In this document: positions 1 through 64,000 of the stretch, one piece after another
How positions within the stretch are numbered: the first letter of the stretch is position 1
How the letters are laid out: each line of letters opens with the position of its first letter
From: an uncultured Gammaproteobacteria bacterium
Lineage (GTDB): Bacteria > Pseudomonadota > Gammaproteobacteria > Pseudomonadales > Azotimanducaceae
Length of the DNA stretch: 64,000 nucleotides
Direction of reading: 5' to 3'
NCBI GenBank assembly: GCA_913050215.1
Contig: CAJXBG010000005.1
Coordinates: 1 to 64,000 of the forward strand
Translations under genes and position numbers: made by a program
The notes under the pieces: generated by a model
Told to the model about the DNA's origin: nothing
Seen by the model: only the letters and a program-made list of their open reading frames with translations
Databases searched by the model: none

Positions 1-123
1 ATTAATTTAACTAACACAAACATGTTACTAACAGATGTTGCTTAACGGAAGTGCTCACGAAGTGCTCACAATGGTGCACTATCTATAGGAGTCATCGATC
101 GTTATGTCGACGCGCAGAGGTTC

Positions 124-159
124 AGCGCCCGCCAGTAACCACTGACATCAGCAGGCGCT
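124..159. other. Inverted repeat downstream of the first gene
   Basis: The arms AGCGCC (124-129) and GGCGCT (154-159) are complementary around a 24-nt spacer. The element lies just past the stop of the leftward gene ending at 183. It could form a transcript-end hairpin, but no T-tract follows on either strand, so a rho-independent terminator is not supported. The rest of bases 1-182 holds only a short tandem duplication of GAAGTGCTCAC near 49-70 and no convincing gene. Confidence 0.25.
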
Positions 160-182
160 AAATTCCTTTCTTGATGGCTTTC

Positions 183-494
183 TTATATGGCGTCGTAATA
201 AATCACTGTGCCACAATTGACGATGTCGTCTTTGTTGTCATCCATCCATTGAACAGTGCCAGCCCACCACTCTCCGGCCATCATACCATCGGTAAATTTG
301 CCGTAGGCTTCATGAGAGTCAAACTCAATGGCGTAGTAGGCTCGTTCTACATCGCCACCTGCACTAGCACGCCAAAGACGGGCGTTTTTTGCCCCTAGAG
401 ACTCGTGGTAAGGTGCCGATAACTTTGAGCCCTCTACCAAAAGCTCGAGTCCTTTAACGCTTCCTTCCCAGGTTGTTACCGCTTGAATAGTCAT
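183..494 (-). CDS. Hypothetical protein, possible dimeric alpha/beta-barrel fold
   Basis: This is a 103-residue soluble protein with no signal peptide or membrane segment. The ATG at 494 follows AGGAG with a short spacer, which supports both the gene and the start. A Trp-rich patch (EWWAG, then QW) sits near residues 75-83, and the alternating hydrophobic pattern suggests a small ferredoxin-like alpha/beta barrel of the kind seen in monooxygenase-like and NIPSNAP-like proteins. That fold guess is inference and no family was recognised with certainty. The gene stands alone, leftward, with about 500 bases of noncoding sequence upstream. Confidence 0.7.
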   Translation of the reverse strand: MTIQAVTTWEGSVKGLELLVEGSKLSAPYHESLGAKNARLWRASAGGDVERAYYAIEFDSHEAYGKFTDGMMAGEWWAGTVQWMDDNKDDIVNCGTVIYYDAI

Positions 495-991
495 AATTTC
501 TCCTAATATTTTCGTAAAGCCTTACTAATCTTAGCTGTCACTCTGGTAGCAACAAAAACAATCAGAGCCACGCCTACACCACACGGCAGGACCCGAGTAT
601 TTCTTTGCTAGAATTTGGTGTTCAGACTGACGATGGGTGCACCCTATTTTCTTGCTTGCGACTTGGTACCCAGTTGACGGTATTACAGTAAAGTAAGTTT
701 CGCAAGATTAGTCCGATTTCGGTTTGCGATTAATTTTGCTCAGAAATATCGTCCAAGGGATCTTCTCGTGGCTTGGAAAAATACCGGGTGAAAGCTAAAC
801 CTGAAGCGCTGAACCATCGCTTCTGACGGTTTCTTTCTCGCAGATAAAAACGGTCACTTAGATTTTACTTCAAACCCGTCAGGTGAAGAGGAAGGTTATA
901 CGATTGCAGCCGCTGCCGCGTTGGACATGATAGCTGACGTTGAATACTCAGCATTGCTACAGCACCCCGGAAAGAGGTGCTGCAATGGTTA
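495..991. other. Intergenic region with a possible decayed coding fragment
   Basis: No intact gene is visible here. On the plus strand, roughly 812-994, one frame reads open for about 60 codons, with a plausible run including DGFFLADKNGHLDF and a short alanine-rich stretch. It has no good start and its upstream frame is closed, so it may be a remnant of a larger gene. At 960-982 the arms CAGCACC and GGTGCTG form a hairpin just downstream of the PEP-CTERM gene. It may mark that transcript's end, although no T-run follows. Confidence 0.3.
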
Positions 992-1873
992 TTAAATTCT
1001 CCTAGCGTTTATCCGCTTCAGGCCTAAGCCTGCCAAGCCAAGTAGAAAGCACATGAGCGCAGCAGGTTCAGGAACAGCATGGGCAATTCCTTGGTACTGG
1101 ATACTAGTGTCGCTCCATGAGAATTGATTCAATTGAACCCCGGCTTCAGAATAATGGTAAATCGAGTTTCCGGAGGTAAGGTACATGTCACTGTTTCCAC
1201 CAGCGACCAGATTATCGACAGTAAATCCGGGATCGAAGAAGAAAGACTGAGCCAAATTGGCTGAGTCACGAATCGTCACACCGTTTTGCGCACCTGTATA
1301 GGCTGCATAAATACTATTCCCAAGAGAGGCCATTGAAATGCCTTGATAGTTTATTCGAGGATCAGGAAAAGCCATCTGTGCAAGTTGCACACCATTATCA
1401 TCATAGCGATAGATACTGTTACCGGAGGTTAGGTACATTTCGTTGCCATTTCCAGCGGCAATGTTGTCTGTTGCAAACCCCGGATCGAAAAAATTCCTTT
1501 GCGCCAGATTATTTGAATTTCGAACCGTTACACCATTTTGACTGCCAGAGTATGAGGTGAAGAAGTCTTCACCTGAAACAGCGATGCCGTCATAACTAAG
1601 GCCCGGGTTTCCCCATGTAAAGCTGTTCAGTTGCACTCCTGCGTCTGAGTAGTGGTAGATTGAATCTCCAGATGTGAGGAACATGTCGTTGTTACTACCT
1701 GCCGATATATTATCGACCGCAAAGCCAAGACTGAATGAAAAGGATTGAACCAGCGTATCTGCATCACGGACCGTCACTCCATTCTGGCTTCCCGTATAAG
1801 TTGTATAGATTTGTCCTGCGCTTGCGCTCAGAGAAAACAATCCAAAGAACAATAGTCCCATTATTTTTTTCAT
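992..1873 (-). CDS. PEP-CTERM sorting-domain protein with three tandem repeats
   Basis: This is a 293-residue secreted protein. Residues 1-19 are a Sec signal peptide ending ASA. Three copies of an ~83-residue module follow at about 22-97, 104-180 and 188-264. Each has a Y-x-G-[SA]-QNGVT[VI]R start, a DN-[IL]-x-AG turn, an [MF]-x-LTSG-x-SIY block and a GVQL block. Residues 267-293 are a textbook PEP-CTERM tail: VPEP, a hydrophobic stretch and a basic end (KRINARRI). Such tails are handled by exosortase (EpsH/XrtA) in EPS-producing Gram-negatives. The ATG at 1873 is preferred over an in-frame TTG at 1891 because GGA lies about 7 bases before it. Three short beta-rich repeats suggest an extracellular propeller-like or adhesive protein. 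Its partner and ligand are unknown. Confidence 0.9.
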   Translation of the reverse strand: MKKIMGLLFFGLFSLSASAGQIYTTYTGSQNGVTVRDADTLVQSFSFSLGFAVDNISAGSNNDMFLTSGDSIYHYSDAGVQLNSFTWGNPGLSYDGIAVSGEDFFTSYSGSQNGVTVRNSNNLAQRNFFDPGFATDNIAAGNGNEMYLTSGNSIYRYDDNGVQLAQMAFPDPRINYQGISMASLGNSIYAAYTGAQNGVTIRDSANLAQSFFFDPGFTVDNLVAGGNSDMYLTSGNSIYHYSEAGVQLNQFSWSDTSIQYQGIAHAVPEPAALMCFLLGLAGLGLKRINARRI

Positions 1874-2339
1874 ATTTTTGTCCAAAAACAATTATCAAAT
1901 TCATCAGGTTGTCGTCATGAGAAACTCAGGCGAGATTGCACTCAGCGGATGACGACTCGAACGATGTCACACATGCGACCATCGTCTTTACCTGAGCAAT
2001 ATTTGTGCCTAAAATAATTATCCATATAGATCAGCTACTTGGATGGTTTTTCAGCGCGGTCATTTTTGGACTGGGTGCATTTTATTGTTGGCGATCGCAA
2101 ATGCGGTTGCGGTTCGCAATACCGGGTCGGGATGCTGACGCCGGCTGTTTTTTCTGTCGCTGAATAGCGTTAAAATGTCCAACAGGAAACATAACGGCAG
2201 AGATCTAAACGCACGTGGGAAGCCCTAAAAAAGCCAAGATTTCTGCCGGTTTTACCGCAGAAAGAAGGAGGTCCCGCACTTCTGCTAAACATCAAGCACT
2301 GTTCAACATTAGATCAAGTTCAGACGCGAGGTCGCCACA
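1874..2339. other. Intergenic region between divergent genes
   Basis: About 466 bases separate the PEP-CTERM gene (leftward) from the small rightward gene at 2340. The only element identified with confidence is the sigma-54 promoter at 1995-2010, listed separately. No open frame here looks like a gene. Confidence 0.5.
1995..2010 (-). promoter_or_regulatory. Sigma-54 (-24/-12) promoter of the PEP-CTERM gene
   Basis: Read on the minus strand the site is AGGCACAAATATTGCT. This matches the RpoN consensus TGGCAC-N5-TTGC except for the first base, with exact GG-N10-GC spacing. It points at the PEP-CTERM gene and predicts a start about 12 bases downstream and a leader near 100 nt. PEP-CTERM genes are known to be controlled by RpoN with the PrsK/PrsR two-component system, so the context fits the motif. 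No enhancer site was identified. Confidence 0.65.
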
Positions 2340-2555
2340 ATGAGCCGTATTAAAAAATTTTTCCAACGTATCAATCGCGCCGCCACTGAAGTTGGCACAG
2401 AACATTTTGACGATGACAAAGATTGGGACGAACGTGTCAAGCTGCCGGCTTGGCAAACCGCTCGTCTGCGCGAACGCTACGAGCAAAAAAAAGCCCAACA
2501 GGCGGCAAAAAAACAGTCTAAAAAGCCAGAAAGCAGCGAAACGAAAACAGACTAA
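2340..2555 (+). CDS. Small charged hypothetical protein
   Basis: This is a 71-residue, very polar protein. The N-terminus is basic and amphipathic (MSRIKKFFQRINRA), the middle acidic (DDDKDWDER), and the Lys/Gln/Ala-rich tail looks disordered or helical. GAGG lies about 8 bases before the ATG. A longer frame on the other strand over the same bases has low-complexity Phe/Leu composition and no ribosome site, so this strand is preferred. No family was recognised. The gene is followed by an inverted repeat (TTGATCA 2584-2590, TGATCAA 2611-2617) with a T-run, and then a stronger bidirectional terminator. Confidence 0.6.
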   Translation: MSRIKKFFQRINRAATEVGTEHFDDDKDWDERVKLPAWQTARLRERYEQKKAQQAAKKQSKKPESSETKTD

Positions 2556-2630
2556 GTGATCGAACCATGAGACTGGAAGATATTTGATCAAGTGTAAATT
2601 GAATAATCGCTGATCAATTTTTGGAACGGC

Positions 2631-2662
2631 AAAAAAAAGAGGAGCGCATGCCCCTCTTTTTT
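2631..2662. terminator. Bidirectional rho-independent terminator
   Basis: An A-tract, the arm AAAGAGGAGC, a short GCAT loop, the arm GCCCCTCTTT and a T-tract form a hairpin with one mismatch. It has an A/T tract on both sides and sits between two convergent genes, as expected for a shared terminator. Confidence 0.85.
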
Positions 2663-2681
2663 ACCGTCGAGACGTTGCCTA

Positions 2682-3593
2682 TTAAGCAGGACGCGGTCTA
2701 ACCAAAACAATGTCATAGCCCTGCTCGTCTGAGCATGTCATCACCTGATCGAAGGCATTTTGTATTTCTGCACCACTCTTCTGCCAAGCACTGTCGCCCA
2801 TGGGCTTTTGAGTTTTGTCACCCCAAAAATTGCTCCAGAGCAAATCGAATTGCGGCGGGACCTCGTTATGTCGCTCTACTGCAGCTGAATCGAAATCAGG
2901 TATTTGAACAGTAAAATTGTATGTCGTGGGCCCTACTTCCGACTCAAACGCCGAGAGAAATTCCATGTAGTCGCCCCTAACAACCGCGCGCAGATCAGCA
3001 GGTTTCTTGCCCTCGTTAAACGAACAAAATTGATATCCTGCATACCCAACTGCATCGGGCGCTAGGCCTGGTTGCGAAGGCGCGCGTGGCTGGTAGACAT
3101 CGAAACCGTAAATATTAGACCAATTAGTACCTCCACAGGATTCTACACCCGGAAAAGTAGCCGCAAGATCTTCTTCGATGCCGGAAGCCTCATAGGATGC
3201 CCATCCTGCATTGCGTACCTCTTTATTTGGCCACATGAGGAGCGTGAGGCGATCAAAGTCGTCACTTTCCCATCCACTTGGCGAGAGCGAGGCACTCGCA
3301 AAATTGTTCGCGTCTAATTTTGCGACTGCATCGAGCCAATGAGCTTGGCGCGCTGCCAAGCTTTCGGTGGTTGCGTTTTCACCATTAGAGCACCAAATAA
3401 ATTCGTTATAGCGGATCGGTTCTAGCGGCTTATCGTTAGCATCCGCAGGCGTTGCTGAAACGGGCATGGAAGCAGTGTTTGACTCAGTAGCAGGATTACA
3501 GGCCGCCACAAAAAATGCTACGAGACCCCATAATAGTACTTTAAGGGCACTGCTTGATTTTTGATTATTAGTTATTAAAGCAATTTTATGCAT
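2682..3593 (-). CDS. Predicted lipoprotein of unknown function
   Basis: From the ATG at 3593 the protein has 303 residues. An N-terminal hydrophobic segment (about 18-31) ends in the lipobox FVAAC with Cys32, so it should be lipidated and envelope-anchored, followed by a Ser/Thr/Ala-rich linker. The globular part begins near residue 60 with the block EFIWCSNG and has several Trp and Cys residues. The start at 3593 is chosen because AGAGGA precedes it; a frame extension 25 codons upstream lacks a ribosome site. I do not recognise the family. The gene ends at the bidirectional terminator. Confidence 0.75.
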   Translation of the reverse strand: MHKIALITNNQKSSSALKVLLWGLVAFFVAACNPATESNTASMPVSATPADANDKPLEPIRYNEFIWCSNGENATTESLAARQAHWLDAVAKLDANNFASASLSPSGWESDDFDRLTLLMWPNKEVRNAGWASYEASGIEEDLAATFPGVESCGGTNWSNIYGFDVYQPRAPSQPGLAPDAVGYAGYQFCSFNEGKKPADLRAVVRGDYMEFLSAFESEVGPTTYNFTVQIPDFDSAAVERHNEVPPQFDLLWSNFWGDKTQKPMGDSAWQKSGAEIQNAFDQVMTCSDEQGYDIVLVRPRPA

Positions 3594-3803
3594 ATTTTCC
3601 TCTTTACAATTGATGTAACGGCGACGTGAATGTGCCGATAGCGTGATGACGCGCTCGGAAAATTGCATGACCGTTAGAAATAGTAAACGATAGTTCGGTT
3701 TTGGTTAGCTGGTCAGGCTCTTGTCCCGCGTCATCGCCGTGAAGGCTTTCGGTATCTGACCTTAAATAGCAGAAGGCGATTAAACGGAGGGCTTCCTGCG
3801 GAC

Positions 3804-4217
3804 TTAAAAAGGAATATCGTCGTAGTTATCGTCATTGGGTGGCGCTGGGGGCATAGAAGAAGTACCACTGTCATAGGGTGGCGCTGAATCTTGTGTGGAT
3901 GGTTGTGAGGTTCCGGAAGGTGACGATATTCTCCAAGCCTGCAAGCTGGTAAAACACTTCTCACCCTGACCGTTACCGGACCATAATCGCCCGGAAAGAT
4001 TAAACTGCGCCTGAACTTCATCACCCACACTATAATTATCCATCATTGCGCAGTTGTCTTTGATCAACTCCATAGCAACATAATTGGGGTAGCGTGGGTT
4101 TTCGTCCTCGCCTGAAAGCTTCATCACAAACTCACGCTTGGTAAAGCCGTTGTTGCCGTATTCTGTGGTGTCTCCAATAGAATGGAGAACTCCCTGAACT
4201 TCATAACTCTTGGACAT
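3804..4217 (-). CDS. DUF3127-like protein with an SSB-type acidic C-terminal tip
   Basis: The protein has about 137 residues (143 from an ATG at 4235; the start is uncertain because no ideal ribosome site is seen). Residues 1-95 form a compact beta-rich domain of the DUF3127 type, resembling an OB fold: an N-terminal VQGVLHSI strand, a KREFVM strand, a YPNYVAMEL strand and VGDEVQAQFNLSGR. A Ser/Pro-rich linker follows, and the chain ends in NDDNYDDIPF, the signature acidic tip by which single-stranded DNA-binding proteins recruit partners. A role at single-stranded DNA is therefore likely but inferred. It is a stand-alone gene, not beside a replication operon. Confidence 0.75.
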   Translation of the reverse strand: MSKSYEVQGVLHSIGDTTEYGNNGFTKREFVMKLSGEDENPRYPNYVAMELIKDNCAMMDNYSVGDEVQAQFNLSGRLWSGNGQGEKCFTSLQAWRISSPSGTSQPSTQDSAPPYDSGTSSMPPAPPNDDNYDDIPF

Positions 4218-4389
4218 ATTTAGACACTGCTCCATTCGGGCTGAGATTGTCGGACATTCTACCGCCCAGCAAAAATTTAATTATCCCAGATGGCAGGTCT
4301 CAATCCAAATACTGTTGCAAGATGCGCTCAAAAAATTTAATGGCTCGTCTGGGACATTGCCCTCTTTGGTCAACACCTGCTGCCAATGG

Positions 4390-5151
4390 CTATTGGTTAA
4401 CAATGTCAGTTTCAGGTAGGTGTCTCGAGAGCAAACTAGTAAATGCAGCGTATCCGGCTCCACCCACAATCAGATCTGCTTTAGCAAAGCGCGCCATCTC
4501 GGCACTAATCGGTTGGGGATTTCGCGCTTTCATATGCACCTCAGCAACGCGTTCCATGATGACAAAAAGACCAACGGCTTCGGCGACACTATCGGCGCCG
4601 GTTAACAACCCGTGGTTCCTCAGAATGATGGCTCTGTTATCCTCTAGCGCCTTCGCAATGCGCTTGCCGGCAGCGACACTTTGCACTTGAACTTCTTCAT
4701 CATCCCACAAGCTGTGATCTTCAAAAAATATACAGGATTCCTGAGAGATAGGTTCGAAGAGTCGCGCCTCTGCCGAGAATGGCGTTCCCCAACCTGTGTG
4801 TACATGAACCGCACTGATAAGGTCTGGTCTGGCTTCAAGAATCGGCTGATGGATGTAGTACCCTGCCAAGTTCACAAAACCGTCACCGTCAACTAATTGG
4901 CCGTCCGGGCCAACCAAGACCAAATCTGAGACAGTGACGGCGTGATATGACACGCCGTATTGCAACATCCAAAAACAGTCTGTTCGTTCAGGGTCCCGGG
5001 CGCTGATATGTCCATCACCTAAATCACCCCATTTTTGAGCTGCGAGCAGACGATAGCCGAGTGCGCATTCGAGCTTTCTTTGCGCGCGTATTTGCTCGGT
5101 GGTGAGTTCGGCGTTTCCTTGCTGTTGTTCGATCTGATTCGCCACGCACAT
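4390..5151 (-). CDS. Class II aldolase/adducin-family protein
   Basis: This is a 253-residue cytosolic enzyme of the metal-dependent class II aldolase/adducin fold. The metal ligands are visible as HVHTG (His116, His118) and RNHGLLT (His180), with GDGHIS near 46-50 in the usual position of the substrate loop. Relatives include L-fuculose-phosphate aldolase, but many family members are decarboxylases or of unknown substrate, so none is assigned. Three starts are possible: TTG at 5175, ATG at 5151 and GTG at 5145. AGGGGA abuts the ATG and is ideally spaced for the GTG. The gene is divergent from the sulfatase to its right. Confidence 0.85.
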   Translation of the reverse strand: MCVANQIEQQQGNAELTTEQIRAQRKLECALGYRLLAAQKWGDLGDGHISARDPERTDCFWMLQYGVSYHAVTVSDLVLVGPDGQLVDGDGFVNLAGYYIHQPILEARPDLISAVHVHTGWGTPFSAEARLFEPISQESCIFFEDHSLWDDEEVQVQSVAAGKRIAKALEDNRAIILRNHGLLTGADSVAEAVGLFVIMERVAEVHMKARNPQPISAEMARFAKADLIVGGAGYAAFTSLLSRHLPETDIVNQ

Positions 5152-5453
5152 TCCCCTATCAATCTGATTTATCAAGCGGGCTCATGAGCCCACATGATTC
5201 CTGGCGTTCCTTTTCAATCTGTCGAAAGCCTGGGACAGCTTCGCACATCATTTGCAATCGGCTTCTATAATAACCGTTTTACTAGCGCCAGCGGAACGAT
5301 TTAAGCATGTCGCTACTCTGGATAAAATTACATGAAATTCCGCAACCGCGACGTACATCAGAGGGCGAAGACTTTAGCAAAAAATCCCGTGCAAAGAGGG
5401 CGCATTATTATATAAAGTCAACGTTTGGCGATGACAAGTTTGGAGACACGAAA
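5152..5453. other. Divergent intergenic region
   Basis: About 300 bases separate the aldolase and sulfatase genes. The frame of the sulfatase stays open upstream to 5307, but the ribosome site and homology begin at 5454, so this stretch is treated as the shared promoter region. No operator or promoter was identified. Confidence 0.4.
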
Positions 5454-6989
5454 ATGAAGAAGAATGTGCTGTTTATCACCGCAGATCAATGGCGGGGAGA
5501 ATGTCTCAGCGCGCTAGGTCACACTGTCGCGACACCAAACCTAGATCAACTCGCTTCAGAAGGCACTTTGTATAAGCAACACTACGCGAACGCCGTACCC
5601 TGTGGACCATCAAGGGCAAGCTTACATACTGGGATGTATCTGCAAAATCATCGATCCGGCACCAACGGCACTCCTCTCGATGCACGTCACACTAACTGGG
5701 CGCTCGAACTGAGGGCAAAACAATACGACCCAGTACTGTTTGGCTACACAGATACAGCTAACGATCCCAGAATGTTTGACGCGGACGACCCCATCCTGAA
5801 GAGTTATGAAGGACCACTTCCCGGCATCAAACCGGTTTGTATGATGGGCACATTTCCCGATGCATGGGCAAGCTGGCTAAAAGAAAAAGGTTATGAGATT
5901 CCAGAGCCAAACTACAAACTCTACACAACCCGCAACGGAGTAGAGTTTGAGGATGGCGCGCCACATCCGGCGCCATTGGCGGTACCAGCGGAACACCACG
6001 ACACCTGGTTCATGACCGATCAAGTGATGAATTACATTGATGAATTTCAAAGCAAACAATTGGACGATTCATTCTGCGTCCACCTGTCATTGCTCAGACC
6101 GCATCCACCCTGGATAGCCCCAGCGCCATACAACTCGATGTACCCACCGGAGAGCCTAAACAATTTTATTCGTGCCGAGAACAGGGAGATAGAATCAGAG
6201 CAGCACCCCTTTCTCAAACATTACCTGAATCATCCCTACTACAGCGCGCCAGAAAACGAGCAAAAACTGTTGAGGTTAAAATCCGCTTATTTTGGATTGA
6301 TGACTGAAGTCGATGCGAATCTTGGTCGTCTATTTAACTACCTCAAGGATAATGACCTCTGGGACAACACACTGATTATCTTTACCTCTGACCATGGAGA
6401 ACAGATAGGTGATCATTGGCTGCTGGCGAAACTAGGTTATTTTGATCAGTCGTTCCATATTCCGCTCATCATTCGGGACCCTAGTGAGCAGGCCGCAGCT
6501 ACTCGCGGCCTTCAAATGGAGGGCTTTACCGAAAATATTGACATTATGCCCACCATGCTTGAATGGCTGGGGATACCCACACCCGTTCAGTGCGACGGTA
6601 TGTCATTAATGCCGTCAATTAGACGCGGGCAGTTCCCGAGTAACTGGCGGAAAGAGGTACATTGGGAATACGATTTCCGTGATATACCAAAAGGCAAGGC
6701 GATGGAAGACTCGCTATCATTGACTCATCATCAATGTACGCTAAATGTTATACGAGATAACCGATACAAATATGTCCACTTTGTTGGACTGCCTCCGCTG
6801 TTTTTCGATCTTCAAAAAGATCCGCAGGAACTGAACAATCTTGCTGATAGCCCAGAATATCTGCCGTTGGTGCTGGCATACGCGCAGAAAATGCTGTCAT
6901 GGCGCATGAATCACGACGAACAAACGCTCACCCACATGGCACTCACGGATGAAGGTGTGGTTACAAGGGAAAGTCAACGCACTCGCTAG
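5454..6989 (+). CDS. Sulfatase-superfamily phosphonate monoester hydrolase / phosphodiesterase
   Basis: This is a 511-residue alkaline-phosphatase-superfamily hydrolase. Asp11 (ITADQWRG) binds metal, and VPCGPSRASLHTG carries Cys50 in C-x-P-S-R, to be converted to formylglycine. SDHGEQIGDH supplies the second metal set. The blocks GTPLDARHTN, VHWEYDFRD, RYKYVHF and PPLFFDL, with a C-terminal QTLTH segment, closely resemble the phosphonate monoester hydrolase (PMH) branch rather than polysaccharide sulfatases. PMH enzymes are promiscuous towards phosphonate monoesters, phosphodiesters and sulfates. There is no signal peptide, so it acts in the cytoplasm and needs a formylglycine-generating system that is not in this window. 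GGAGA precedes the ATG at 5454. It overlaps the convergent MFS gene by 4 bases. Confidence 0.9.
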   Translation: MKKNVLFITADQWRGECLSALGHTVATPNLDQLASEGTLYKQHYANAVPCGPSRASLHTGMYLQNHRSGTNGTPLDARHTNWALELRAKQYDPVLFGYTDTANDPRMFDADDPILKSYEGPLPGIKPVCMMGTFPDAWASWLKEKGYEIPEPNYKLYTTRNGVEFEDGAPHPAPLAVPAEHHDTWFMTDQVMNYIDEFQSKQLDDSFCVHLSLLRPHPPWIAPAPYNSMYPPESLNNFIRAENREIESEQHPFLKHYLNHPYYSAPENEQKLLRLKSAYFGLMTEVDANLGRLFNYLKDNDLWDNTLIIFTSDHGEQIGDHWLLAKLGYFDQSFHIPLIIRDPSEQAAATRGLQMEGFTENIDIMPTMLEWLGIPTPVQCDGMSLMPSIRRGQFPSNWRKEVHWEYDFRDIPKGKAMEDSLSLTHHQCTLNVIRDNRYKYVHFVGLPPLFFDLQKDPQELNNLADSPEYLPLVLAYAQKMLSWRMNHDEQTLTHMALTDEGVVTRESQRTR

Positions 6990-8176
6990 GCAATACCATC
7001 CACCGGTTCATGACGGGTATTTTTCTTTATCGTCGCAACCAGTAGCAAAATGCCCAGCGCAACAAGCCACGGCACTGAAAAACCAAGCACCCAGTTCCAG
7101 CCGAACTGGATCAAGAGATAACCGGAACCTAGCGCGGCCATGGCCTGAAACGAAAAAATAAAGAAATCGTTGAAGGCCTGAACTTTAAACCGCTCCGCTG
7201 CGGTATAGGTTTTAGTCAGCAACGTCGTCCCGCCCAGAAACAGAAAATTCCAACCCACGCCCAGCAACACCAGCGCAACCCAGTAGTGCATCAGGTGGCG
7301 CTCAATGTATCCCACGACTAGGCAAACAGCCATCAGCACAAGACCTGAGAAGACAATCTTAACCGGACCAAACTTGTCAATAAGAAAACCACTGAACAAG
7401 GATGGAAGATACATCGCCATGATATGACTCTGAATAACCCAAGTTGTATCTTCGAGGCTAAAGTGGTCAATGGTATGCATACTAACCGGCGTCGCGGTCA
7501 TCACCAGACTCATCACACCGTAACCCACGACAGCCGCGCCAACGGCTGCCAAAAACATGACTTGTAGAACAATGCTGGTCAACGCTCGTGCCTTGTCTTC
7601 AACGACATGGGATGTCAGCGGCTTATCTTCATAGAAACTGAGACTTATCAGCGCCACGAGCATTAATGCGCTCATGCCAAGAAAAGAACCGGAAAATTCA
7701 CCCCAGGGGCCCTTATCGTGCAAACTTTGCGCAACTGCGGGTCCCATCCATGCGGCGACAACACCAGCAAGCATCAGAATGGAGAGCGATTTACCCACCT
7801 GATCAGACGCTACTGATTCAGCGACGGCAAATCGGTACTGCTGAACAAAGGCGTTGTTGCCGCCAATAATCATCGTTGAAGCACAAAACAACCAGAAGTT
7901 ACTCTCAGAGATTGCATAGGCCGCCAGCACCCCGGCCAATGTTGCCGCCAGAGCCGACAACATGAATCCGTTTTTGCGTCCAATTCTACTCATCAGTAGC
8001 GCTGCTGGAATGGTGGTGACAGCCGTTCCAATGATCATGAATGCCACTGGCAAGGTCACGAGATCAGGACTGGGGGCCAAGCGCGTCCCAACGATACCCC
8101 CGAGCAAAACAATCACAGGGGCTGCTGTCTGAGAAAATGCTCGAGCGATACTTAATACTGGGAGCGTTCGAGACAT
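6986..8176 (-). CDS. MFS transporter
   Basis: The protein has 396 residues with hydrophobic segments spaced as in a 12-helix major facilitator. The loop between helices 2 and 3 carries MSRIGRKNG, a form of the family's G-x-x-x-D-R-x-G-R-K motif, and the second half repeats the pattern (FLIDKFGP). The start at 8176 is supported by GGAAGA just upstream; the frame extends 33 codons further without a ribosome site. The gene is convergent with, and overlaps by 4 bases, the phosphonate monoester hydrolase. The two could serve uptake and cleavage of one substrate, but separate promoters are implied and the substrate is unknown. Confidence 0.85.
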   Translation of the reverse strand: MSRTLPVLSIARAFSQTAAPVIVLLGGIVGTRLAPSPDLVTLPVAFMIIGTAVTTIPAALLMSRIGRKNGFMLSALAATLAGVLAAYAISESNFWLFCASTMIIGGNNAFVQQYRFAVAESVASDQVGKSLSILMLAGVVAAWMGPAVAQSLHDKGPWGEFSGSFLGMSALMLVALISLSFYEDKPLTSHVVEDKARALTSIVLQVMFLAAVGAAVVGYGVMSLVMTATPVSMHTIDHFSLEDTTWVIQSHIMAMYLPSLFSGFLIDKFGPVKIVFSGLVLMAVCLVVGYIERHLMHYWVALVLLGVGWNFLFLGGTTLLTKTYTAAERFKVQAFNDFFIFSFQAMAALGSGYLLIQFGWNWVLGFSVPWLVALGILLLVATIKKNTRHEPVDGIA

Positions 8177-8336
8177 AATTCTTCCATAATATCTGCTGAT
8201 GCAATCGGAAATACCGGCAAGAAGCCTGATAGAGATTTCCGAAAAAGGAAAACTATAACATGAGTCCCGGATCATTTAGTAAGCGCTCGCCTCATTGCAT
8301 CAATGGTTTTAAGCATTCAAACTCACGGTACCTGAT

Positions 8337-8349
8337 ACCCTCTGAGGGT
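8337..8349. promoter_or_regulatory. Perfect palindrome upstream of recC
   Basis: ACCCTCTGAGGGT is a perfect 13-bp dyad (6-bp arms, 1-bp centre) ending 25 bases before the recC ATG. The loop is too small for an RNA hairpin, so if it is functional it is a DNA operator. A -10-like TAGATT follows at about 8359. This is inference from symmetry only. Confidence 0.3.
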
Positions 8350-8374
8350 CACTGTGCTAGATTGAAGAGACTTA

Positions 8375-11300
8375 ATGTTTAAATTATTCCAATCAAATCA
8401 AATGCCGCTGCTTGTTGAAGCCTACACACAACGCAGAACGAGCATTGAAACAGCACCATTCAATCCGGAAATTGTGCTGGTACAGAATCACGGTATGGGG
8501 CAATGGCTAAAACTTGAGCTAGCCCAACACCAAGGTATCGCCGCAAACATCAGCGCTGAGCTTCCTGGAACTTATATCACGGGGCTTTATCACCAATTCC
8601 TGCGCACCCCGGTTGAAAAAGAGTCCGCCTACTCCAGGAACATTCTTACGTGGCACATTATGGATGTCTTAAATTCAACAGGGACAGCCAATAAGACAAG
8701 CAACCCCTTCCTTCCCTTGATCAACTACCTCGACGGCGAAGGAGACCGCGATCTCAGGCTCTATCAACTGAGCCATCAACTAGCCGGCCTGTATGAACAA
8801 TACCTCATCTACAGACCTGCCTGGATCCATGCATGGGATAAAGGCGCACCCGGCCCTCTGATCTGTCAGCAACACCCATGGCAAGCGTTACTTTGGCAAG
8901 AGATTATCCGTCGCACGGACGAACGCCATCGAGCTAACCTGCATCTCGAGCTTCTGGACATCATTGATTCAATCAACCCAACTGAGTTGCCCGCGCGTGT
9001 TTCTCTATTTGGGTTTTCCAGTCTGCCCCCCATGCACTTCGATACGTTCCGCGCGCTCGCTGAAAAAGTTGAAGTGGACATCTATTTTCTTAACCCGTGC
9101 CAACATTACTGGGGAGACATCGTATCCTCCAAGGACATTGCACGAAGATCTGTACGCGATTTAATTGAACAGACCTCCGACGCTGCGCTGGCTGATGAAG
9201 ATTATATGGATATTGGCAATCCGCTATTGTCATCGATGGGTAAACAAGGTCGTGAGTATTTCGAGCTACTGCTGTCAGAAGAGAGCCTGGATGACGCAAC
9301 ACATTTTGCTCCGTCCGCGCCAAACACTATTTTGAGTCTGCTGAAAAACGATGTACTAAACCTCGAGTTCGGAGGTTCATTTGGTGCAGGAGCCCAGCCT
9401 GAAAAATTACCTCATGCGGCAAACGATACTTCCATTCGAATCCACAGCTGCCACAGTAAATCTCGTGAAGTCGAAGTGTTGCTTGATCAGATCTATCAAC
9501 GCTGTAGTGACGATCCTGAACTGGTGCCCAATGAAATTATCGTCATGATGCCCGATGTCAACGAGTATATTCCGCACATCCAGAACATCTTCACCGGAAA
9601 ATTTAACTACAATCTTGCCGATCAACCCACCGCTGAATATTTAAGTATCGTTCATCTACAGCTGGCGCTTATTGATTTACCCAATGCGCGTCTGAGCAGT
9701 GTCGAGATGATCGACTTGTTGGAACATCCTGCTATTTCAAATAAGTTCGGCCTTTCCAGGGAAGATCACCGCCTTATCAGGCGATGGGTTGACGCGGCTA
9801 AAATTAGGTGGGAAATAGACGGCGCAAGCAAACATGACAAATGGCAGGTGCCCGTCGATGATACAAACACATGGAGGACGGGCATAGGCAGACTACTGCA
9901 AGGTATTGCAATGGAACAGGCATCTGGCATGTGGCTCGATAACCTCTCTGTAGATGTCGATGCCGAGGAAACAAGATGCCTAGGAATACTTGCTCACTTC
10001 GTATCGCAAATTGAGCATTTTCGCGGACAGTTTTCAAAATCACGGTTGGGTACGGATTGGCTGTCATTGCTCAACGAGATGAATGACGCCTTTTTTGATG
10101 AATCGGGACCAGAACAGGTCTTAGTCACGGAAATCATCATCGCAGCACAAGAGTTAGTCGATCAAAGTGACACTGCCAACTACGAGCAACTGATATCGCC
10201 TCGTTTGTTACATCACTGGCTGACAACTAGGCTCGATCTGTCCGCTCAAGGGAACAGCTTCATCAACGGCGGCATCACCTTTGCCACTATGGTACCCATG
10301 CGCAGTATTCCTTTTAAGGTTGTGTGTTTATTGGGAATGAATGACAGGAATTATCCCCGAGAAGATCGGACGATCAGTTTCGACCTGATGGCAATGGATG
10401 GGCTCAAAAAAGGTGACCGATCTCTCCGAAACGATGACAGGTATCTGTTTTTGGAAGCAGTGCTTTCCGCTCAGGCACATCTGCACATCAGTTACGAGGG
10501 AAAAAGCATCAAAGATAATTCAAAAAAACCGGCTTCAGTACTCGTTGGTGAACTACTCGAATATCTAGCATGCGTCTCGGATCAAAGTTTTCTAACCGAA
10601 CACCCGTTACAACCCTATAGCGAAAAATATAACTCACCAGAGCATCCTGAGCTGACCAGCTTCAATCGACAATGGCAGCAGAACAAAGCTTTCGGGCAGC
10701 ATGAAACAACTTTTATCAGCCAACCGCTCGAAGACGTTAATGAGCAATTACCCGGAAACATCAGCCAGCTCATCGGCTTTCTTTCCAATCCTGCTCAATA
10801 CTTTTTCCAGCAACGTCTCGGTGTTCGTTTCGATACTGAAACTGACCAGCTTCGGGAAACGGAGTCGTTCGTTCAGGATAATCTCGAAAAATATCAACTA
10901 GCAGAACACGCACTCGCATTGATGATAAGCGGTGACTCTCTTCATGTATGGGAGCAAGAGCTATTTGCTTCGGGACAACTGCTAAAGGGGCATCTTGGAG
11001 AATCACAATTAAAAGCGGCCATTCACAAAGCAGGAACTATTTACAACAACCTGCTTTTGGAAGGACAAGCCACTATCTACAGCGGCTATGTCGATTGCGG
11101 CACGGTTGAACTGACAGGACAGGTTGAAAATGGATATCGAGATACAATTTGGAATTACCGAACTGGACAGATACGCAAAAGACAGTTACTCAAGGCATGG
11201 ATCGAACAACTGTTTGTAAACGCCCTGGGGCACGATTCAGCCACTCGACTGGTTTCGACGAAATTACAAAGCGGCATCGTTAAAGTAGAAAACTCATTTT

Positions 11301-11620
11301 TAAAACCAGTGAATCGTGAAGAGGCAACAACATTACTGTCTGAATTTGTCGACCTACACCAAAAAGCGCTAACTTACCCTCTTCCTTTTCTCCCCGAGCT
11401 CAGTGGCCAGTGGTTTGAATCGATCGAGAAAAATGAAGCCGAAGCGGCGCGCACCAAAAAGATTGTTACGGCATGGAATCAAGACATGGCGGGCAGTGAG
11501 GGTAAAAATCCCTACTACACGCGACTATTCAATTTTCCCGAAGACCTCAACGCCGAGTTTGACCAGCTTGCTCAAAAAATTTACCAGCCGCTGCTCAGCA
11601 ATTGGGAAAAAATCAAATGA
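8375..11620 (+). CDS. recC: Exodeoxyribonuclease V gamma chain (RecC)
   Basis: This 1081-residue subunit of the RecBCD helicase-nuclease splits duplex ends and recognises Chi. The N-terminus shows the RecC pattern: MFKLFQSNQMPLL, then VQNHGMGQWLKLEL, the family's remnant of a helicase core. Further blocks are typical too, including FGFSSLPP, LGMNDRNYPR and ISFDLMA near 670. Length is close to E. coli RecC (about 1120). It is the first gene of a tight recC-recB-recD operon, and its TGA overlaps the recB ATG. The ptrA gene found between recC and recB in E. coli is absent. Confidence 0.95.
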   Translation: MFKLFQSNQMPLLVEAYTQRRTSIETAPFNPEIVLVQNHGMGQWLKLELAQHQGIAANISAELPGTYITGLYHQFLRTPVEKESAYSRNILTWHIMDVLNSTGTANKTSNPFLPLINYLDGEGDRDLRLYQLSHQLAGLYEQYLIYRPAWIHAWDKGAPGPLICQQHPWQALLWQEIIRRTDERHRANLHLELLDIIDSINPTELPARVSLFGFSSLPPMHFDTFRALAEKVEVDIYFLNPCQHYWGDIVSSKDIARRSVRDLIEQTSDAALADEDYMDIGNPLLSSMGKQGREYFELLLSEESLDDATHFAPSAPNTILSLLKNDVLNLEFGGSFGAGAQPEKLPHAANDTSIRIHSCHSKSREVEVLLDQIYQRCSDDPELVPNEIIVMMPDVNEYIPHIQNIFTGKFNYNLADQPTAEYLSIVHLQLALIDLPNARLSSVEMIDLLEHPAISNKFGLSREDHRLIRRWVDAAKIRWEIDGASKHDKWQVPVDDTNTWRTGIGRLLQGIAMEQASGMWLDNLSVDVDAEETRCLGILAHFVSQIEHFRGQFSKSRLGTDWLSLLNEMNDAFFDESGPEQVLVTEIIIAAQELVDQSDTANYEQLISPRLLHHWLTTRLDLSAQGNSFINGGITFATMVPMRSIPFKVVCLLGMNDRNYPREDRTISFDLMAMDGLKKGDRSLRNDDRYLFLEAVLSAQAHLHISYEGKSIKDNSKKPASVLVGELLEYLACVSDQSFLTEHPLQPYSEKYNSPEHPELTSFNRQWQQNKAFGQHETTFISQPLEDVNEQLPGNISQLIGFLSNPAQYFFQQRLGVRFDTETDQLRETESFVQDNLEKYQLAEHALALMISGDSLHVWEQELFASGQLLKGHLGESQLKAAIHKAGTIYNNLLLEGQATIYSGYVDCGTVELTGQVENGYRDTIWNYRTGQIRKRQLLKAWIEQLFVNALGHDSATRLVSTKLQSGIVKVENSFLKPVNREEATTLLSEFVDLHQKALTYPLPFLPELSGQWFESIEKNEAEAARTKKIVTAWNQDMAGSEGKNPYYTRLFNFPEDLNAEFDQLAQKIYQPLLSNWEKIK

Positions 11621-14600
11621 ACGAACTGGATGCATCGACGTTTCCGTTAGCCGGGCACAAGGTCATTGAGGCTAGCGCAGGCACCGGCAAGACTTATACG
11701 ATTACCAATCTCTACCTACGACTTCTACTCGGCGAAAGTAAAACCCAAAAGCGACTGCTACGGGTCAACGAAATACTGGTGCTGACTTTTACCAACGCGG
11801 CCACCGATGAGCTCAGGCGCAAAATCAGAGAGCGCATTATTAAAGCTCGCGACCTGTTTCGTGAGCCAGACGTGGTGACTTCAGATATCTTTCTGACTCA
11901 TCTGCGAAGCGTAAGCACAAACTTGCAGGCCGATGCGAAGGTCTTATCAGCGGCGGTTCAACTCATGGATGAAGCCGCCATCTTTACGATTCATGGATTT
12001 TGTGCCCGGGTGCTGAACGAGCAACCTTTTGAAACGGGCATTTTGTTTGATCAACAACAGGATGCAGATACGGAGCAATTATTGCGCCTTGCGAGTGAAG
12101 ATTTTTTCCGTAGCTACATACAATCACTCACCGGCTCAGCATTGGAGATAGCCATCGGGATGTGGCCAAATCCCGAGGCACTGGTACAGAAGATCAAACC
12201 CATTATAGGCAGATCTGATATTGTACTTGTACCTGATTACTCTGACAGCCTGGCAGGTGTGCATCAACTGGAAGCTGAAATCGATGACTTGAAGCTATTA
12301 TGGATTTCATCCGAGATACCTTCACTACTGCGTGATTGTGGCATTAACCGCAGGACAAAAACCTTTACACGAATTGATGTAATGACCGAGTTCTGTAAGG
12401 GAACCAGTTATATAACTGACTTGTGGGAGAATTTTTCTACCGCGACTATCGCCAAAAATTTGACCAACACTGGATCGATGCCCAATCATATGATCTTCGA
12501 GCGTATATCTTCACTCGTCGCGTCCCTCCAATTATTTGAACAAGTCAAAATCGACCTCTGGCACGATGCAACAAAATGGATGACGACACGAGTCGAACAA
12601 ACAAAGGCAAACCTCGCGAGTCTCACGCAAGACGATCTGCTTTCGAAGGTTGATCGAGCAATTATTCAGGCCAATGCTAACAACTCAAATTTTTCGCGAT
12701 CACTCGCTAAAAGATGGCCGGTAGCAATGATTGATGAATTTCAGGATACCGATGGCGCCCAGTACAGAATTTTTAGCAATATTTATGAAGATACAACAAG
12801 CTCCAGTCTGTTCATGATTGGAGACCCCAAGCAGGCGATCTACCAATTTCGCGGTGCTGACATCTATACCTACATCAACGCGAAACGGCGAGTTAGACCG
12901 GAAGAAGACCTTTTTTCACTAGGTACCAATTGGCGATCCACACCAGGACTGATCCGGGCTGTTAATCATTTATTCAGCAAACCCAATGTGTTTTCTAACG
13001 ATAAAGACATTCCCTTTGTGCCGGTAGACTCACCGCCCTCGAAAGCAGATGAACTTCTCGAACACAATGGCAGAAAAATGACGCCCGTTGAAATATTCAC
13101 CTTCAAGCGTGAAGGAAAGTCCATTAACAAGGGAGATGTTCTTCGGTCAGCAATGGCATACACCGCGCATGAAATCTCGGGCCTGCTCGACGACCATTCA
13201 AAAGCGAGCGAGGACCGATCCACGCCGGATATCGCTGTGCTCGTTCGCGATCGATTAGAAATGAGAGCGGCTAAACTTGCGCTAGATTCGCGAGGTATCC
13301 GGAGTGTTTATGTCACTCAGGATAGCGTCTTTGACACGCATACCGCATCCGATCTCTTATTACTTTTAACCGCTGCCGCTGAACCAAACAACGTCAATGC
13401 AATCAGGTCAGCGCTGGCAACACGACTTTGCCAGAACACTGCTGCTGAAATTGACGCGATTATGCAAAACATCACGGTGTATCAGACATCGCTTGCTGAG
13501 TTTCAACAATATCACGATCACTGGGCAAAGCTCGGCGTTGCCGCGATGATTGGTCGCCTTATAGAAGACAGACAATTAGCCCAAAAATGGTTATGTCAGG
13601 TTGAGGGCGATCGCGAATTAACCAATCTTCGCCATCTCGGAGAACTGTTACAGCATCAGGCGGCCACAGTGCCGGGGATGAGAGCGCTGGTGCAGTGGTT
13701 TGCCGATGAAATTCAGCGGCTAAATGTTAGCTCGCAAGAAGAGCGACAACTTCGCCTAGACACAGACCGCGAACTCATCAAGCTCGTGACAATGCATGCC
13801 TCGAAGGGACTCGAGTATGATTTTGTGTTTATTCCCATGTCCACTATCTCGGCACGGAAAGTTCAAAAAGACAGTCCATCCCTGTTTCACGATGAAGCAG
13901 CAAATGACGTTGATCAAGTAGGCAGTGGATTCATCACAAAAGCGGAGATCGGGAACAACCCAACGCATATTGCGCTTTCGCGACAAGAAACAGCGTCTGA
14001 AAACATGCGTCTTCTATACGTTGCCATCACAAGGGCAAAGCAAAGATGCTATTTGGGTATTGCGCCGCTGAAGGGTGCTTCCAACTCACCCATTTCGACG
14101 TTACTCGGACTCACAGAGACCCTCGAAACAGACACGCCTTTTACCCCGCTAAATGATCTACCAACAGACCTCTTTAGTGTCATCGATGGTGCAGATCGAT
14201 TAGCCTCAATACCTGAGGTTTCTGTTTTATCCGATTCGTCTGACAAGACTGCGGGTATTGCGTTTTTTCCAACACCGATACCCCTACCGGCTATTAACGA
14301 TACCTGGCGAATGAACAGTTACACAGGCATCTCGAGGTTACTTGCTGCGCGCGGTCAACGTTCGCCGGAACCGGCATCGGCACCAGCAGGTCTGCCTGGA
14401 TATCTCGACGACGACCCGGTCAACGACCCCAACCCGGTAGAGACTGAAAAGGCGACAACAATCTTCGATCAGTATCATTTCCCGAAGGGGCCAAAAATTG
14501 GTGTTGCTCTGCACGATTTGCTAGAGAACCTCGATTTCACCAGCGCTAGCGATTCTTGGACAAACCGACTAACGAGATTTGTACAACGCGTCGGCATTAC

Positions 14601-15207
14601 ACAAGATCAAGCACGTTGGGTGGAAGTACTACGGAAATGGCTGATTAACATTCTGTCGACTGACATTTCTTGTCTGACAGCACCCGACGCCTACTTTTCA
14701 CTCAAGCAGGTCTCGCAGGTCAATCGCCTGAATGAACTTGAGTTCTTCTTCCCTCTTGATAGTCGGGAGGATCCAATCAAACTACTAATTGATCATGGAT
14801 ATCTGAAAAATGATAGCGCACAGGCGCGATTGCAACTCAAGGGTGTCATGACTGGGTACATAGACTTAATCGTAGAGCAACAAGGCAAGTTCTACGTTAT
14901 CGACTATAAATCTAATATGCTAGGGACCGACCAATCGTCGTATAGTCAAGAGCACATCAAGCATCACATGACAACGCACCGATATCATCTGCAGTATTTG
15001 ATTTATTGCGTCGCGGTTAATCGATACCTCGCCACCCGAATCAGGCACTACGATTACGACACTCACTTTGGCGGTGTTCATTATTTGTTTTTGAGAGGTA
15101 TGCAACGACAAACAGCGATGAGCGGCGTTTACGCGGACCGGCCGGCAAAAAGTCTCATTCAACAACTCGACCACTGCTTGATGAACCGAGGCTCTGATGA
15201 TGTTTGA
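11617..15207 (+). CDS. recB: Exodeoxyribonuclease V beta chain (RecB)
   Basis: The protein has 1196 residues and is the 3'-5' helicase and sole nuclease of RecBCD. The Walker A motif EASAGTGKT lies at about 18-26, followed by LVLTFTNAATDELRRKIRERI. The UvrD-like core has MIDEFQDTD, MIGDPKQAIYQFRGAD and a LVTMHASKGLEYDFV block. The C-terminal nuclease domain keeps its metal residues in GYIDLIV and YVIDYKSN, so it should be catalytically active. The ATG at 11617 overlaps the recC stop as ATGA, indicating translational coupling; an in-frame ATG 15 bases upstream is less likely. It overlaps recD by 11 bases. Confidence 0.95.
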   Translation: MNELDASTFPLAGHKVIEASAGTGKTYTITNLYLRLLLGESKTQKRLLRVNEILVLTFTNAATDELRRKIRERIIKARDLFREPDVVTSDIFLTHLRSVSTNLQADAKVLSAAVQLMDEAAIFTIHGFCARVLNEQPFETGILFDQQQDADTEQLLRLASEDFFRSYIQSLTGSALEIAIGMWPNPEALVQKIKPIIGRSDIVLVPDYSDSLAGVHQLEAEIDDLKLLWISSEIPSLLRDCGINRRTKTFTRIDVMTEFCKGTSYITDLWENFSTATIAKNLTNTGSMPNHMIFERISSLVASLQLFEQVKIDLWHDATKWMTTRVEQTKANLASLTQDDLLSKVDRAIIQANANNSNFSRSLAKRWPVAMIDEFQDTDGAQYRIFSNIYEDTTSSSLFMIGDPKQAIYQFRGADIYTYINAKRRVRPEEDLFSLGTNWRSTPGLIRAVNHLFSKPNVFSNDKDIPFVPVDSPPSKADELLEHNGRKMTPVEIFTFKREGKSINKGDVLRSAMAYTAHEISGLLDDHSKASEDRSTPDIAVLVRDRLEMRAAKLALDSRGIRSVYVTQDSVFDTHTASDLLLLLTAAAEPNNVNAIRSALATRLCQNTAAEIDAIMQNITVYQTSLAEFQQYHDHWAKLGVAAMIGRLIEDRQLAQKWLCQVEGDRELTNLRHLGELLQHQAATVPGMRALVQWFADEIQRLNVSSQEERQLRLDTDRELIKLVTMHASKGLEYDFVFIPMSTISARKVQKDSPSLFHDEAANDVDQVGSGFITKAEIGNNPTHIALSRQETASENMRLLYVAITRAKQRCYLGIAPLKGASNSPISTLLGLTETLETDTPFTPLNDLPTDLFSVIDGADRLASIPEVSVLSDSSDKTAGIAFFPTPIPLPAINDTWRMNSYTGISRLLAARGQRSPEPASAPAGLPGYLDDDPVNDPNPVETEKATTIFDQYHFPKGPKIGVALHDLLENLDFTSASDSWTNRLTRFVQRVGITQDQARWVEVLRKWLINILSTDISCLTAPDAYFSLKQVSQVNRLNELEFFFPLDSREDPIKLLIDHGYLKNDSAQARLQLKGVMTGYIDLIVEQQGKFYVIDYKSNMLGTDQSSYSQEHIKHHMTTHRYHLQYLIYCVAVNRYLATRIRHYDYDTHFGGVHYLFLRGMQRQTAMSGVYADRPAKSLIQQLDHCLMNRGSDDV

Positions 15208-17095
15208 ACCTAAGATCTCGGATCAGCACAATATTGATCGTCTTAGTCAGGGTTTAATCTCGCACGCGGACTTCTACTTTGCGCGCTATCTTGCGACTGA
15301 AGGCCAAGTGAATGACTCTGAGCTCATTGGCTTGTTCGCAGACCTGAGTCAATCACTATCGCAGCAACACAGCTGCCTGGATCTTGAAAGATACGCTAAC
15401 ACTGAGCGATTACTGCATTTACTCAAAAACTGCCGTTGTGTCGGTACGGAAGACAGAAAAAACGATCAAACGAAACCTCTGATGCTAGAGGGCAACCTGC
15501 TATTTCTTAACAAATTTTTTCAATTCGAATGTCGCATTGCTGAGCAATTGATATCCAGAAACAGGCAGGTTGCTGACGTCGACCACAACAGACTCAAGAA
15601 ATTATTGAATGCGCTTTTTTATTCATCACCTACCACTCACGCTAGTAAACATGAGGTACCGGAAATTGACTGGCAGCTTGTGGCGGCCTACCAGGCCCTG
15701 GTCAGCCATCTCACGATCATTACGGGTGGACCAGGTACAGGCAAAACAACAACCGTGTTCAAAATTCTTAATATCTGGTCTTCGCTCCAAATAAATGAGG
15801 TGTTGCCCGGTGATATCCGGCTAGCCGCACCAACAGGCAAGGCAGCAATGAGGCTATCAGAGTCTCTAGCGCGATCTGCAAAAACAGAGGAAAACACCGC
15901 CCTGACAGCAGTTGACGGTACGCCCTCAAACACGCCTGAAAGGGTCGTCACACTCCACAGGTTGCTCGGGTATCGTCCACAGGATAACAGTTATCGTCAC
16001 AATGCCAGCAATCCCCTTCGTGTAAAACTGCTCATTGTCGATGAGGTATCGATGTTGGACCTTGCGATGATGGATCGACTATTGGCCGCTATTCCAAGTG
16101 ACTGCCAGCTAGTACTCATCGGCGACCCAAATCAACTGCCCTCAGTGGAAGCGGGGAATGCTCTAATGGATATTTGCTATCACGCGACCCCTTATACCGA
16201 ATCCTTCGCACAACAAGTAAAACGTGATCTCGGTTTGCTACTGCCCTATGAAAAATCCGATCACGGCTTGGCTAACGCCATTTGTCGACTAACAAGAAGT
16301 TATCGTTTCTCCGACACAACAGGTATTGGCAAGGCAGCCAGAGCTATTCTTGACGGCTCAGCACTAACAAACAACGAAGATGTCGTGATAGAAGATTTAA
16401 CTGATTTTTCCAATGATCTGTCACCACTGCTGGCACCACTGAACGAATACCTCGCGGCCGTCGATCATCTCGGGTCCACACCCGATGAGCTCATTCGCCT
16501 CTTCGAGTCATCTCGCATTCTCTGTCCCGTGCGGGAAGGTCCCCGGGGCGTATTGGCGATAAATACGGCGATAGAACAGAGAGTCACGCAGAAATTTCAG
16601 CGTGACCTCTGGCATTCAAATAGCCAAAACTGGCTTGATGCTGACCGTGATGGGGATTACTACCATGGGCGCCCAATCATGATTCTCCGCAACGACTATC
16701 ATTTGGGATTGTTTAACGGCGATATTGGTATTTGCGTCATGAGCAGTGAAAAGACAGGACAGGGCGTCGCGTTCCGCAAGCCTGATGGCGAAATTGAAAT
16801 CTACCCCATTGCTAGGTTGCCGCAACACGAAACCTGCTTTGCCATGACAATACACAAAGCTCAGGGCTCAGAGTTTAATCATGTCTCGCTAGTATTGAGT
16901 TCCGACCTGTCCCTCGCACAACAAAGCCTCATGACCCGAGAGTTACTCTACACAGCGGTAACCAGATCGCGCAAAAGTGTCACCATTTTCGGCAACCCGC
17001 ATGAAATAGAAGATGCTCTGTTACGCAGAATAATGCGCTCAAGCGGGTTAGGTTCAAGACTGGAAACTGTCATTGAAGGCCAACGAAATACATGA
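15197..17095 (+). CDS. recD: Exodeoxyribonuclease V alpha chain (RecD)
   Basis: This is the 632-residue 5'-3' superfamily 1B helicase of RecBCD. The Walker A motif is TGGPGTGKTTTV near residue 178, and the Walker B region is LLIVDEVSMLDLAMMDRLL. LIGDPNQLPSVEAG is motif III, and the C-terminal AMTIHKAQGSEFNHV with YTAVTRSRK closes the core. The ATG pair at 15197/15200 lies inside the end of recB, so the subunits are translationally coupled. Length matches E. coli RecD (about 608) with a modest insert around 480-500. Confidence 0.95.
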   Translation: MMFEPKISDQHNIDRLSQGLISHADFYFARYLATEGQVNDSELIGLFADLSQSLSQQHSCLDLERYANTERLLHLLKNCRCVGTEDRKNDQTKPLMLEGNLLFLNKFFQFECRIAEQLISRNRQVADVDHNRLKKLLNALFYSSPTTHASKHEVPEIDWQLVAAYQALVSHLTIITGGPGTGKTTTVFKILNIWSSLQINEVLPGDIRLAAPTGKAAMRLSESLARSAKTEENTALTAVDGTPSNTPERVVTLHRLLGYRPQDNSYRHNASNPLRVKLLIVDEVSMLDLAMMDRLLAAIPSDCQLVLIGDPNQLPSVEAGNALMDICYHATPYTESFAQQVKRDLGLLLPYEKSDHGLANAICRLTRSYRFSDTTGIGKAARAILDGSALTNNEDVVIEDLTDFSNDLSPLLAPLNEYLAAVDHLGSTPDELIRLFESSRILCPVREGPRGVLAINTAIEQRVTQKFQRDLWHSNSQNWLDADRDGDYYHGRPIMILRNDYHLGLFNGDIGICVMSSEKTGQGVAFRKPDGEIEIYPIARLPQHETCFAMTIHKAQGSEFNHVSLVLSSDLSLAQQSLMTRELLYTAVTRSRKSVTIFGNPHEIEDALLRRIMRSSGLGSRLETVIEGQRNT

Positions 17096-17123
17096 TTTAG
17101 ACAGCGTGCAACAAGTGTCCAAC

Positions 17124-18413
17124 ATGAAATACATTGACAACTACTACAGCCGAACAAAATCAGTGCAGGTTGCCTCGGCATCGTTGGGTGAAAAGCTATC
17201 GGCAGAAGTTTGCGTCATCGGCGGTGGACTAGCAGGTGTGTCGACTGCATTGGGGCTTGCTGAAAGGGGCCGCAGCGCTGTTTTGTTAGAAGCCAATCAA
17301 ATCGGTTGGGGAGCATCAGGTCGAAATGGTGGCTTTGTGGCGAGCGGCTTCTCACAGAACCCACTGGTATTAATTGAAAAATTAGGGCTAGCGCACGCAA
17401 AGCAGCTCTATACCCTGACTCAAAAAGCCTACGAGCTTATTCAACTCAGAGTTAAAGACGTTGAAGCAGAAATTAAATCCCCCATACAGGGAACAGTGAC
17501 GGCTTCATGGTTTAACGACAGTGACGGCTTACAAGACTACATACATACAATGAACACCGAGTTTGGTGAGTCATTTGAATACTGGTCAAAAGAAAAAATT
17601 AACGATATGTACCTGACCAGTAGATACCACTGTGGCTACCTTGAACCTGACACGTCCCACTTTCAATCACTTAATTACGCGCTTCATACTGCAGATATGG
17701 CGTCAAATGCGGGCGCAAGAATATTTGAACAAAGTCCGGTGACAAAGGTCGTTGGCATCAACTCGGATTCAGCCAGATGGAAAATTTCAACACCAAACGG
17801 CGAAGTTACAGCCGATCACATCGTCTATGCCTGCAGCGGTTATATCGGCTCGCTACAATCTAAACTTAGCCGCGCGACACTGCCTGTCGCCACATATGTT
17901 TTGCTCACAGAACCTCTCGGCGCACGATTAAAAACAGCGATCCGCGCCCCATATGCAGTATCCGATAATCGATTCTCATCCAACTATTATCGGATAGTTC
18001 AGAATGATCAGCTACTGTGGGGTGGTCGGGTATCAATGTTCCACCCGTCTCAGCAGGCGCTTAAGAAGATCATGCTAAAAGATCTGCTCTCGGTTTACCC
18101 GCAACTACAAGGCATAAGAGGCGAAGTAGCCTGGGGCGGTTACATGGGTTACGCCCGGCACAAGATGCCCCAGTTGGGACAACTTAAACCGGGTGAGTGG
18201 TATTGTCAGGGTTTTGGCGGTCATGGCATGGCCACGACGACGATGGGAGGCGAGCTTATCGCAAGCGCGATCGCAAACAATGATGACACTTGGCAAGCGT
18301 TTGCACCCTTTGGACTCGATTATGTGGGTAAACCTTTTGGTCCTGTTATCGCTCAACTGGCTTATTGGTCATATCAAATACAGGATGCAATTAAATCGCA
18401 GCTTTCGAGATAG
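17124..18413 (+). CDS. FAD-dependent amine/amino-acid oxidoreductase (DAO family)
   Basis: The 429-residue flavoprotein begins with a dinucleotide-binding strand, VCVIGGGLAGVSTALGLAERG, followed by GWGASGRNGGFVASGF. The S-G-R-N-G-G block is typical of gamma-glutamylputrescine oxidase (PuuB) and related glycine/D-amino-acid oxidases. GGHGMATTTMGGELIA near 370 is the C-terminal FAD-binding segment. The ATG at 17124 is chosen over a TTG at 17073 that would overlap recD. The gene follows recD by 28 bases in the same direction and probably shares its transcript. The substrate is not determined, and no other polyamine genes are near. Confidence 0.85.
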   Translation: MKYIDNYYSRTKSVQVASASLGEKLSAEVCVIGGGLAGVSTALGLAERGRSAVLLEANQIGWGASGRNGGFVASGFSQNPLVLIEKLGLAHAKQLYTLTQKAYELIQLRVKDVEAEIKSPIQGTVTASWFNDSDGLQDYIHTMNTEFGESFEYWSKEKINDMYLTSRYHCGYLEPDTSHFQSLNYALHTADMASNAGARIFEQSPVTKVVGINSDSARWKISTPNGEVTADHIVYACSGYIGSLQSKLSRATLPVATYVLLTEPLGARLKTAIRAPYAVSDNRFSSNYYRIVQNDQLLWGGRVSMFHPSQQALKKIMLKDLLSVYPQLQGIRGEVAWGGYMGYARHKMPQLGQLKPGEWYCQGFGGHGMATTTMGGELIASAIANNDDTWQAFAPFGLDYVGKPFGPVIAQLAYWSYQIQDAIKSQLSR

Positions 18414-18414
18414 C

Positions 18415-19929
18415 TCAGTCGGTCGCTTTTAGATCGGTATCAAGCATATTCTTCCCGAAACGCCTGCCCAGAAATTGTATTGTCATAAACAGAACAGCCA
18501 TCGCTAACAAAATAAGCCAAGGCGAATCGTATACCCCGGCACACAGAAAAGTCACAAAGGCCACACCTCCGGTTACCATCGCGTAATAAAACTGAGTTGA
18601 CACATGATCAATGTGCGGACAGTCGGCACCAATAGAAGCGAGTACGGTTGTGTCTGAGATGGGTGATGTGTGATCACCAAATAAGCCACCGCTCAGCACA
18701 GCACCAATGGTCATGTACAACGGCGCGTCAACGGCGACAGCCACAGGCACCGCCAACGTCATTAAAATCGCAAAAGTGCCCCAAGATGACCCAGTGGCTA
18801 TCGAGATAATAGCGCCCAGCACAAAGACAATCGCTGGTAACAACGCGGGATTCACATTCCCACCCACGAGGGTCGAAAGCACTTGCGCTGTACCGAGATC
18901 CTTAATCACCGAACTCAGCGACCAGGCTAGAATCAAAATGATGACCACAAAGACCATACTCTCAGCACCCCTGATAAACGTATTCAACGAATCGTTCATG
19001 GGTACGCTCTGATGTTTAAACATCAGATATGCACAAGCGATAGATGCAGACGCGTAAGCGATGGTCATGGTAGACCGAACATGAATACTTGTAAGTTCAT
19101 CGTTCATCGCATGCCATGCGAGCAAAACACCAATCAGGCCTAAGAGTATCGACAAGGGTACAACAAACAAAGAGAGCCGCGGCGGCACCGATGGGTCGTG
19201 ATCAGGCTCCGCAGCCTGACCCGGTGGATGCCGATCCTCAGAGAGGAAGTGCTGTTGAGCCTTCCCCATGGGGCCAAAATCACGTCCAGTAATGATAAAA
19301 AAGAGAACCGCTGACAGTGTAAGAATGGCGTAAAATTGAAAAGGCAGAACATTGATCAGTACCGAAAGCGCCGATTCTGTTAATCCTGCATCGCTATATG
19401 CCTGCTCTATCAAACCCATAATGTAAGCACCCCAGCCAATAAATGGGATCAATATACAAATTGGCGAAGCTGTAGAGTCTAGTATGTATGCCAACTTTTC
19501 CCTGCATATCTTGAGCTCGCGAAATATTGGTCGAAACAGCGGACCTATAATTAACGCATTTCCGGAATCTGTAAAAAAGATAGACATTCCCGAGGCCCAG
19601 CTAGCGAACTGTGCTTTTCTGGGACTGGATATAAAACGAGTCATTCCCCTCGCGAAAGCATGGGCACCACCAGAGACTTCGAGTAAACGGATGAACCCAC
19701 CAATTGCCATCATCGTAAAGATAATTTGAATGTTTGAGCCCACGGCTATCTGAACAAAAACGCGCTTTTCAATGAGGTCAAGTGTCGCGGCAAACGGATT
19801 GTAACCAACCAGAATCAAAGAACCGCTAAACACCCCGAGGCTAAGAGATACAATAATATTTCGGGTCCATATCGCCAATACAACGGTAAGCACCGGAGGT
19901 AGTAAAGAGAGAATGCCGTAACTATCCAT
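18415..19929 (-). CDS. Na+/H+ antiporter, NhaC family
   Basis: This 504-residue polytopic membrane protein has the NhaC pattern. It opens with LSLLPPVLTVVLAIWTRN, then GVFSGSL, a long cytosolic loop near 225-245, FTDSGNALIIGPLFRP, DSTASPICILIPFIGW, and the repeated block SSWGTFAILMTLA with GDHTSPISDTTVLAS near 395-430. Family members exchange Na+ for H+, or in some cases organic acids such as malate/lactate. Sodium homeostasis suits a marine host, but the exact cargo is inferred. It is convergent with the flavoprotein gene, with 1 base between their ends and no terminator visible. Confidence 0.9.
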   Translation of the reverse strand: MDSYGILSLLPPVLTVVLAIWTRNIIVSLSLGVFSGSLILVGYNPFAATLDLIEKRVFVQIAVGSNIQIIFTMMAIGGFIRLLEVSGGAHAFARGMTRFISSPRKAQFASWASGMSIFFTDSGNALIIGPLFRPIFRELKICREKLAYILDSTASPICILIPFIGWGAYIMGLIEQAYSDAGLTESALSVLINVLPFQFYAILTLSAVLFFIITGRDFGPMGKAQQHFLSEDRHPPGQAAEPDHDPSVPPRLSLFVVPLSILLGLIGVLLAWHAMNDELTSIHVRSTMTIAYASASIACAYLMFKHQSVPMNDSLNTFIRGAESMVFVVIILILAWSLSSVIKDLGTAQVLSTLVGGNVNPALLPAIVFVLGAIISIATGSSWGTFAILMTLAVPVAVAVDAPLYMTIGAVLSGGLFGDHTSPISDTTVLASIGADCPHIDHVSTQFYYAMVTGGVAFVTFLCAGVYDSPWLILLAMAVLFMTIQFLGRRFGKNMLDTDLKATD

Positions 19930-20065
19930 TCGCCCAACATAACCTGTTGTTAGGTGCCGTGCAATCTGAGAAGAAACACTAAAAAGAAAGGATAGGAAAG
20001 CACTGATTTTCTGCGTAGCCTTGCTATACTCATTTTCTCTGTCATTTTTTGTACTTTGTTCACCC

Positions 20066-20090
20066 TTAGTTTTTAGTTTTTAGTTTTTAG
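20066..20090 (+). repeat. Tandem 7-bp repeat in the leader of the Ca/Na antiporter gene
   Basis: TTAGTTT is repeated three times plus a partial fourth copy (TTAG), immediately before AGGG and the ATG at 20103. It forms a T-rich unstructured leader next to the likely ribosome site. Copy-number change by slippage could tune expression; that is inference. Confidence 0.7.
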
Positions 20091-20102
20091 GGACTCACAA
20101 AC

Positions 20103-21080
20103 ATGTTGTTGGCATTCGGGGCACTTGCCGCCGGTATCATTATCCTTATTTTTAGCGCCGACAAATTCGTCGAGGGTGCCGCCGTCGTCGCAAAACGTTT
20201 GGGTTTACCTTCTATTTTGATTGGCATGCTGGTGATCGGCTTCGGGAGTTCTGCCCCGGAAATGGTAATTTCAGCGCTTTCTTCCTATCAGGGTAATCCC
20301 AATCTGGCGCTGGGAAATGCCTTCGGTTCAAACATTACCAATATCGCATTAATTCTTGGGGTGACCGCGCTAATCAGCCCCATCTCGGTTGAATCTTCAG
20401 TACTGCAACGTGAATTACCTCTACTGGCTTTCGCAACAGCCACTGCCGCGGGTCTACTCTATCTAGATGGAAACCTCAGCCGTGTCGACGGCCTTATACT
20501 CATCGGATTATTTTCAATTATCATGGGTTGGTCAATCAGGGCAGGCATGCAATCCAACCAGGATAATCTTGCCGAAGTTGTAGAACAGGAATTCAGCGAA
20601 CCAATGAGCATGTCAAAAGCGCTCGTATTTCTGATAACGGGACTGATTTTTCTTGTGCTAAGTTCAAGATTGCTTGTCTGGGGCGGTGTCGAGATCGCAC
20701 AGGCACTCGGTGTGAGTGACCTCATTATCGGGCTAACAATTGTTGCTATCGGCACCTCACTACCTGAACTAGCCTCGTGCATTGCGGCGGTAAAAAAGAA
20801 CGAACATGCACTGGCACTGGGTAATGTTATTGGCTCGAATCTATTTAACACGACGATTGTCGTGGGAATTTCTGGGACCATCGCACCGACGGTAGTGGAG
20901 ACTGATTTACTCACTCGAGATATGCCAGTGCTGGCGATTTTAACCGCTGCACTTTTCATCATGGCTTATAGCTTTAACGGCCCAGGCACCGGGAAAATTA
21001 ATAAATTCGAAGCGGGTCTATTGCTCGTTGCCTACGTCGCATACAACACCAGCTTGGCAATTACCGCAGTCTCAAGATAA
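20103..21080 (+). CDS. Calcium/sodium antiporter, CaxA/YrbG type
   Basis: This 325-residue inner-membrane exchanger has the two inverted alpha-repeats of the Ca2+/cation antiporter superfamily. The first is visible as VIGFGSSAPEMVISALSS with ALGNAFGSNITNIALILG, the second as IVAIGTSLPELASCIAA with ALGNVIGSNLFNTTIVVG. The Glu residues of the two S-[AL]-P-E-[ML] motifs are the expected ion ligands. Length matches E. coli YrbG (325). The AGGG before the start is about 10 bases away. It is convergent with the kinase-like gene at 21110, with 29 bases between them. Confidence 0.92.
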   Translation: MLLAFGALAAGIIILIFSADKFVEGAAVVAKRLGLPSILIGMLVIGFGSSAPEMVISALSSYQGNPNLALGNAFGSNITNIALILGVTALISPISVESSVLQRELPLLAFATATAAGLLYLDGNLSRVDGLILIGLFSIIMGWSIRAGMQSNQDNLAEVVEQEFSEPMSMSKALVFLITGLIFLVLSSRLLVWGGVEIAQALGVSDLIIGLTIVAIGTSLPELASCIAAVKKNEHALALGNVIGSNLFNTTIVVGISGTIAPTVVETDLLTRDMPVLAILTAALFIMAYSFNGPGTGKINKFEAGLLLVAYVAYNTSLAITAVSR

Positions 21081-21109
21081 CATTTACCGCCTAACTCAAG
21101 TGAATTGAC

Positions 21110-22192
21110 CTACTTCAGCAGCTCAGCAGAACCCAAATCTGAAATTGCCGATAAATTACGTTCAAGCATACATTCTGCGAGCGCCTGCCCTCTCTCGTTA
21201 GCGAGGTCCAGCGTGCCACACACGGTAATTGGATAGATCAGGCAACCCAACACCATTCGACGATAATCACTCCAGCACTGTTCGAAACTGTAATCGGTGA
21301 CCCCCCCTTCTCGCAGTTTTTCAACATAAAACTCGACAAGCTGCTTCTCGATACGCTTTCTCACATCCGACTTCAAGCTTTGGCAAACGAAGTAAGTAAA
21401 ATCGAAGACCCCTTTACCGCAACCAGATATTTGCCAATCAAGAATGACAGCATCGAGACTATCCTTTGGATAAATAAAATTATCTTGTCGGAAGTCACCA
21501 TGGATGAATGTTTCCTGAGAGAACATGTTATTCGCCCAGACATCATGGTATTGCTCCCCAGTTCTAGTAAGAATTGAGCTGGACTCAGCATCAAGAAAAG
21601 CGCCAAAATTTTCTATCGTCGGCGTTAAACCTGGCATGTAGAGCAACGTTTGCAAACGCTCCGCCTCATGCACCGACATAAAGTCGTACATCCAGCTATG
21701 CTCAGGGCGTCTTACCTTACCCCAGTAGATCGCGTGCATACTGGCGATTCTTTCAATAGCGGAAAACGCCTCTTCCTCACTTGCACCTACTAATTGATCA
21801 TTAGGCGAAACATCACCAAGGTCTTCCATCAAAATAACACAGTCGTAGGTTTCGTCATTAACCTTGGCAAAATAACTTGCAGGTACGTTAAACGGAATCT
21901 GATCGGCTACCCTGTTATAGAAATTAGCCTCGCGGTTGTAAAAATCCAGAATTTTCGCGACCTCACGATTTTCATTCTGTGCCGCAATCTTGGCGATGAT
22001 GACAGAAGGCATATCCTCGGGGGATTCGAAGGTCATCTCGAGACGGGCGAGCTCGCCCATTAAACCTACGCCGGCGCCAATCACACCGAGATTGACATCG
22101 GTGACAGAAGATTTGATCGAACCATTGGCCCGCAAAGCTTGAGTCAGCCATGCTGGTGTTATTTGAGAAACGTTCGCTACTACATCAACCAT
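21110..22192 (-). CDS. Phosphotransferase-family protein (ecdysteroid/choline kinase-like)
   Basis: The 360-residue protein has the aminoglycoside phosphotransferase-like fold. The catalytic loop is FIHGDFRQDNFIY (catalytic Asp and Asn), and the metal Asp is in AVILDWQISG. The N-terminal block VIGAGVGLMGELARLEM is a degenerate nucleotide loop, and the whole resembles the EcKinase/DUF1679 group. Bacterial members are common near lipid and aromatic catabolic genes, but their substrates are unknown. The ATG at 22192 has GAGGG 5 bases upstream and is preferred to a GTG at 22207. Confidence 0.8.
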   Translation of the reverse strand: MVDVVANVSQITPAWLTQALRANGSIKSSVTDVNLGVIGAGVGLMGELARLEMTFESPEDMPSVIIAKIAAQNENREVAKILDFYNREANFYNRVADQIPFNVPASYFAKVNDETYDCVILMEDLGDVSPNDQLVGASEEEAFSAIERIASMHAIYWGKVRRPEHSWMYDFMSVHEAERLQTLLYMPGLTPTIENFGAFLDAESSSILTRTGEQYHDVWANNMFSQETFIHGDFRQDNFIYPKDSLDAVILDWQISGCGKGVFDFTYFVCQSLKSDVRKRIEKQLVEFYVEKLREGGVTDYSFEQCWSDYRRMVLGCLIYPITVCGTLDLANERGQALAECMLERNLSAISDLGSAELLK

Positions 22193-22285
22193 ACTAACCC
22201 TCACCACTAAAGCTGTTGCTCAATAGTAGGCAGGATAGATGGAGGAAGCAATGCCTAAATCAAGGGTTTCTAGGCCGTTTGTCGA

Positions 22286-23089
22286 TTAAAAAAAATGTTT
22301 AACTTTATCTTTATAAGACCTGCTCATTTTTACTGCTGAGCCATTATTCAGCTTCAAATAAAACTCGCCGTTCATATGAGAGCAGACTTTAACCACTCGC
22401 TCGAGGTTAACGATCGTGCTGCGATGCACCCTTTGAAATGTCGAAGGATCGAGCTGCGCCTCAAGATCTTTCATGGTGATTCTCATCACGTGAGTACAAT
22501 CGTTAGCATGAACACACATATAATCACCGGCCGCATCGACCCAGTCGATGTCTTTGGTTTCGACAAGGGTTGTTTCACCACCATCTTTGATCGCTATTCT
22601 TTCCGGGTAAGACTTGACCCCCGAGTGATCTTTAAGCAGTTGCGCAACTGATGTTTCGGACTTGCCGGTAATGCTGATAATCAGCTCCAGCAGGCGCTGC
22701 TTGTCTGTGATACTGCCTTTGCGCTGGAGATGCTCTTGAGCACGTTTAACCGCATCCGTAAGCCGTTCATCGTCTATCGGTTTGAGCAAATAGTCCACCG
22801 CATGCACATCGAATGCTTCAACCGCGTATTGATCGAAAGCTGTGACAAATACGACCAGAGGCATATTGTCTTGTTGCAAATTGCTAACAACGTCAAATCC
22901 GCTCATACCGGGCATCTGTATATCCAGAAACATGATATCGGGTTTTAACTCAGTGACTGAATTTAGTGCTTCTTTACCATTGACGCATTCACCAACGATT
23001 TCAATACCAGCAATTTGTTCCAACCGGATTCTTAGTCCTTTTCTCGCCAGTGACTCGTCGTCAACCACAATTGCTCTGAGTGCTTCCAT
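22286..23089 (-). CDS. LytTR-family response regulator
   Basis: The protein has 267 residues. Residues 5-120 form a receiver domain with acidic pair Asp10-Asp11, phospho-acceptor Asp56 (FLDIQMPG) and Lys103 (YLLKPID). Residues ~165-267 are a LytTR DNA-binding domain, marked by DWVDAAGDYMCVHA and FQRVHRSTIVNL. It follows the sensor kinase gene by 10 bases and is surely its partner. LytTR regulators bind direct repeats near promoters; none was pinned down. The plausible target is the divergent MFS gene or the operon itself. Confidence 0.92.
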   Translation of the reverse strand: MEALRAIVVDDESLARKGLRIRLEQIAGIEIVGECVNGKEALNSVTELKPDIMFLDIQMPGMSGFDVVSNLQQDNMPLVVFVTAFDQYAVEAFDVHAVDYLLKPIDDERLTDAVKRAQEHLQRKGSITDKQRLLELIISITGKSETSVAQLLKDHSGVKSYPERIAIKDGGETTLVETKDIDWVDAAGDYMCVHANDCTHVMRITMKDLEAQLDPSTFQRVHRSTIVNLERVVKVCSHMNGEFYLKLNNGSAVKMSRSYKDKVKHFF

Positions 23090-23099
23090 CGATATTCCC

Positions 23100-24173
23100 C
23101 TACTCGGTCTCGAAAGGTATCCGAATTTCTATCATCAGGCCCGAAGGTAGTGCCTGATTAAATTTGATTGAATGCCGGAGACCATAAATTGCCTCTAACC
23201 GCTCTTTTGTGTTCACGATGCCGACCCCATTGAAAACAGGCATTTGCCCGCTGATGAATTCTATGCCGGGTCCATTGTCACTCACCTCAAGTAATAGGTT
23301 GCCCGCGGCGGCTCGAGCGCCGATAGTGATCTTGCCCCCTTTTTCACTATTAGCAACGGCATATTTTATCGAGTTTTCAACAAGTGGCTGCAACAGCAGA
23401 CTCGGTACCAGAGCTGTCTTAACTTCGTCTTCAACATTGAATTCCAACTGCAGCCGCTCATCAAACCTTACCTTTTCGATTTCGAGGTAGAGCTTCATGG
23501 TGTTAATTTCATGGTCGATATCGACTTTCCCCATCGGATCTTTATCCAGAGAATAGCGGAGAAAGTTACTCAGTTTGCTGAGCATTTCGTTGGCAATTTT
23601 GTTATCTCCGGACAGGATCAAAGTTGATATAGCATTCAAGGTATTGAACAGGAAGTGAGGGTTGAGTTGATAACGCAGCATGCGTAACTGCGCTTCGTGC
23701 GCCATGCTCTCGGCTTTAATGCTCTTCTGAACCTGTTGCTGGAGCAGACGATAGAACTTGAGTGCGAAATAGAGCCCACTCCAGCAAAGAATAAGGAAGT
23801 AGGAATAGCCGATGATGCCGCTAAAGTATGCAAGCTGACCATAGGCCTCAACAGCTCGATAGTCATCATAATAGGCGAATTGAAAGTAATTTTTAACTGG
23901 CTGCCAAATAGCGGCCATTAGATAAGAGGCTCCCACAACAACCATGATTCTGGTTCTGATCGGATGTTCCCACACCGCTTGATAAATATATCGCAAGCCG
24001 GTCGTCAGAATAAGTCCTGCCAGGGCTTGCACGCCTAACAACGTGACCCGCTCAAGTGGTTGGCCCCAGTAGAAGTCGCGAATCGTAAATAGCACAACCC
24101 ATCCGCTCCAGCCAACAATTTGCAGCGTCCAAAACTGATAATTGCTGTTGGTAGGTAGTTCGTTTAGTTTCAT
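23100..24173 (-). CDS. LytS-type sensor histidine kinase
   Basis: This is a 357-residue membrane kinase. Four hydrophobic segments lie in residues ~14-135. A coiled linker then leads to the His_kinase domain, with phospho-acceptor His173 in QLNPHFLFNTLNAIS. The ATPase domain has LLLQPLVENSIKYAV (N box) and VSDNGPGI, then GVGIVNTKERL (G boxes). No separate extracellular sensor domain is visible, so the signal is probably sensed in or near the membrane. It is co-transcribed with the LytTR regulator downstream. The family includes AlgZ/LytS/YehU-type kinases. Confidence 0.92.
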   Translation of the reverse strand: MKLNELPTNSNYQFWTLQIVGWSGWVVLFTIRDFYWGQPLERVTLLGVQALAGLILTTGLRYIYQAVWEHPIRTRIMVVVGASYLMAAIWQPVKNYFQFAYYDDYRAVEAYGQLAYFSGIIGYSYFLILCWSGLYFALKFYRLLQQQVQKSIKAESMAHEAQLRMLRYQLNPHFLFNTLNAISTLILSGDNKIANEMLSKLSNFLRYSLDKDPMGKVDIDHEINTMKLYLEIEKVRFDERLQLEFNVEDEVKTALVPSLLLQPLVENSIKYAVANSEKGGKITIGARAAAGNLLLEVSDNGPGIEFISGQMPVFNGVGIVNTKERLEAIYGLRHSIKFNQALPSGLMIEIRIPFETE

Positions 24174-24360
24174 ATGATGAAGAGCGCACCCGCAGCGTTA
24201 GGTTGATGGGAAGCAACAGAATGGACGATCGATTATAACGCATATCAACCTTTTCTTTGCGGTTATAGCGACCCTCTGAGCGCCAAAAACACTCGGTTCA
24301 TCGCAGCTCTCTTGTAATCAGTATTTTCGGACAGCGTTATCATCACTCTGGTCTGCTATA

Positions 24361-25635
24361 TTGACCGCTGGAAATTCAGTGGCAATAAACGTGATCGAAT
24401 TCAGCGGGCGTCTTGGTGCGCTTAAATATCCCTTTTTTCGTCGATACTGGCTAGGGTCATTTGCGTCGGTTGGCGCCACGCAGTTGCAGGTGATGGCGCT
24501 CGGGTGGTTATTGTTCGAGTTGACAGAATCAACGCTGATGCTCGGCTATCTCGGCGCTGCAGCATCTATACCTACCCTTGCCATGACGCTTTTTGGCGGC
24601 GCCCTCGCCGACTCTATCGACAAGCGCAAGCTCATGCTGGGCACATCCTTTCTGATGACCTTGCTGCTCGCCTGGCTCGCAGTGCTGGATTATCTTGAGA
24701 TCGTCACGCCATGGCACATTATTGTGATCGCCGCAGCGATCTCTTTTATTACCGGGTTCGACTGGCCGGCAAGAACGGCGATCATGCCCTCTTTGATTGA
24801 ACGCGATGAAATGTTCAGCGCGGTCGCCCTGAGCGCAATCGTCTGGCAAAGCTCACGAATGATCGTACCGGCCTTGGGCGGGCTTATATTGGTTGTCGCC
24901 GATACTTGGGTTGCTTTTGTCCTCTGTACGGCCGGTTTTTTCTCAATGTTCCTCGTCATGCTCAGTATGAATCTAAAGCTGCCGGGGCTTTCCTTTCAAG
25001 GCTCGCCGCTTGAAAAAGTCGCAGAGGGCGTCAGGTTCATCTGGCATGAACCGACATTTCTAATACTCACGATTCTAAGTTTTGCCGCGATGGGTTTTGG
25101 CTTTGCCTATATACAACTAATGCCAGCTTTCAGCGCAATACTCAGCTTGGACGAATCCGGCTACGGTTTTTTGATCTCAGCAACAGGCTTTGGTTCTGTT
25201 GCGGGCACCCTTCTAATTGGTGACTTTCAACGCTCAAAAAATCTTGGTCGCCTGATGCTAGCAACCGCGCTAGCTTCCTGCTTTTTTCTGTACGGGTTCA
25301 CCGCCATGACCAGCATATTCAAGCACTCTGATCTCGCCTTCGCAATTTGTATCGGTTGCGTTTTTGCTGCCTCTGCACTCAATTCAATGTTCATGATAAT
25401 GGCGCTTACGGTGCTGCAACTTAGGGTCCCCGAGGAATTAAGGGGAAGAGTGCTGGGTATTCATGGGATGTGCTACAGCTTTGGTCCTCTCGGCGGGTTG
25501 GCAGCCGGAGCGCTCGCAGGTTATGTTACGACCTCAGGGGCAATTGCTGTCCTCGCAAGTTGTTACGTCGCTTTGATCGCTGTCATTGCGCTACGCTACA
25601 GTGTCATACGGAATCTCAGCGGTCAGACGACCTAA
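24361..25635 (+). CDS. MFS transporter, MFS_3 (EntS-like exporter) type
   Basis: This protein of about 424 residues has 12 predicted membrane segments and the MFS_3 pattern: YPFFRRYWLGSFASVGATQLQ at the N-terminus, GGALADSIDKRKLML as the loop 2-3 motif, and RVPEELRGRVLGIHGMCYS before the last helices. These resemble EntS-like and tetracycline-type exporters. The start is uncertain: TTG 24361, GTG 24379 and GTG 24391 are all in frame. It is divergent from the LytS/LytR pair, which makes it a plausible target of that system. It overlaps the convergent hydrolase gene by 4 bases. Confidence 0.82.
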   Translation: MTAGNSVAINVIEFSGRLGALKYPFFRRYWLGSFASVGATQLQVMALGWLLFELTESTLMLGYLGAAASIPTLAMTLFGGALADSIDKRKLMLGTSFLMTLLLAWLAVLDYLEIVTPWHIIVIAAAISFITGFDWPARTAIMPSLIERDEMFSAVALSAIVWQSSRMIVPALGGLILVVADTWVAFVLCTAGFFSMFLVMLSMNLKLPGLSFQGSPLEKVAEGVRFIWHEPTFLILTILSFAAMGFGFAYIQLMPAFSAILSLDESGYGFLISATGFGSVAGTLLIGDFQRSKNLGRLMLATALASCFFLYGFTAMTSIFKHSDLAFAICIGCVFAASALNSMFMIMALTVLQLRVPEELRGRVLGIHGMCYSFGPLGGLAAGALAGYVTTSGAIAVLASCYVALIAVIALRYSVIRNLSGQTT

Positions 25636-26432
25636 GCTGTTATGTCAACAACACCATATTGCATAAACTTGTCAATCGCATCACTCACACCATCGGGCTC
25701 ATGTATCGCCACTTCATGACCCGCGTGCGCAAAAACCTGAAGGGTCGCACGAGGTAGAGCGCGATAATCCTCTATATTTGACGCCAGCAATGCGTCAACA
25801 GCTCCTGCCAACATCATCGTGGGTACGTTGATTTCTGCAAGTTTGTCAGCCGCGCGTAAAGCAAACATCGACCTCATGCTACCCAACAGGTGCCCTTCTG
25901 AAACCCTCATGAGATGATCAACCCGAGACTCAAACCAATCGTCTGTCTGAACATCCGGTCTAAATCTCGTCGCCAGCATGTCTGCCTTAAAGAAATCCCT
26001 GTTGTTATCCCTTCTCGCTTTCAATCTCGCTTCGATGTACTCAGGATCTGGCTCTCCTTGACCACCACCAGCAGGAATCGGCGCCATCAGCACCAACTTG
26101 TTTAGTCGAGCAGCATGGTTTAACGCCAACAGAAACCCAATACCACCACCCATGCTGTGACCTGCATAGGTGAAACGGGTAATACCAAGATAGTCCATCA
26201 TGCCAACGACGTCGCTAGTGTATTGCTCGAGGTTATAACCATCACTCGTGTCTTCACTTTCACCAGACCCCCGGCACTCCATCAGTATGACGCGATAGCG
26301 GTCTTTAAGCCGCTCTGCAACGGGCATCCAGTTTGCCCGGGATGCTGTATAGCCATGGTGTAGCAGTATAGGCTCACCCTCTCCCATTGAGTCGTACCAA
26401 AGTTTGGCGCCATTAATCATCGCGTGTGGCAT
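25632..26432 (-). CDS. Alpha/beta hydrolase
   Basis: The 266-residue cytosolic hydrolase has oxyanion-hole block LLHHGYTAS (about 23-31) and nucleophile elbow AGHSMGGG with Ser93. The acid is likely the Asp in AGAVDALLASN, and the catalytic His is in AHAGHEVAIHEP near the end. It could be an esterase, lactonase or C-C hydrolase; the sequence does not discriminate. It is the last gene of a likely leftward operon with the aminotransferase (37-base gap), saccharopine dehydrogenase and SnoaL-like genes. Confidence 0.85.
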   Translation of the reverse strand: MPHAMINGAKLWYDSMGEGEPILLHHGYTASRANWMPVAERLKDRYRVILMECRGSGESEDTSDGYNLEQYTSDVVGMMDYLGITRFTYAGHSMGGGIGFLLALNHAARLNKLVLMAPIPAGGGQGEPDPEYIEARLKARRDNNRDFFKADMLATRFRPDVQTDDWFESRVDHLMRVSEGHLLGSMRSMFALRAADKLAEINVPTMMLAGAVDALLASNIEDYRALPRATLQVFAHAGHEVAIHEPDGVSDAIDKFMQYGVVDITA

Positions 26433-26469
26433 ATTAGGTTTCCGCCTTTAATCCGTTTTTATTTAATTT

Positions 26470-27621
26470 TTATCCGAACAGAGAAGTGAATTTCACCGCC
26501 TCATTGCTGGTTCGACTTTCGCGAACACACTGAGCCAAAACCGGAATCCCCTCGACGATGAGGTCATCAGGCACGTGCCCAAAAGCCAGCCTGATGTAAG
26601 GATCATTTTTTCGGTCTATGTGGAAAGCCGCTCCTGGCGCAAAGAACACTTTTCTTTCGCGGCTTACTGCCATTAACTTATCCATATCGACATCTTCTGG
26701 CAATCTCACCCACATAAATAAACCACCTGCGGGTTTCGACCAGACGCAAATATCTGCCAATTGTTTTTGTAGTCCGGCATCAACCAGATCTAACTTATTT
26801 TTGAGCACTGGGTTTGCTATCTCACAATGGTCCCAAATGCCATCTTTATAAAATTCAGCGACGACCGAGGCGGCAAAATAGTTACTGCCAGCATCAAAAC
26901 GTTTAGACACGATGTCCGAGAATAAGGGTTCCCTAGCATGCAGATAGCCGAGCCTAACGCCAGGCGCGAGAATCTTAGACAAAGAACCAATGTAGATATG
27001 TTTCAATCCGTCGTCCATCGCGAACATTGAGGGCACTTTCTCCCCAGTGAAATGTACATCCCCATAGCAGTTATCTTCTACGAGCGGAATATCATAATCC
27101 GCGGCAATTCGAATGAGCGCTTCTTTTCGTGAGCGGGGCATCATCGTACCTGTTGGATTTTGATACGTGGTTAAGGGATAAATGAAGCGCGGTAATGTAC
27201 CCTGGTCAGACAGTTGCGCTAGTGTCTCTTTCAGCGCATCCATTCGCATTCCATCATCATCTAGAGGAATACCAACCATCTTAAGTCCGATGCCCTTATA
27301 AGCACCAATAGTGCCGGAGTAGGTATACTCCTCGGTAATAACAATATCGTCTTTGCCCTGCATCAGCGCCTGCCCGACAAGAGTCACTGCCTGCATTGAT
27401 CCATTGGTAATCGCAATGAGATCCTTTGATACCTCAACGCCTTCTCGCTGACTCTCTCGCTCCGCCATCAGTGCCCGAAGACCCTCATGACCCAGATTAC
27501 CCGGATACTTGTTATAAGCGTCGTGCTCGGCCTCAATGGCTCTCAGCGCGGCTTGCTTGAAAGCCTCTACAGGGAACGTTTCGGGGTTGGTTTGACCTAC
27601 AGCAAAATCATAGACAGGCAT
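26470..27621 (-). CDS. PLP-dependent class I/II aminotransferase, 2-aminoadipate type
   Basis: This is a 383-residue fold-type I aminotransferase of the LysN/2-aminoadipate transaminase group that also forms the C-terminal part of MocR regulators; here no DNA-binding domain is fused. Asn155 in TTYQNPTG and Asp183 in LVEDNCYGD hold the cofactor. The Schiff-base lysine is Lys216 in GSLSKILAPGVRLGYL. The gene sits 73 bases downstream of a saccharopine dehydrogenase gene. Together they suggest lysine/2-aminoadipate metabolism, though enzymes of this group also accept many other amino acids. Confidence 0.88.
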   Translation of the reverse strand: MPVYDFAVGQTNPETFPVEAFKQAALRAIEAEHDAYNKYPGNLGHEGLRALMAERESQREGVEVSKDLIAITNGSMQAVTLVGQALMQGKDDIVITEEYTYSGTIGAYKGIGLKMVGIPLDDDGMRMDALKETLAQLSDQGTLPRFIYPLTTYQNPTGTMMPRSRKEALIRIAADYDIPLVEDNCYGDVHFTGEKVPSMFAMDDGLKHIYIGSLSKILAPGVRLGYLHAREPLFSDIVSKRFDAGSNYFAASVVAEFYKDGIWDHCEIANPVLKNKLDLVDAGLQKQLADICVWSKPAGGLFMWVRLPEDVDMDKLMAVSRERKVFFAPGAAFHIDRKNDPYIRLAFGHVPDDLIVEGIPVLAQCVRESRTSNEAVKFTSLFG

Positions 27622-27694
27622 GAAAGCTCCCGGAAAGCAGTTTAGTTTGGCTGATTATTTCAGATAACCTCACCCCTTTACCAGCGGATTGATC

Positions 27695-28762
27695 CTAAAT
27701 TCTTCTCATGTGTCTATTGAACTGATCTAACGCCCTACCCCACACTCCCTTCGTTGGCTCGTCGAGCGTCAATAGCGCCTGAACTAACTGATGAGAATAA
27801 TCTTGGCTAGATTCGAGTGGTAACATTGAGGGTAGATGGTCTATCGCGATGATATCAAGGGGCGGATCTTCTATGGGCAGACTAATCACTGGCTCTTCAA
27901 AGGTCGTACATCGGTGGTATATCGGTATCGGGTTATAGAGACTTTCGGGGTCACAACTAACATCTACAATGACCGATAACACCCTGTCCTCGTTGGCAAT
28001 ATCTTTCTTAGTAATAAATTGGGGACAATCTTCATTTGCTAAAATGCAGTTGACAAACAAATTATGTTGTTGAAGCTCCGGAAATGGACCGCCACTTGCA
28101 GTTTCGGCCATGTCCCACTTGCTAACAGTTAGTCCTAGTTCATTGGCAAGATTTACTGCGCCACGACCAGATCTGCCAAGCGCTCCCATCACAATCATGT
28201 TCGGCAGTTCATCGCACTGAGTCAGTGCTGATTTGAGAGCTTCAATAAGCAAATCAACATTGGGAAAACTTCCTAGCTTAGCAAGTGAAGGATTGTCTCC
28301 TCGATTTTGCCCGCACCATGACATTACGCCCGTGGCAGCGCCTGCAAATCCAGCCCAATAGCCAAAAGCAGCAACGCGGCGATTATTTTCATCAACCAGA
28401 CACTCCAGATCATATAGCACGCCCCCGCCCGCTCTGTATCGACCCAGCGTTTGATGCCAGCCCGGCTGATCTTTATAGACGTGGCCAAAATAGATATGTC
28501 GATGTTGAAGCTCAATATTCTCATCTGGTAGTTCTTTTACGCCAAGAATGAAACATTCATTGGGCGCAGACCGCCAACTTCCTTCCGTCGCAGATAAACA
28601 CCCAACAGCCTCATACTCTGCCAGCGGAATAGCCCGTTGATCAGACGCTTCGACCGTAATAGTAAATCCATCAGCAATCAGTCTCGCCGCATCTTTGGGC
28701 GTAACCGCAACGCGACGTTCGTTTGGTTTACTTTCTGCGCGCAGCCAGATATGCGTGGTCAT
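27695..28762 (-). CDS. Saccharopine dehydrogenase (NAD+, L-lysine forming), Lys1-like
   Basis: The 355-residue enzyme resembles yeast Lys1 along its length. It shares LRAESKPNERRVAVTP at the N-terminus, GVKELP with Lys76 and FGHVYKDQPGW with His94 (the catalytic pair of the family), and RRVAAFGYWAGFAGAA. It also has MGALGRSGRGAVNLA (NAD loop), KWDMAETASGGPF, VDVSCDP and AIDHLPSMLP. It interconverts saccharopine with lysine plus 2-oxoglutarate. The ATG at 28762 has GAGGATT upstream; the frame stays open 41 codons further but that part overlaps the next gene. No saccharopine reductase or aminoadipate reductase is in the window, so the direction is unknown. Confidence 0.9.
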   Translation of the reverse strand: MTTHIWLRAESKPNERRVAVTPKDAARLIADGFTITVEASDQRAIPLAEYEAVGCLSATEGSWRSAPNECFILGVKELPDENIELQHRHIYFGHVYKDQPGWHQTLGRYRAGGGVLYDLECLVDENNRRVAAFGYWAGFAGAATGVMSWCGQNRGDNPSLAKLGSFPNVDLLIEALKSALTQCDELPNMIVMGALGRSGRGAVNLANELGLTVSKWDMAETASGGPFPELQQHNLFVNCILANEDCPQFITKKDIANEDRVLSVIVDVSCDPESLYNPIPIYHRCTTFEEPVISLPIEDPPLDIIAIDHLPSMLPLESSQDYSHQLVQALLTLDEPTKGVWGRALDQFNRHMRRI

Positions 28763-28829
28763 AGGGTAATCCTCAATGATTTTGAGCTTTTCGTTGAGCA
28801 ATGAGCATGCATAGGAAACTAAGGATAAA

Positions 28830-29261
28830 TCAGGTGGGTTGCTTCGGGTTGTTCCAAATATCTCTTGTGATCTTCCACTCACCATCGAGCTGCTTACGTA
28901 AAATCCACACGTGCCTGCTAACGGATCTTAGAGGGGGCGCAGACCCGTCATTTTTAGCTCGAAGATAACCATCAAAACTGACCCTGACATAAGCCATATC
29001 ATCGACTACTTGGAGCTCTTCAATAGCGGTTTCCTGATCAAAGCGGAATTTTTTTGTGAAACGATAAAAAGTCTTGGCTTCCTCTTTACCTACATCCTTG
29101 AAATTGGAAGGCATCATCCAAACTGCGTCGTCGGTAAATAGATTGAAATAAGGAGAAAAGTCATCCGAGCGGATAACCCTAAGCGCTTCAAGAATTAGCT
29201 TACTGACTTTGTTATAGTCTTCAGAGGGGTTAGAGACCTTGAAAAGCGCTGGAGGCGACAT
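28830..29261 (-). CDS. SnoaL-like / NTF2-fold protein
   Basis: This 143-residue protein (147 from a GTG at 29273) has the NTF2-like cone pattern: helix SKLILEALRVI, then DFSPYFNLFTDDAVWMMP, a KFRFDQETAIEELQVVDDMAYVR strand pair and RHVWILRKQLDGEWKITRDIW. Such domains occur as ketosteroid-isomerase-like enzymes, SnoaL cyclases or ring-hydroxylase beta subunits, and as proteins of unknown role. It is first in the leftward cluster with saccharopine dehydrogenase 67 bases downstream. No clear ribosome site marks either start. Confidence 0.75.
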   Translation of the reverse strand: MSPPALFKVSNPSEDYNKVSKLILEALRVIRSDDFSPYFNLFTDDAVWMMPSNFKDVGKEEAKTFYRFTKKFRFDQETAIEELQVVDDMAYVRVSFDGYLRAKNDGSAPPLRSVSRHVWILRKQLDGEWKITRDIWNNPKQPT

Positions 29262-29611
29262 AGGTTTGATCACTATATTCTCGGACGATCGATATTACTC
29301 CCCTAAATCGAATAATCAAGTGAATCGGGCTCGTTTTAAGCGCTGAACCCGCGGCTTTACGGCTGTTTGGCCGTAAAAGTGACATTATCTCTATCGTGTA
29401 GCACCTATTACGTACGCAACTGATTAGAATATGTTGTGTGCAGAAACTTGCAGCGACAATTTGTGACGGGGTTCACAACACATTGACCGAAATTAGATCA
29501 AAATAGCCCTATCGTGCTACTTTATAGCTTCGCACTCTAAAGTTGAGCAACTCCCGTTCGCGCCAACCTGCGCATAAAAAGGGTATAAGCACCCCCGGTT
29601 AAACTGAGACT
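29262..29611. other. Divergent intergenic region with a strong inverted repeat
   Basis: About 350 bases without a gene. TTTACGGC (29356-29363) and GCCGTAAA (29370-29377) form a perfect 8-bp stem with a 6-nt loop, without a following T-run. A weaker inverted pair built on TGTTGTG and CACAACA lies at about 29432 and 29472. Either could be a regulatory site for the divergent SnoaL-like and MBL genes. Confidence 0.4.
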
Positions 29612-30451
29612 ATGAGAATGAACGTTACTTCCAAAGCGAATCTAGGGCTCACCAACGACGGTGAATTATCACTTTTTTTTATTGGTGTTGGTTCAGCGTT
29701 CTCAAAAAATCTAAACCAAACCAACGCCCTGATTGTTAAGGGAGATGATCACCTTCTCATTGATTGTGGCACCAGATGCTCACAGTCCTTGCATGAGTAC
29801 GGTATTCCCATCACCGGCATTCAAAACTTTCTCATCACGCACAGTCACGCGGATCATATCGGTGGACTCGAAGAAGTGCACTTACATGGTCGTTATGTAC
29901 AGAACAAAAAGCCAAACATGGTTATCGCACCGGAATATGAACAGTTACTCTGGTCACAATCGTTGAGGGGTGGCTCTGAAATGTCTGAATCGACGCCGCT
30001 CAAATTTCGGGATCTTTGGCATGTTATCGAACCCAAATGTGTGGTGCGTGGAGGGCGTGATACCTGGGAAGCGAATGTCGGGTCTATCAACATCAAACTT
30101 CCACGTACCATGCACTATCCTGATACCGCACCCAGCTGGAGGGAGTCGTTCTGGAGTACGGGGGTAATTATTGACGACAAACTCCTGTTTACATCCGATA
30201 CTAGATTTGATCCGGAGTTTCTAGAAACCTTCGACCGAGAGTTCAATTTCGACTTTATCTTTCACGACTGCCAACTGTTTACTGGAGGAGTACATTCCTC
30301 AATCGAAGAACTGATGACCTTGCCCGCTGAGCTGAAACGCAAAATCTTACTCATGCACTACGGGGACAATTGGAAAGATTTTGAAAAAGTTGGAATAGAC
30401 GCTGGATTTCATGCTTGGGTGAAACAAGGCCATACCTACACCATCGAGTGA
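29612..30451 (+). CDS. Metallo-beta-lactamase-fold hydrolase (RNase Z-like group)
   Basis: This is a 279-residue MBL-fold protein. The signature THSHADHIGG (His77, His79, Asp81, His82) is followed by further metal ligands in RTMHYPDT and LLFTSDTRFD and a late LLMHYGDNW. This layout is that of the cytosolic RNase Z/ElaC-like and cyclic-nucleotide phosphodiesterase-like group rather than beta-lactamases. It lacks the long exosite of true tRNase Z, so a tRNA-processing role is not claimed. The ribosome site is weak; a second ATG lies two codons in. A 113-base gap separates it from the next rightward gene. Confidence 0.82.
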   Translation: MRMNVTSKANLGLTNDGELSLFFIGVGSAFSKNLNQTNALIVKGDDHLLIDCGTRCSQSLHEYGIPITGIQNFLITHSHADHIGGLEEVHLHGRYVQNKKPNMVIAPEYEQLLWSQSLRGGSEMSESTPLKFRDLWHVIEPKCVVRGGRDTWEANVGSINIKLPRTMHYPDTAPSWRESFWSTGVIIDDKLLFTSDTRFDPEFLETFDREFNFDFIFHDCQLFTGGVHSSIEELMTLPAELKRKILLMHYGDNWKDFEKVGIDAGFHAWVKQGHTYTIE

Positions 30452-30564
30452 CTATTTTTTTCCAGCATCAAGCTTTGCCAATCGCTTTTTGTAAAAAACC
30501 CATGAGTATGATTTACTCCTTTCCTCTTTTTTCACCCTAAATATTCAAGCTAAGGAGAAACAAT

Positions 30565-31452
30565 ATGGGTCAATTAGACGGAAAAGTAGCCATCGTTACC
30601 GGTGCAGGTGGAGGTCTCGGTGAGGCTCACGCTCTACTACTCGCTAAAGAGGGAGCATCCGTTGTTGTCAACGACCTAGGTGGTTCCCGTGATGGTAGCG
30701 GTGAAGGTCAAAATATGGCCGATGCGGTCGTTGAAAAAATTAAGGCTGCGGGAGGCAAGGCTGTTGCAAATTATGGCAATGTCACCAGTGAGGACGACGT
30801 TAATGCACTGATCAAGACTGCCGTCGATGAATTTGGCAAGCTCGATTTCCTCATTGCAAATGCTGGAATTCTGCGCGACAAGTCATTTAAAAACATGACA
30901 AACGACATGTGGGATATCGTTATCAACGTTCACCTACGAGGCACCTATCTTTGCGTTAAGGCAGCTTACGATCAGATGATCGAGCAGGGTCACGGTGGTA
31001 GCATTGTTGTCACAAGCTCGACTTCAGGGCTGCTAGGCAACTTTGGTCAATCCAACTATGGCGCAGCCAAAGCAGGTATTGCTGGTTTGGCCAGGTGCTT
31101 ATTTCAGGAAGGACTGAAATATGGCATTCGGGTAAACATCCTAGCGCCCGCTGCTTGGTCAAGAATGACCTCGGATATTTTTCCGGAAGGACAAAATATG
31201 GAAGAACTTCTTTCACCAGCAAAAGTCTCGCCCGTCGTAGTGTGGCTCGGTTCCGATCAGGCCAAAGACGTTACCGGTCGAACCTTTTTGGTTCAGGGTA
31301 ATTCAGTGACCTTACTTTCTTGGCAATCCCATATGCTTGCCACGAAAGGTAATGACGAAGCAGCATGGTCAGTTGCAGACGTCGGTGACTCTGTGCTGGA
31401 GAACTTTGAAAACTGGCCAAAGGGACCTCAGCCAACGCCAAGGGAGTTCTAG
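30565..31452 (+). CDS. Short-chain dehydrogenase, (3R)-hydroxyacyl-CoA dehydrogenase-like
   Basis: The 295-residue SDR has the NAD(P) loop VTGAGGGLGEA (about 11-21), the NANAGILRDKSF-type block near 98-108, Ser151-154 (VVTSSTSG), and catalytic Tyr165 and Lys169 in NYGAAKAG. The NDLGGSRDGSGEG insert after the second strand is characteristic of the dehydrogenase module of peroxisomal multifunctional enzyme 2 and its bacterial stand-alone relatives, which act on (3R)-hydroxyacyl-CoA. AAGGAG lies 8 bases before the ATG. A clear terminator follows. Confidence 0.88.
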   Translation: MGQLDGKVAIVTGAGGGLGEAHALLLAKEGASVVVNDLGGSRDGSGEGQNMADAVVEKIKAAGGKAVANYGNVTSEDDVNALIKTAVDEFGKLDFLIANAGILRDKSFKNMTNDMWDIVINVHLRGTYLCVKAAYDQMIEQGHGGSIVVTSSTSGLLGNFGQSNYGAAKAGIAGLARCLFQEGLKYGIRVNILAPAAWSRMTSDIFPEGQNMEELLSPAKVSPVVVWLGSDQAKDVTGRTFLVQGNSVTLLSWQSHMLATKGNDEAAWSVADVGDSVLENFENWPKGPQPTPREF

Positions 31453-31487
31453 CACTAGACTGGCCTTAAACATCAGCAACATGAAAG

Positions 31488-31512
31488 AGGCAGCTTTGGC
31501 TGCCTTTTTTTT
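31488..31512 (+). terminator. Rho-independent terminator of the SDR gene
   Basis: AGGCAGC, a short TTTG loop, and GCTGCCT followed by eight Ts form a canonical terminator 36 bases after the SDR stop codon, reading rightward. Confidence 0.92.
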
Positions 31513-31647
31513 GCCTGGTGATTAATCCTGAAGTTCAATCATCCTCGCGCGATATCATTTTCGAGCCGAGAAATTTGCCTATCAGATGATCACGAGCATC
31601 CACTTTTTAACGGACAGATGAGCAGTCAGGACGTAAAGCGCGAGTAG

Positions 31648-33240
31648 CTATTCCACAACCCTTGCAAAAGTATAATCTGGGTCTGGACCGAGCACACGTC
31701 TAACAACACCTTTCAGCTTTGGATGTTGTACATAGGCGGAACCCGTTTCAGCAAGCGGAAGCACCGGCACATCCTCGATAATTATTTTTTGAAGTTTATC
31801 CGCAGCACTCATTCTAGTTCTGGCATCATTGGAAGTTAGCAAGACCTCTAGCCAACGATCATATTCCGGATTGCTATAGCCTCCGGCGTTGTTTGCATTA
31901 TAGGAAGCCAACAGGTCGGCATAGGTGACCACATCGTCAAAGTCGGGGTACCAGCTCGCCAAAGAAATATCAAAATCGCCTCGCTGAATTTTGACGAGAT
32001 ACTGTTTGAATGTTTGTTGGTCAACCTTTAAGTCAAGATCTAACGCCTGCTTTAAACGTCCCTGAATAAACTCTGCTATTCTCGCGCCGGTTGGAGAGGT
32101 TGTGCTCAAAATAGTTATAGACGGCATTTTTTCAACGCCCAAACTCAGCTTCACTTCTTGCACCAACCGGCGCGCTTTTTCCACATTCATTTGTACGGGT
32201 TTAATGGGATATTCCTGAGTGAACTTGCCGTCAACCCCGTTGAGCCAACCAGGGAAAAAGGAATATGCAGGTTTATAACCCGGAATCCCGATCACCTTAT
32301 TGACGAACTCATCAGGATCAATGACTAAGCGAATCGCCTGCCTGAGCTTTTTTTGTCCTGTCACCATTTCTGACTTGGTGTTAAAACGAATGTAAGCCAT
32401 GCCACCCGATACAAACGATTTCATTCTTAACTGCTGACTTGCTGCATCTGCAACCGTATCGGCACCCAAACGAGCAAGCGCAATTCGATCATCGCGAAAC
32501 AGGTTCAAACGCGTTCGATTATCCGCGGTGATATATCCAACATGTAACTCGTTAAGCTTGATGGCGCTACGGTTCCAGTATGAAGGGTTCTTTATCAGTG
32601 TCATCTCCGCATCATGGACCCAGCTTGATAACTTAAAAGGGCCGTTGTACAGAAGATTTGAGACCTCCGCACCATATCGTTCACCCTGAGCTTCGTAAAA
32701 AGTTTGCTTTATCGGATAAAATACAGCGTGGTTCATTACGGTAACGCAATAACCGCAGGGCCGTTCCAGATCCACCTTAAGCGTGAAGTCATCAACCGCT
32801 GTAATGCCCAATGCCGAGAGCGGCAACTTTCCTGCCTGAATTTTTTTCGCATTTTTAATCGGGTCCATGATCGAGGCATAAGGAGACGCAACATCAGGGT
32901 TGTTCATCTGACGCCAGCTGAAAACGAAGTCGTGAGCGGTGACAGCAGAACCATCACTCCAACGGGCGTTTTTACGCAGATTGAACCGAATGGTGCGATC
33001 TTTTTGAACCCAGTCGGTTGCGATGCCAGGTACCAGCTTACCTCTTCTGTCATAGCGAACCAGACCTTCGGTAACATGTCCCAATACAAAAAAACTGACC
33101 AAATCGACCGTCTGCAGGCTGTTCAGGTTCGGCGGCTCTTGAGTGAGTGCGATCGTCACTGATTGACGCTCATAATCTACCGAGGCTGGAAACCCCGTTG
33201 TGCTAAAAAAGAAGAGCATCCAAAGAAAGAAATATTTCAT
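31648..33240 (-). CDS. Peptide/oligopeptide ABC transporter substrate-binding protein (SBP family 5)
   Basis: The protein has 530 residues, with a Sec signal peptide of about 19 residues (MKYFFLWMLFFF, cleavage after PAS). The mature protein has the family 5 binding-protein pattern: LTQEPPNLNSLQTVD, EGLVRYDRRGKLVPGIATDW, the RFNLRKNARWSDGSAVTAHDFVFSW region (about 80-105) and a late DFDISLASWYPDFDD. It should be periplasmic and bind a peptide-like solute. No permease or ATPase gene accompanies it, so it is an orphan or works with a transporter elsewhere. Confidence 0.88.
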   Translation of the reverse strand: MKYFFLWMLFFFSTTGFPASVDYERQSVTIALTQEPPNLNSLQTVDLVSFFVLGHVTEGLVRYDRRGKLVPGIATDWVQKDRTIRFNLRKNARWSDGSAVTAHDFVFSWRQMNNPDVASPYASIMDPIKNAKKIQAGKLPLSALGITAVDDFTLKVDLERPCGYCVTVMNHAVFYPIKQTFYEAQGERYGAEVSNLLYNGPFKLSSWVHDAEMTLIKNPSYWNRSAIKLNELHVGYITADNRTRLNLFRDDRIALARLGADTVADAASQQLRMKSFVSGGMAYIRFNTKSEMVTGQKKLRQAIRLVIDPDEFVNKVIGIPGYKPAYSFFPGWLNGVDGKFTQEYPIKPVQMNVEKARRLVQEVKLSLGVEKMPSITILSTTSPTGARIAEFIQGRLKQALDLDLKVDQQTFKQYLVKIQRGDFDISLASWYPDFDDVVTYADLLASYNANNAGGYSNPEYDRWLEVLLTSNDARTRMSAADKLQKIIIEDVPVLPLAETGSAYVQHPKLKGVVRRVLGPDPDYTFARVVE

Positions 33241-33565
33241 TTAACAAACCTAATAGAGACAGGCAGCAATTGTGCCACGGGCACGAGTGATAATCAGTTC
33301 TTTCAGCTGCTGTCCGATCTGACTGGCTTATAAAAGCCAGAAGAAGCTCAAGCGAACCTGTCTCAGGGACTGCAAAAAACAGTCGATACGCAAGTAAAGG
33401 CCTTATTTAGATGCGATAAAAAAGTCTGTAAAGCACTAGGTTCAAGGCGATAACCGGCCCATCTGGCACCTTGCTATGTTCAATTGCTCGCGCAGCTGCC
33501 GTCGACTTGAGCGACCGTTGAGAAGGGTCTAAAGTAGTGACTTCTCTCTAACAGATCATATTCTT
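33241..33565. other. Divergent intergenic region
   Basis: About 325 bases lie between the binding-protein gene and the P450 operon. CTGGCTT-ATAA-AAGCCAG (33323-33340) is a perfect 7-bp stem with a 4-nt loop, and GACTG/CAGTC around an A-rich loop lies at about 33367-33383. No T-run follows either, so they may be regulatory. No promoter was identified with confidence. Confidence 0.4.
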
Positions 33566-34819
33566 ATGTTCGATTACAGAAGTGCGACCAAAGATACTGC
33601 TCAGGGTTTTGCCGACTCGGCAGACCTTGGTGAACTCGACGTTTCAAACCACTTCCTGTTCCAGCAGGATGCGATTTGGCCTTTTTTTGACCGTCTTCGT
33701 CAGGAAGACCCTGTGCACTATCATTCAGACTCTCGCTATGGCCCTTTTTGGTCAGTTACTAGCCACGCTGCGATCAAAGAAGTCGATTCAGATCACAAAC
33801 GATTTTCCAGCGCTAAGGGGATCGGGATTCTAGACAGTCCCGGAGCGGAATCCTCTTCCTTTATTTCCATGGATCCGCCAAAACACGACACTCAACGCGC
33901 GACGGTCTCGCCAGTGGTGGCACCGCCAAATCTTGCAAAGATGGAAGGCCTAATTCGTTCACGGGTAATAGATATCCTCGATGGGCTGCCGATTGGTGAA
34001 ACGTTCAATTGGGTAGACCGTGTTTCAATCGAACTGACGACTCGTATGCTTGCCACCTTGTTTGATTTCCCTTTTGAGGATCGCAAACTGCTAACGCGTT
34101 GGTCAGACATAGGTACCATAGGGCCGCGGTCAGGTTACATTTCAACTTGGGACGAAGCCGGTGCTGAAATGCAAAAATGCCTCGAGTATTTTCAAAAGTT
34201 GTTTCAACAACGACTAGACCCCTCTCACGAAGGCTTTGACCTGTTAACGCTGTTGGCACATGACACGGAAACCAGAGATATGCCACCGAGTGAATTTCTT
34301 GGAAACCTGATGCTGCTCATTGTCGGAGGCAACGATACGACGCGAAATTCAATCTCCGGTGGTGTACTCGCACTTAACATGTTTCCGGACCAGTACCAAA
34401 AACTGCGACAAGACCTCAGCCTGATCCCCAACATGGTTGCGGAAATTATTCGTTGGCAAACACCTCTGGCGCATATGCGAAGGACGGCACTTGAAGATGT
34501 CGAATTGCGCGGCAAGTCGATAAAGAAGGGAGACAAAGTTATCATGTGGTACGTTTCTGGTAATCGGGACGCCAGCGTGTTTGAGGATCCAAACAAACTG
34601 ATTATCGATCGCAAGAATGCTCGCCAGCACGTCTCGTTTGGCTTTGGCATACATCGGTGTATGGGGAATCGATTAGCGGAAATGCAGCTACGGGTACTCT
34701 GGGAGGAGATCAGCAAACGCTTCCATAAAGTAGAGGTCGTTGGTCAACCAGAGCGAGTCGTATCAAACTTTGTCAGAGGCTATTCGCAACTGCCCGTTAT
34801 ATTGCATCCGCTAGCGTAA
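33566..34819 (+). CDS. Cytochrome P450, CYP153-type
   Basis: This is a 417-residue soluble bacterial P450. The I-helix motif is VGGNDTTRNS (254-261) and the K-helix ExxR is Glu293-Arg296 (EIIRWQTPLAHMRRTA). The haem loop is HVSFGFGIHRCMGNRLAE with Cys365. The combination of GGNDTTRN, IRWQTPLAHMRRTA and FVRGY near the C-terminus is diagnostic of CYP153, known as terminal hydroxylases of alkanes, fatty acids and related chains. Electron-donor genes (ferredoxin, ferredoxin reductase) usually adjoin CYP153 genes but are missing here. It starts a four-gene rightward operon (gaps of 42, 9 and 15 bases). Confidence 0.92.
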   Translation: MFDYRSATKDTAQGFADSADLGELDVSNHFLFQQDAIWPFFDRLRQEDPVHYHSDSRYGPFWSVTSHAAIKEVDSDHKRFSSAKGIGILDSPGAESSSFISMDPPKHDTQRATVSPVVAPPNLAKMEGLIRSRVIDILDGLPIGETFNWVDRVSIELTTRMLATLFDFPFEDRKLLTRWSDIGTIGPRSGYISTWDEAGAEMQKCLEYFQKLFQQRLDPSHEGFDLLTLLAHDTETRDMPPSEFLGNLMLLIVGGNDTTRNSISGGVLALNMFPDQYQKLRQDLSLIPNMVAEIIRWQTPLAHMRRTALEDVELRGKSIKKGDKVIMWYVSGNRDASVFEDPNKLIIDRKNARQHVSFGFGIHRCMGNRLAEMQLRVLWEEISKRFHKVEVVGQPERVVSNFVRGYSQLPVILHPLA

Positions 34820-34861
34820 AGACGAAAACCAACCACCGCTAATTCATATTGGGAGTTAAAG

Positions 34862-36151
34862 ATGGCTGATCTGCTTGCGATCTCGACTGGCGTCATTGAT
34901 GGTACAACGGCCTCTGACGAAGTCGGGCCACTAAACAGAATCAACTTTAAATTATCCGAGATTGGTGACGGCATTGCGATGGTTGAGGCGTTTTCTCACT
35001 GCATCTTGTTCAAGACCGATGACGGACTGGTCGCTTTTGATACTAGCAGCGTAAATGGCGGTGAACGTGTCGTCAGCGCGATTCGGGGATGGAGCAAGGA
35101 ACGCTTCAATTCGTTAATCTACACCCATGGCCATATTGATCACGTGGGTGGTTGTGGTTTTTTTATGGAAGATGCAACCAACAATCGCCACGATGTGCCT
35201 AATGTCATCGGCCACAAAAATGTATCCGGGCGATTTGACCGCTATAATAAAACCAGCGGTTATAACCTAGCCATCAATCAACGTCAGTTCGGGCAGTTTT
35301 CACGCCGGGGTTATGATATTGCGGATGGCAATATTTTTCTGAACCCAAAATCTCCAAAGCCCAACCTCACCTATAGCGATCAACTTGAACTCACAATCGG
35401 CGGCACCGAGATCGAGCTCAAGCATGCAAAAGGTGAAACCGACGACCATACATGGGCGTGGATTCCCAAACACAAGGCAATTTGCGCGGGAGACTTTTTT
35501 ATTTGGAATTTCCCCAACGCTGGCAATCCGCAAAAAGTGCAGCGGTTTCCGGTTGAGTGGGCTACCGCACTTCGCGCTATGTCGCGCCAAGATGCTGAAC
35601 TATTTTTGCCTGCACATGGTCTGCCGATCGAGGGCAAAGAAAGAATACGACGGGTGCTAAATGAAGTCGCGGACGCGCTCGAGTTTCTCGTCGAGGAAAC
35701 TGTACAACGCATGAATGAAGGCGCACGCCTAGACGAAATTATTCATGAAATTAAAATCGATCCGGCAATTCTCGAGAAACCATATCTCAGACCCACCTAC
35801 GACGAACCCGAGTTTGTTATCCGAAATATCTGGCGTCTGTACGGCGGTTGGTGGGATGGCAATCCTTCGCGCCTTAAGCCTGCTCCGGACGGCACGCTCG
35901 CCCGGGAGTTAGCGAACCTTGCCGGTGGCGCACTGAAAATGGCAGAACGCGCTCAGGAATTGATTGAATCAGACATTCGTTTAGCCTGCCATCTTGTTGA
36001 GATGGCAGCACAGGCAGCACCCTCGAATACAGACATACATATCATACGTGCTGAGGTATACCAGTATCGTCGGAATACCGAAACCTCACTGATGGCCAAG
36101 GGGATATATGGTTCCGCGGCTGGTGAGTCACAGAGCCAGATAGAGGAATAA
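34862..36151 (+). CDS. Alkylsulfatase-like metallo-beta-lactamase protein
   Basis: The 429-residue protein has MBL core THGHIDHVGG (His89, His91, Asp93, His94), then HAKGETDDHTWAWIP and ICAGDFF. These match the dinuclear zinc site of SdsA1/BDS1-type alkyl sulfatases. The central helical dimerisation domain is also present, including VIRNIWRLYGGWWDGNPSRLKPA (about 320-342). The C-terminal SCP2-like lipid-binding domain of full alkyl sulfatases is missing: the chain ends after the helical domain. No signal peptide is seen. GGGAG precedes the ATG. In this operon, hydrolysis of an ester made on a hydroxylated chain is a plausible role. Confidence 0.85.
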   Translation: MADLLAISTGVIDGTTASDEVGPLNRINFKLSEIGDGIAMVEAFSHCILFKTDDGLVAFDTSSVNGGERVVSAIRGWSKERFNSLIYTHGHIDHVGGCGFFMEDATNNRHDVPNVIGHKNVSGRFDRYNKTSGYNLAINQRQFGQFSRRGYDIADGNIFLNPKSPKPNLTYSDQLELTIGGTEIELKHAKGETDDHTWAWIPKHKAICAGDFFIWNFPNAGNPQKVQRFPVEWATALRAMSRQDAELFLPAHGLPIEGKERIRRVLNEVADALEFLVEETVQRMNEGARLDEIIHEIKIDPAILEKPYLRPTYDEPEFVIRNIWRLYGGWWDGNPSRLKPAPDGTLARELANLAGGALKMAERAQELIESDIRLACHLVEMAAQAAPSNTDIHIIRAEVYQYRRNTETSLMAKGIYGSAAGESQSQIEE

Positions 36152-36160
36152 CCTGCGATC

Positions 36161-36973
36161 ATGCAACTATCCCGCTATCTTGAGAGAATTGCCTACAATG
36201 GTCCGCTGAACGTCGATCTCGAAACCCTAAATGGTATTCATCAACACCATCTTCGTGCGATTTCTTATGAGAATCTTGATGTCCAACTCGGCATTCCTTT
36301 GACAACAAATGTTCAAGCGGCCTACCACAAAATCGTAGCGCTGGGTCGCGGTGGCTGGTGCTACGAGATGAATGGGGTCATGGGCTGGGCATTAGAAGAA
36401 ATAGGCTTCGACATCATGCGGATATCCGCCGGCGTCAATCGAAATGAACGAGGCGATGCGGTTGTTGGTTCGCACCTCGTTCTACTGACAGAGCTGGATC
36501 AACCCTACCTTGTTGACGTTGGCTTTGGGGATGGGTTTTTACTGCCAGTGCCTTTGAAAGAAGGGGAATTTTCAGAACGAGGATTCATTTTCAAAATGGA
36601 ACACCTCACCGATGGCTACTGGCGGCTACACAATCATCAATTCGGTGGTGCACCAAACTTTGATTTTAAAACTGAGCCTGCAGACGAGTCTCAGCTCGAA
36701 ACAGTATGTCAAAGCCTGCAGACTGTTGAGCACTCACCTTTTGTTATGACGTTAATTGCACAACGTTTTGTTCAGGATGGATACGAAGTTCAGGTAGGGT
36801 GCACAGGGCGCAAAATCACGTCACGGGGCATTGAAACCAAGGTGCTCAATAGCGCAGAAGCGCTTCAACAGCGCCTGCAAAATGCATTTGAAATCAACGT
36901 GCCGGCAGTAACAGCACTTTGGCCAAAGGTGCTTAAACGACATCAAGCATTATTTCCTGACAACACAGATTAG
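36161..36973 (+). CDS. Arylamine N-acetyltransferase (NAT) family protein
   Basis: This 270-residue NAT has its complete catalytic triad: Cys67 in GRGGWCYEMN, His105 in VVGSHLVLL and Asp119 in YLVDVGFGDG. The N-terminus (YLERIAYNGPL, then ENLDVQLG) and length are normal for bacterial NATs. NATs move acetyl or other acyl groups from CoA to aromatic amines and hydrazines; relatives such as RifF form amide bonds in natural-product assembly. It begins 9 bases after the MBL gene and lies 15 bases before the inositol-oxygenase gene, so co-expression is near certain. Confidence 0.92.
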   Translation: MQLSRYLERIAYNGPLNVDLETLNGIHQHHLRAISYENLDVQLGIPLTTNVQAAYHKIVALGRGGWCYEMNGVMGWALEEIGFDIMRISAGVNRNERGDAVVGSHLVLLTELDQPYLVDVGFGDGFLLPVPLKEGEFSERGFIFKMEHLTDGYWRLHNHQFGGAPNFDFKTEPADESQLETVCQSLQTVEHSPFVMTLIAQRFVQDGYEVQVGCTGRKITSRGIETKVLNSAEALQQRLQNAFEINVPAVTALWPKVLKRHQALFPDNTD

Positions 36974-36988
36974 GTTCGGTACCAGAAA

Positions 36989-37759
36989 ATGAGAGACTAT
37001 GAGTCCCCCAGTCGAGATACGGTTGAAACCTTTTACCTTCTTAATCACCGTCTTCAAACATTTGACTTTGTCAAAAATCAATTCAAACGCTTCGTTTCCA
37101 AACCAACAAGCACGCGGTCAATGACTTGGCTTGAGGCGCTGACGTATCTCGATACACTGGTTGATGATTCTGATCCGGACACAGAGCTATCGCAATTACA
37201 GCACTTGCTGCAGACCGCAGAAGCCATAAGAAGAGACGATCATGAGGACTGGTTTGTGCTCACGGGTTTTATACACGATCTTGGTAAGATTCTCTGTTTG
37301 TCGGGAGAACCCCAATGGTCTGTCGTTGGCGACACTTTTCCAGTCGGTTGTCGATTCAGCGATAAGATCGTGTATCCGCATTTTTTTGCCGACAATCCCG
37401 ATTCAGATAATCCAGCGTACCAAACGCCCACTGGAATTTACGAACCCGCTTGTGGTCTACGTAACGTCACTATGTCTTGGGGGCACGATGAGTACCTGTT
37501 CCAATACATTAAAGATTATCTTCCCGAACCCGCGCAGTACATGATCCGTTTTCATTCATTTTATGCCTGGCATCAATCCGGTGCTTACGACGACCTTTGC
37601 GATGATCACGACCGGGAAATGCTGCCATGGGTAAAAAAATTTAATCCTTATGACCTGTACTCAAAAGCAGATAACACTGTGAATTGGGATGAACTTCGGC
37701 CGTACTATCTTGATCTGATTGAAAAGTATTTGCCTGCGAAAATAGCATGGGCCGTTTGA
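36989..37759 (+). CDS. myo-Inositol oxygenase (MIOX) family di-iron enzyme
   Basis: The 256-residue protein is strikingly similar to animal and plant MIOX, which cleaves myo-inositol to D-glucuronate with O2. Every di-iron ligand of the mouse/human enzyme has a counterpart: His72, His96 and Asp97 (IHDLGK, with Lys100), His166 (SWGHDEYL), His189 (RFHSFYAWH) and Asp222 (NPYDLYSK). The blocks GEPQWSVVGDTFPVGC and MLPWVKKFNPYDLYSK follow the eukaryotic sequence closely. There is no uronate dehydrogenase or inositol transport gene nearby, so the substrate may not be inositol. It is the last gene of the P450-MBL-NAT-MIOX operon. Confidence 0.93.
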   Translation: MRDYESPSRDTVETFYLLNHRLQTFDFVKNQFKRFVSKPTSTRSMTWLEALTYLDTLVDDSDPDTELSQLQHLLQTAEAIRRDDHEDWFVLTGFIHDLGKILCLSGEPQWSVVGDTFPVGCRFSDKIVYPHFFADNPDSDNPAYQTPTGIYEPACGLRNVTMSWGHDEYLFQYIKDYLPEPAQYMIRFHSFYAWHQSGAYDDLCDDHDREMLPWVKKFNPYDLYSKADNTVNWDELRPYYLDLIEKYLPAKIAWAV

Positions 37760-37919
37760 GGCGAGCAGTCGACTGAAATACCGATTCGAAGACATTGCAT
37801 TGTAGGTAAGACCAACCTAACCCCTGGCGACTTCAGCCAGCAAAGCCACGCGATTCCGTAAAGATTATTTGACCACGTGAGTCGACCGATTTTGCTGAGT
37901 CGCTAGCAGGTGGCGATTA

Positions 37920-38555
37920 TCACGACCACTGATCAAAACGCATAATATCCTCAACTGGCTTTCTCGTGACCGGGCCAAACTTACCGAGAGGATAACCAAC
38001 AGGGATTAGACACAATGCGGCCATCGTGTCAGGCATATTCAAGGCTTCCCTGACTTTATCCTGATCATTCAGAGCAAGGGTGGTAGGCGCAGCACCAAGT
38101 CCCATTGCTCTCGCTGCTAGCAACAAATTTTGGATGCCTGGCCATAAAGAACCACCTCCGCGCTGCGCAACAGTTGCATCGACTTTCTGACCATATTCCA
38201 TACAAGCGATAATGAGCGCGGGTATTTCATGCATATGTTCCATTTGCCAGATGACAGAATTCAACATGCGCTTACGCTTCTCTTCCGATTGGTGCGGCAA
38301 ACTCCCTGGGCGCTCAGCCTGAGGTCCAATGTAGGCTTCAACGCCTCCACGATTGAGATCTGCAAGCTTCTGCTTCACCGCAGCATCCCTGACAACAATC
38401 CACCGACCATTCTGCATGTTAGAACCTGAGGGCGCCTGATTGGCGGCATCGATGAGTTGCTTCAAGTCAGCCTCTGGTACATCCCGCGTATCTAATTTTC
38501 GCATTGCTCGACAATTGTATATCGCATCAAACAGTGACATCTGATCATTAGTCAT
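37920..38555 (-). CDS. Nitroreductase-family flavoprotein
   Basis: The 211-residue FMN enzyme has the nitroreductase pattern: an N-terminal AIYNCRAMRKLDTRDVPE, the flavin-binding ANQAPSGSNMQNGRWIVV (about 33-50), AARAMGLGAAP near 150 and PVGYPLGKFGPVTRKP near the C-terminus. Such enzymes reduce nitroaromatics, quinones or enones with NAD(P)H. It lies between the MIOX operon (convergent, 160 bases away) and a divergent GH3 gene. A short inverted pair (CTGGC/GCCAG, 37824-37840) is the only structure in the gap to the left. Confidence 0.9.
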   Translation of the reverse strand: MTNDQMSLFDAIYNCRAMRKLDTRDVPEADLKQLIDAANQAPSGSNMQNGRWIVVRDAAVKQKLADLNRGGVEAYIGPQAERPGSLPHQSEEKRKRMLNSVIWQMEHMHEIPALIIACMEYGQKVDATVAQRGGGSLWPGIQNLLLAARAMGLGAAPTTLALNDQDKVREALNMPDTMAALCLIPVGYPLGKFGPVTRKPVEDIMRFDQWS

Positions 38556-38723
38556 TTGCTTTTCTCCTTTGTTTTGCTGCAGATTAAATCAGTTAAGGAC
38601 AGCACACAAGATTCCTTGTCGCCAACTTTTTCGAATGCCGTTGCCTATCAGGCGTAGTATTTAATTCGTACGAGGATCTATAATCTATCAACCCGGATCT
38701 CCCTTGCAGGCGTAAAATTGATC

Positions 38724-40565
38724 ATGAAGACGCTAACTATTGACGGTCTCGAGTTTCGAGATTTAGATCACGATGGGGTGCTCTCTCCCTATGAAGATCA
38801 CCGCTTGAGTGCCGATTCACGTGCAAAAGATTTGTTAAACAGAATGACAATGGCGGAAAAAGCCGGCGTCATGATGCACGGCACCGCGCAGTCCATTGGT
38901 CCTCTGGGTGTGATGGGCGTGGGAGCGGAATATAATCAGCAAGCCAATCAAGAATTGATCTCTGATAGCAAGATTAACCATCTGATTACTCGCCTCGACA
39001 GCACGCCCCACGAGTTTGCAGCGCAAAACAACGCCTTGCAACAGATTGCTGCTAACACGCGTCTTGGTATTCCAGTGACGATCAGCACTGACCCCCGACA
39101 TCATTTCCAGCACGTTACCGGGGCAAGCTCAAGAGCAAAGGGGTTTAGTCAATGGCCAGAAACCACTGGTTTGGCGGCCATCGGTAGCGCAGAACTGGTA
39201 GAACAGTTTGCTGAGATCGCGAGAGCCGAATATCGCGCTGTCGGTATTCACATGGCATTATCGCCTCAAGCGGATATCGCAACTGAACCTCGGTGGTCTC
39301 GTATATCAGGCACCTTCGGTGAAAGCCCGAACCTAGCGCGAACGCTTGTTGGGGCCTATGTCAAAGGCATGCAATCGGGCACAAAGGGATTGCACGAAAA
39401 AAGCGTATCTTGTGTCGTTAAACACTGGGTCGGCTACGGCGCAGCTCCCGAGGGCTTTGATGGCCACAATGCCTATGGCCGCTTTTCGCAGTTAACTGAA
39501 GAATCTTTGCGCCTGCACGTTGAACCCTTCCTAACATCATTTGACCACAAGGTGGCAGGTGTCATGCCAACCTACACCATACTTGAAAATTTGGTGCTGA
39601 ACGGAGAAGTTCTCGAGCAGGTTGCTGGTGGCTTTTCGAAAGAACTTATCACAGAGCTGCTGCGCGCCAAATGTGGCTTTAAAGGATTTGTCCTCTCAGA
39701 CTGGGCGATATTCCGAGATGCCGGGGAGCAAACCTTCAACCCAACCACAAAACAGACACCCATGGATATTGGCATGCCCTGGGGAGTGGAAACACTGAGC
39801 CGTGAACAGCGATTTGCAAAAGCAGTTAACGCAGGCTGCGATCAGCTTGGCGGCGAAGAGGATGTCGCGACGTTGTTGAGCGCTATCGACAGTGGCCTGA
39901 TTTCTGAATCAAGAATTGATGAAGCTACTTACAGAATGTTAGTTCAGAAATTCGAACAAGGTCTTTTCGAGTCTCCCTTCGTAGACACAACAACAGCCGA
40001 TGAACTGGTCGGGTCAAAGCGCGCGCGGGCTGCGGGAAGAAAAGCACAACGCAAGTCAATTATATGTCTAAAGAAACCCTCATCTGTGAACTCCAGCACC
40101 CGCTATTACCTCGAAAACTTCTCGCACTCACAAGCAGATGAAGTCACAAGCCTAAATGATGCTGACGCCGCGATCATCAAACTTTCAACGCCTCATGAAG
40201 ACCTTCATCCCAACTTCTTTTTTGGCAGTCGCCAACAGGAAGGGGACATAGATTTCAAACCGACACTGCAAGTTGCCAAAAGAATAAAAGCGCTTTCTAA
40301 AAAAGTGCCCACGATCGCTGTCATTCAGATGAGTAGACCCGCGGTCGTCACCGACATCATTAACGACCTAGACGGTTTGTATGTTGACCTTGGCGTTTCA
40401 GATGACCTGATGATTAACGCGATTTCCAGCCAGATTGAAACCGAAGGTACGCTACCTTTCGAGCTGCCCCGCTCCATGCATGCGGTGAGAAGTCAAAGGC
40501 CTGACTTCCCTTCTGACAGCGAAAATGCCTTGTTTCAAGTCGGTGCAGACTACAAAAAACAATAA
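38724..40565 (+). CDS. Glycoside hydrolase family 3 protein with N-terminal EF-hand loop
   Basis: The protein has 613 residues. Residues 13-24 form a canonical 12-residue EF-hand calcium loop (D-L-D-H-D-G-V-L-S-P-Y-E). The GH3 barrel follows from about residue 30: RMTMAEKAGVMMHGT, IPVTISTDPRHH, WPETTGLAAIGS, VVKHWVGYG (Lys-His, 233-234) and GFVLSDWAIF with nucleophile Asp326. The C-terminal alpha/beta sandwich begins near 440 (RKSIICLKKP) but is short. No signal peptide is visible, so it is probably cytoplasmic. The start is the ATG at 38724 rather than a TTG two codons upstream. It probably acts as a beta-glucosidase-like enzyme; the sugar is unknown. Confidence 0.88.
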   Translation: MKTLTIDGLEFRDLDHDGVLSPYEDHRLSADSRAKDLLNRMTMAEKAGVMMHGTAQSIGPLGVMGVGAEYNQQANQELISDSKINHLITRLDSTPHEFAAQNNALQQIAANTRLGIPVTISTDPRHHFQHVTGASSRAKGFSQWPETTGLAAIGSAELVEQFAEIARAEYRAVGIHMALSPQADIATEPRWSRISGTFGESPNLARTLVGAYVKGMQSGTKGLHEKSVSCVVKHWVGYGAAPEGFDGHNAYGRFSQLTEESLRLHVEPFLTSFDHKVAGVMPTYTILENLVLNGEVLEQVAGGFSKELITELLRAKCGFKGFVLSDWAIFRDAGEQTFNPTTKQTPMDIGMPWGVETLSREQRFAKAVNAGCDQLGGEEDVATLLSAIDSGLISESRIDEATYRMLVQKFEQGLFESPFVDTTTADELVGSKRARAAGRKAQRKSIICLKKPSSVNSSTRYYLENFSHSQADEVTSLNDADAAIIKLSTPHEDLHPNFFFGSRQQEGDIDFKPTLQVAKRIKALSKKVPTIAVIQMSRPAVVTDIINDLDGLYVDLGVSDDLMINAISSQIETEGTLPFELPRSMHAVRSQRPDFPSDSENALFQVGADYKKQ

Positions 40566-40580
40566 AGCGTTGTAGAAAAA

Positions 40581-41396
40581 CTATCGACCCTTAAAGTCCG
40601 CCGACCGTTTTTGTGCAAATGAAGTCATGCCTTCTTTTGCATCCTCGGTACGCATCAACTGCAGGAAATTCATATAAACATGATGTACGTGATCATTGAA
40701 TTGTTCCGCTAATCCCATTCGCATCAGACGCTTGGCAGACTGCACAGCTAGTGGTGCATTAGCGGCAATATCATTTGCTAACGCCTTTGCAAAGGGCATT
40801 AATTCTTCGTCTGGTACAACGTGAGCACACAAACCCAACTCCTTGCACTCGTCGGCATTCATATTTTTGGCACGATAGATTATCTCGGCAGCTTTCTCCC
40901 AGCCTACAAGTCTGGGTAGCACCCAGGTACCGCCGCTCTCAGGAACAATACCTCTTTTTACGGGTGTCGGAGCAAATTTTGCTCCCTGCGCCATGATACG
41001 AATATCACAACACAACGCCATATCCATTCCAAAACCTGCTGCCGCGCCATTTAACGCGCAAATCACCGGCTTCTCGCAGTTAAAAATCACCGCAGGCGGA
41101 AATGTTTTTACATTTAGACTGACGGGAATAGAGGCTGGCGTGTTGGTGCCGGATTGAGAACCCGCGCGAGATTGTGCTGAAACAACATCGAGCCCGGCGC
41201 AAAACATGCGACCAGCACCTGTCAGAATAATCACCCGAACGTCATTATCCCGTTCAGCCTCATTCATATAGTCACTCACCAATTCCATCATCGAGCCACC
41301 TAGCGTATTCATTTGGTCTGGTCGATTAAGCGTGATCGTTGCAATGCCATCTTCCACTTCATAAAGCGTATCGGCGTTTTCTGTTGAGTTATCCAT
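40581..41396 (-). CDS. Enoyl-CoA hydratase/isomerase (crotonase family)
   Basis: This 271-residue crotonase-fold enzyme shows ATITLNRPDQMNTLGGSM at the N-terminus and AGRMFCAGLDV, the first oxyanion-hole strand. CALNGAAAGFGMDMALCCDIRIMA is the second, and KRGIVPESGGTWVLPRLVG carries a Glu at the family's second catalytic position. The gene could encode a hydratase or an isomerase. AAGGA is well placed for the ATG at 41396; a GTG lies one codon upstream. It is convergent with the GH3 gene with a 15-base gap and stands alone on its strand. Confidence 0.88.
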   Translation of the reverse strand: MDNSTENADTLYEVEDGIATITLNRPDQMNTLGGSMMELVSDYMNEAERDNDVRVIILTGAGRMFCAGLDVVSAQSRAGSQSGTNTPASIPVSLNVKTFPPAVIFNCEKPVICALNGAAAGFGMDMALCCDIRIMAQGAKFAPTPVKRGIVPESGGTWVLPRLVGWEKAAEIIYRAKNMNADECKELGLCAHVVPDEELMPFAKALANDIAANAPLAVQSAKRLMRMGLAEQFNDHVHHVYMNFLQLMRTEDAKEGMTSFAQKRSADFKGR

Positions 41397-41732
41397 CACT
41401 TATCCTTGTCTCGATGTTTTGGTTCGCGGTGCAAACACTCATTACACAGGTTATTTTCTAATTCCACAAACATTTACCTATCTAATTGACGCGGATCAAC
41501 CGGCGACGTACGCAGCCGCGATAAAAAGCAGCATATTTCAATGTACTGATTGTCTACGTCGGTATCTTCCACGTGGGCGAAGCCAAACCATCTGAACGAA
41601 TCATCCAAACTGCCTCACCCTGTCTAAGTTTTGATTACCAAGGTGAGACGACTGATTTAGAAAATATTGGTAGTCTCAGATTTCAAATACAACTAGGATG
41701 GCAGCTTCTGATAAAGCGTAGATGCACCGTTT
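41397..41732. other. Divergent intergenic region
   Basis: About 336 bases separate the crotonase and DUF418 genes. No convincing small gene was found. CTCACC and GGTGAG face each other across about 25 bases near 41610-41647, too weak to assign a function. Confidence 0.4.
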
Positions 41733-43025
41733 ATGGAACCTGTTGAAGAAAAATCAAGAATCGAATCTCTGGATTTACTGCGCGGATTTGCGCTGTTAGG
41801 CATCTTGTTGCTGAACATTATCGGATTTGGACTTCACTCAGCGGCCTATTCCAACCCCGGCTACGATCTAATTTTGGGTGCAACATCTGACAAGGCGACA
41901 TGGGCGGCGGTAGAAATATTTGCTGAAGGCGCTATGCGCTGCTTGTTCTCTATTCTATTCGGGGCAGGTATATTACTCTTCACCACGGGCACAAGCGCAA
42001 AGGGTGCCGTCTTACATTACAAACGTACGTTTTGGCTGCTGATCTTTGGCCTATTTAATGCCTATATTCTGCTCTGGGTCGGAGACATCCTGGTGACCTA
42101 TGCACTTTGCGGTTTCTTTCTCTATCTCCTTCGAAACAAAAGTGGCAAGACACTACTCATATCGGCAAGCAGCATTATTTTGCTGATCTCAATCTTCTAC
42201 GGCATTGTCGGCATCGGCCTGACCGCCGCAAAAGATGCGTCTCTCGAAGTCAGCCACGCGACAGAATTATCTAACATCAATCCCGATACTAGGATCTTAG
42301 CCACCGAGTGGGATGATTTTGTCAAAGACTACCAACCTTCGGCTGAGAAAATAACCAAGGAACTTGAACAAAGACGAGAAAGCTACGCAACTGCGTTCTC
42401 ATTTAACCTTGAAAAGACACTGGAAATGCACTTGGTTGTCGTACCCGTTTTTTTATTATGGGATGCCCTAGCCATGATGCTTCTCGGCATGGCGCTATAC
42501 AAGTTTGAAGTGCTACAGGGGACGCGTTCCTTAGCTTTCTACAAAAAGCTTGCGATATTCGGCTTCTGCATTGGCATCACCTTTAATAGTTACGAAGTCT
42601 ACAGAGGCATCACCACTAACTTTGAATTGACAGCGGTCTTTGCGCAGATGCAACCAACTTATCAGATTGGGCGTCTAGGTATGGCAATGGGCTATATTGG
42701 GCTTCTTGTCTTGTTTGCGAGAAGCGGCGGGTTTGTCAGTATTAAGACACGTCTGTCTGCTGTCGGCCGCATGGCGCTCACCAATTATTTGATGCACTCC
42801 TTTATCTGCGCTGTCATTTTTACCGGTCTTGGTTTTGGACTGGTTGACAAGCTTTCACGGACTTCACTATACCTCGTGGTCATTGCTATTTGGATATTCC
42901 AGTTGATATTAAGCCCATGGTGGCTGAAACGATTTCACTTTGGACCCGTTGAGTGGCTATGGCGAGGATTGACCTATGGACGATGGCCGAACATCAAACG
43001 AATCCCAAGCGGAGACTACTCATGA
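41733..43025 (+). CDS. DUF418 (YeiB-family) membrane protein
   Basis: The 430-residue polytopic membrane protein starts with RIESLDLLRGFALLGILLLNI, the hallmark of the YeiB/DUF418 group. It continues with SILFGAGILLF, LTNYLMHSFIC near 350 and FGPVEWLWRGLTYGR at the C-terminus. The fold resembles heparan-alpha-glucosaminide acetyltransferase-type acyltransferases, but the family's reaction is unknown. Its TGA overlaps the ATG of the following peptidase gene (ATGA), so the two are translationally coupled. Confidence 0.9.
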   Translation: MEPVEEKSRIESLDLLRGFALLGILLLNIIGFGLHSAAYSNPGYDLILGATSDKATWAAVEIFAEGAMRCLFSILFGAGILLFTTGTSAKGAVLHYKRTFWLLIFGLFNAYILLWVGDILVTYALCGFFLYLLRNKSGKTLLISASSIILLISIFYGIVGIGLTAAKDASLEVSHATELSNINPDTRILATEWDDFVKDYQPSAEKITKELEQRRESYATAFSFNLEKTLEMHLVVVPVFLLWDALAMMLLGMALYKFEVLQGTRSLAFYKKLAIFGFCIGITFNSYEVYRGITTNFELTAVFAQMQPTYQIGRLGMAMGYIGLLVLFARSGGFVSIKTRLSAVGRMALTNYLMHSFICAVIFTGLGFGLVDKLSRTSLYLVVIAIWIFQLILSPWWLKRFHFGPVEWLWRGLTYGRWPNIKRIPSGDYS

Positions 43026-44686
43026 TTACTCATCGACTCATGCTTGGTGCTTTAACACTCGCAGCCAATATCTACGCAGGGGTAGTCCTTGCGGAAAAAA
43101 TCAACATGAACAATCTGTCGGAAACCGTTCGCATACTGGCATCGGACGAATACGGTGGTCGAGCCCCGGGCACGGAGGGCGAAACGAAAACGGTCGAATA
43201 CCTTATCCAGCACTTTGAAGCACTCGGCTTGGACCCAGGCGGTGATGCGGGTGGCTGGACCCAATCAGTACCACTCACCCATACGCGCTTGCAGGGTGAT
43301 TTCGACGTAAAGTTTTCTAGTGGTAATAGCAACTGGCGTCTAGAACAGGCGACAGATCTGGAGATTAGTAGCGTATTGCCACTGACAAGCAACAAAATAC
43401 AGGATGCTCCGGTGGTGTTTGTGGGATTTGGTGCCAGCGCACCCGAGCGGGGTTGGGATGATTACGGAGATGTGGACCTTTCCGGAAAAGTCGCTATCTA
43501 TTTGGTTAACGATCCGGATTTCTCCGCTGACACATCAGAACCTGTTTCCGGATTGTTTGGTAATAAGCGTATGACCTACTACGGTCGTTGGGCCTACAAA
43601 TTTGAAGAGGCAGCACGACGAGGCGCAATTGCGGCACTGGTCATCCATGAAGATAAGGCTGCTGGTTACGGTTGGAACGTAGCGTCTTCATCCCCGGGGG
43701 AAAACTATGCCATTGCAACCGGCACTAAGGGTACAAAACCGGTTCAATTGCAGGGTTGGCTGCACCTAGATGCTGCGATTCGCCTTTTTGAAATGGCTGG
43801 ATACGATTTTGCTGAACAACGCAGGTTAGCTAGAAATAGTGATTTCGAAGCATTTGAACTCAGTGGTGTTAACTTCAGCGCCAACCTGCAGGTCGACGTC
43901 GATAGCATCATTAGCCAAAACGTACTTGCGGTCATTCCTGGCGGAAGTCATGCCGACGAAAGTATCATGGTGGCCGCTCATTGGGACGCCTACGGCATCG
44001 GCGAACCTGATTCACAGGGGCGAGTCGTCAGGCCCGGCGCCAATGACGATGCGCTTGGGACCGCCGGCGTATTGGAACTAGCAAGGGTATTCAAATCAAG
44101 CCCGACACCCGCGAGAAGCATTGTTTTTGCGCTATGGACGGCTGAAGAAAGTGGCTTGCTGGGGTCAGCGGCCTACGCCGAAAACCCGATTTATCCGATA
44201 GAGAAGACTGTCGCCAATTTAACGCTTGATATCTTACAAACAGCCGGATTGGCACGGGATGTGATTCTGGTTGGAGAAGGTCAAAGTGATCTGGAGATTG
44301 ATCTCGCGAGAGCCGCCGCCAGGCAAGGGCGCACGATAACACCTGAAAGCCTCCCGGAAAACGGCTTGTTTTTTCGTGCAGACCATTTTTCCATGGCGCG
44401 CAAAGGAGTACCCGTTTTGTTGTTGATGGGTATCGCTGGCGGCGCTGACCTTATTGAAGGAGGACGTGAAGCGGGTGATCAATGGATCTCTGACTACATC
44501 GGTAATTGCTATCACCAGACCTGTGATGCCTGGAGCCCTAGTTTGGATCTAAGCGGCGCAGCACAGGATATTGAGCTATTTCAGATGATCATACACGATC
44601 TCGCCAACTCCCGGCGCTGGCCGGTTTGGCGCGATGGATCGGAATTCAAAGCCATCAGAGAAAATAGCAAAGCCGCGCGGCGCTAA
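43022..44686 (+). CDS. M28-family zinc aminopeptidase with PA domain, exported
   Basis: This 554-residue secreted peptidase has a signal peptide at residues 1-24 (HRLMLGALTLAANIYAGVVLA). Then follow EYGGRAPGTEGE, a protease-associated insert (about 130-290, with GLFGNKRMTYYGRW and KFEEAARRGAIAALVI) and the catalytic metal site. Ligands are the His of AAHWDAYG, the Asp of GANDDALGTAG and the Glu pair of WTAEESGLLGS; a later DHFSMARKGVPVLLLMG supplies the last His. The domain order matches bacterial M28 aminopeptidases that trim peptides in the periplasm. GGAGA lies 6 bases before the ATG. Confidence 0.9.
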   Translation: MITHRLMLGALTLAANIYAGVVLAEKINMNNLSETVRILASDEYGGRAPGTEGETKTVEYLIQHFEALGLDPGGDAGGWTQSVPLTHTRLQGDFDVKFSSGNSNWRLEQATDLEISSVLPLTSNKIQDAPVVFVGFGASAPERGWDDYGDVDLSGKVAIYLVNDPDFSADTSEPVSGLFGNKRMTYYGRWAYKFEEAARRGAIAALVIHEDKAAGYGWNVASSSPGENYAIATGTKGTKPVQLQGWLHLDAAIRLFEMAGYDFAEQRRLARNSDFEAFELSGVNFSANLQVDVDSIISQNVLAVIPGGSHADESIMVAAHWDAYGIGEPDSQGRVVRPGANDDALGTAGVLELARVFKSSPTPARSIVFALWTAEESGLLGSAAYAENPIYPIEKTVANLTLDILQTAGLARDVILVGEGQSDLEIDLARAAARQGRTITPESLPENGLFFRADHFSMARKGVPVLLLMGIAGGADLIEGGREAGDQWISDYIGNCYHQTCDAWSPSLDLSGAAQDIELFQMIIHDLANSRRWPVWRDGSEFKAIRENSKAARR

Positions 44687-44692
44687 TCACGA

Positions 44693-45748
44693 TCACTCGT
44701 ACTTTAAGTGCTCTCTTGCCGTCTCAGGATCACACGGCGAGTGAACGAAGGCCCTGTCTGCTCGCTTGTCGTAGACGCCATACAACATCAGCGGCGCGGC
44801 AAGGAATCTCGGATCATCAACCTGGATAGAAATCTGCATGCGCATACCCTGATTGGTCATCCGGTAACGCTCAATCACGCGTTTCTCCGCACTTGAATCA
44901 ACACCTTCTGCGATGCCCCAGGTCGTGGGTATAAAACGGGACGTGTTTACTACCAGCACACCTCCTTTGTCTTCGAAATGCCCAGTTGATACACCGACTT
45001 TGCTTGGCTGTTTATCTTTGGCTAAACGCGCATCTAGGTATATCGTTCTGTTTTCGGCTGGCGTAATGGCCTGCTCTTTTTCTATCTCGATACGGTCAGG
45101 ATAGCGGGTCCAACGATAACCATAAACATACAGTGGTAAATTGGGGATGCCGCGGCTCTGACAATTAAACTCTGGATCATCCAGTGGATCGTAGTTTTTC
45201 ACCATGCGTTTACCCTCAACGTTGAGGGGATAATTGTCAAAATTCGGCGCACTCGAAACCAACACACTTCTTAGCGAACGAACATAAGCCCAGTTACCTG
45301 AAAAATCCGATGACGGCTGGACCAACGGCGGTATTTTCGGCTTGCCTAAATCGGAAAGCGATACGGCTTCAGGAGGCGGCGTTCGGAAAGGATAAAAACT
45401 TATCCCATCAGCACGGGTAAAGTGATCAATCAGTCCATTCTTCTTTGCCGGGTTTCTGTTAGGGCTGAACACCGCGGTCACACGCGTTCCAACCTGAATA
45501 GAATCTTCTTTCCAACCGTGATTTAGCATGCCGGATACCGAGTGACCTTCCAGCACCCAAGTACCTGAGTTTCCTTCAGCGTCTACACCCTCAAGATTAA
45601 TAAAAATATGTGGGTTTCGCCATTTGACCCGAACAACCTCGCCCTTAACTTCTACTTTCCGTTTCAGATCTACCGTTGCTCTTGAATGGTGAGCAAAGCA
45701 ATCCAGATGAATAAAACTCAACACAAGCAGGCAAGTAAGTCGCAACAA
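44693..45748 (-). CDS. Secreted DUF6152-like protein, copy 1
   Basis: The 351-residue protein has a signal peptide predicted to be cut after CFA, so the mature chain starts HHSRATVDL. The N-terminal domain reads VKGEVVRVKWRNPHIFINLE, typical of DUF6152. A second conserved region near 145-330 includes DFSGNW and IERYRMTNQGMRMQISIQV. Copies 2 and 3 in this window share both regions. The start is a TTG at 45748 with AGAGGA six bases upstream. It lies 58 bases after hpaH in the same direction and is probably the last gene of the hpaE-D-F-H transcript. Function is unknown; it should be periplasmic or outer-surface. Confidence 0.8.
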   Translation of the reverse strand: MLRLTCLLVLSFIHLDCFAHHSRATVDLKRKVEVKGEVVRVKWRNPHIFINLEGVDAEGNSGTWVLEGHSVSGMLNHGWKEDSIQVGTRVTAVFSPNRNPAKKNGLIDHFTRADGISFYPFRTPPPEAVSLSDLGKPKIPPLVQPSSDFSGNWAYVRSLRSVLVSSAPNFDNYPLNVEGKRMVKNYDPLDDPEFNCQSRGIPNLPLYVYGYRWTRYPDRIEIEKEQAITPAENRTIYLDARLAKDKQPSKVGVSTGHFEDKGGVLVVNTSRFIPTTWGIAEGVDSSAEKRVIERYRMTNQGMRMQISIQVDDPRFLAAPLMLYGVYDKRADRAFVHSPCDPETAREHLKYE

Positions 45749-45806
45749 AACATTTCCTCTCAGTTAGTTCTCGTCCAGAAGCCGGCAAATTAGATACTAC
45801 ACACCA

Positions 45807-46607
45807 CTAGACAAAGTTTACGTTGATGGCTCCAAGCGCGCCATAATCTGCGAAGATATGATCGCCGGCTTTCACCGGTACTGGTCGAGTAAAAGAGCCA
45901 GACAGAATAATCTGACCGGGTTCCAGAGCAATGCCATGCGGCGCAAACCGCTTGCATACCCAGCGTATACCATGTGCCGGGTGACCCATCACCGCAGCAC
46001 CTAGACCGGTATCCTCAATGTCATCATTCTGATATAAAAGCGCGCCTGACCACTTAAGATCTATCTCATCAGGTGCAACTTTTTTACCGCCGCAGATAAT
46101 GCCAGCATTTGCTGCGTTGTCAGCTATCGTGTCAAACACGTTTCGTGTATATCCCGTTTCGGGGTCAACCCTCATACTGCGCGCTGAGATGAGTTCAAGC
46201 GCTGGTTGCACATATTCAGTGGCATCCATGACCTCTTCTATCGAAACATCTTCACCGAAAAGTCGCTTCTTCATCACAAACGCAAACTCGGACTCAATAC
46301 GTGGGTCCAAAAAGTCTGCAGCAGTTATTTCACACTGATCGGGGAACAACATTGCATCTGTGAGGACACCATAGTCAGGGGTTGTGATATTCATCGCAAC
46401 TTGCATGGTTCGTGAGGTCAATCCAATTTTATATCCAATGACTTTTTCACCGTCTCCAAGTCTCCGGTCAATCCATGCTTTTTGAATGGCATAGGCATCA
46501 TCCATGTCAAGATCGAAAGACATTGTTAGCGCTCTGATCTGCGTTTGATCTTTCTCTGCGCGATAAAGTCGATTAGCCGCATCAGCTATCTGTTCTGGAC
46601 TTAGCAT
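45807..46607 (-). CDS. hpaH: 2-Oxo-hept-4-ene-1,7-dioate hydratase (HpaH)
   Basis: This 266-residue member of the 2-keto-4-pentenoate hydratase/decarboxylase group adds water to 2-oxohept-ene-dioate in homoprotocatechuate meta-cleavage. Diagnostic blocks are AYAIQKAWIDRRL, KVIGYKIGLTSRTMQ, PDYGVLTDAM, the metal ligands in DPRIESEFAFVMKK (Glu pair) and GHPAHGIRWV. It follows hpaF with a 1-base gap, and AGGAA before its ATG lies inside the hpaF end. Its length equals E. coli HpaH (267). Confidence 0.93.
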   Translation of the reverse strand: MLSPEQIADAANRLYRAEKDQTQIRALTMSFDLDMDDAYAIQKAWIDRRLGDGEKVIGYKIGLTSRTMQVAMNITTPDYGVLTDAMLFPDQCEITAADFLDPRIESEFAFVMKKRLFGEDVSIEEVMDATEYVQPALELISARSMRVDPETGYTRNVFDTIADNAANAGIICGGKKVAPDEIDLKWSGALLYQNDDIEDTGLGAAVMGHPAHGIRWVCKRFAPHGIALEPGQIILSGSFTRPVPVKAGDHIFADYGALGAINVNFV

Positions 46608-46608
46608 A

Positions 46609-46977
46609 TTAAAAATTCCTGTTATTGAACTTTACGCTTTCTTCAAGCTCACGCATTTCAAATGAAACAGTGACAGGCTGACTCGCCATCAGCGGCTCAA
46701 GGTGCGTCAGTAAAATTTTCCAGAACATTTCAGCCGCACGCATTCTAGTTGCTTCATCACGACCTCGTCCGACCTTCATACTAAGGTTAAGAAAACCTTT
46801 CGCCGGATCTCCATCTGCAACTCGAAAGTCTTCACATTTCATCGCCCTGCTTCGCATACCTGCCATTGGAAATATGTCTGTTTCGGCAGCCTTTTCATGC
46901 ATTTTTTTCATCAAGCCTTGTAAGTCCAAACGCGTCGCCGGTAGGTTCGCGGAGTACTCGTATATAAAATGTGCCAT
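46609..46977 (-). CDS. hpaF: 5-Carboxymethyl-2-hydroxymuconate delta-isomerase (HpaF)
   Basis: The 122-residue trimeric isomerase of the tautomerase superfamily shifts the double bond of 5-carboxymethyl-2-hydroxymuconate. MAHFIYEYSANL matches the family start, including the catalytic N-terminal segment (Pro1 is replaced by Ala in this subfamily of sequences, as MAH rather than MPH). RAMKCEDFRVADGDP and GFLNLSMKVGRGRD follow the E. coli pattern. It lies between hpaD (53-base gap) and hpaH (1-base gap). The Ala in place of the usual Pro after Met is unusual and deserves checking, since Pro1 is the general base in related tautomerases. Confidence 0.88.
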   Translation of the reverse strand: MAHFIYEYSANLPATRLDLQGLMKKMHEKAAETDIFPMAGMRSRAMKCEDFRVADGDPAKGFLNLSMKVGRGRDEATRMRAAEMFWKILLTHLEPLMASQPVTVSFEMRELEESVKFNNRNF

Positions 46978-47030
46978 GACGCTTCCTGTTCGTTCTAATT
47001 CGTCAATTTAATGAGAGTCTTTTCAACCGT

Positions 47031-47894
47031 TCAATCGATCATCGGCAGCACGGGAAATTCCGCATTAATCTGCCCGGTTCCCGAACTGCCAAAATATGGA
47101 CTGATAACTTCAACCTTACCCTCATACTGATCCCAGCCCAGTGCGCCCAGTAACATCGCCGTGTCGTGCATAAAGCCCTCGCCATGACACTTATCAGCGT
47201 ATTCAGGCAACATTTCTGTAAAACGCTGCCAGTCGCCGTTTTGCCACATTTCAACGACCCGGTGATCAAAGTCCTCTAGAAAGGGTGACCACACGTTGTG
47301 CAGAAATTTGTCAGCGGTACCATTCTGTGCAAACCGGTGCGAAAGTGAACCCGATGCAAATATTGCCACCTTACCATCATAGTCATTTTCTATCGCAGAC
47401 CGCAGCGCCCTGCCCATCGTGACACTATCTTGTAAGTCATGGACCGTCAGTAAAGCGGCGATCGACACAACGTTAAAATGTCGATCCTCATTCATATATC
47501 GCATGGGTACAAGGCTGCCATATTCCAGCGTCAGACTCGTATCATGATGCGCGCGCATGTGGACCCCTGCTTCAGTGACGGCTTTCGCGATTGATTCCCC
47601 CAGCGCCGGGTTGCCATCATATTCATAGGGCAAGTTTTTAATAAAGTGGGGCAGTTCGTTACTGGTGTAGACGCCCTTGAAGTGAGGCGCATTATTAATG
47701 TGGTAGCCCGAGTTCACCAACCAGTGCGTGTCAAATACGACAATCGTATCAACACCAAGCGCACGACAACGTTTTGATATCTCGCGGTGACCGCTAATCG
47801 CGTGCTCTCTACACCCCTTATGTGGACCGTCCATCTCGGACAAATACATCGAGGGTACATGTGTAATTTTTGCCGCGTAAGCGAGTTCACCCAT
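47031..47894 (-). CDS. hpaD: 3,4-Dihydroxyphenylacetate 2,3-dioxygenase (HpaD)
   Basis: The 287-residue extradiol dioxygenase of the LigB fold (class III) opens the ring of homoprotocatechuate. AAKITHVPSMYLSEM carries the first His ligand, VVFDTHWLVNSGYHINN the second region, and ASGSLSHRF with LEYGSLVPMRYM complete the active-site pattern of E. coli HpaD. The ATG at 47894 is preceded by AAGGAG with a 7-base spacer; an in-frame TTG two codons earlier is disregarded. It lies 15 bases after hpaE. Confidence 0.93.
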   Translation of the reverse strand: MGELAYAAKITHVPSMYLSEMDGPHKGCREHAISGHREISKRCRALGVDTIVVFDTHWLVNSGYHINNAPHFKGVYTSNELPHFIKNLPYEYDGNPALGESIAKAVTEAGVHMRAHHDTSLTLEYGSLVPMRYMNEDRHFNVVSIAALLTVHDLQDSVTMGRALRSAIENDYDGKVAIFASGSLSHRFAQNGTADKFLHNVWSPFLEDFDHRVVEMWQNGDWQRFTEMLPEYADKCHGEGFMHDTAMLLGALGWDQYEGKVEVISPYFGSSGTGQINAEFPVLPMID

Positions 47895-47909
47895 CGTCAA
47901 TCTCCTTAA

Positions 47910-49427
47910 CTATCGGCCGAGTACCGGCACATTGTGTAGGTCATGAGCAACACACACATTTTTTGTTTCCATATAAAAATCAAAACTGAAGTCACCACCA
48001 TCGCGACCGATACCGCTCGCTTTCATACCGCCAAAAGGTGATGGCAAGTTTCGATTATTTTCCGAGTTAAACCAAAGCATGCCAGCTTCAAGATTTTTTG
48101 CCAAACGCATAGTTCGGCCAACATCTTGCGTCCATACGTAACCCGCAAGACCATAGGGCGTATCGTTCGCCATATTTACCGCATCTTCTTCAGTGTCAAA
48201 AGACATCGCGGTTAGAACAGGACCAAATATTTCTTCTCTGGAAACTCTCATACTATTGTCAGCTTCAGTAAAAAGTGTCGGACAGATATAGTTTCCGGCA
48301 CCCAACTCCTCCATTGCCCGCCCACCCACTGCAGTCGTGGCACCATCGGCTTGCGCTATCTCCATATAGCTCATGACTTTTCGGAAGTGCTCCTGGCTCA
48401 CCACGGGCCCTACTTCCGTATCAGGATCAAGAGGATGCCCCACCCTCAAATTTTCTACCCTAGCGATTAACGCCGACATAAACTCTGCTTCGATACCCTT
48501 TTGGACCAGTAGTCTTGAGCTGGAAGTACAGCGTTGGCCGTTCAGACTGTAGAGCATAAACACAACGGCATCGAGGGCACGATTAAAGTCGGCATCATCA
48601 AAGACAATCACCGGGTTTTTGCCACCTAACTCAAAATGCAGTCGTTTTAGGGTTGGCGCCGCCTGACGCATAATGTGTGATCCGGTCGCACTTTCACCCA
48701 CGAGCGCGACCGCCTTTATCGCGGGATGCTCAGTCAACCTTTTTCCTACCGTTTCACCAAAACCATTAACCGTGTTCAGTACCCCATCAGGAATCCCTGT
48801 CTCCTGAGCGACTTCTGCCAATAAATTCGCGGTAAGAGGAGACATTTCTGCAGGTTTGTGGACGACCGTGCAACCCGCCGCAAGCGCCGGGGCAATTTTC
48901 CATGTTGACAACATGAAAGGCGTGTTCCAGGGCGTGATCACACCCACGGGACCAACTGGCGTTCGCATGGTGTAGTTCGTATGCACATCCTGATAAAGCG
49001 CTTGACCATTCACCGCTTCAGGTGCCTTGTCAGCAAAGAAGCGAAAATTATCAGCACCACGAAGGGCCGCTTGTTTCATAAACCGAATGGGCTGACCACA
49101 GTCCATAGACTCAATCAGTGCAATCTCCTCAGCGCGCGCAGCAATGTTGTCTGCGAACTGATTCAACAGCTTTTTCCGCGCCGCGCCGGGCATATCTCGC
49201 CAACCAGCAAATGCAACTCGGGCAGCTTCACAGGCCCGGTCCATATCCTCTTCCGTACCGCTGACGACTTCACCCAGCGAACTGTTGTCTACTGGTGACA
49301 AGTTCTGAAAAGTTTCAGCGTGAGCTGGCGTGTCAAATCGGCCGTTGATGTAATGACCCGTAATCTTGTCACTGAATTTCTTCAGGTAGGTTTGGGCCTT
49401 GCCAAGATTTACCTCATGTTCCGACAT
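47910..49427 (-). CDS. hpaE: 5-Carboxymethyl-2-hydroxymuconate semialdehyde dehydrogenase (HpaE)
   Basis: The 505-residue NAD aldehyde dehydrogenase has GVITPWNTPFMLSTWKIAPALAAG (NAD entry), the catalytic Glu in FELGGKNPV and the catalytic Cys in LNGQRCTSSSRL. EIFGPVLTAMSF and SPFGGMKASGIGRDGG occur in the C-terminal half. The HpaE assignment rests on these plus position as first gene of the hpa operon. The ATG at 49427 has AGGA about 8 bases upstream. The frame remains open to 49787, but that extension is translated from an 11-bp tandem repeat and is not part of the protein. Confidence 0.93.
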   Translation of the reverse strand: MSEHEVNLGKAQTYLKKFSDKITGHYINGRFDTPAHAETFQNLSPVDNSSLGEVVSGTEEDMDRACEAARVAFAGWRDMPGAARKKLLNQFADNIAARAEEIALIESMDCGQPIRFMKQAALRGADNFRFFADKAPEAVNGQALYQDVHTNYTMRTPVGPVGVITPWNTPFMLSTWKIAPALAAGCTVVHKPAEMSPLTANLLAEVAQETGIPDGVLNTVNGFGETVGKRLTEHPAIKAVALVGESATGSHIMRQAAPTLKRLHFELGGKNPVIVFDDADFNRALDAVVFMLYSLNGQRCTSSSRLLVQKGIEAEFMSALIARVENLRVGHPLDPDTEVGPVVSQEHFRKVMSYMEIAQADGATTAVGGRAMEELGAGNYICPTLFTEADNSMRVSREEIFGPVLTAMSFDTEEDAVNMANDTPYGLAGYVWTQDVGRTMRLAKNLEAGMLWFNSENNRNLPSPFGGMKASGIGRDGGDFSFDFYMETKNVCVAHDLHNVPVLGR

Positions 49428-49440
49428 CGTTTCTGTCCTG

Positions 49441-49481
49441 TTTTGCTTTTGTTTTGCTTTTGTTTTGCTTTTGTTTTGCTT
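49441..49481. repeat. 11-bp tandem repeat in the hpaE leader
   Basis: TTTTGCTTTTG (plus strand) occurs three times in perfect tandem plus an 8-base partial copy. On the hpaE transcript it is an A/C-rich, unstructured CAAAACAAAAG array ending just before the ribosome site. The 11-bp period favours slippage. It does not resemble a CRISPR array. Confidence 0.9.
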
Positions 49482-49499
49482 CGAACTTGAATATTTCTG

Positions 49500-49573
49500 T
49501 AACATGTTAATCATTTTATCCAACATTATCTGAAAATTCAGCCAGAAAAATGTGTAATATACATAACAGGTTA
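49500..49573. promoter_or_regulatory. Divergent hpaE/hpaG control region with paired TAAC-N2-GTTA sites
   Basis: TAACATGTTA (49500-49509, perfect palindrome) and TAACAGGTTA (49564-49573) lie 64 bp apart. Each follows a -10-like hexamer by 3 bases: TAAAAT on the minus strand (49513-49518) reading to hpaE, and TAATAT on the plus strand (49555-49560) reading to hpaG. Between the two promoters is CTGAAAATTCAG (49530-49541), where weak -35 boxes would fall. This layout suits a MarR-type repressor, and hpaR is the second gene of the rightward unit. Assignment to HpaR is inference. Confidence 0.55.
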
Positions 49574-49590
49574 ACTTATAAGGTATCAGT

Positions 49591-50463
49591 ATGCGATTTC
49601 TCTCATTTGCAAAAGGGGACACCCCATCAGCCAAAACGTCATGGGGCGCTATTACCGAGGAGGGCATCATTGATTTGGGTAGCAGAATGCACTGTGATTT
49701 CAAGCAAGCCCTGACATCGCGTCGACTTGAGGAAGCAAAGCTATTGGCTGCAGAACTATCACCTGACACAGATGTGGCGGACATCATCTATCTTCCTCCT
49801 GTTGCGAACCCGGAGAAGATCGCCTGCATCGGCGTGAATTACGCAAATCGAAACGCAGAGTACAATGATGGCTCCGAAGCTCCTAAATTTCCCAGCCTCT
49901 TCATGCGCACGCCAGATTCACTGGTCGCACATGGCGACAACCTGCTCCGTCCGCCTGAATCCAGACAGCTGGATTACGAAGGCGAAATAGCCGTAATCAT
50001 TGGCAAGGAAGGTCATCGTATCGCCGAGGAAGATGCCTACGACTTCATTGCCGGACTAACAATAATGAACGAGGGGACAATTCGCGACTGGCTGCGACAC
50101 TCGAAATTTAACGTTACTCAGGGTAAAAATTTTTATCATTCAGGCAGCATCGGTCCATGGATGGTCACAGCAGACGAGTTCTCTCCGGAAATCTTCGAAA
50201 ACATGACAGTGAAAACAAGGGTGAATGGTGAAGAGCGGCAGAATGATACTACCGCAAACATGATGTTTCCTATCAAATACCAGATCGCCTATATGTCGCA
50301 GTTTTATAATTTCAAACCCGGAGACGTTATCGCTACCGGAACGCCTAATGGCGCCGGTGCTCGATTTGACCCACCCATTTACCTAAAACCAGGTGATGTC
50401 GTGGAGGTTGAAGTTGAAGGTGTTGGCATATTGTCCAACGAGGTAATTGATGAAGTTGTCTGA
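49591..50463 (+). CDS. hpaG: Fumarylacetoacetate-hydrolase-family isomerase/decarboxylase (HpaG)
   Basis: This 290-residue single-domain FAH-fold enzyme has KIACIGVNYANRNAEYN, SLFMRTPDSLVAHGDN, the metal ligands in LDYEGEIAVIIGKEG, TIMNEGTIRDWLRH and the C-terminal GDVIATGTPNGAG. In the hpa pathway HpaG decarboxylates 5-oxopent-3-ene-1,2,5-tricarboxylate and isomerises the product. E. coli HpaG is a 429-residue two-domain fusion; here only one domain is encoded and no second hpaG-like gene is near. AAGG precedes the ATG by 7 bases. hpaR follows after 12 bases. Confidence 0.88.
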   Translation: MRFLSFAKGDTPSAKTSWGAITEEGIIDLGSRMHCDFKQALTSRRLEEAKLLAAELSPDTDVADIIYLPPVANPEKIACIGVNYANRNAEYNDGSEAPKFPSLFMRTPDSLVAHGDNLLRPPESRQLDYEGEIAVIIGKEGHRIAEEDAYDFIAGLTIMNEGTIRDWLRHSKFNVTQGKNFYHSGSIGPWMVTADEFSPEIFENMTVKTRVNGEERQNDTTANMMFPIKYQIAYMSQFYNFKPGDVIATGTPNGAGARFDPPIYLKPGDVVEVEVEGVGILSNEVIDEVV

Positions 50464-50475
50464 CGAGAATTTTTA

Positions 50476-50970
50476 ATGGCCGACTCAGCTGAACACCCCC
50501 TAAGAGGCTTTGACCGCTCCCTGCCGATGGCACTTCTCAGGGCGCGGGAAGCTGTCATGAAAAACTTCGTTCCTTCGCTGCGTGAAAACGGTTTGTCCGC
50601 GCAACAATGGCGGGTGATCAGAGCCCTGCATGAAAACGAAGGTCTCGACATCACAGAATTAGCCGACCGGTGTTTTCTTTTGATGCCCAGCCTGTCACGC
50701 ATTATCCAAAACCTCGAAAAAAGAGCATTGGTCAGTCGAATACAGTCAAGCATTGACAACCGACGCTCAGTCATCTCAATTACGACGAAAGGCAAAGTTC
50801 TTTTCAATGAGATAGCGCCCAAATCAGTCGAGCGGTACAACCTAATCACGGAAAAATTTGGCTACGGGAAACTTGAACTGCTGTATGAACTGCTTGATGA
50901 ATTGATCGAAAAGATTGAAGTTGACGAACAGGCAGAACAGAGCCGGAGCACAAAAGATGAATCAAAATAA
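50476..50970 (+). CDS. hpaR: MarR-family homoprotocatechuate regulator (HpaR)
   Basis: The 164-residue dimeric winged-helix regulator has an N-terminus, RSLPMALLRAREAVMKNFVPSLR, highly specific for HpaR. GLSAQQWRVIRAL begins the winged helix; the recognition helix lies around LLMPSLSRIIQNLEKRAL and the wing around SSIDNRRSVISITTKGK. Known HpaR proteins repress the hpa meta-cleavage operon until homoprotocatechuate is present. The gene is inside the rightward unit behind hpaG, which implies autoregulation through the paired sites upstream. Confidence 0.93.
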   Translation: MADSAEHPLRGFDRSLPMALLRAREAVMKNFVPSLRENGLSAQQWRVIRALHENEGLDITELADRCFLLMPSLSRIIQNLEKRALVSRIQSSIDNRRSVISITTKGKVLFNEIAPKSVERYNLITEKFGYGKLELLYELLDELIEKIEVDEQAEQSRSTKDESK

Positions 50971-50985
50971 AAAAACTAAAACGGG

Positions 50986-52332
50986 GTGCATACCATTACT
51001 TCCAAGCCAGTAAATATTAATGATCTGATTGATCACGGAAAGTTCTCATTTCGGCAGATTCTGATTGTCTTGCTTTGCCTTGTCTTCAACATGGTCGACG
51101 GTTTTGACATCACTGCCATGGCTGTGACGGCACACCAGATTGGCGAGGATATGCAACTTAGTGAGGATAAGCTGGGCCTGGTGTTCAGTTTCTCCCTTGC
51201 AGGGATGATGTTGGGTGCGATGTTTCTTGCTGCACTCTCTGATGTCATTGGACGACGAACAATGATCATCTTCACCCTTACCTTAGTCGGGGCAACGGTC
51301 CTTTTAACCGCAAGTGTGAACTCTCTGCCGGCATTGATACTGCTTAGATTCATCAGCGGTCTTGGCGCCGGCGCAATGCTTGCCAGTGTCGCGACCCTAG
51401 CATCCGAGTATAGCCCTGAGAAATTTCGTGCAATGGCTGTCACGGCTGTCACGGCAGGTTACCCGCTAGGCGCTATGACTACGGGTCTTGTTGCGAGTAG
51501 CGTGGTGCCCGAATTTGGCTGGCAGGGAATGTTCATCGCTGGTGGCAGCGCAACTCTTTTATTGGCACTCATCGCATTTTTCATGATTCCAGAATCCTTG
51601 TACTTTCTTTGCAAAAAACAACCTGATGACGCACTCCAAAGAGTGAACAGGATTCTTCAAATATTCAAGGTTCAATCGCTTCAGCACCTGCCATCAATTG
51701 AGGATACCGGCGGCGCAACAGAGGCTGATAGACAGAACATTTATCAAAAAATGCTCACGCTACTAACACCTGAGTTCCGCCGATCAACACTCACGCTCTG
51801 GGCAACCTTCTTTCTTTGTATCAGCACGCTATATTTTCTAATGAGCTGGACACCCAAATTGATCATTAACCTTGGCTACTCGGCAGATGCAGGCAACCTG
51901 GCTTTCACCCTGTTTAACTTTGGTGGTGTCCTAGGGATATTTATACTGGGATATTTGGCATCAAAGTGGTCGCTCTCAACCTTAATCAGCATATTTGCCA
52001 TCACATCTGCTGTATTTATGTGGGCATTTGCAGGGGCAGTTTCTCTGGATTTCAATCAGACAAACCTGATGCTGCTTATTTTTATTATCGGCATCAGCCT
52101 GCAGGGAGGGTACACCGGTATGTATGCCGTTGCGGCGAAAATTTACCCTATCGAAATCAGAAGTACAGGCGTAGGTTGGGCTATCGGCCTGGGTAGATTT
52201 GGTGCAGTGCTCGGTCCGGGAATCGCCGGTTACATGATTGCATCCGGGTTACCCATAACCATCAACTTTATGGTTTTTGCGATCCCAATGTTGATCGGCG
52301 GCATATTCGCCTATCAGTTGAGAGTGCGATAA
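50986..52332 (+). CDS. MFS aromatic-acid transporter (AAHS type)
   Basis: This 448-residue major facilitator has the aromatic acid:H+ symporter pattern. FNMVDGFDITAMAV carries the conserved D-G-x-D of helix 1. LAALSDVIGRRTMII is the loop 2-3 motif, ASEYSPEKFRAMAVTA a mid-protein loop and AAKIYPIEIRSTGVGWAIGLGRFGA the family motif near helix 10. It lies 15 bases after hpaR and probably imports a hydroxyphenylacetate. The likely start is a GTG at 50986 with a poor ribosome site. It abuts the convergent cytochrome gene with no gap. Confidence 0.87.
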   Translation: MHTITSKPVNINDLIDHGKFSFRQILIVLLCLVFNMVDGFDITAMAVTAHQIGEDMQLSEDKLGLVFSFSLAGMMLGAMFLAALSDVIGRRTMIIFTLTLVGATVLLTASVNSLPALILLRFISGLGAGAMLASVATLASEYSPEKFRAMAVTAVTAGYPLGAMTTGLVASSVVPEFGWQGMFIAGGSATLLLALIAFFMIPESLYFLCKKQPDDALQRVNRILQIFKVQSLQHLPSIEDTGGATEADRQNIYQKMLTLLTPEFRRSTLTLWATFFLCISTLYFLMSWTPKLIINLGYSADAGNLAFTLFNFGGVLGIFILGYLASKWSLSTLISIFAITSAVFMWAFAGAVSLDFNQTNLMLLIFIIGISLQGGYTGMYAVAAKIYPIEIRSTGVGWAIGLGRFGAVLGPGIAGYMIASGLPITINFMVFAIPMLIGGIFAYQLRVR

Positions 52333-52767
52333 TTACTGCTGCGCCGCCTCGACGATTGCTTTTAATGCGGGGGCATCGTCAACTTTAGGTGGTGTGTCCC
52401 TAAAGGTTTTTATGTAAGCGTAGATGTCGAGTGCCTGCTGATCGGACAAACTTGACGCAGGATAGTGCGGCATTTTTTGCGAGGGCAACGGCGGATTTAG
52501 CTCACTTCGCGCCCTGATAAACGCAAGATAAACCGCTTCACTTGTCATAATCGCACTAACATCATTCGCTAAATTGTGTTTGCCAATGCCGTTATAACCA
52601 TGACAGGCAAAACAACCATGATCGTAATAGAGTTGTTTACCTGAACTCTGCACAACCCGAGCTTCCTCGTCACTTTTCAGATCGTCACTGGCTATTGCGG
52701 ACAACACGATGGAAGCACCAACCATACAAAAACCAACGCGTAACATAAACTTGATTTTGTTCATCAT
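52333..52767 (-). CDS. c-Type cytochrome (class I, monohaem), exported
   Basis: The 144-residue protein has an N-terminal signal segment (FMLRVGFCMVGASIVLSAIA, about 7-26). One haem site, CFACH, holds Cys52, Cys55 and axial His56, followed by GYNGIGKHNLAND. The likely distal Met is in PSQKMPHYPAS, and the end reads LSDQQALDIYAYIKTF. This is a standard small periplasmic electron carrier. Its start overlaps the stop of the ThDP-enzyme gene (AAGG serves the ATG at 52767 or 52764), so the two are translationally coupled and the cytochrome is the obvious partner of that enzyme. Confidence 0.9.
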   Translation of the reverse strand: MMNKIKFMLRVGFCMVGASIVLSAIASDDLKSDEEARVVQSSGKQLYYDHGCFACHGYNGIGKHNLANDVSAIMTSEAVYLAFIRARSELNPPLPSQKMPHYPASSLSDQQALDIYAYIKTFRDTPPKVDDAPALKAIVEAAQQ

Positions 52768-52769
52768 CC

Positions 52770-54722
52770 TCACCTTGGCTGCGTAAGCACGTCTATGAGG
52801 TAAGGTTCTCCTCGCTTCACCGCGTCCACCCCACGTTGTAATGCAGCGACCATTTCATCTGGATCGCTAATGGGGCCTTCACTTTTCATGCCATACCCCT
52901 CCGCCAGTTTTGCGTAATTGATATAGGGATCCCTGAAGGTCGTGCCTATATGCGCTCTATCAGTACCTCTGCCTCTGACACCAGCCATGTATTGAACGTA
53001 CATAAGCTCCATATGCCAGGCACGGTTGTTGTGCATAATTGTCAACATTGGTAGCTGGTGGTGGACAGCGCTCCACACGGTCCCCGGCATAAAATTGAAA
53101 TCGCCGTCACCCTGAATATTGATGACAATGCGGTCTCGGCTTCTCGCAGCCAGCGCTGCACCGGCAGACGCTCCCAAACAATAACCCAAAGCCGCGGCTG
53201 GGTACTGACCTAGGTAACTGTATGGTTTGTCGTGATCCCAGAGTTCCCTATGATGTCGGCCCGTAAAGTTCGAAGGCGAGGCAAGACACCAATCAAGGTC
53301 TTTTATCATCGGCCAAAGCTCAGCATACATACGTGCCAGACTGACCGGTGTGCCATGCCAGCCTGGCCGTTTTTTCTCAATCGCTTTATGCAGCGAATTT
53401 ATTCGAGCGCTTCGATTTTTTTCGCTGTGTTTTTCAATTCTCTCTACGATTACACTGTTAAGTGACGCCGTTAATTGAGATTCAATCGCGTTGATAATCA
53501 AAGGTAAACTGGCCTCAGCATCCTCAGCAATCAAAGTATCGGGGATAGGCCTTCGCTTCAGGTTGGGATTTTCTTTCCAGCCAAAACCAATCCCAGCAGC
53601 ATCGCGGTCTGTTATTGATTTGAGATGCGGACCGGTAATGGATACATCTGCTGCAGCTATTTCCAAACCAAGATGAAAGTCGTAATTCTTATCCTGACCC
53701 ACACCCACAAGGGGATGACGCTGCGGGAAGCTCATCGGACCAAATGTTGCCATTGAGTCGACCGAAGCACCGACAAGTTCAGCCAAAGTAACAGCATGAT
53801 CGATCCCGGCCTGTGAACGTAATCTTCCCACAGAGATGTGCGGATTTTTGGCTTGCAGAAGCGCTTTAGCGATAATGGTTGCCTGAGACTTGCCGATCGA
53901 TCTAACGACTGGCGCAGAGTAACGCGGTACCTGAAGATCGCCTGCCTCTTCTTTCTGGATCTCTGAGTTAAGTACCACCAAGGTCGGTGCACAGGGCGGC
54001 GTAATAGACTGACGATACGCCTCCTGCAACGCAACCAACGTATCTTCGAGCGTCTTGGGTTGCGCGTCCCATTTTGTATAAGGGCGCACCAACCCTGCTA
54101 TATCTTCACCGGTATGAACCTTTAGAAAATTGTTTTCATCATTTCCCGCGAGAATAATCATCGGCGTGTGGCCGTGGTATGCCTGGTAAATCGCCATCGA
54201 TGCGTTTTGTAAACCGACAGTACCCTGCAGCAGCGCACACATGGGTTTGCCCTCGGATCGACCGTAACCATGCGCCATATCAACCGCCGCACCCTCGTGC
54301 ATTGCAGAGATGACCTCGGGCATATGATTTGGGCGCTCACCATAATTGATGAGTGATTCTTGCAAACCTTCGAAGCTGGAACCTGGATTGAGTGCAACAT
54401 ACTCAATTTCAAGATCACGCAGCACCTGCACCATCAGGTCGGAAGCCGCACGCCGCACAGTCGCCAAAGGTTCCGGTGGCGATGAACTGCCTACTTCCCG
54501 TGCCATTTTTTTTGCATCAGGTGGCGTTGAGGCAGGTCTCGAGGTTTCCGTCACTGAATTTTCGACACCAAATGCAACAGCGGGTAAAACTGTGCTTGCG
54601 CCACCCGCAACGCTTGCGCCGATAAACCCCCGGCGACTGATGCCACCGCGCTCTGCTTCTAGTTCAACGCCTGCTTCGCTTGGCGTTTTACCTGAAACTA
54701 TCCCTGATTCTTTACTGGTCAT
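52770..54722 (-). CDS. Tat-exported thiamine-diphosphate-dependent enzyme
   Basis: This is a 650-residue ThDP enzyme of the acetolactate synthase/benzoylformate decarboxylase fold with an N-terminal Tat signal. S-R-R-G-F-I at 29-34 is followed by a hydrophobic stretch and VLPAVAFG. The catalytic Glu143 (SAMHEGAAVDMAHGYGR) lies in the Pyr domain. The PP domain carries GDG (538-540), 24 residues, then NN (565-566), the full ThDP/Mg motif. A linker domain spans about 270-420. Such enzymes are normally cytosolic; export as a folded holoenzyme through Tat is unusual. The substrate is unknown. It is co-transcribed with the cytochrome c gene and divergent from two DUF6152 genes. Confidence 0.9.
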   Translation of the reverse strand: MTSKESGIVSGKTPSEAGVELEAERGGISRRGFIGASVAGGASTVLPAVAFGVENSVTETSRPASTPPDAKKMAREVGSSSPPEPLATVRRAASDLMVQVLRDLEIEYVALNPGSSFEGLQESLINYGERPNHMPEVISAMHEGAAVDMAHGYGRSEGKPMCALLQGTVGLQNASMAIYQAYHGHTPMIILAGNDENNFLKVHTGEDIAGLVRPYTKWDAQPKTLEDTLVALQEAYRQSITPPCAPTLVVLNSEIQKEEAGDLQVPRYSAPVVRSIGKSQATIIAKALLQAKNPHISVGRLRSQAGIDHAVTLAELVGASVDSMATFGPMSFPQRHPLVGVGQDKNYDFHLGLEIAAADVSITGPHLKSITDRDAAGIGFGWKENPNLKRRPIPDTLIAEDAEASLPLIINAIESQLTASLNSVIVERIEKHSEKNRSARINSLHKAIEKKRPGWHGTPVSLARMYAELWPMIKDLDWCLASPSNFTGRHHRELWDHDKPYSYLGQYPAAALGYCLGASAGAALAARSRDRIVINIQGDGDFNFMPGTVWSAVHHQLPMLTIMHNNRAWHMELMYVQYMAGVRGRGTDRAHIGTTFRDPYINYAKLAEGYGMKSEGPISDPDEMVAALQRGVDAVKRGEPYLIDVLTQPR

Positions 54723-54817
54723 ATGTCAGATTCCTAACGTTAAACCTGCAGATACAAGGCACCATACTATAGAAAAACGGGATTTGGCTAACTTTGCTTA
54801 CCTCCTCTCTCGAGGAT

Positions 54818-54834
54818 ACTTGATACAATCAAGT
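54818..54834. promoter_or_regulatory. Perfect operator-like palindrome between the ThDP enzyme and DUF6152 genes
   Basis: ACTTGAT-ACA-ATCAAGT is a perfect 7+3+7 dyad, 96 bases upstream of the ThDP-enzyme ATG and 69 bases upstream of the DUF6152 ATG. It is well placed to control both divergent units. The regulator is unknown; no regulator gene adjoins. Confidence 0.5.
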
Positions 54835-54902
54835 TCATTCTCGCGCCACTTTATGTAACACTTGAGCTAACTACGGGCACAGCATAGCTACTGGAGTTAC
54901 CG

Positions 54903-55931
54903 ATGTTCTCTTCGAAATCTCACTTCTTCAACCAGCTACAACGATTGTTCTACAAAACCGCCGGCATCACTTTGGTGTCATTGATACCCGTCGCAACTAC
55001 CTACGCGCATCATTCCCATGCGAATCTTGATAGAACAAAAACCGTTACAAACAGAGGGACTGTCACTGCATACGGTTGGCGAATGCCGCATGCGTTTATC
55101 AAGGTAGCGGCACCAAACGCACAGGGAAAAATTGTCAAATACAGCATCGAAATGCTGCACCCACCCGCCATGCTAGAACGCGGTTGGACAAAAACCACCT
55201 TAACAAAGGGAGACATCGTTTCTTGGGGTGGAGCGCCTGATAAAAACCCTAATCGCTATTACACAGGACTGACCTGGCTCGAAAAGTCGGATGGATCTCG
55301 GCTGACGTTAAAGCTGCAACCCGAAGTCGTTGTACCTTCAAAAGATTTCTCGGGCATATGGTCTCGCGACCTTAGTGTGCCGTTACGCTATTTACCACCA
55401 AGCGACTGGCCATACACCCCCAAAGCGCGTATGCAGGTTGAAAACTTCAAAGACAGCCAAAACCCACTGCTCGATTGCGTTGCATCAGGCCCACCCAAAG
55501 CGACGCTCTTGCCCTACCCCATACAGATAGTACGCCCCAACGATCAGACTTTGCTGATCAACTACGAGGGTCGGAATATTCCTCGCACGCTCCATTTCAA
55601 TCAGGATTTGGCCCCGGGCAAACCCTCAATCAAGGGCCACTCAATCGCCCGGTTTGAAGGCGATACACTGATTGTAGAAACCAACAATTTTATTGATGAT
55701 CGTTGGGGAATCTATACAGGTATCGACTCTAGCAGCAATAAACATTTGATTGAGCGAATGACGCTAGCTGAAGACGGTTTAACCATCGACATCGATATGG
55801 TCGTGACCGACCCCGTTTTTTTCACAGAACCAGTCACGATAAAACATAAGTTAAGAAAGATTGCAGACAGAGAATTGGTCAAGGCTAACTGCACCGCAGA
55901 AAGTGCAAAAATGTTTCTGGAAGGTCCTTGA
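54903..55931 (+). CDS. Secreted DUF6152-like protein, copy 2
   Basis: The 342-residue protein has signal peptide KTAGITLVSLIPVATTYA (about 19-36), predicted to leave a mature N-terminus HHSHANLDR. The DUF6152 block GTVTAYGWRMPHAFIKV follows, then a second region from about 160 with DFSGIW, GRNIPRTLHF and LIERMTLAEDGLTIDIDMVV. It ends with a single Cys in KANC. GGAG precedes the ATG by 6 bases. Together with copy 3 (51-base gap) it forms a rightward unit divergent from the ThDP enzyme. Related to the copy in the hpa operon. Confidence 0.85.
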   Translation: MFSSKSHFFNQLQRLFYKTAGITLVSLIPVATTYAHHSHANLDRTKTVTNRGTVTAYGWRMPHAFIKVAAPNAQGKIVKYSIEMLHPPAMLERGWTKTTLTKGDIVSWGGAPDKNPNRYYTGLTWLEKSDGSRLTLKLQPEVVVPSKDFSGIWSRDLSVPLRYLPPSDWPYTPKARMQVENFKDSQNPLLDCVASGPPKATLLPYPIQIVRPNDQTLLINYEGRNIPRTLHFNQDLAPGKPSIKGHSIARFEGDTLIVETNNFIDDRWGIYTGIDSSSNKHLIERMTLAEDGLTIDIDMVVTDPVFFTEPVTIKHKLRKIADRELVKANCTAESAKMFLEGP

Positions 55932-55982
55932 ATGCGCCCCAAAAACGATTAACGACAACCAAAAATATCGCAGGAGTCCAAT

Positions 55983-57224
55983 GTGACATTCAACCCCCGC
56001 CTTATCACAACAGTATTATTCCTGGTGTTCGCGGGCAACGCGATGGCCCATCATGCTGCGACAGTCTTCGACCGGAAACGCTCTATTCAAAAAACGGGCA
56101 CCGTCGATAAATTTATTTACAGAAATCCTCACCTAATTATTAACATGTCTGTCAATGAACCCGGCAAAGAAACCGTGACATGGAAAATCGAAGGTCAAAG
56201 CATTGCCGCGTTAAAGCGAATGGGATTCAACAGAGACTCCATTCACACGGGCGATAAAATTACCGTAAAAATGCGGCCGCTGCGATCAGGTGAACCCGGG
56301 GGTCTACTACAAGGATTGATTGGCGCTGATGGTAAGGCGTATTCAATGGACGGTACAGACCTCCAAGAGAACTACGCTAAAAAGGAACGAGTCAGACAAG
56401 CGGCGCCGGGCTTGATGGCGTACGTCCCTCCTCCAGCCGGTGAAACCTGGCAGATGCGTGAAGAGAAAACCCGACCGACAGAATTACCGATTATATCTGA
56501 GGGACTGGCACCCGGCGATCATGCCACCACCGGCGTTGCAGCCGGAGCGCTAGATCCGGATAACTTAAATAAGCGTCGGGCACCCACCCCATTCGATATG
56601 ACAGGCGTCTGGCAATATCGCGGCGAAGATGACTACCGCGCTAATTACGGATCATACGAGTTTAAACCCACACCAGAACTCACACCAAAAGCTGCAGAGT
56701 ACAATAAGCTCTATCAGGAAAAAGCCAAAGAGGGCGTTAGATTTGATGACCCCGCTACCCAGTGTTATCCCGCTGGTATGCCTCGAATCATGACCCGCTA
56801 TGGTTCTTTAATGATGCTGCAACATCCTACTGCCATATTTATGGTGTCGCGCCTCAGTAATGAATACAGAGTCATTTACCTTGATGGCCGGGCTCGTATC
56901 CCTGAAAGCAATCTTGATCGTAACTGGGGAGGAGAATCTCTAGGCCACTGGGAAGGCAACACCTTGGTCGTTGAGACGGAAGGATTTACCGACGAAAATC
57001 ATATGATTCAAGCCGGTATCAAGGCGAGTAAGAAACTCAAGATGACGGAACGTTATCGTATGATTAACGACAACAATACCCTCGTTATGGAGCTCACCAT
57101 GACTGACCCGGACAACTGGGTCGGAGAGTGGAAACACGTTAAGTTTCGCGATCGGGTCCTGAGATCTGACGTTCGTGAAGCTAACTGTATTTATAGTGAC
57201 AACCTTGCATTACCCGGTCGCTAA
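55983..57224 (+). CDS. Secreted DUF6152-like protein, copy 3
   Basis: This 413-residue protein starts at a GTG (55983) with AGGAG six bases upstream. The signal peptide TTVLFLVFAGNAMA should leave HHAATVFDRKR at the mature N-terminus. The DUF6152 block is GTVDKFIYRNPHLIINM; a longer middle section holds DMTGVWQYRGEDDY. The C-terminal region has YLDGRARIPESN, HWEGNTLVVETEGF and TERYRMINDNNTLVMELTM, matching copies 1 and 2. The W-E-G-x-T-L-V-V-E-T block recurs in this group. It ends 2 bases before the convergent ligB-like gene. Confidence 0.85.
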   Translation: MTFNPRLITTVLFLVFAGNAMAHHAATVFDRKRSIQKTGTVDKFIYRNPHLIINMSVNEPGKETVTWKIEGQSIAALKRMGFNRDSIHTGDKITVKMRPLRSGEPGGLLQGLIGADGKAYSMDGTDLQENYAKKERVRQAAPGLMAYVPPPAGETWQMREEKTRPTELPIISEGLAPGDHATTGVAAGALDPDNLNKRRAPTPFDMTGVWQYRGEDDYRANYGSYEFKPTPELTPKAAEYNKLYQEKAKEGVRFDDPATQCYPAGMPRIMTRYGSLMMLQHPTAIFMVSRLSNEYRVIYLDGRARIPESNLDRNWGGESLGHWEGNTLVVETEGFTDENHMIQAGIKASKKLKMTERYRMINDNNTLVMELTMTDPDNWVGEWKHVKFRDRVLRSDVREANCIYSDNLALPGR

Positions 57225-57226
57225 AT

Positions 57227-58051
57227 TCACTCGACCATATACAAAGTTGTAATACTGCAGGTTGTCGCATAGATTGGTATCGCTTCTGAAAACCAGATTT
57301 CTCCTGTCTGGTCTTCTGTGGCAGCAGCAACACATAATGAGGTACGCATCTCAAAAGCACCGGGGCCTGCCTCAGAGATGGTTTTTTCATCCGTATAAGC
57401 GAGCAATGCGTCCTTTCGCTTATGTATCAGCTGATCGAGTAAGACTTGATCCCAATCCTCATTGATCCGGCCAGAATCCGGGGTACAGGGCCAATGCGAA
57501 GTGCCTCCGGTGCCAATTAATGCAATTTTTTCAGGAGCAAGATCTATTGCTCTGCGCAGCGCTTTGCCAAGCTCCCAGGTCCGATGAAGCGGGCTTAGGG
57601 GCGGATTTTGGCAATTGATGTTCACCGGCACAATAGGCAAATCATACGCGGGCGTCAGGAAGTGAAGTGGCACAGACATGCCGTGATCAAATTTCCATTC
57701 CTGCGCGTAGCAAACATCAACGGTGTGCATGACCTCATTGATCAATCGTAGTGACAAATCGGGATTCGCCGGTATTTTAGTTCGTTTAATTTTGAGCCAG
57801 TCGGGATCCTCGATAGGTCCTTCATAAGCATCAGCCATACCGATCGAGTAAGTAGGCATATTGTCCATAAAAAAATTGGCAAAGTGTTCGGAGGACACCA
57901 TGACAAGCGCTTCTGTTCCTGTATCAATGAGCGCCTGTCGTTGACGCGCAAAAGCATCATGAAGTTGTTTCCGAGTTTCGGGCGCGGCCATCTCTGCGCG
58001 GGAAGTCATCCCTGGTGCATGACAGCAGGTACCTGCGTAAACTAGAGTCAT
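57227..58051 (-). CDS. LigB-like extradiol dioxygenase catalytic subunit
   Basis: The 274-residue class III extradiol dioxygenase is related to protocatechuate 4,5-dioxygenase beta subunit. YAGTCCHAPGM holds the first His, VSSEHFANFF the second region with the family's S-x-H motif, and GTGGTSHWP a third. KFDHGMSVPLHFLTP carries the catalytic His of the LigB group. Its ATG overlaps the ligA-like stop by 4 bases, so the subunits are coupled. It should cleave a catechol-type ring; the true substrate (protocatechuate, gallate or a lignin-type diol) is not defined by sequence. Confidence 0.88.
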   Translation of the reverse strand: MTLVYAGTCCHAPGMTSRAEMAAPETRKQLHDAFARQRQALIDTGTEALVMVSSEHFANFFMDNMPTYSIGMADAYEGPIEDPDWLKIKRTKIPANPDLSLRLINEVMHTVDVCYAQEWKFDHGMSVPLHFLTPAYDLPIVPVNINCQNPPLSPLHRTWELGKALRRAIDLAPEKIALIGTGGTSHWPCTPDSGRINEDWDQVLLDQLIHKRKDALLAYTDEKTISEAGPGAFEMRTSLCVAAATEDQTGEIWFSEAIPIYATTCSITTLYMVE

Positions 58052-58380
58052 AACGTCTCCTTGGTCGAAGTCGCGCCTTTGCCGTCAACCATCGCATAGA
58101 GGCCTGCGCGGACAGGACCATGCTTCTCTAAACCATCGCGCATGGCTTGAATGTATGCATCCCAGCTAAAACCGTTCATCGTCGCAAAATGCATTAAAAG
58201 CTGGCCATTAACGCCTAGCACGTACAGCAAACCGATATCGATAGCTCGAAGCGCACCTAACTCTTCTTCGCTCAAATCGTAATCCCCAACAACGGCACCC
58301 TGTTCCGTATCGAAACGCTCTTTGAGCGCAGGATCCCTGTTCAGGTTGTACAACAGTTTTTGTACGTAATAGAGACTCAT
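58048..58380 (-). CDS. LigA-like subunit of an extradiol dioxygenase
   Basis: This 110-residue all-helical protein is of the protocatechuate 4,5-dioxygenase alpha-subunit fold. YVQKLLYNLNRDPALKERF and LSEEELGALRAIDIGLLYVLGVNGQLLMHF match the helices that cap the beta-subunit active site. The ATG at 58380 follows AAGGA by about 10 bases; the frame is open further upstream, but that part lies inside the GST gene and is not coding. It is directly upstream of and coupled to the ligB-like gene. Confidence 0.87.
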   Translation of the reverse strand: MSLYYVQKLLYNLNRDPALKERFDTEQGAVVGDYDLSEEELGALRAIDIGLLYVLGVNGQLLMHFATMNGFSWDAYIQAMRDGLEKHGPVRAGLYAMVDGKGATSTKETL

Positions 58381-58414
58381 TTCTATCGATTCCTTTTCAT
58401 TTACGAGCGCGAGA

Positions 58415-59101
58415 CTATTCCCAAGGAACGATAATATTTCGATGCTTCCGTTCGATTGAGATAACACGTTGAACCGCAGGCCGCTGCCATACTTTTTTTG
58501 CAACCGCCTCCCAGTTGGGTCGTTCAGGCACCGACGAGATCCGGGCATCCGTTGTCCACAGATACATGACAAACAGGTAAGCATCAACGACAGAGAAATC
58601 AGCGCCCAACGACCATACCTGATCAGTCAGTAAACCCTCAACACGAGCAACCGCGCCCGCCAGATTATTCACGCCCTGCGCATTCACAGCATCATTTGCC
58701 ACCTGGCTTTCGCCCGCATAAGCAGCGGAGCGGAATATAGAGCGAATATAAGTATGCACACTACTCGATAAAAAGTTCATCCACTCATGCGCGCGATACC
58801 GACGGAAGTCGCCAGTAGGAGGCAAAAACTTGCCATCTCCAATGATATCTCCAAGAAACGTCAGAATTGCTTGGGTTTCCGTCAGTGTTTGTCCATCGAC
58901 AACCAACGCAGGCACCGTGCCCTTGGGGTTAATCGCCAAGTATTCGGTGGCATTGTTCTGCTTTGTCGGTAGATCAACCATTCGGCGCTCGTATACAAGA
59001 CCAGATTCCTCGAGCACGATATGCACCGCCAGTGAACAGGCACGCGGATAGTAATAGAAAATCAGTTGCTGGTTGCTTGGCATTGAGTTGAATGCGCTCA
59101 T
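58415..59101 (-). CDS. Glutathione S-transferase
   Basis: The protein has about 228 residues (237 from an ATG at 59128; neither start has a clear ribosome site). The thioredoxin-like domain opens with LIFYYYPRACSLAVHIVLEES, whose C-S-L-A segment is typical of beta-class GSTs. NPKGTVPALVVDGQTLTETQAILTFL is the cis-Pro and glutathione-gamma-Glu binding section. The helical domain has SLGADFSVVDAYLFV. It lies 34 bases upstream of the ligA-like gene in the same operon. The pairing recalls LigE/F/G glutathione-dependent ether cleavage beside ring cleavage in lignin-dimer catabolism, but that role is inference. Confidence 0.88.
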   Translation of the reverse strand: MSAFNSMPSNQQLIFYYYPRACSLAVHIVLEESGLVYERRMVDLPTKQNNATEYLAINPKGTVPALVVDGQTLTETQAILTFLGDIIGDGKFLPPTGDFRRYRAHEWMNFLSSSVHTYIRSIFRSAAYAGESQVANDAVNAQGVNNLAGAVARVEGLLTDQVWSLGADFSVVDAYLFVMYLWTTDARISSVPERPNWEAVAKKVWQRPAVQRVISIERKHRNIIVPWE

Positions 59102-59193
59102 ATTACCGTGTTCATAACGATATACCATGAACGGCCATCTATTGGAATTTTTCTCGCTACATTAGAAAGAGCCGGACAGCAGATAAGAACTCG

Positions 59194-59214
59194 ACTTAAT
59201 CATAATGATAAAGT
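59194..59214. promoter_or_regulatory. Near-perfect 21-bp palindrome upstream of the GST-ligAB operon
   Basis: The site reads ACTT, A, ATCAT, A, ATGAT, A, AAGT: all arm positions are complementary, with mismatches only at the three single A positions. It lies about 66 bases upstream of the GST gene and 57 bases before the decayed MFS gene. It is a likely operator for the divergent pair. Confidence 0.45.
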
Positions 59215-59270
59215 TCATGATAACCCCAATCGACCAATAGCGTCGGCGAAACGGTACAAGAAGGATAAGC

Positions 59271-59690
59271 ATGAGCACTGTATGGAAAGCAAAAAAAGTA
59301 CCGTCATCGGGTAATGTTGATCACTGATACCGAGTGAAGTTAACTCAGGGTATGCAAGATATGCGCGGTGTTTGCTTACTGTTGTCTATCTTTTCAATTA
59401 AGTCGATCAGCAGATTGTCACTATTCTCGTTGAAGAAATTAAAGCTGACTTGGCCATCGGCGACCCTGAAATTGGTTTTCTATCCGGAACCGCATGCGCT
59501 ATTTTTTATGCCGTGCTTGGTATACCTCTTGGGAGACTGGTGGCCGTCTGAAACCTAAAAAGTCTAATCGCCATTGGGCTAAGCTTCAGGAGTCTCATGA
59601 AAGCCGCGTCAGGCTTTTTGCGAAAAGCAAACCAATTAGTCGCCGCTTTTCGGTTTGGTGTCGGCAGGGGGATAATGCAACGCCATATTT
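59271..59690 (+). pseudogene. Decayed MFS transporter gene (N-terminal part)
   Basis: A good start remains (AAGGA, 5 bases, ATG at 59271, MSTVWKAKK). A frameshift near 59325 moves the reading to the frame of 59339, where MFS sequence is clear: TVVYLFN, an in-frame TAA, VDQQIVTILVEEIKADLAIG, DPEIGFLSG, IFYAVLGIPLGRL, an in-frame TGA, then SLIAIGLSFRSLM and QLVAAFRFGVGRG. These match the first helices of phthalate- or spinster-type major facilitators. The rest of the gene is missing and its end overlaps the 3' end of the convergent oxygenase gene, which marks a deletion or rearrangement junction near 59640-59690. Confidence 0.8.
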
Positions 59691-60715
59691 TCAGGATAAC
59701 TGCGATGAAAGTAGTTCCATAGCTGCTCACCATAGGTCGAAGCCTTCTGGTCACCTGCCATGTCTGAAACACCACGATTAGTATCATCGGCACTTGCCAT
59801 AAAGCCCGCTGAAGAATGCCGAGGGCTACTTTTTACTGCCTCCGTAAATTCAGGGGCCAGATCAATTTGAGAAAGTTTCGTATCTAAAGAAGGACCGTGA
59901 AAGTAGCCCAACGAAAAACGTTCCGACGCTGTGAAGACACGATGAGGCGTCGCGACATAATAGTTGCCCGTTATCGCCTGCAACATTTCACCCAGATTGA
60001 TAACAAAGGAGTCAGGAATAACAGGAACCGGAACCCACTCGTCGGCAGCATTCTGAATCTCTAGCCCAGGCGTCTCTCCCGCTGCCAATACCGTTAGGAA
60101 TCCGGCGTCATGATGGGCATTGACACCGAACATACCCTCCGGCGTGGCTGGATATCGAATAAGCTTGGTTAAACTCATTCTTTCCTCACCGAACAGCGCT
60201 TCAAAATAGCCCGCGGGTAATCCAAGTCCAACTGACAGTAACGACATAAGTTCGTCTGCGAGCTTTCCGGCCTCGTCAAACCAGCGCGTCATCACTTTCT
60301 GGTGCTCCGCCAAGACATCCTCAGGCATCCACTGATTCGGACCAAGCAATCGAAGGTAAGCGGGCTCTACCTGAGGATTTCTTGCCGGATGTTCACTCCA
60401 CAAATCAACCTGCTCACGGATATCCGGTTGGTTGTTTGTATACTCCGCACCTTCCGCCTCCCACCCTCTGAAGTGCGGCGACAGGCGCTTGTCTATCAGT
60501 AGCTTTTGTTCACGTGGCAGGGAAAAAAGTGCCTTTCCGACTCGAAAAGCATCATCCACCACGTCCTTTGCAACGCCGTGATTGGTCACGACAAATAGGC
60601 CAACGTCATGACAAATATGGCGAACAGTATCAGCGAGTGCCGCAGGATCTTTCGCTAGGCCATCAGCTAAGTCAATAACAGGAATATCATCGATGTGAAG
60701 GGACGGGTTAATCAT
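59636..60715 (-). CDS. 2-Oxoglutarate/Fe(II) oxygenase, isopenicillin N synthase-like
   Basis: This 359-residue double-stranded beta-helix oxygenase has the N-terminal DIPVIDLADGL and GLFVVTNHGV blocks typical of the IPNS/flavanone-hydroxylase group. Iron ligands are His201 and Asp203 (NAHHDAGFLTVL) and His258 (VATPHRVF), and the 2-oxoglutarate-binding R-x-S is Arg266-Ser268. All catalytic residues are present. The substrate is unknown. It lies 37 bases downstream of the lumazine synthase gene with no terminator between, so it may be transcribed under the same FMN riboswitch. Its 3' end overlaps the decayed MFS gene. Confidence 0.88.
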   Translation of the reverse strand: MINPSLHIDDIPVIDLADGLAKDPAALADTVRHICHDVGLFVVTNHGVAKDVVDDAFRVGKALFSLPREQKLLIDKRLSPHFRGWEAEGAEYTNNQPDIREQVDLWSEHPARNPQVEPAYLRLLGPNQWMPEDVLAEHQKVMTRWFDEAGKLADELMSLLSVGLGLPAGYFEALFGEERMSLTKLIRYPATPEGMFGVNAHHDAGFLTVLAAGETPGLEIQNAADEWVPVPVIPDSFVINLGEMLQAITGNYYVATPHRVFTASERFSLGYFHGPSLDTKLSQIDLAPEFTEAVKSSPRHSSAGFMASADDTNRGVSDMAGDQKASTYGEQLWNYFHRSYPENMALHYPPADTKPKSGD

Positions 60716-60752
60716 GAAAAGCTCATTAAAACGCGTGCTTCATATCGACAGG

Positions 60753-61229
60753 TTAGGCAACCGCTTTGGCAACCGGCGCCTGGAGAATCCCGAGGCACGC
60801 AGCCGCAGCTTCCTGACCTTTAATCACGAAGTGCTCACGAAAAAATGCTTGCCTTCCTTCGCTCATGAAATCGTGCGGCGTTAACACACCTGAAAATACT
60901 GGCACACCAGTTTCCAACTGCACTTTCATCAAACCGTCAATCACTGCGGTTGCGACAAATTCATGCCGATAGATTCCGCCGTCGACAACCAAACCAGCGG
61001 CGACAATGCCCGCATACTCTTCAGTTTCAGCAAGCTGCTTAACGCGTAATGGAATTTCAAACGCACCGGGCACTTCAAAAACATCGACCTGCCGATCGTC
61101 CGATTTTGCTAAGGTGACAATAAAAGCATCACGGAACTCGTCAACGATATCGCGGTGCCAGCATGCCTGAACAAGTGCGATCTTCTTACGATTGGCGATT
61201 TCTGAGATGTTTGGATTAAATTGGGTCAT
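60753..61229 (-). CDS. ribH: 6,7-Dimethyl-8-ribityllumazine synthase, type II (RibH2)
   Basis: The 158-residue lumazine synthase catalyses the penultimate step of riboflavin synthesis. IALVQACWHRDIVDEF, FEVPGAFEIPLRVKQLA and GIYRHEFVA with the catalytic His follow the type II (decameric, Brucella RibH2-like) pattern rather than the usual icosahedral type I, which has FEVPGAFEIP but a different nucleotide loop. AAAGGA lies 8 bases before the ATG. It is isolated from other rib genes and preceded by an FMN riboswitch. In Brucella, RibH2 is likewise a second, riboswitch-controlled enzyme. Confidence 0.92.
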   Translation of the reverse strand: MTQFNPNISEIANRKKIALVQACWHRDIVDEFRDAFIVTLAKSDDRQVDVFEVPGAFEIPLRVKQLAETEEYAGIVAAGLVVDGGIYRHEFVATAVIDGLMKVQLETGVPVFSGVLTPHDFMSEGRQAFFREHFVIKGQEAAAACLGILQAPVAKAVA

Positions 61230-61262
61230 CTGTTGTTTCCTTTAATAAAATTAAAACAACAG
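61230..61262 (-). promoter_or_regulatory. Hairpin that can enclose the ribH ribosome site
   Basis: On the transcript, CTGTTGTTT and AAACAACAG form a perfect 9-bp stem whose loop holds the TTAAAGG ribosome-binding segment; the stem ends immediately before the ATG. It lies downstream of the FMN aptamer and is a candidate expression platform acting on translation. How FMN would shift it is inference. Confidence 0.55.
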
Positions 61263-61312
61263 GGCAAACAAGGAGGAAAGCCAGCTCACAACTCTTGAGC
61301 AAAACAATCATT

Positions 61313-61475
61313 ACCACCTTATCCTCATAACCAGACTTTAACTGTCGGCTCTGGAATCTCACCAGATCTGCTTGTCCTTCTACCTTGGTAGAAGCGCCCG
61401 CGGGCTACACAACGATTACTACTCATTGCGATTACCGCCGGTGGGGACTTTCACCCCGCCCTGAGAATGGTCACA
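61313..61475 (-). ncRNA. FMN riboswitch (RFN element)
   Basis: Read leftward, the conserved RFN pieces occur in order: TCTCAGGGCGGGGTGAAAGT, CCCCACCGGCGGTAAT, AGCCCGCGGGCG, a variable hairpin built on CTTCTACC/GGTAGAAG, GCAGATCTGGTGAGATTCC, AGAGCCGACAGT and AGTCTGGTTATGAGGATAA. These match the FMN aptamer core that senses flavin mononucleotide. The downstream gene, ribH, is in the expected class. Exact ends are approximate. Confidence 0.95.
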
Positions 61476-61851
61476 AACCACGTAACCTAAACGAAGTATA
61501 ACCTTCGCAAACCATTTTGTATGGCTCAATTCACACCATTTCGGGATTTATGAACCGGGCATTAGTAGGATTGATAGCCAGCAGAGGAATGTCTTTGATG
61601 ACTCAAAGTTGCATGCGCAGGCTAATTTACCCAAAACGCTTAACCAGGATACTTTTCCCGATCGGCGTAAATGTGGTTTAAATTTTCTATTCTCCGGCAA
61701 GTGGCAGCATTCAACCGTTCAGCGGGGATACCTAGAACGACATTGCTTATGCTCGTGAGCACATTTGCATTACAGGAGAATATTCGAAAGTCGTATCAGG
61801 CAGCGATCGAAAATGAGTATCGTTTTTTTAGCTGTGGTGACGCGATGTTAA
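61476..61851. other. Intergenic region with direct-repeat copy A
   Basis: About 376 bases lie between the riboswitch and the tetR gene end. The region holds repeat copy A (61611-61694). No terminator was found for the tetR transcript. An open stretch of about 64 codons on the plus strand from 61671 has no ribosome site and is not considered a gene. Confidence 0.45.
61611..61694 (+). repeat. Imperfect ~84-bp direct repeat, copy A
   Basis: Copy A pairs with copy B at 63707-63791. Shared blocks in order are AGGCTAATTTA, CCAAAA, CTTAACCA, GATACTTT, CGCGTAAATGT/GGCGTAAATGT and GTTTAAATTTTCTATTCTC. The two copies are in the same orientation and bracket the tetR-Rieske gene pair. No terminal inverted repeats or transposase were seen. 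Confidence 0.75.
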
Positions 61852-62436
61852 TTACCCGTCGATGAGCCTAGCAGACGCCTGGTTGCATACTTTCAGGATA
61901 TGGTCAGACTTTAGTTTGTCGTCGACATTCCTCGAAAGGTTCAAGCCACCTATCCATAACGCCAGTAGCGCCACCGATTGGTCATACTTTTCAGGATTGT
62001 CAGCACGATCACCGATTTCTGCGATGTCAAGAATGGTAGATAGCACACCGTCACTGTAGGATTGGCGAAATCCTTTCGCGGAAGATGACGAGACTTCTGA
62101 GGCCAGTGCGGCAATTGGGCATCCGTCCTGCTTGTGGTCTCTATGGGTTGGGTTCAAATACGCTGCCGCCATCCGCCTGACACGCTGTTGCCAACTGCGG
62201 TCCTCGTGTTTAACCCATCTGGGCTGGGATTGTGCGAGTGAGTGCTTAAAGGCTTCAATCGTTAGTTCATCCTTGTTTTTAAAGTGCGCGTTGAATGTAC
62301 CGTGAGTGAGGCCAGCATCATTCATCACGGTTGCAATACTGGCACCATCAAGACCTTCTCGTCTCAGCCTCTTGCTAGCGGCTTGCAGAATTCGGTGTCG
62401 CGAATCCTTTTTTTTGATTGCTCTACTCGTTTGCAT
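61852..62436 (-). CDS. TetR-family transcriptional regulator
   Basis: This is a 194-residue regulator. The N-terminal helix-turn-helix is evident: [22 protein letters not shown], then [21 protein letters not shown] with recognition helix near 40-55. The ligand-binding half includes [13 protein letters not shown], as in regulators of the YxaF/LmrA-like subgroup, and a C-terminal [14 protein letters not shown]. The ATG overlaps the Rieske gene stop by 1 base, so the two are coupled. Two matching palindromes upstream of the Rieske gene are its likely operators, giving autoregulation. Confidence 0.9.
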
Positions 62437-63626
62437 CAGTTGCTGATCCTTTCAAGGGGAGGCAATCCAAGGGCATCGCGGTAGGTGTTATGGTAATGGT
62501 GTAAAGCAGGTTCGTTGCGTCCAAATGTGAAGTACTCAATGGCGCCTGAATGCGCGCCCTTGTGCCCAAGCGCTGCAGCAGCATAGTCTTCTTTATCAAT
62601 GACATCGGCGAAACCCTGCATGCGATTCTCGATCTGTTCGAACATCTCCTGGTTCTCAGCATTCTTCTCCATATCTTTTATCATCGGGTGCAGGTAAAAA
62701 TTGATTTGGGAAAGACTGTTATTCGGGTCTGTTTTGTTTGGGTAGACCCGAACAAGCGTAGGACCGGCACCCGATAGAATTAGCTGGATATTCGGGAAGA
62801 GATAGTAAACGGGTAGCGCTGCTTGCAGCACGTTCCATTCCGACTCTGGCTGATCTCGGAGTGTATCGATATTGCGCATACAAAGCGCCATTCGATGATT
62901 TCGCTGGTAAGTGTCGTACATCTGGCAATTTCCATAAAAGCTCTCTGCCAGAGAGTTTTTGTGCAGCGTGTTGAAGTGGTAGGTTTCACCAAAGGTGTCA
63001 ATCGCCAGCTTCCAGTTCATAGCATGGGTGTATGTGGTATCTCCCTGAGCAATAAACTGCTCGAGATTCCAATTCGCGAGTTCCGGGGCAAGCTCTCCAA
63101 GCAGGTCATCAACATCCAGGGTGCCGTCCGGACTCGGGTGCACAAACAGCATGCCGTACTTCTCCTCGGCAGGCAGTGCAGTTAACCCATGGCAACTCTT
63201 ATCAACCGGCCCGAACTGTTCTTCTCTGGGGACTGACACAAGATCGCCCTCATGGCTGAATGACCATGCGTGGAAGGGACAACTGAAAACCTTCTTTTTG
63301 CCACGTGGCGCGGATTCGACAATGGTGCCTCGATGAGTGCAGACGTTAAGAAAAGCATGAAATTTACCTGCTTGATCGCGCGTGCAGAGAATGGGTTTAC
63401 CTAGGTCATTGTTGGTTAGGAATGAGCCGGGTTCGGGCAGATCGCCTGAAAGACCCAATAGCTGGCCATGTCCAAGAAAGAATTCCTGCCATTCATCGGC
63501 AGCTATGGTTTCGTCTGTGTAGCTGGATACAGGATTTCGAACCTGGCCGCCAGCGTCAACATTTGTGCCGTTGTCCAGATGGTTGATCAACCCTTTGATT
63601 ACTCTAATTTGTTCTTCTTTAAACAT
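62436..63626 (-). CDS. Rieske non-haem iron oxygenase, alpha subunit
   Basis: The 396-residue ring-hydroxylating-type oxygenase has Rieske cluster ligands Cys96-x-His98 (NVCTHRG) and Cys116-x2-His119 (SCPFHAWSF). The mononuclear iron site is seen in IDTFGETYHFNTLHK (about 210-225). The fold is the alpha subunit of aromatic dioxygenases and demethylases. No beta subunit, ferredoxin or reductase gene is in the window, so it may be a homomeric oxygenase fed by a reductase elsewhere. It is first in an operon with the tetR gene, and a hydroquinone-reductase-type gene lies just upstream on the same strand. Confidence 0.9.
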   Translation of the reverse strand: MFKEEQIRVIKGLINHLDNGTNVDAGGQVRNPVSSYTDETIAADEWQEFFLGHGQLLGLSGDLPEPGSFLTNNDLGKPILCTRDQAGKFHAFLNVCTHRGTIVESAPRGKKKVFSCPFHAWSFSHEGDLVSVPREEQFGPVDKSCHGLTALPAEEKYGMLFVHPSPDGTLDVDDLLGELAPELANWNLEQFIAQGDTTYTHAMNWKLAIDTFGETYHFNTLHKNSLAESFYGNCQMYDTYQRNHRMALCMRNIDTLRDQPESEWNVLQAALPVYYLFPNIQLILSGAGPTLVRVYPNKTDPNNSLSQINFYLHPMIKDMEKNAENQEMFEQIENRMQGFADVIDKEDYAAAALGHKGAHSGAIEYFTFGRNEPALHHYHNTYRDALGLPPLERISN

Positions 63627-63636
63627 TTCTATCTCG

Positions 63637-63684
63637 CATGATAAGCATCATACGAAATAGCATTTCACATGATAATCGTCATAT
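63637..63684. promoter_or_regulatory. Two tandem TetR-type operator candidates
   Basis: CATGATAAGCATCATA (63637-63652) and CATGATAATCGTCATA (63668-63683) share the form CATGATAAKCRTCATA with ATGA/TCAT half-sites around 6 bp. Their centres are 31 bp apart, close to three helical turns, so two dimers would bind the same face. They lie 11 and 42 bases upstream of the Rieske ATG, in the promoter of the Rieske-tetR operon. Confidence 0.65.
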
Positions 63685-63706
63685 CAAGCTTGATCTGGTG
63701 CAAATC

Positions 63707-63791
63707 GCACGCGTGAGGCTAATTTATCCAAAATTCTTAACCAAGATACTTTCGCAAACCCGCGTAAATGTCGTTTAAATTTTCTATTCTC
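63707..63791 (+). repeat. Imperfect ~84-bp direct repeat, copy B
   Basis: This copy pairs with copy A at 61611-61694, same orientation, with scattered substitutions and a 1-base length difference. It lies between the Rieske promoter and the end of the upstream gene. Confidence 0.75.
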
Positions 63792-63827
63792 AACGCTGCA
63801 CCGCGACTGGCCGACAACTACAAGCCA

Positions 63828-64000
63828 TTAATCTCTGTAGTGAGGTGCTGTGAAGTCGAGTTCAGGTCCTTCGGGGATAATATGCGGCGGTCTACTACCG
63901 AAATAAATGCCCTTGATAGCATCGATATCGACGGTTTCTGCCACGCCGGATTGTTGATACAAATCCCTGGTGTAAGGCCACAGATGACGATAATCACTTA
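63828..64000 (-). CDS. Glutathionyl-hydroquinone reductase-like protein, C-terminal part
   Basis: Only the last 56 residues are in the window; the gene continues past the right edge. The frame ends at a TAA (63828-63830) and reads HLWPYTRDLYQQSGVAETV, DIDAIKGIYFG, PHIIPEGPELDFTAPH. This matches the C-terminus of the ECM4/YqjG/PcpF family (xi-class GST), which reduces glutathionyl-hydroquinones. The position upstream of the Rieske gene on the same strand suits aromatic catabolism. Confidence 0.82.
   Translation of the reverse strand, partial: SDYRHLWPYTRDLYQQSGVAETVDIDAIKGIYFGSRPPHIIPEGPELDFTAPHYRD

Follow-up and report, generated by a model that had tools for sequence, protein, structure and literature searches.

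The window analysed here, a stretch of 64 kb, contains a PEP-CTERM gene that is separated by a long intergenic region from a divergent reading frame. The features of this locus, with their coordinates and strands, are as follows.

992–1873, minus strand: PEP-CTERM gene encoding 293 amino acid residues (ATG at 1873, stop codon at 992–994), with a signal-peptide-like start and three internal repeats
1013–1075, minus strand: putative PEP-CTERM sorting signal VPEPAALMCFLLGLAGLGLKR (TIGR02595)
1874–2339, no strand assigned: long intergenic region between the PEP-CTERM gene and a divergent frame of 71 residues (2340–2555, plus strand)
1984 (±1), minus strand: predicted transcription start
1995–2010, minus strand: predicted -24/-12 (sigma-54) promoter element AGGCACAAATATTGCT, with GG at 2009–2008 and GC at 1997–1996
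2029–2041, plus strand: weak IHF-like site GATCAGCTACTTG, with two mismatches
2168–2184, minus strand: candidate degenerate PrsR box TGTTGGACATTTTAACG, 156 nt upstream of the element

The window also carries an FMN riboswitch at 61315–61472 on the minus strand (93.9 bits).

The PEP-CTERM label given to the gene in the initial annotation holds, though only just. In a six-frame search the gene reached 19.5 bits with TIGR02595 against a cut-off of 16, but a scan of the whole protein gave 14.4 bits, which lies below that cut-off, and the Pfam model PF07589 fell just short with 20.6 bits versus 20.7. The C-terminal stretch VPEPAALMCFLLGLAGLGLKR is accompanied by a basic tail. The three repeats of the protein are each about 80 residues long, and it has next to no relatives. 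Indeed, at an E-value of 1e-10 it was matched in only one of the 205 other genomes of the family (206 including its own), namely G045, where the matches display 29–33% identity and cover parts of frames of about 800 residues. A wider scan of genome contigs yielded one match of 23%, in Terribacillus, and no match was found among phage records. Given the single, remote match within the family, orthologous footprinting of the promoter was dropped. A single-sequence AlphaFold2 model of the protein had a mean pLDDT of 43 and was left unused.

The -24/-12 element faces the PEP-CTERM gene. In AGGCACAAATATTGCT, which reads from 2010 to 1995 on the minus strand, the GG and GC are exactly ten bases apart (GG-N10-GC); this spacing had been noted previously, with the strand left unstated. 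The sigma-54 consensus employed for scoring was TGGCACGNNNNTTGCW; of its 12 specified positions AGGCACAAATATTGCT shares 10, and it lacks the T of TGG. Between the element and the ATG lie 121 nt. Sigma-54 transcripts conventionally start 12 nt after the GC, and counting from its C would place the start at 1984 (±1) and leave a leader of ∼111 nt. By itself the motif is not significant in 64 kb because seven places show two or fewer mismatches to the consensus versus 12.0 expected from shuffles, and three places retain the GG/GC with a score of at least 10. It is the place of the motif that is exceptional. When the 467-nt intergenic stretch 1874–2340 was subjected to dinucleotide shuffling and scored in the direction of the gene only, a score of 10 was reached in 54 of 4000 shuffles (1.4%). 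The pattern GGCAC-N5-TTGC occurs 51 times genome-wide versus 26 times for the reversed control pattern; the window site accounts for one of the 51 matches, and another precedes the PEP-CTERM gene on contig C85.

The genome to which the window belongs is a draft of 258 contigs (4.44 Mb, 98% complete) and contains eight PEP-CTERM genes over the cut-off, two of them cut by contig ends. A scan for the same motif before the other PEP-CTERM genes had been proposed, and its outcome was positive: a GG-N10-GC element scoring 9–11 of 12 precedes all six genes with readable upstream regions. Taken with the 10 of 12 consensus positions and the shuffles, these sister elements support the sigma-54 promoter of the initial annotation as probable.

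The survey of PEP-CTERM genes covered 38 genomes, including that of the window, and 18 of these carry such genes, at 112 places in all. Ninety-four places were taken into the promoter count, of which four were dropped as truncated to leave 90 usable. The remaining 18 comprised a hold-out set of 17 (one truncated, 16 usable) and a gene, G213:C44, which was excluded because only 4 bases separate its beginning from the end of the contig. The first in-frame ATG served as the start of each gene, and some leaders are therefore wrong. As computed directly from these upstream regions, the element is enriched before PEP-CTERM genes chiefly where PrsR is encoded: a score of at least 9 was observed for 43 of the 63 genes from PrsR-bearing genomes (4.6 expected from shuffles), as opposed to 5 of the 27 from genomes without PrsR (2.9 expected). 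Two of the latter five come from G132 and G062, each of which has one PEP-CTERM gene. Since both genes carry strong PrsR boxes, PrsR may be missing only from these drafts, which are 86 and 92% complete, respectively.

The distribution of the regulators themselves was followed in 30 genomes, with PrsR over its cut-off in 11 and PrsK in 10. All 11 PrsR-bearing genomes contain PEP-CTERM genes, and the 12 genomes in which PEP-CTERM matches are lacking show neither PrsR nor PrsK. Seven of the 30, including G030 with its 19 places, have PEP-CTERM genes but no PrsR. G030 and G048, which belong to the same family, have 19 and 5 PEP-CTERM places, respectively, with no PrsR or PrsK, and at their examined PEP-CTERM genes no PrsR box was found. 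These two genomes depart from what was described in 2006 (PMC1569441) as universal among the Proteobacteria studied at that time. A gapped pattern combining box and promoter was judged too loose for use: it occurred at 11 places in the window's own genome versus 3 for the reversed control, and in PrsR-lacking genomes, too, its counts were above those of the control (12 versus 0 in G032 and 11 versus 2 in G214).

The initial annotation had placed the exosortase and regulatory system elsewhere in the genome, and its components were indeed located on other contigs. RpoN is encoded on C52 (472.8 bits, cut-off 277.35), PrsR on C233 (665.5 bits, cut-off 502.6), and PrsT on C9, where the frame together with its neighbors reaches 382.9 bits (cut-off 312.2). 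A PrsT-like frame below the cut-off lies just upstream of the PEP-CTERM gene on C227. Besides PrsR, seven other places in the genome match the PrsR central domain at 240 bits or more. On C233 (L014), PrsR adjoins a WecG/TagA-type glycosyltransferase. There is one exosortase, on C217, which scores 165.3 bits over the EpsH cut-off of 105.55; it is nearest to XrtA, yet its 188.5 bits lie below the XrtA cut-off of 208. The adjoining frame resembles the XrtA-associated tyrosine autokinase with 141.1 bits, again below the respective cut-off. Of the genes named in the initial annotation, rpoN and prsR were found and xrtA is represented by an XrtA-like exosortase. The PrsK component of the proposed PrsK/PrsR control was not borne out: no match over the cut-off was observed in this 258-contig draft, where at 98% completeness absence is not certain, although PrsK is present in 10 of the 11 PrsR-bearing genomes, all but this one. 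The gene may have been lost, may lie in an assembly gap, or may have been replaced by that for another kinase. In tetranucleotide composition the PrsR contig resembles the window, with a distance of 0.164 as compared with a mean of 0.149 and a maximum of 0.170 for 4-kb pieces of the window itself. The exosortase contig does so less, with a distance of 0.240; a 3-kb piece of C6 gives 0.224.

The activator site was defined by a Gibbs search of the 130 nt preceding the elements of 41 promoters (PrsR-bearing genomes, element score of at least 9, window excluded). The resulting motif, TGTCGAaaATTTTTACA, is consistent with motif 1 as published, which has TTTACA at its end. When each promoter was removed from its own matrix before scoring, 35 of the 41 reached 9 bits and 34 reached 15 bits. 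Within the window's own genome a strong box (15.5–20.2 bits) is found at four of six PEP-CTERM genes, and at the PEP-CTERM gene on C145 the element, of score 9, is not accompanied by a box (-0.3 bits). Within 130 nt of the window element there is no good PrsR box, the best match being 1.6 bits. The candidate TGTTGGACATTTTAACG reaches 10.5 bits at 156 nt upstream of the element. A box as good was produced by 97 of 4000 shuffles of the intergenic region, and an element and a box both as good by 2 of 4000. A match of 14.5 bits inside the transporter gene at 18415–19929 (at 19586–19570) illustrates the scores that can arise by chance and calls for caution with the 10.5-bit candidate. Across the whole window, the box consensus with three mismatches occurs at chance level (251 found, 255 expected). 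At six other promoters the best box lies at 146–215 nt, and four of these six also have a copy of at least 15 bits within 130 nt. A short inverted repeat, GTC-N7-GAC, which lies ∼46 nt upstream of the element, was weighed by eye as a possible PrsR box and rejected, as the right half of the motif is absent and the repeat lies outside the four best matrix matches of the stretch. When the 46 nt preceding the window element were compared with 34 sister promoters, the similarity was matched by 291 of 5000 shuffles, and the likeness is thus only suggestive. Of the RpoN and PrsR control initially proposed, then, RpoN is present in the genome and the PrsR step is weak. On the basis of its sequence context, control of the gene by PrsR is nonetheless likely.

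The sister promoters display a distinct geometry. For 32 promoters of PrsR-bearing genomes, with boxes taken from a plain pattern and two promoters (186 and 215 nt) left out, the nearest box lies 60–64 nt from the element in 18 cases, 71–74 nt in eight, and 82–84 nt in three, with single cases at 28, 94, and 95 nt and none at 65–70 or 75–81 nt. Examples of loci with this spacing are L002, L006, L060, L078, L104, and L118. None of 10,000 sets with a jitter of at most 6 nt equaled the periodicity (R of 0.78 near 11 bp), and none of 10,000 did so when each genome contributed a single value for each spacer length (26 values). The distances between PrsR box and promoter are thus quantised in helical steps, a post hoc result to which shared descent of the promoters may contribute. 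Among the 13 hold-out genes from PrsR-bearing genomes, part of a small set of 16 usable genes, five have a strong box, four at 60–61 nt and one at 186 nt, and all five have an element of score 9–10. One further gene of this group shows an element of score 10 but lacks a box, and none of the three hold-out genes from a PrsR-lacking genome has either element or box. At 156 nt, the window candidate would fit the phase of a 10.5-bp step and not that of an 11-bp step.

The spacers of these promoters contain sites resembling the IHF consensus, for which WATCAANNNNTTR was used. Within the 60 nt preceding the element it occurs exactly in 9 of 34 promoters (0.3 expected) and with at most one mismatch in 23 of 34 (4.2 expected), and in 14 of 34 the site lies in one register. 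Counted among the 34 are the lone PEP-CTERM genes of G132 and G062. Because the idea arose from viewing the promoter sequences and the test was therefore post hoc, flank controls and the hold-out set were run. Downstream of the element no site was found in 34 promoters (3.9 expected), and upstream of the box there was one in 31 (1.8 expected); in the hold-out set three of the five promoters with a strong box have a site with at most one mismatch, two of them in the common register. The weak site in the window, GATCAGCTACTTG, lies in the register of the sister sites and was equaled in 242 of 5000 shuffles. IHF commonly binds between the other elements of RpoN promoters, according to the accessible part of PMC7962754.

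The promoter class into which the window site fits was described by Haft and colleagues in 2006 as motif 1, a spacer, and motif 2 before PEP-CTERM genes, with motif 1 ending in TTTACA. The accessible text of that paper (PMC1569441) gives a motif spacing of 32–92 nt, a spacer of 62.8 nt with a deviation of 10.6, and a distance from element to start codon of 23–221 with a mean of 71. The window locus resembles this class in having a sigma-54 element before a PEP-CTERM gene, a long intergenic region, and a distance of 121 nt that falls within the range; likewise, PrsR and PrsT are encoded in the genome, and the sister promoters have a motif 1 ending in TTTACA. It differs in that a good copy of motif 1 is absent at the published 32–92 nt upstream of motif 2, the degenerate copy being at 156 nt, and in that PrsK was not found in the draft genome. 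Also unlike the class as described in that text, some related genomes have many PEP-CTERM genes with no PrsR and no motifs. The terms "phasing," "periodic," and IHF do not appear in the accessible text of the 2006 paper. No paper joining "PEP-CTERM" with the word "IHF" was found in the accessible literature searched, which consisted mostly of papers outside subscription; "PEP-CTERM" and "integration host factor" do occur together in three papers. No earlier description of the helical steps or the IHF sites was found in the literature searched, and both may have been described elsewhere.

Two experimental systems bear on the statement in the initial annotation that control of PEP-CTERM genes by PrsK/PrsR is established. 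In the available portion of PMC9850573, pepA of Aquincola tertiaricarbonis is RpoN1-dependent with a mapped start, and, as in the window, a GG/GC element precedes a PEP-CTERM gene, there with a predicted enhancer upstream. The pepA promoter was measured, whereas that of the window is known from its sequence, and the feature considered here as common to the two proteins is the sorting signal. In Desulfovibrio vulgaris, five predicted PEP-CTERM targets of the response regulator DVUA0057 were enriched in an in vitro DNA-affinity assay; the accessible part of the paper gives no validated binding motif for this regulator (PMC3333781). Like PrsR, DVUA0057 is predicted to control PEP-CTERM genes; the PrsR box of the window gene is a degenerate candidate. 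As far as these sources extend, one RpoN-dependent pepA and five in vitro targets lend support to such control, and "established" is too strong a term.

Very probably, the site at 2010–1995 is a genuine promoter of the RpoN (sigma-54) type before the gene for a surface-sorted protein. The reading that we favor, with a probability of roughly 0.6, is that of an RpoN promoter of a single PEP-CTERM gene of the class described in 2006, most likely activated by PrsR, with the product going to the XrtA-like exosortase. The activator step is its weak point: the usual near PrsR box appears to be missing, and the candidate copy is unusually weak and distant. It is here that another enhancer-binding protein could act on a real sigma-54 promoter whose PrsR box was lost or never present. 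The empty 130 nt would be explained in this manner, the C145 gene provides a second case of an element with no box, and the seven further matches to the PrsR central domain supply possible activators. Against this stand the distal PrsR-like box upstream of the window element and the strong boxes at four of the six promoters of the same genome; moreover, an unsystematic look revealed no other site common to the window and C145 genes. Such a substitution is judged unlikely. More improbable still is an accidental GG/GC match, with transcription of the gene driven by a sigma-70-type promoter. The unenriched level of matches in the window and the missing T of TGG would fit an accident, and a sigma-70-like site matching at 9 of 12 positions does occur on the gene strand at 1918–1891. 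Such sites are present at shuffle frequency (three found, 2.8 expected), however, and a start from this one would produce a leader no longer than about ten nucleotides, whereas the sigma-54 element is reached in 1.4% of shuffles and is joined by five sister promoters elsewhere in the genome.

According to the favored reading of an RpoN promoter activated by PrsR, the sigma-54 RNA polymerase would bind at 2010–1995 and stay closed. An enhancer-binding protein bound upstream, most likely the PrsR encoded on C233, would open the complex by way of a DNA loop, possibly assisted by an IHF-type bend. Given transcription from this site, which we infer from the element and its surroundings, the product would be exported and then processed by the XrtA-like exosortase. 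A more tentative proposal is that PrsR-type promoters in general consist of a box on one face of the helix (in steps of ∼10.5–11 bp), an IHF bend, and the sigma-54 element, and that the window gene has been rewired, its proximal box having been lost and its control taken over by the distal box or by another activator.

The window promoter is an ordinary member of the class known since 2006, and its activator site is atypical. It exemplifies a PEP-CTERM promoter with a PrsR box that decayed, moved, or was replaced. The difference between PrsR-bearing and PrsR-lacking relatives links the promoter class to this regulator, and the helical steps together with the IHF consensus make the mechanism of PEP-CTERM activation directly testable. 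If the rewired arrangement is true, the PEP-CTERM genes of one cell would be under more than one signal.

Follow-up and report, generated by a model that had tools for sequence, protein, structure and literature searches.

What would a ThDP-dependent enzyme be doing outside the cytoplasm, in step with a cytochrome c? The question is raised by two adjacent genes on the minus strand of a 64,000-nucleotide stretch of DNA from an uncultured gammaproteobacterium (hereafter the window, meaning the whole stretch that was analyzed). One, at 52770..54722, encodes a ThDP-dependent enzyme of 650 amino acids that is predicted to be exported via Tat; the other, at 52333..52773, encodes a class I cytochrome c. 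To our knowledge, ThDP enzymes are cytoplasmic or organellar catalysts, and a search of open-access papers, itself weak evidence, returned no description of a periplasmic or Tat-exported ThDP enzyme, either alone or with a cytochrome. The best reading of the locus is a two-gene periplasmic ThDP:cytochrome c oxidoreductase module for aromatic 2-oxo acids, to which we assign a probability of roughly 0.55. Comparison of sequences lends support to the ThDP family, the Tat signal, the co-inheritance with a cytochrome, a shift in the active site, and a catabolic neighborhood.

An earlier note on this DNA recognized a full ThDP enzyme from Glu143 and a GDG motif followed, after 24 residues, by NN, and its coordinates, strand, and motifs all proved correct. 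The protein is laid out as a Tat signal (residues ~1–55), a linker, and the ThDP domains (~91–650), which match TPP_enzyme_N (PF02776; 5.5e-20, 71.8 bits against a gathering score of 26.8) and TPP_enzyme_C (PF02775; 9.3e-23, 81.1 bits against 21.9). Both models are matched in 39/39 homologues. The Pfam scan gave no PF00205 match in the middle domain of the window protein. His142 immediately precedes Glu143, the ThDP N1′ glutamate, and G538-D-G540 is separated by 24 residues from N565-N566; Glu143, the GDG-24-NN arrangement, and the motif around them hardly vary among homologues. An AlphaFold model of moderate confidence (pLDDT 76.9) has low-confidence stretches at residues 568–572, covering His570 and Glu572, and at 589–598. 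Residues 91–650 of this model superimpose on benzoylformate decarboxylase (BFD) with Z 39.8 and an rmsd of 3.4 over 476 aligned residues. Benzoylformate decarboxylases are the nearest solved folds, with benzaldehyde lyase (BAL) and cyclohexane-1,2-dione hydrolase also among the matches; a choice among BFD, AHAS, BAL, and PQO types by structural score was abandoned, because the differences amount to only 1–3 Z. With domains, motifs, and fold in agreement, the window protein is a ThDP enzyme of the BFD/AHAS/PDC superfamily. The modeled fold would thus make it BFD type, yet it is not to be filed as a benzoylformate decarboxylase, scoring 151.5 bits against the curated model (NF005485), far below the cut-off of 493.

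The downstream partner had been described as a signal-peptide cytochrome c with one CFACH site, and so it appears: the protein has a hydrophobic N-terminus, predicted to be a Sec-type signal peptide, a PF00034 match (1.4e-9, 39.6 bits against 21.3), and a single haem site, GCFACHG. All 41 cytochrome homologues share CxxCHG, Arg85, and Met99-Pro100, and all have the hydrophobic N-terminal stretch. Met99, within MPHY, fits the role of a putative axial haem ligand, and the conserved pattern is that of a predicted His/Met class I electron carrier. By sequence, the nearest solved relatives are the cytochrome c subunits of bc1 complexes, and CcmF is encoded in this genome.

The junction between the genes reads CCAAGGTGAGGATGATGAAC. 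The TGA stop of the ThDP gene lies inside a ribosome-binding-like AAGGTGAGG, and the cytochrome may therefore start at a GTG or at ATGs 2–5 nt later. A 4-nt GTGA overlap of the genes requires the GTG, while the ATGs 2 and 5 nt past the ThDP stop have AAGGTGAGG-like sequence ahead of them and are start candidates of equal or higher likelihood. In most homologues the cytochrome begins −4 to +15 nt from the ThDP stop, which makes tight adjacency, rather than overlap, the conserved feature. Of the translational coupling proposed earlier, then, the adjacency holds across homologues, whereas the overlap depends on the GTG start and gives way to a short gap in most of them. Promoter and terminator scans gave nothing above shuffled expectation.

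The argument for export begins at the N-terminal stretch of the enzyme, SRRGFIGASVAGGASTVLPAVAFG, in which the motif S29-R-R-G-F-I34 is followed by an uncharged hydrophobic stretch; the twin-arginine codons, Arg30-Arg31, occupy 54630..54635 on the minus strand (residue 1 starts at 54722). TatC is encoded in this genome. How widely these features travel together was assessed from a scan of genome contigs, which recovered 34 relatives whose best segment was 53–80% identical, supplemented by more distant relatives from profile searches and plasmid records. In the resulting tree of 91 homologue rows, all Tat-bearing and all cytochrome-linked sequences fall in one clade of 42 rows (SH-aLRT 100), with 49 non-Tat cousins outside it. 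RRxF is present in 38/38 readable N-termini of the clade (33 by script and five by eye, the other four being cut off), and the Pfam TAT_signal model matches 13 of 39 aligned members. A CxxCH protein lies just downstream of the ThDP gene in 39 of the 42 rows. As for the others, the sequence of L014 stops at a contig edge, and in the tandem Acidobacteriota paralogues L020 and L035 the cytochrome gene immediately precedes the ThDP gene, a reading that is clear in L020 and less so in L035; no clade copy with readable flanks lacks an adjacent cytochrome c. Neither a Tat signal nor a cytochrome was found in any of the 49 cousins, and since the two co-occur across the whole clade, the pattern is not one of chance. 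Pairwise distances of enzyme and cytochrome correlate with r = 0.892, the best of 2000 permutations reaching 0.35, which shows co-inheritance of the two proteins, not contact.

The earlier note had called the SRRGFI motif and its hydrophobic stretch a Tat signal and looked to other genomes for retention of signal and pair together. Both are retained: no homologue with the same neighbors but without a Tat signal was seen in the 91-row tree, and the cytochrome neighbor, far from being peculiar to this genome, occurs throughout the 42-row clade. Because this conservation is without exception, and neither of these two counterexamples proposed in the note was seen, a periplasmic location and a functional enzyme–cytochrome pair are well supported on comparative grounds. 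Export of the enzyme from the cytoplasm is very probable, and joint action of the enzyme with its cytochrome only slightly less so. A reading of three sequences of Burkholderiales type (L086, L094, and L097) as Tat-less relatives at 50–54% identity was set aside; the value refers to a cytosolic query taken from L047, and the tree places the three among the cousins.

Members of the clade come from Gammaproteobacteria (Woeseiaceae and others), Acidobacteriota, a Caulobacteraceae bin, Caballeronia (C. zhejiangensis), and Novosphingobium (sp. KACC 22771), so that the module spans at least two phyla, with a patchy distribution in Proteobacteria and Acidobacteriota. Further Tat-bearing copies were rare: the samples of 398 genomes for the phylum and 350 for the class contained none, the 36 searched genomes of the same genus and family gave one (G008), and 150 genomes of another order gave three. 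Such rare, patchy spread would fit a module that passes whole from one lineage to another. Some loci have their own peculiarities. The second Tat-ThDP copies of L020 and L035 are 36–42% identical to the window protein and have their cytochrome upstream; the genes that follow are an MFS transporter from the aromatic-acid cluster and one of formate-THF ligase size. In Novosphingobium (L045, 9953–10665), two consecutive CxxCH proteins, rather than one, follow the ThDP gene. A contig labeled as a Klebsiella pneumoniae MAG (L031; MoH-23oct19-118) groups with gammaproteobacterial environmental bins and is probably a mislabeled bin.

How might such a pair work? The ThDP enzyme would fold and load ThDP/Mg in the cytoplasm, to be exported folded via Tat, while the cytochrome would leave via Sec and be supplied with haem by the Ccm system. 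Once in the periplasm, the enzyme would attack a 2-oxo acid, with an aromatic one (an arylpyruvate or arylglyoxylate) the likeliest candidate, and release CO2, a decarboxylation that we infer. The ThDP-enamine would then be oxidized by the adjacent His/Met cytochrome c in two one-electron steps, the carboxylic acid would leave, and two reduced cytochromes per turnover would feed a terminal oxidase. The arylacetate or arylcarboxylate product could then be imported and ring-cleaved, in the window by the neighboring Hpa pathway. There is chemical precedent for the central step: one-electron acceptors, ferricyanide for example, can oxidize the enamine that decarboxylation leaves on ThDP, and both pyruvate oxidase and pyruvate:ferredoxin oxidoreductase form ThDP radicals. 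By analogy, a dedicated cytochrome c could act as such an acceptor, and we consider it probable that the cytochrome accepts the electrons of this enzyme, passing from ThDP to haem. The earlier note had suggested periplasmic oxidative decarboxylation or acyl transfer; its location and pairing are backed by the comparative evidence, while for acyl transfer nothing specific was found.

The cytosolic cousins offer an instructive contrast. Those of Salipiger, Agrobacterium, and Roseivivax, annotated as "thiamine pyrophosphate-binding protein," belong to a related family with 27–30% identity to the window protein, but are without Tat signal or cytochrome and have a cytosolic aldehyde dehydrogenase as neighbor. 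Aldehyde dehydrogenase genes directly adjoin the cousin gene at Salipiger, Agrobacterium, Roseivivax, and Acidovorax loci and lie within 1.5 kb in at least eight of the 49 cousins, a count from under-sampled neighborhoods, as only ~1.5 kb of flank is visible for most others. In the favored reading, the cytosolic form would produce an aldehyde that a dehydrogenase oxidizes, while the exported form would give its electrons to a cytochrome. NAD is not expected in the periplasm, and a cytochrome in place of the dehydrogenase would therefore be a natural switch.

The same exported enzyme might instead be non-oxidative: a BFD-like decarboxylase or carboligase yielding an aldehyde or acyloin, with the cytochrome serving another periplasmic dehydrogenase that oxidizes the product. 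The closest solved folds are indeed non-oxidative benzoylformate decarboxylases, and one PQQ-domain protein occurs among the scanned neighbors. It is the cytochrome alone, however, that is conserved beside the ThDP gene, with no second dehydrogenase, and another enzyme as electron source would not easily account for an obligate one-to-one cytochrome partner. We consider this alternative unlikely, though the strongest of those weighed here.

Evidence on the substrate of the proposed oxidoreductase comes from the neighborhood. Convergent with the pair is an MFS transporter of the aromatic acid:H+ symporter family (50986..52332, plus strand; Pfam MFS_1; TIGR00895, 352 bits, short of the 418.55 cut-off), whose cluster recurs in 12 loci. 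On the same strand lie an HpaR-type MarR regulator of homoprotocatechuate degradation (50476..50970; TIGR02337, 155.9 bits, above 121.2) and an HpaG-like FAH-family protein (49591..50463; TIGR02303, 171.9 bits, below 276.4). The minus strand carries HpaE, 5-carboxymethyl-2-hydroxymuconate semialdehyde dehydrogenase (47910..49361; TIGR02299, 793 bits, above 638.35); HpaD, 3,4-dihydroxyphenylacetate 2,3-dioxygenase (47031..47900; TIGR02298, 464.9 bits, above 315.95); an HpaF-like 5-carboxymethyl-2-hydroxymuconate isomerase (46609..46977; PF02962, 1e-33, with NF011605 below its cut-off); and HpaH, 2-oxo-hept-4-ene-1,7-dioate hydratase (45807..46607; TIGR02312, 380.5 bits, above 351.5). The Hpa genes at 45807–50970 are a homoprotocatechuate meta-cleavage cluster; only five loci share it, related clusters occurring in L010, L011, L038, and L040, and a genome-wide search found no HpaB in this genome.

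On the other side, divergent from the pair, are two signal-peptide DUF6152 proteins (54903..57224, plus strand; PF19649 in both), followed by LigB- and LigA-like extradiol dioxygenase subunits and a glutathione S-transferase (57227..59128, minus strand; PF02900, PF07746, GST_N), all recurrent neighbors. The window holds three signal-peptide DUF6152 proteins (44693–45748, 54903–55931, and 55983–57224); the cluster that contains them lies near the exported enzyme in 14 loci, often with tandem copies, and the open-access literature yielded no paper on the family. In other lineages, LigB-type dioxygenases, glutathione S-transferases, DUF6152, or formate-THF ligase are found nearby. LigB-like genes occur near 12/42 Tat/cytochrome loci versus 0/9 cousin loci with long flanks, an association that is suggestive only. 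Many exported copies have no recognizable aromatic genes nearby. With aromatic genes near several lineages, nothing recognizable near many others, and HpaB absent, an aromatic 2-oxo acid is a reasoned guess at the substrate, and a tentative one. Elsewhere in the window are a P450 (33566–34819), a metallo-beta-lactamase-fold protein (29612–30451, plus strand; PF23023, Anti-Pycsar Apyc1, 129.6 bits, cut-off 50), and a lumazine-synthase-like gene (60753–61229) preceded by an FMN riboswitch (61315–61472, minus strand; RF00050, 93.9 bits against a gathering score of 66.2).

These neighbors also bear on a variant in which the same ThDP chemistry, again with cytochrome c as acceptor, oxidatively cleaves acyloins or 1,2-diketones (lignin-derived ones, for instance) instead of 2-oxo acids. 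LigB, glutathione S-transferase, and formate-THF ligase recall methoxylated aromatic catabolism, and the structural matches include benzaldehyde lyase and cyclohexane-1,2-dione hydrolase; structural scores, however, separate these families poorly (Z 39.8 versus ~38), and no diketone-indicating gene lies near the pair. It ranks as improbable, a little below the non-oxidative decarboxylase. Far less credible is a cytoplasmic enzyme whose RR motif is a mere anchor or non-functional, beside a functionally unlinked cytochrome gene: RRxF motifs can arise by chance, but this one marks 38/38 of the clade and 0/49 of the cousins, perfectly matching a cytochrome whose distances track those of the enzyme (r = 0.892).

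In the active site, just after NN, the exported clade reads NN-R-[AG]-[WY]-H-[QM]-E-x-M (31 sequences), and the cousins NN-x-S-[FYW]-[FGY]-N-D-E (eight sequences). His570 (NN+4) and Glu572 (NN+6) are present in 31/31 exported sequences, versus Phe/Gly/Tyr and Asp in the cousins, and in these alignments export coincides with the two changes. Counted from NN, we take Glu572 to correspond to Glu473 in Zymomonas pyruvate decarboxylase and to Leu461 in benzoylformate decarboxylase. The catalytic His70 of the latter aligns to Gln166 in the window protein, a position that is Gln in 8/31 (among them the window clade) and His in 23/31 exported homologues. Such departures from benzoylformate decarboxylase might suggest an exported scaffold or sensor without catalysis, the least credible alternative of all given the near-invariance of Glu143, GDG-24-NN, and the surrounding motif.

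If the oxidoreductase reading is right, thiamine chemistry reaches the periplasm and a one-electron protein acceptor joins the ThDP repertoire. The chances are about even that electrons of the ThDP carbanion pass straight to a dedicated cytochrome c, with no lipoamide, ferredoxin, flavin, or NAD in between, in what would be a new acceptor class and the first in the periplasm. The module would account for proteins of several bacterial classes annotated only as "thiamine pyrophosphate-binding protein." It suggests an undescribed oxidation of acids, probably aromatic, outside the cytoplasm, with electrons delivered directly to respiration, and possible use as an NAD-free module for aromatic oxidation.

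Among known systems, benzoylformate decarboxylase (MdlC) and other BFD/AHAS-type enzymes share the fold (Z 39.8, 24–25% identity), the ThDP glutamate, and GDG-x24-NN; the window enzyme differs in its Tat signal, 90-residue N-terminal extension, cytochrome partner, and His+4/Glu+6 after NN, and its clade in having Gln or His at the His70 position. PoxB and PQO (pyruvate oxidase, pyruvate:quinone oxidoreductase) belong to the same superfamily, PQO matching with Z 37.3, and likewise link 2-oxo acid oxidation to respiration. They are peripheral flavoproteins of the cytoplasmic side that reduce quinone, whereas the window enzyme is predicted to be exported and would use cytochrome c instead. Periplasmic quinoprotein dehydrogenases, such as methanol and polyvinyl alcohol dehydrogenase, are PQQ beta-propellers, unrelated in fold and cofactor, but as exported oxidases with their own adjacent class I cytochrome c gene they provide the works-like analogue of the pair.
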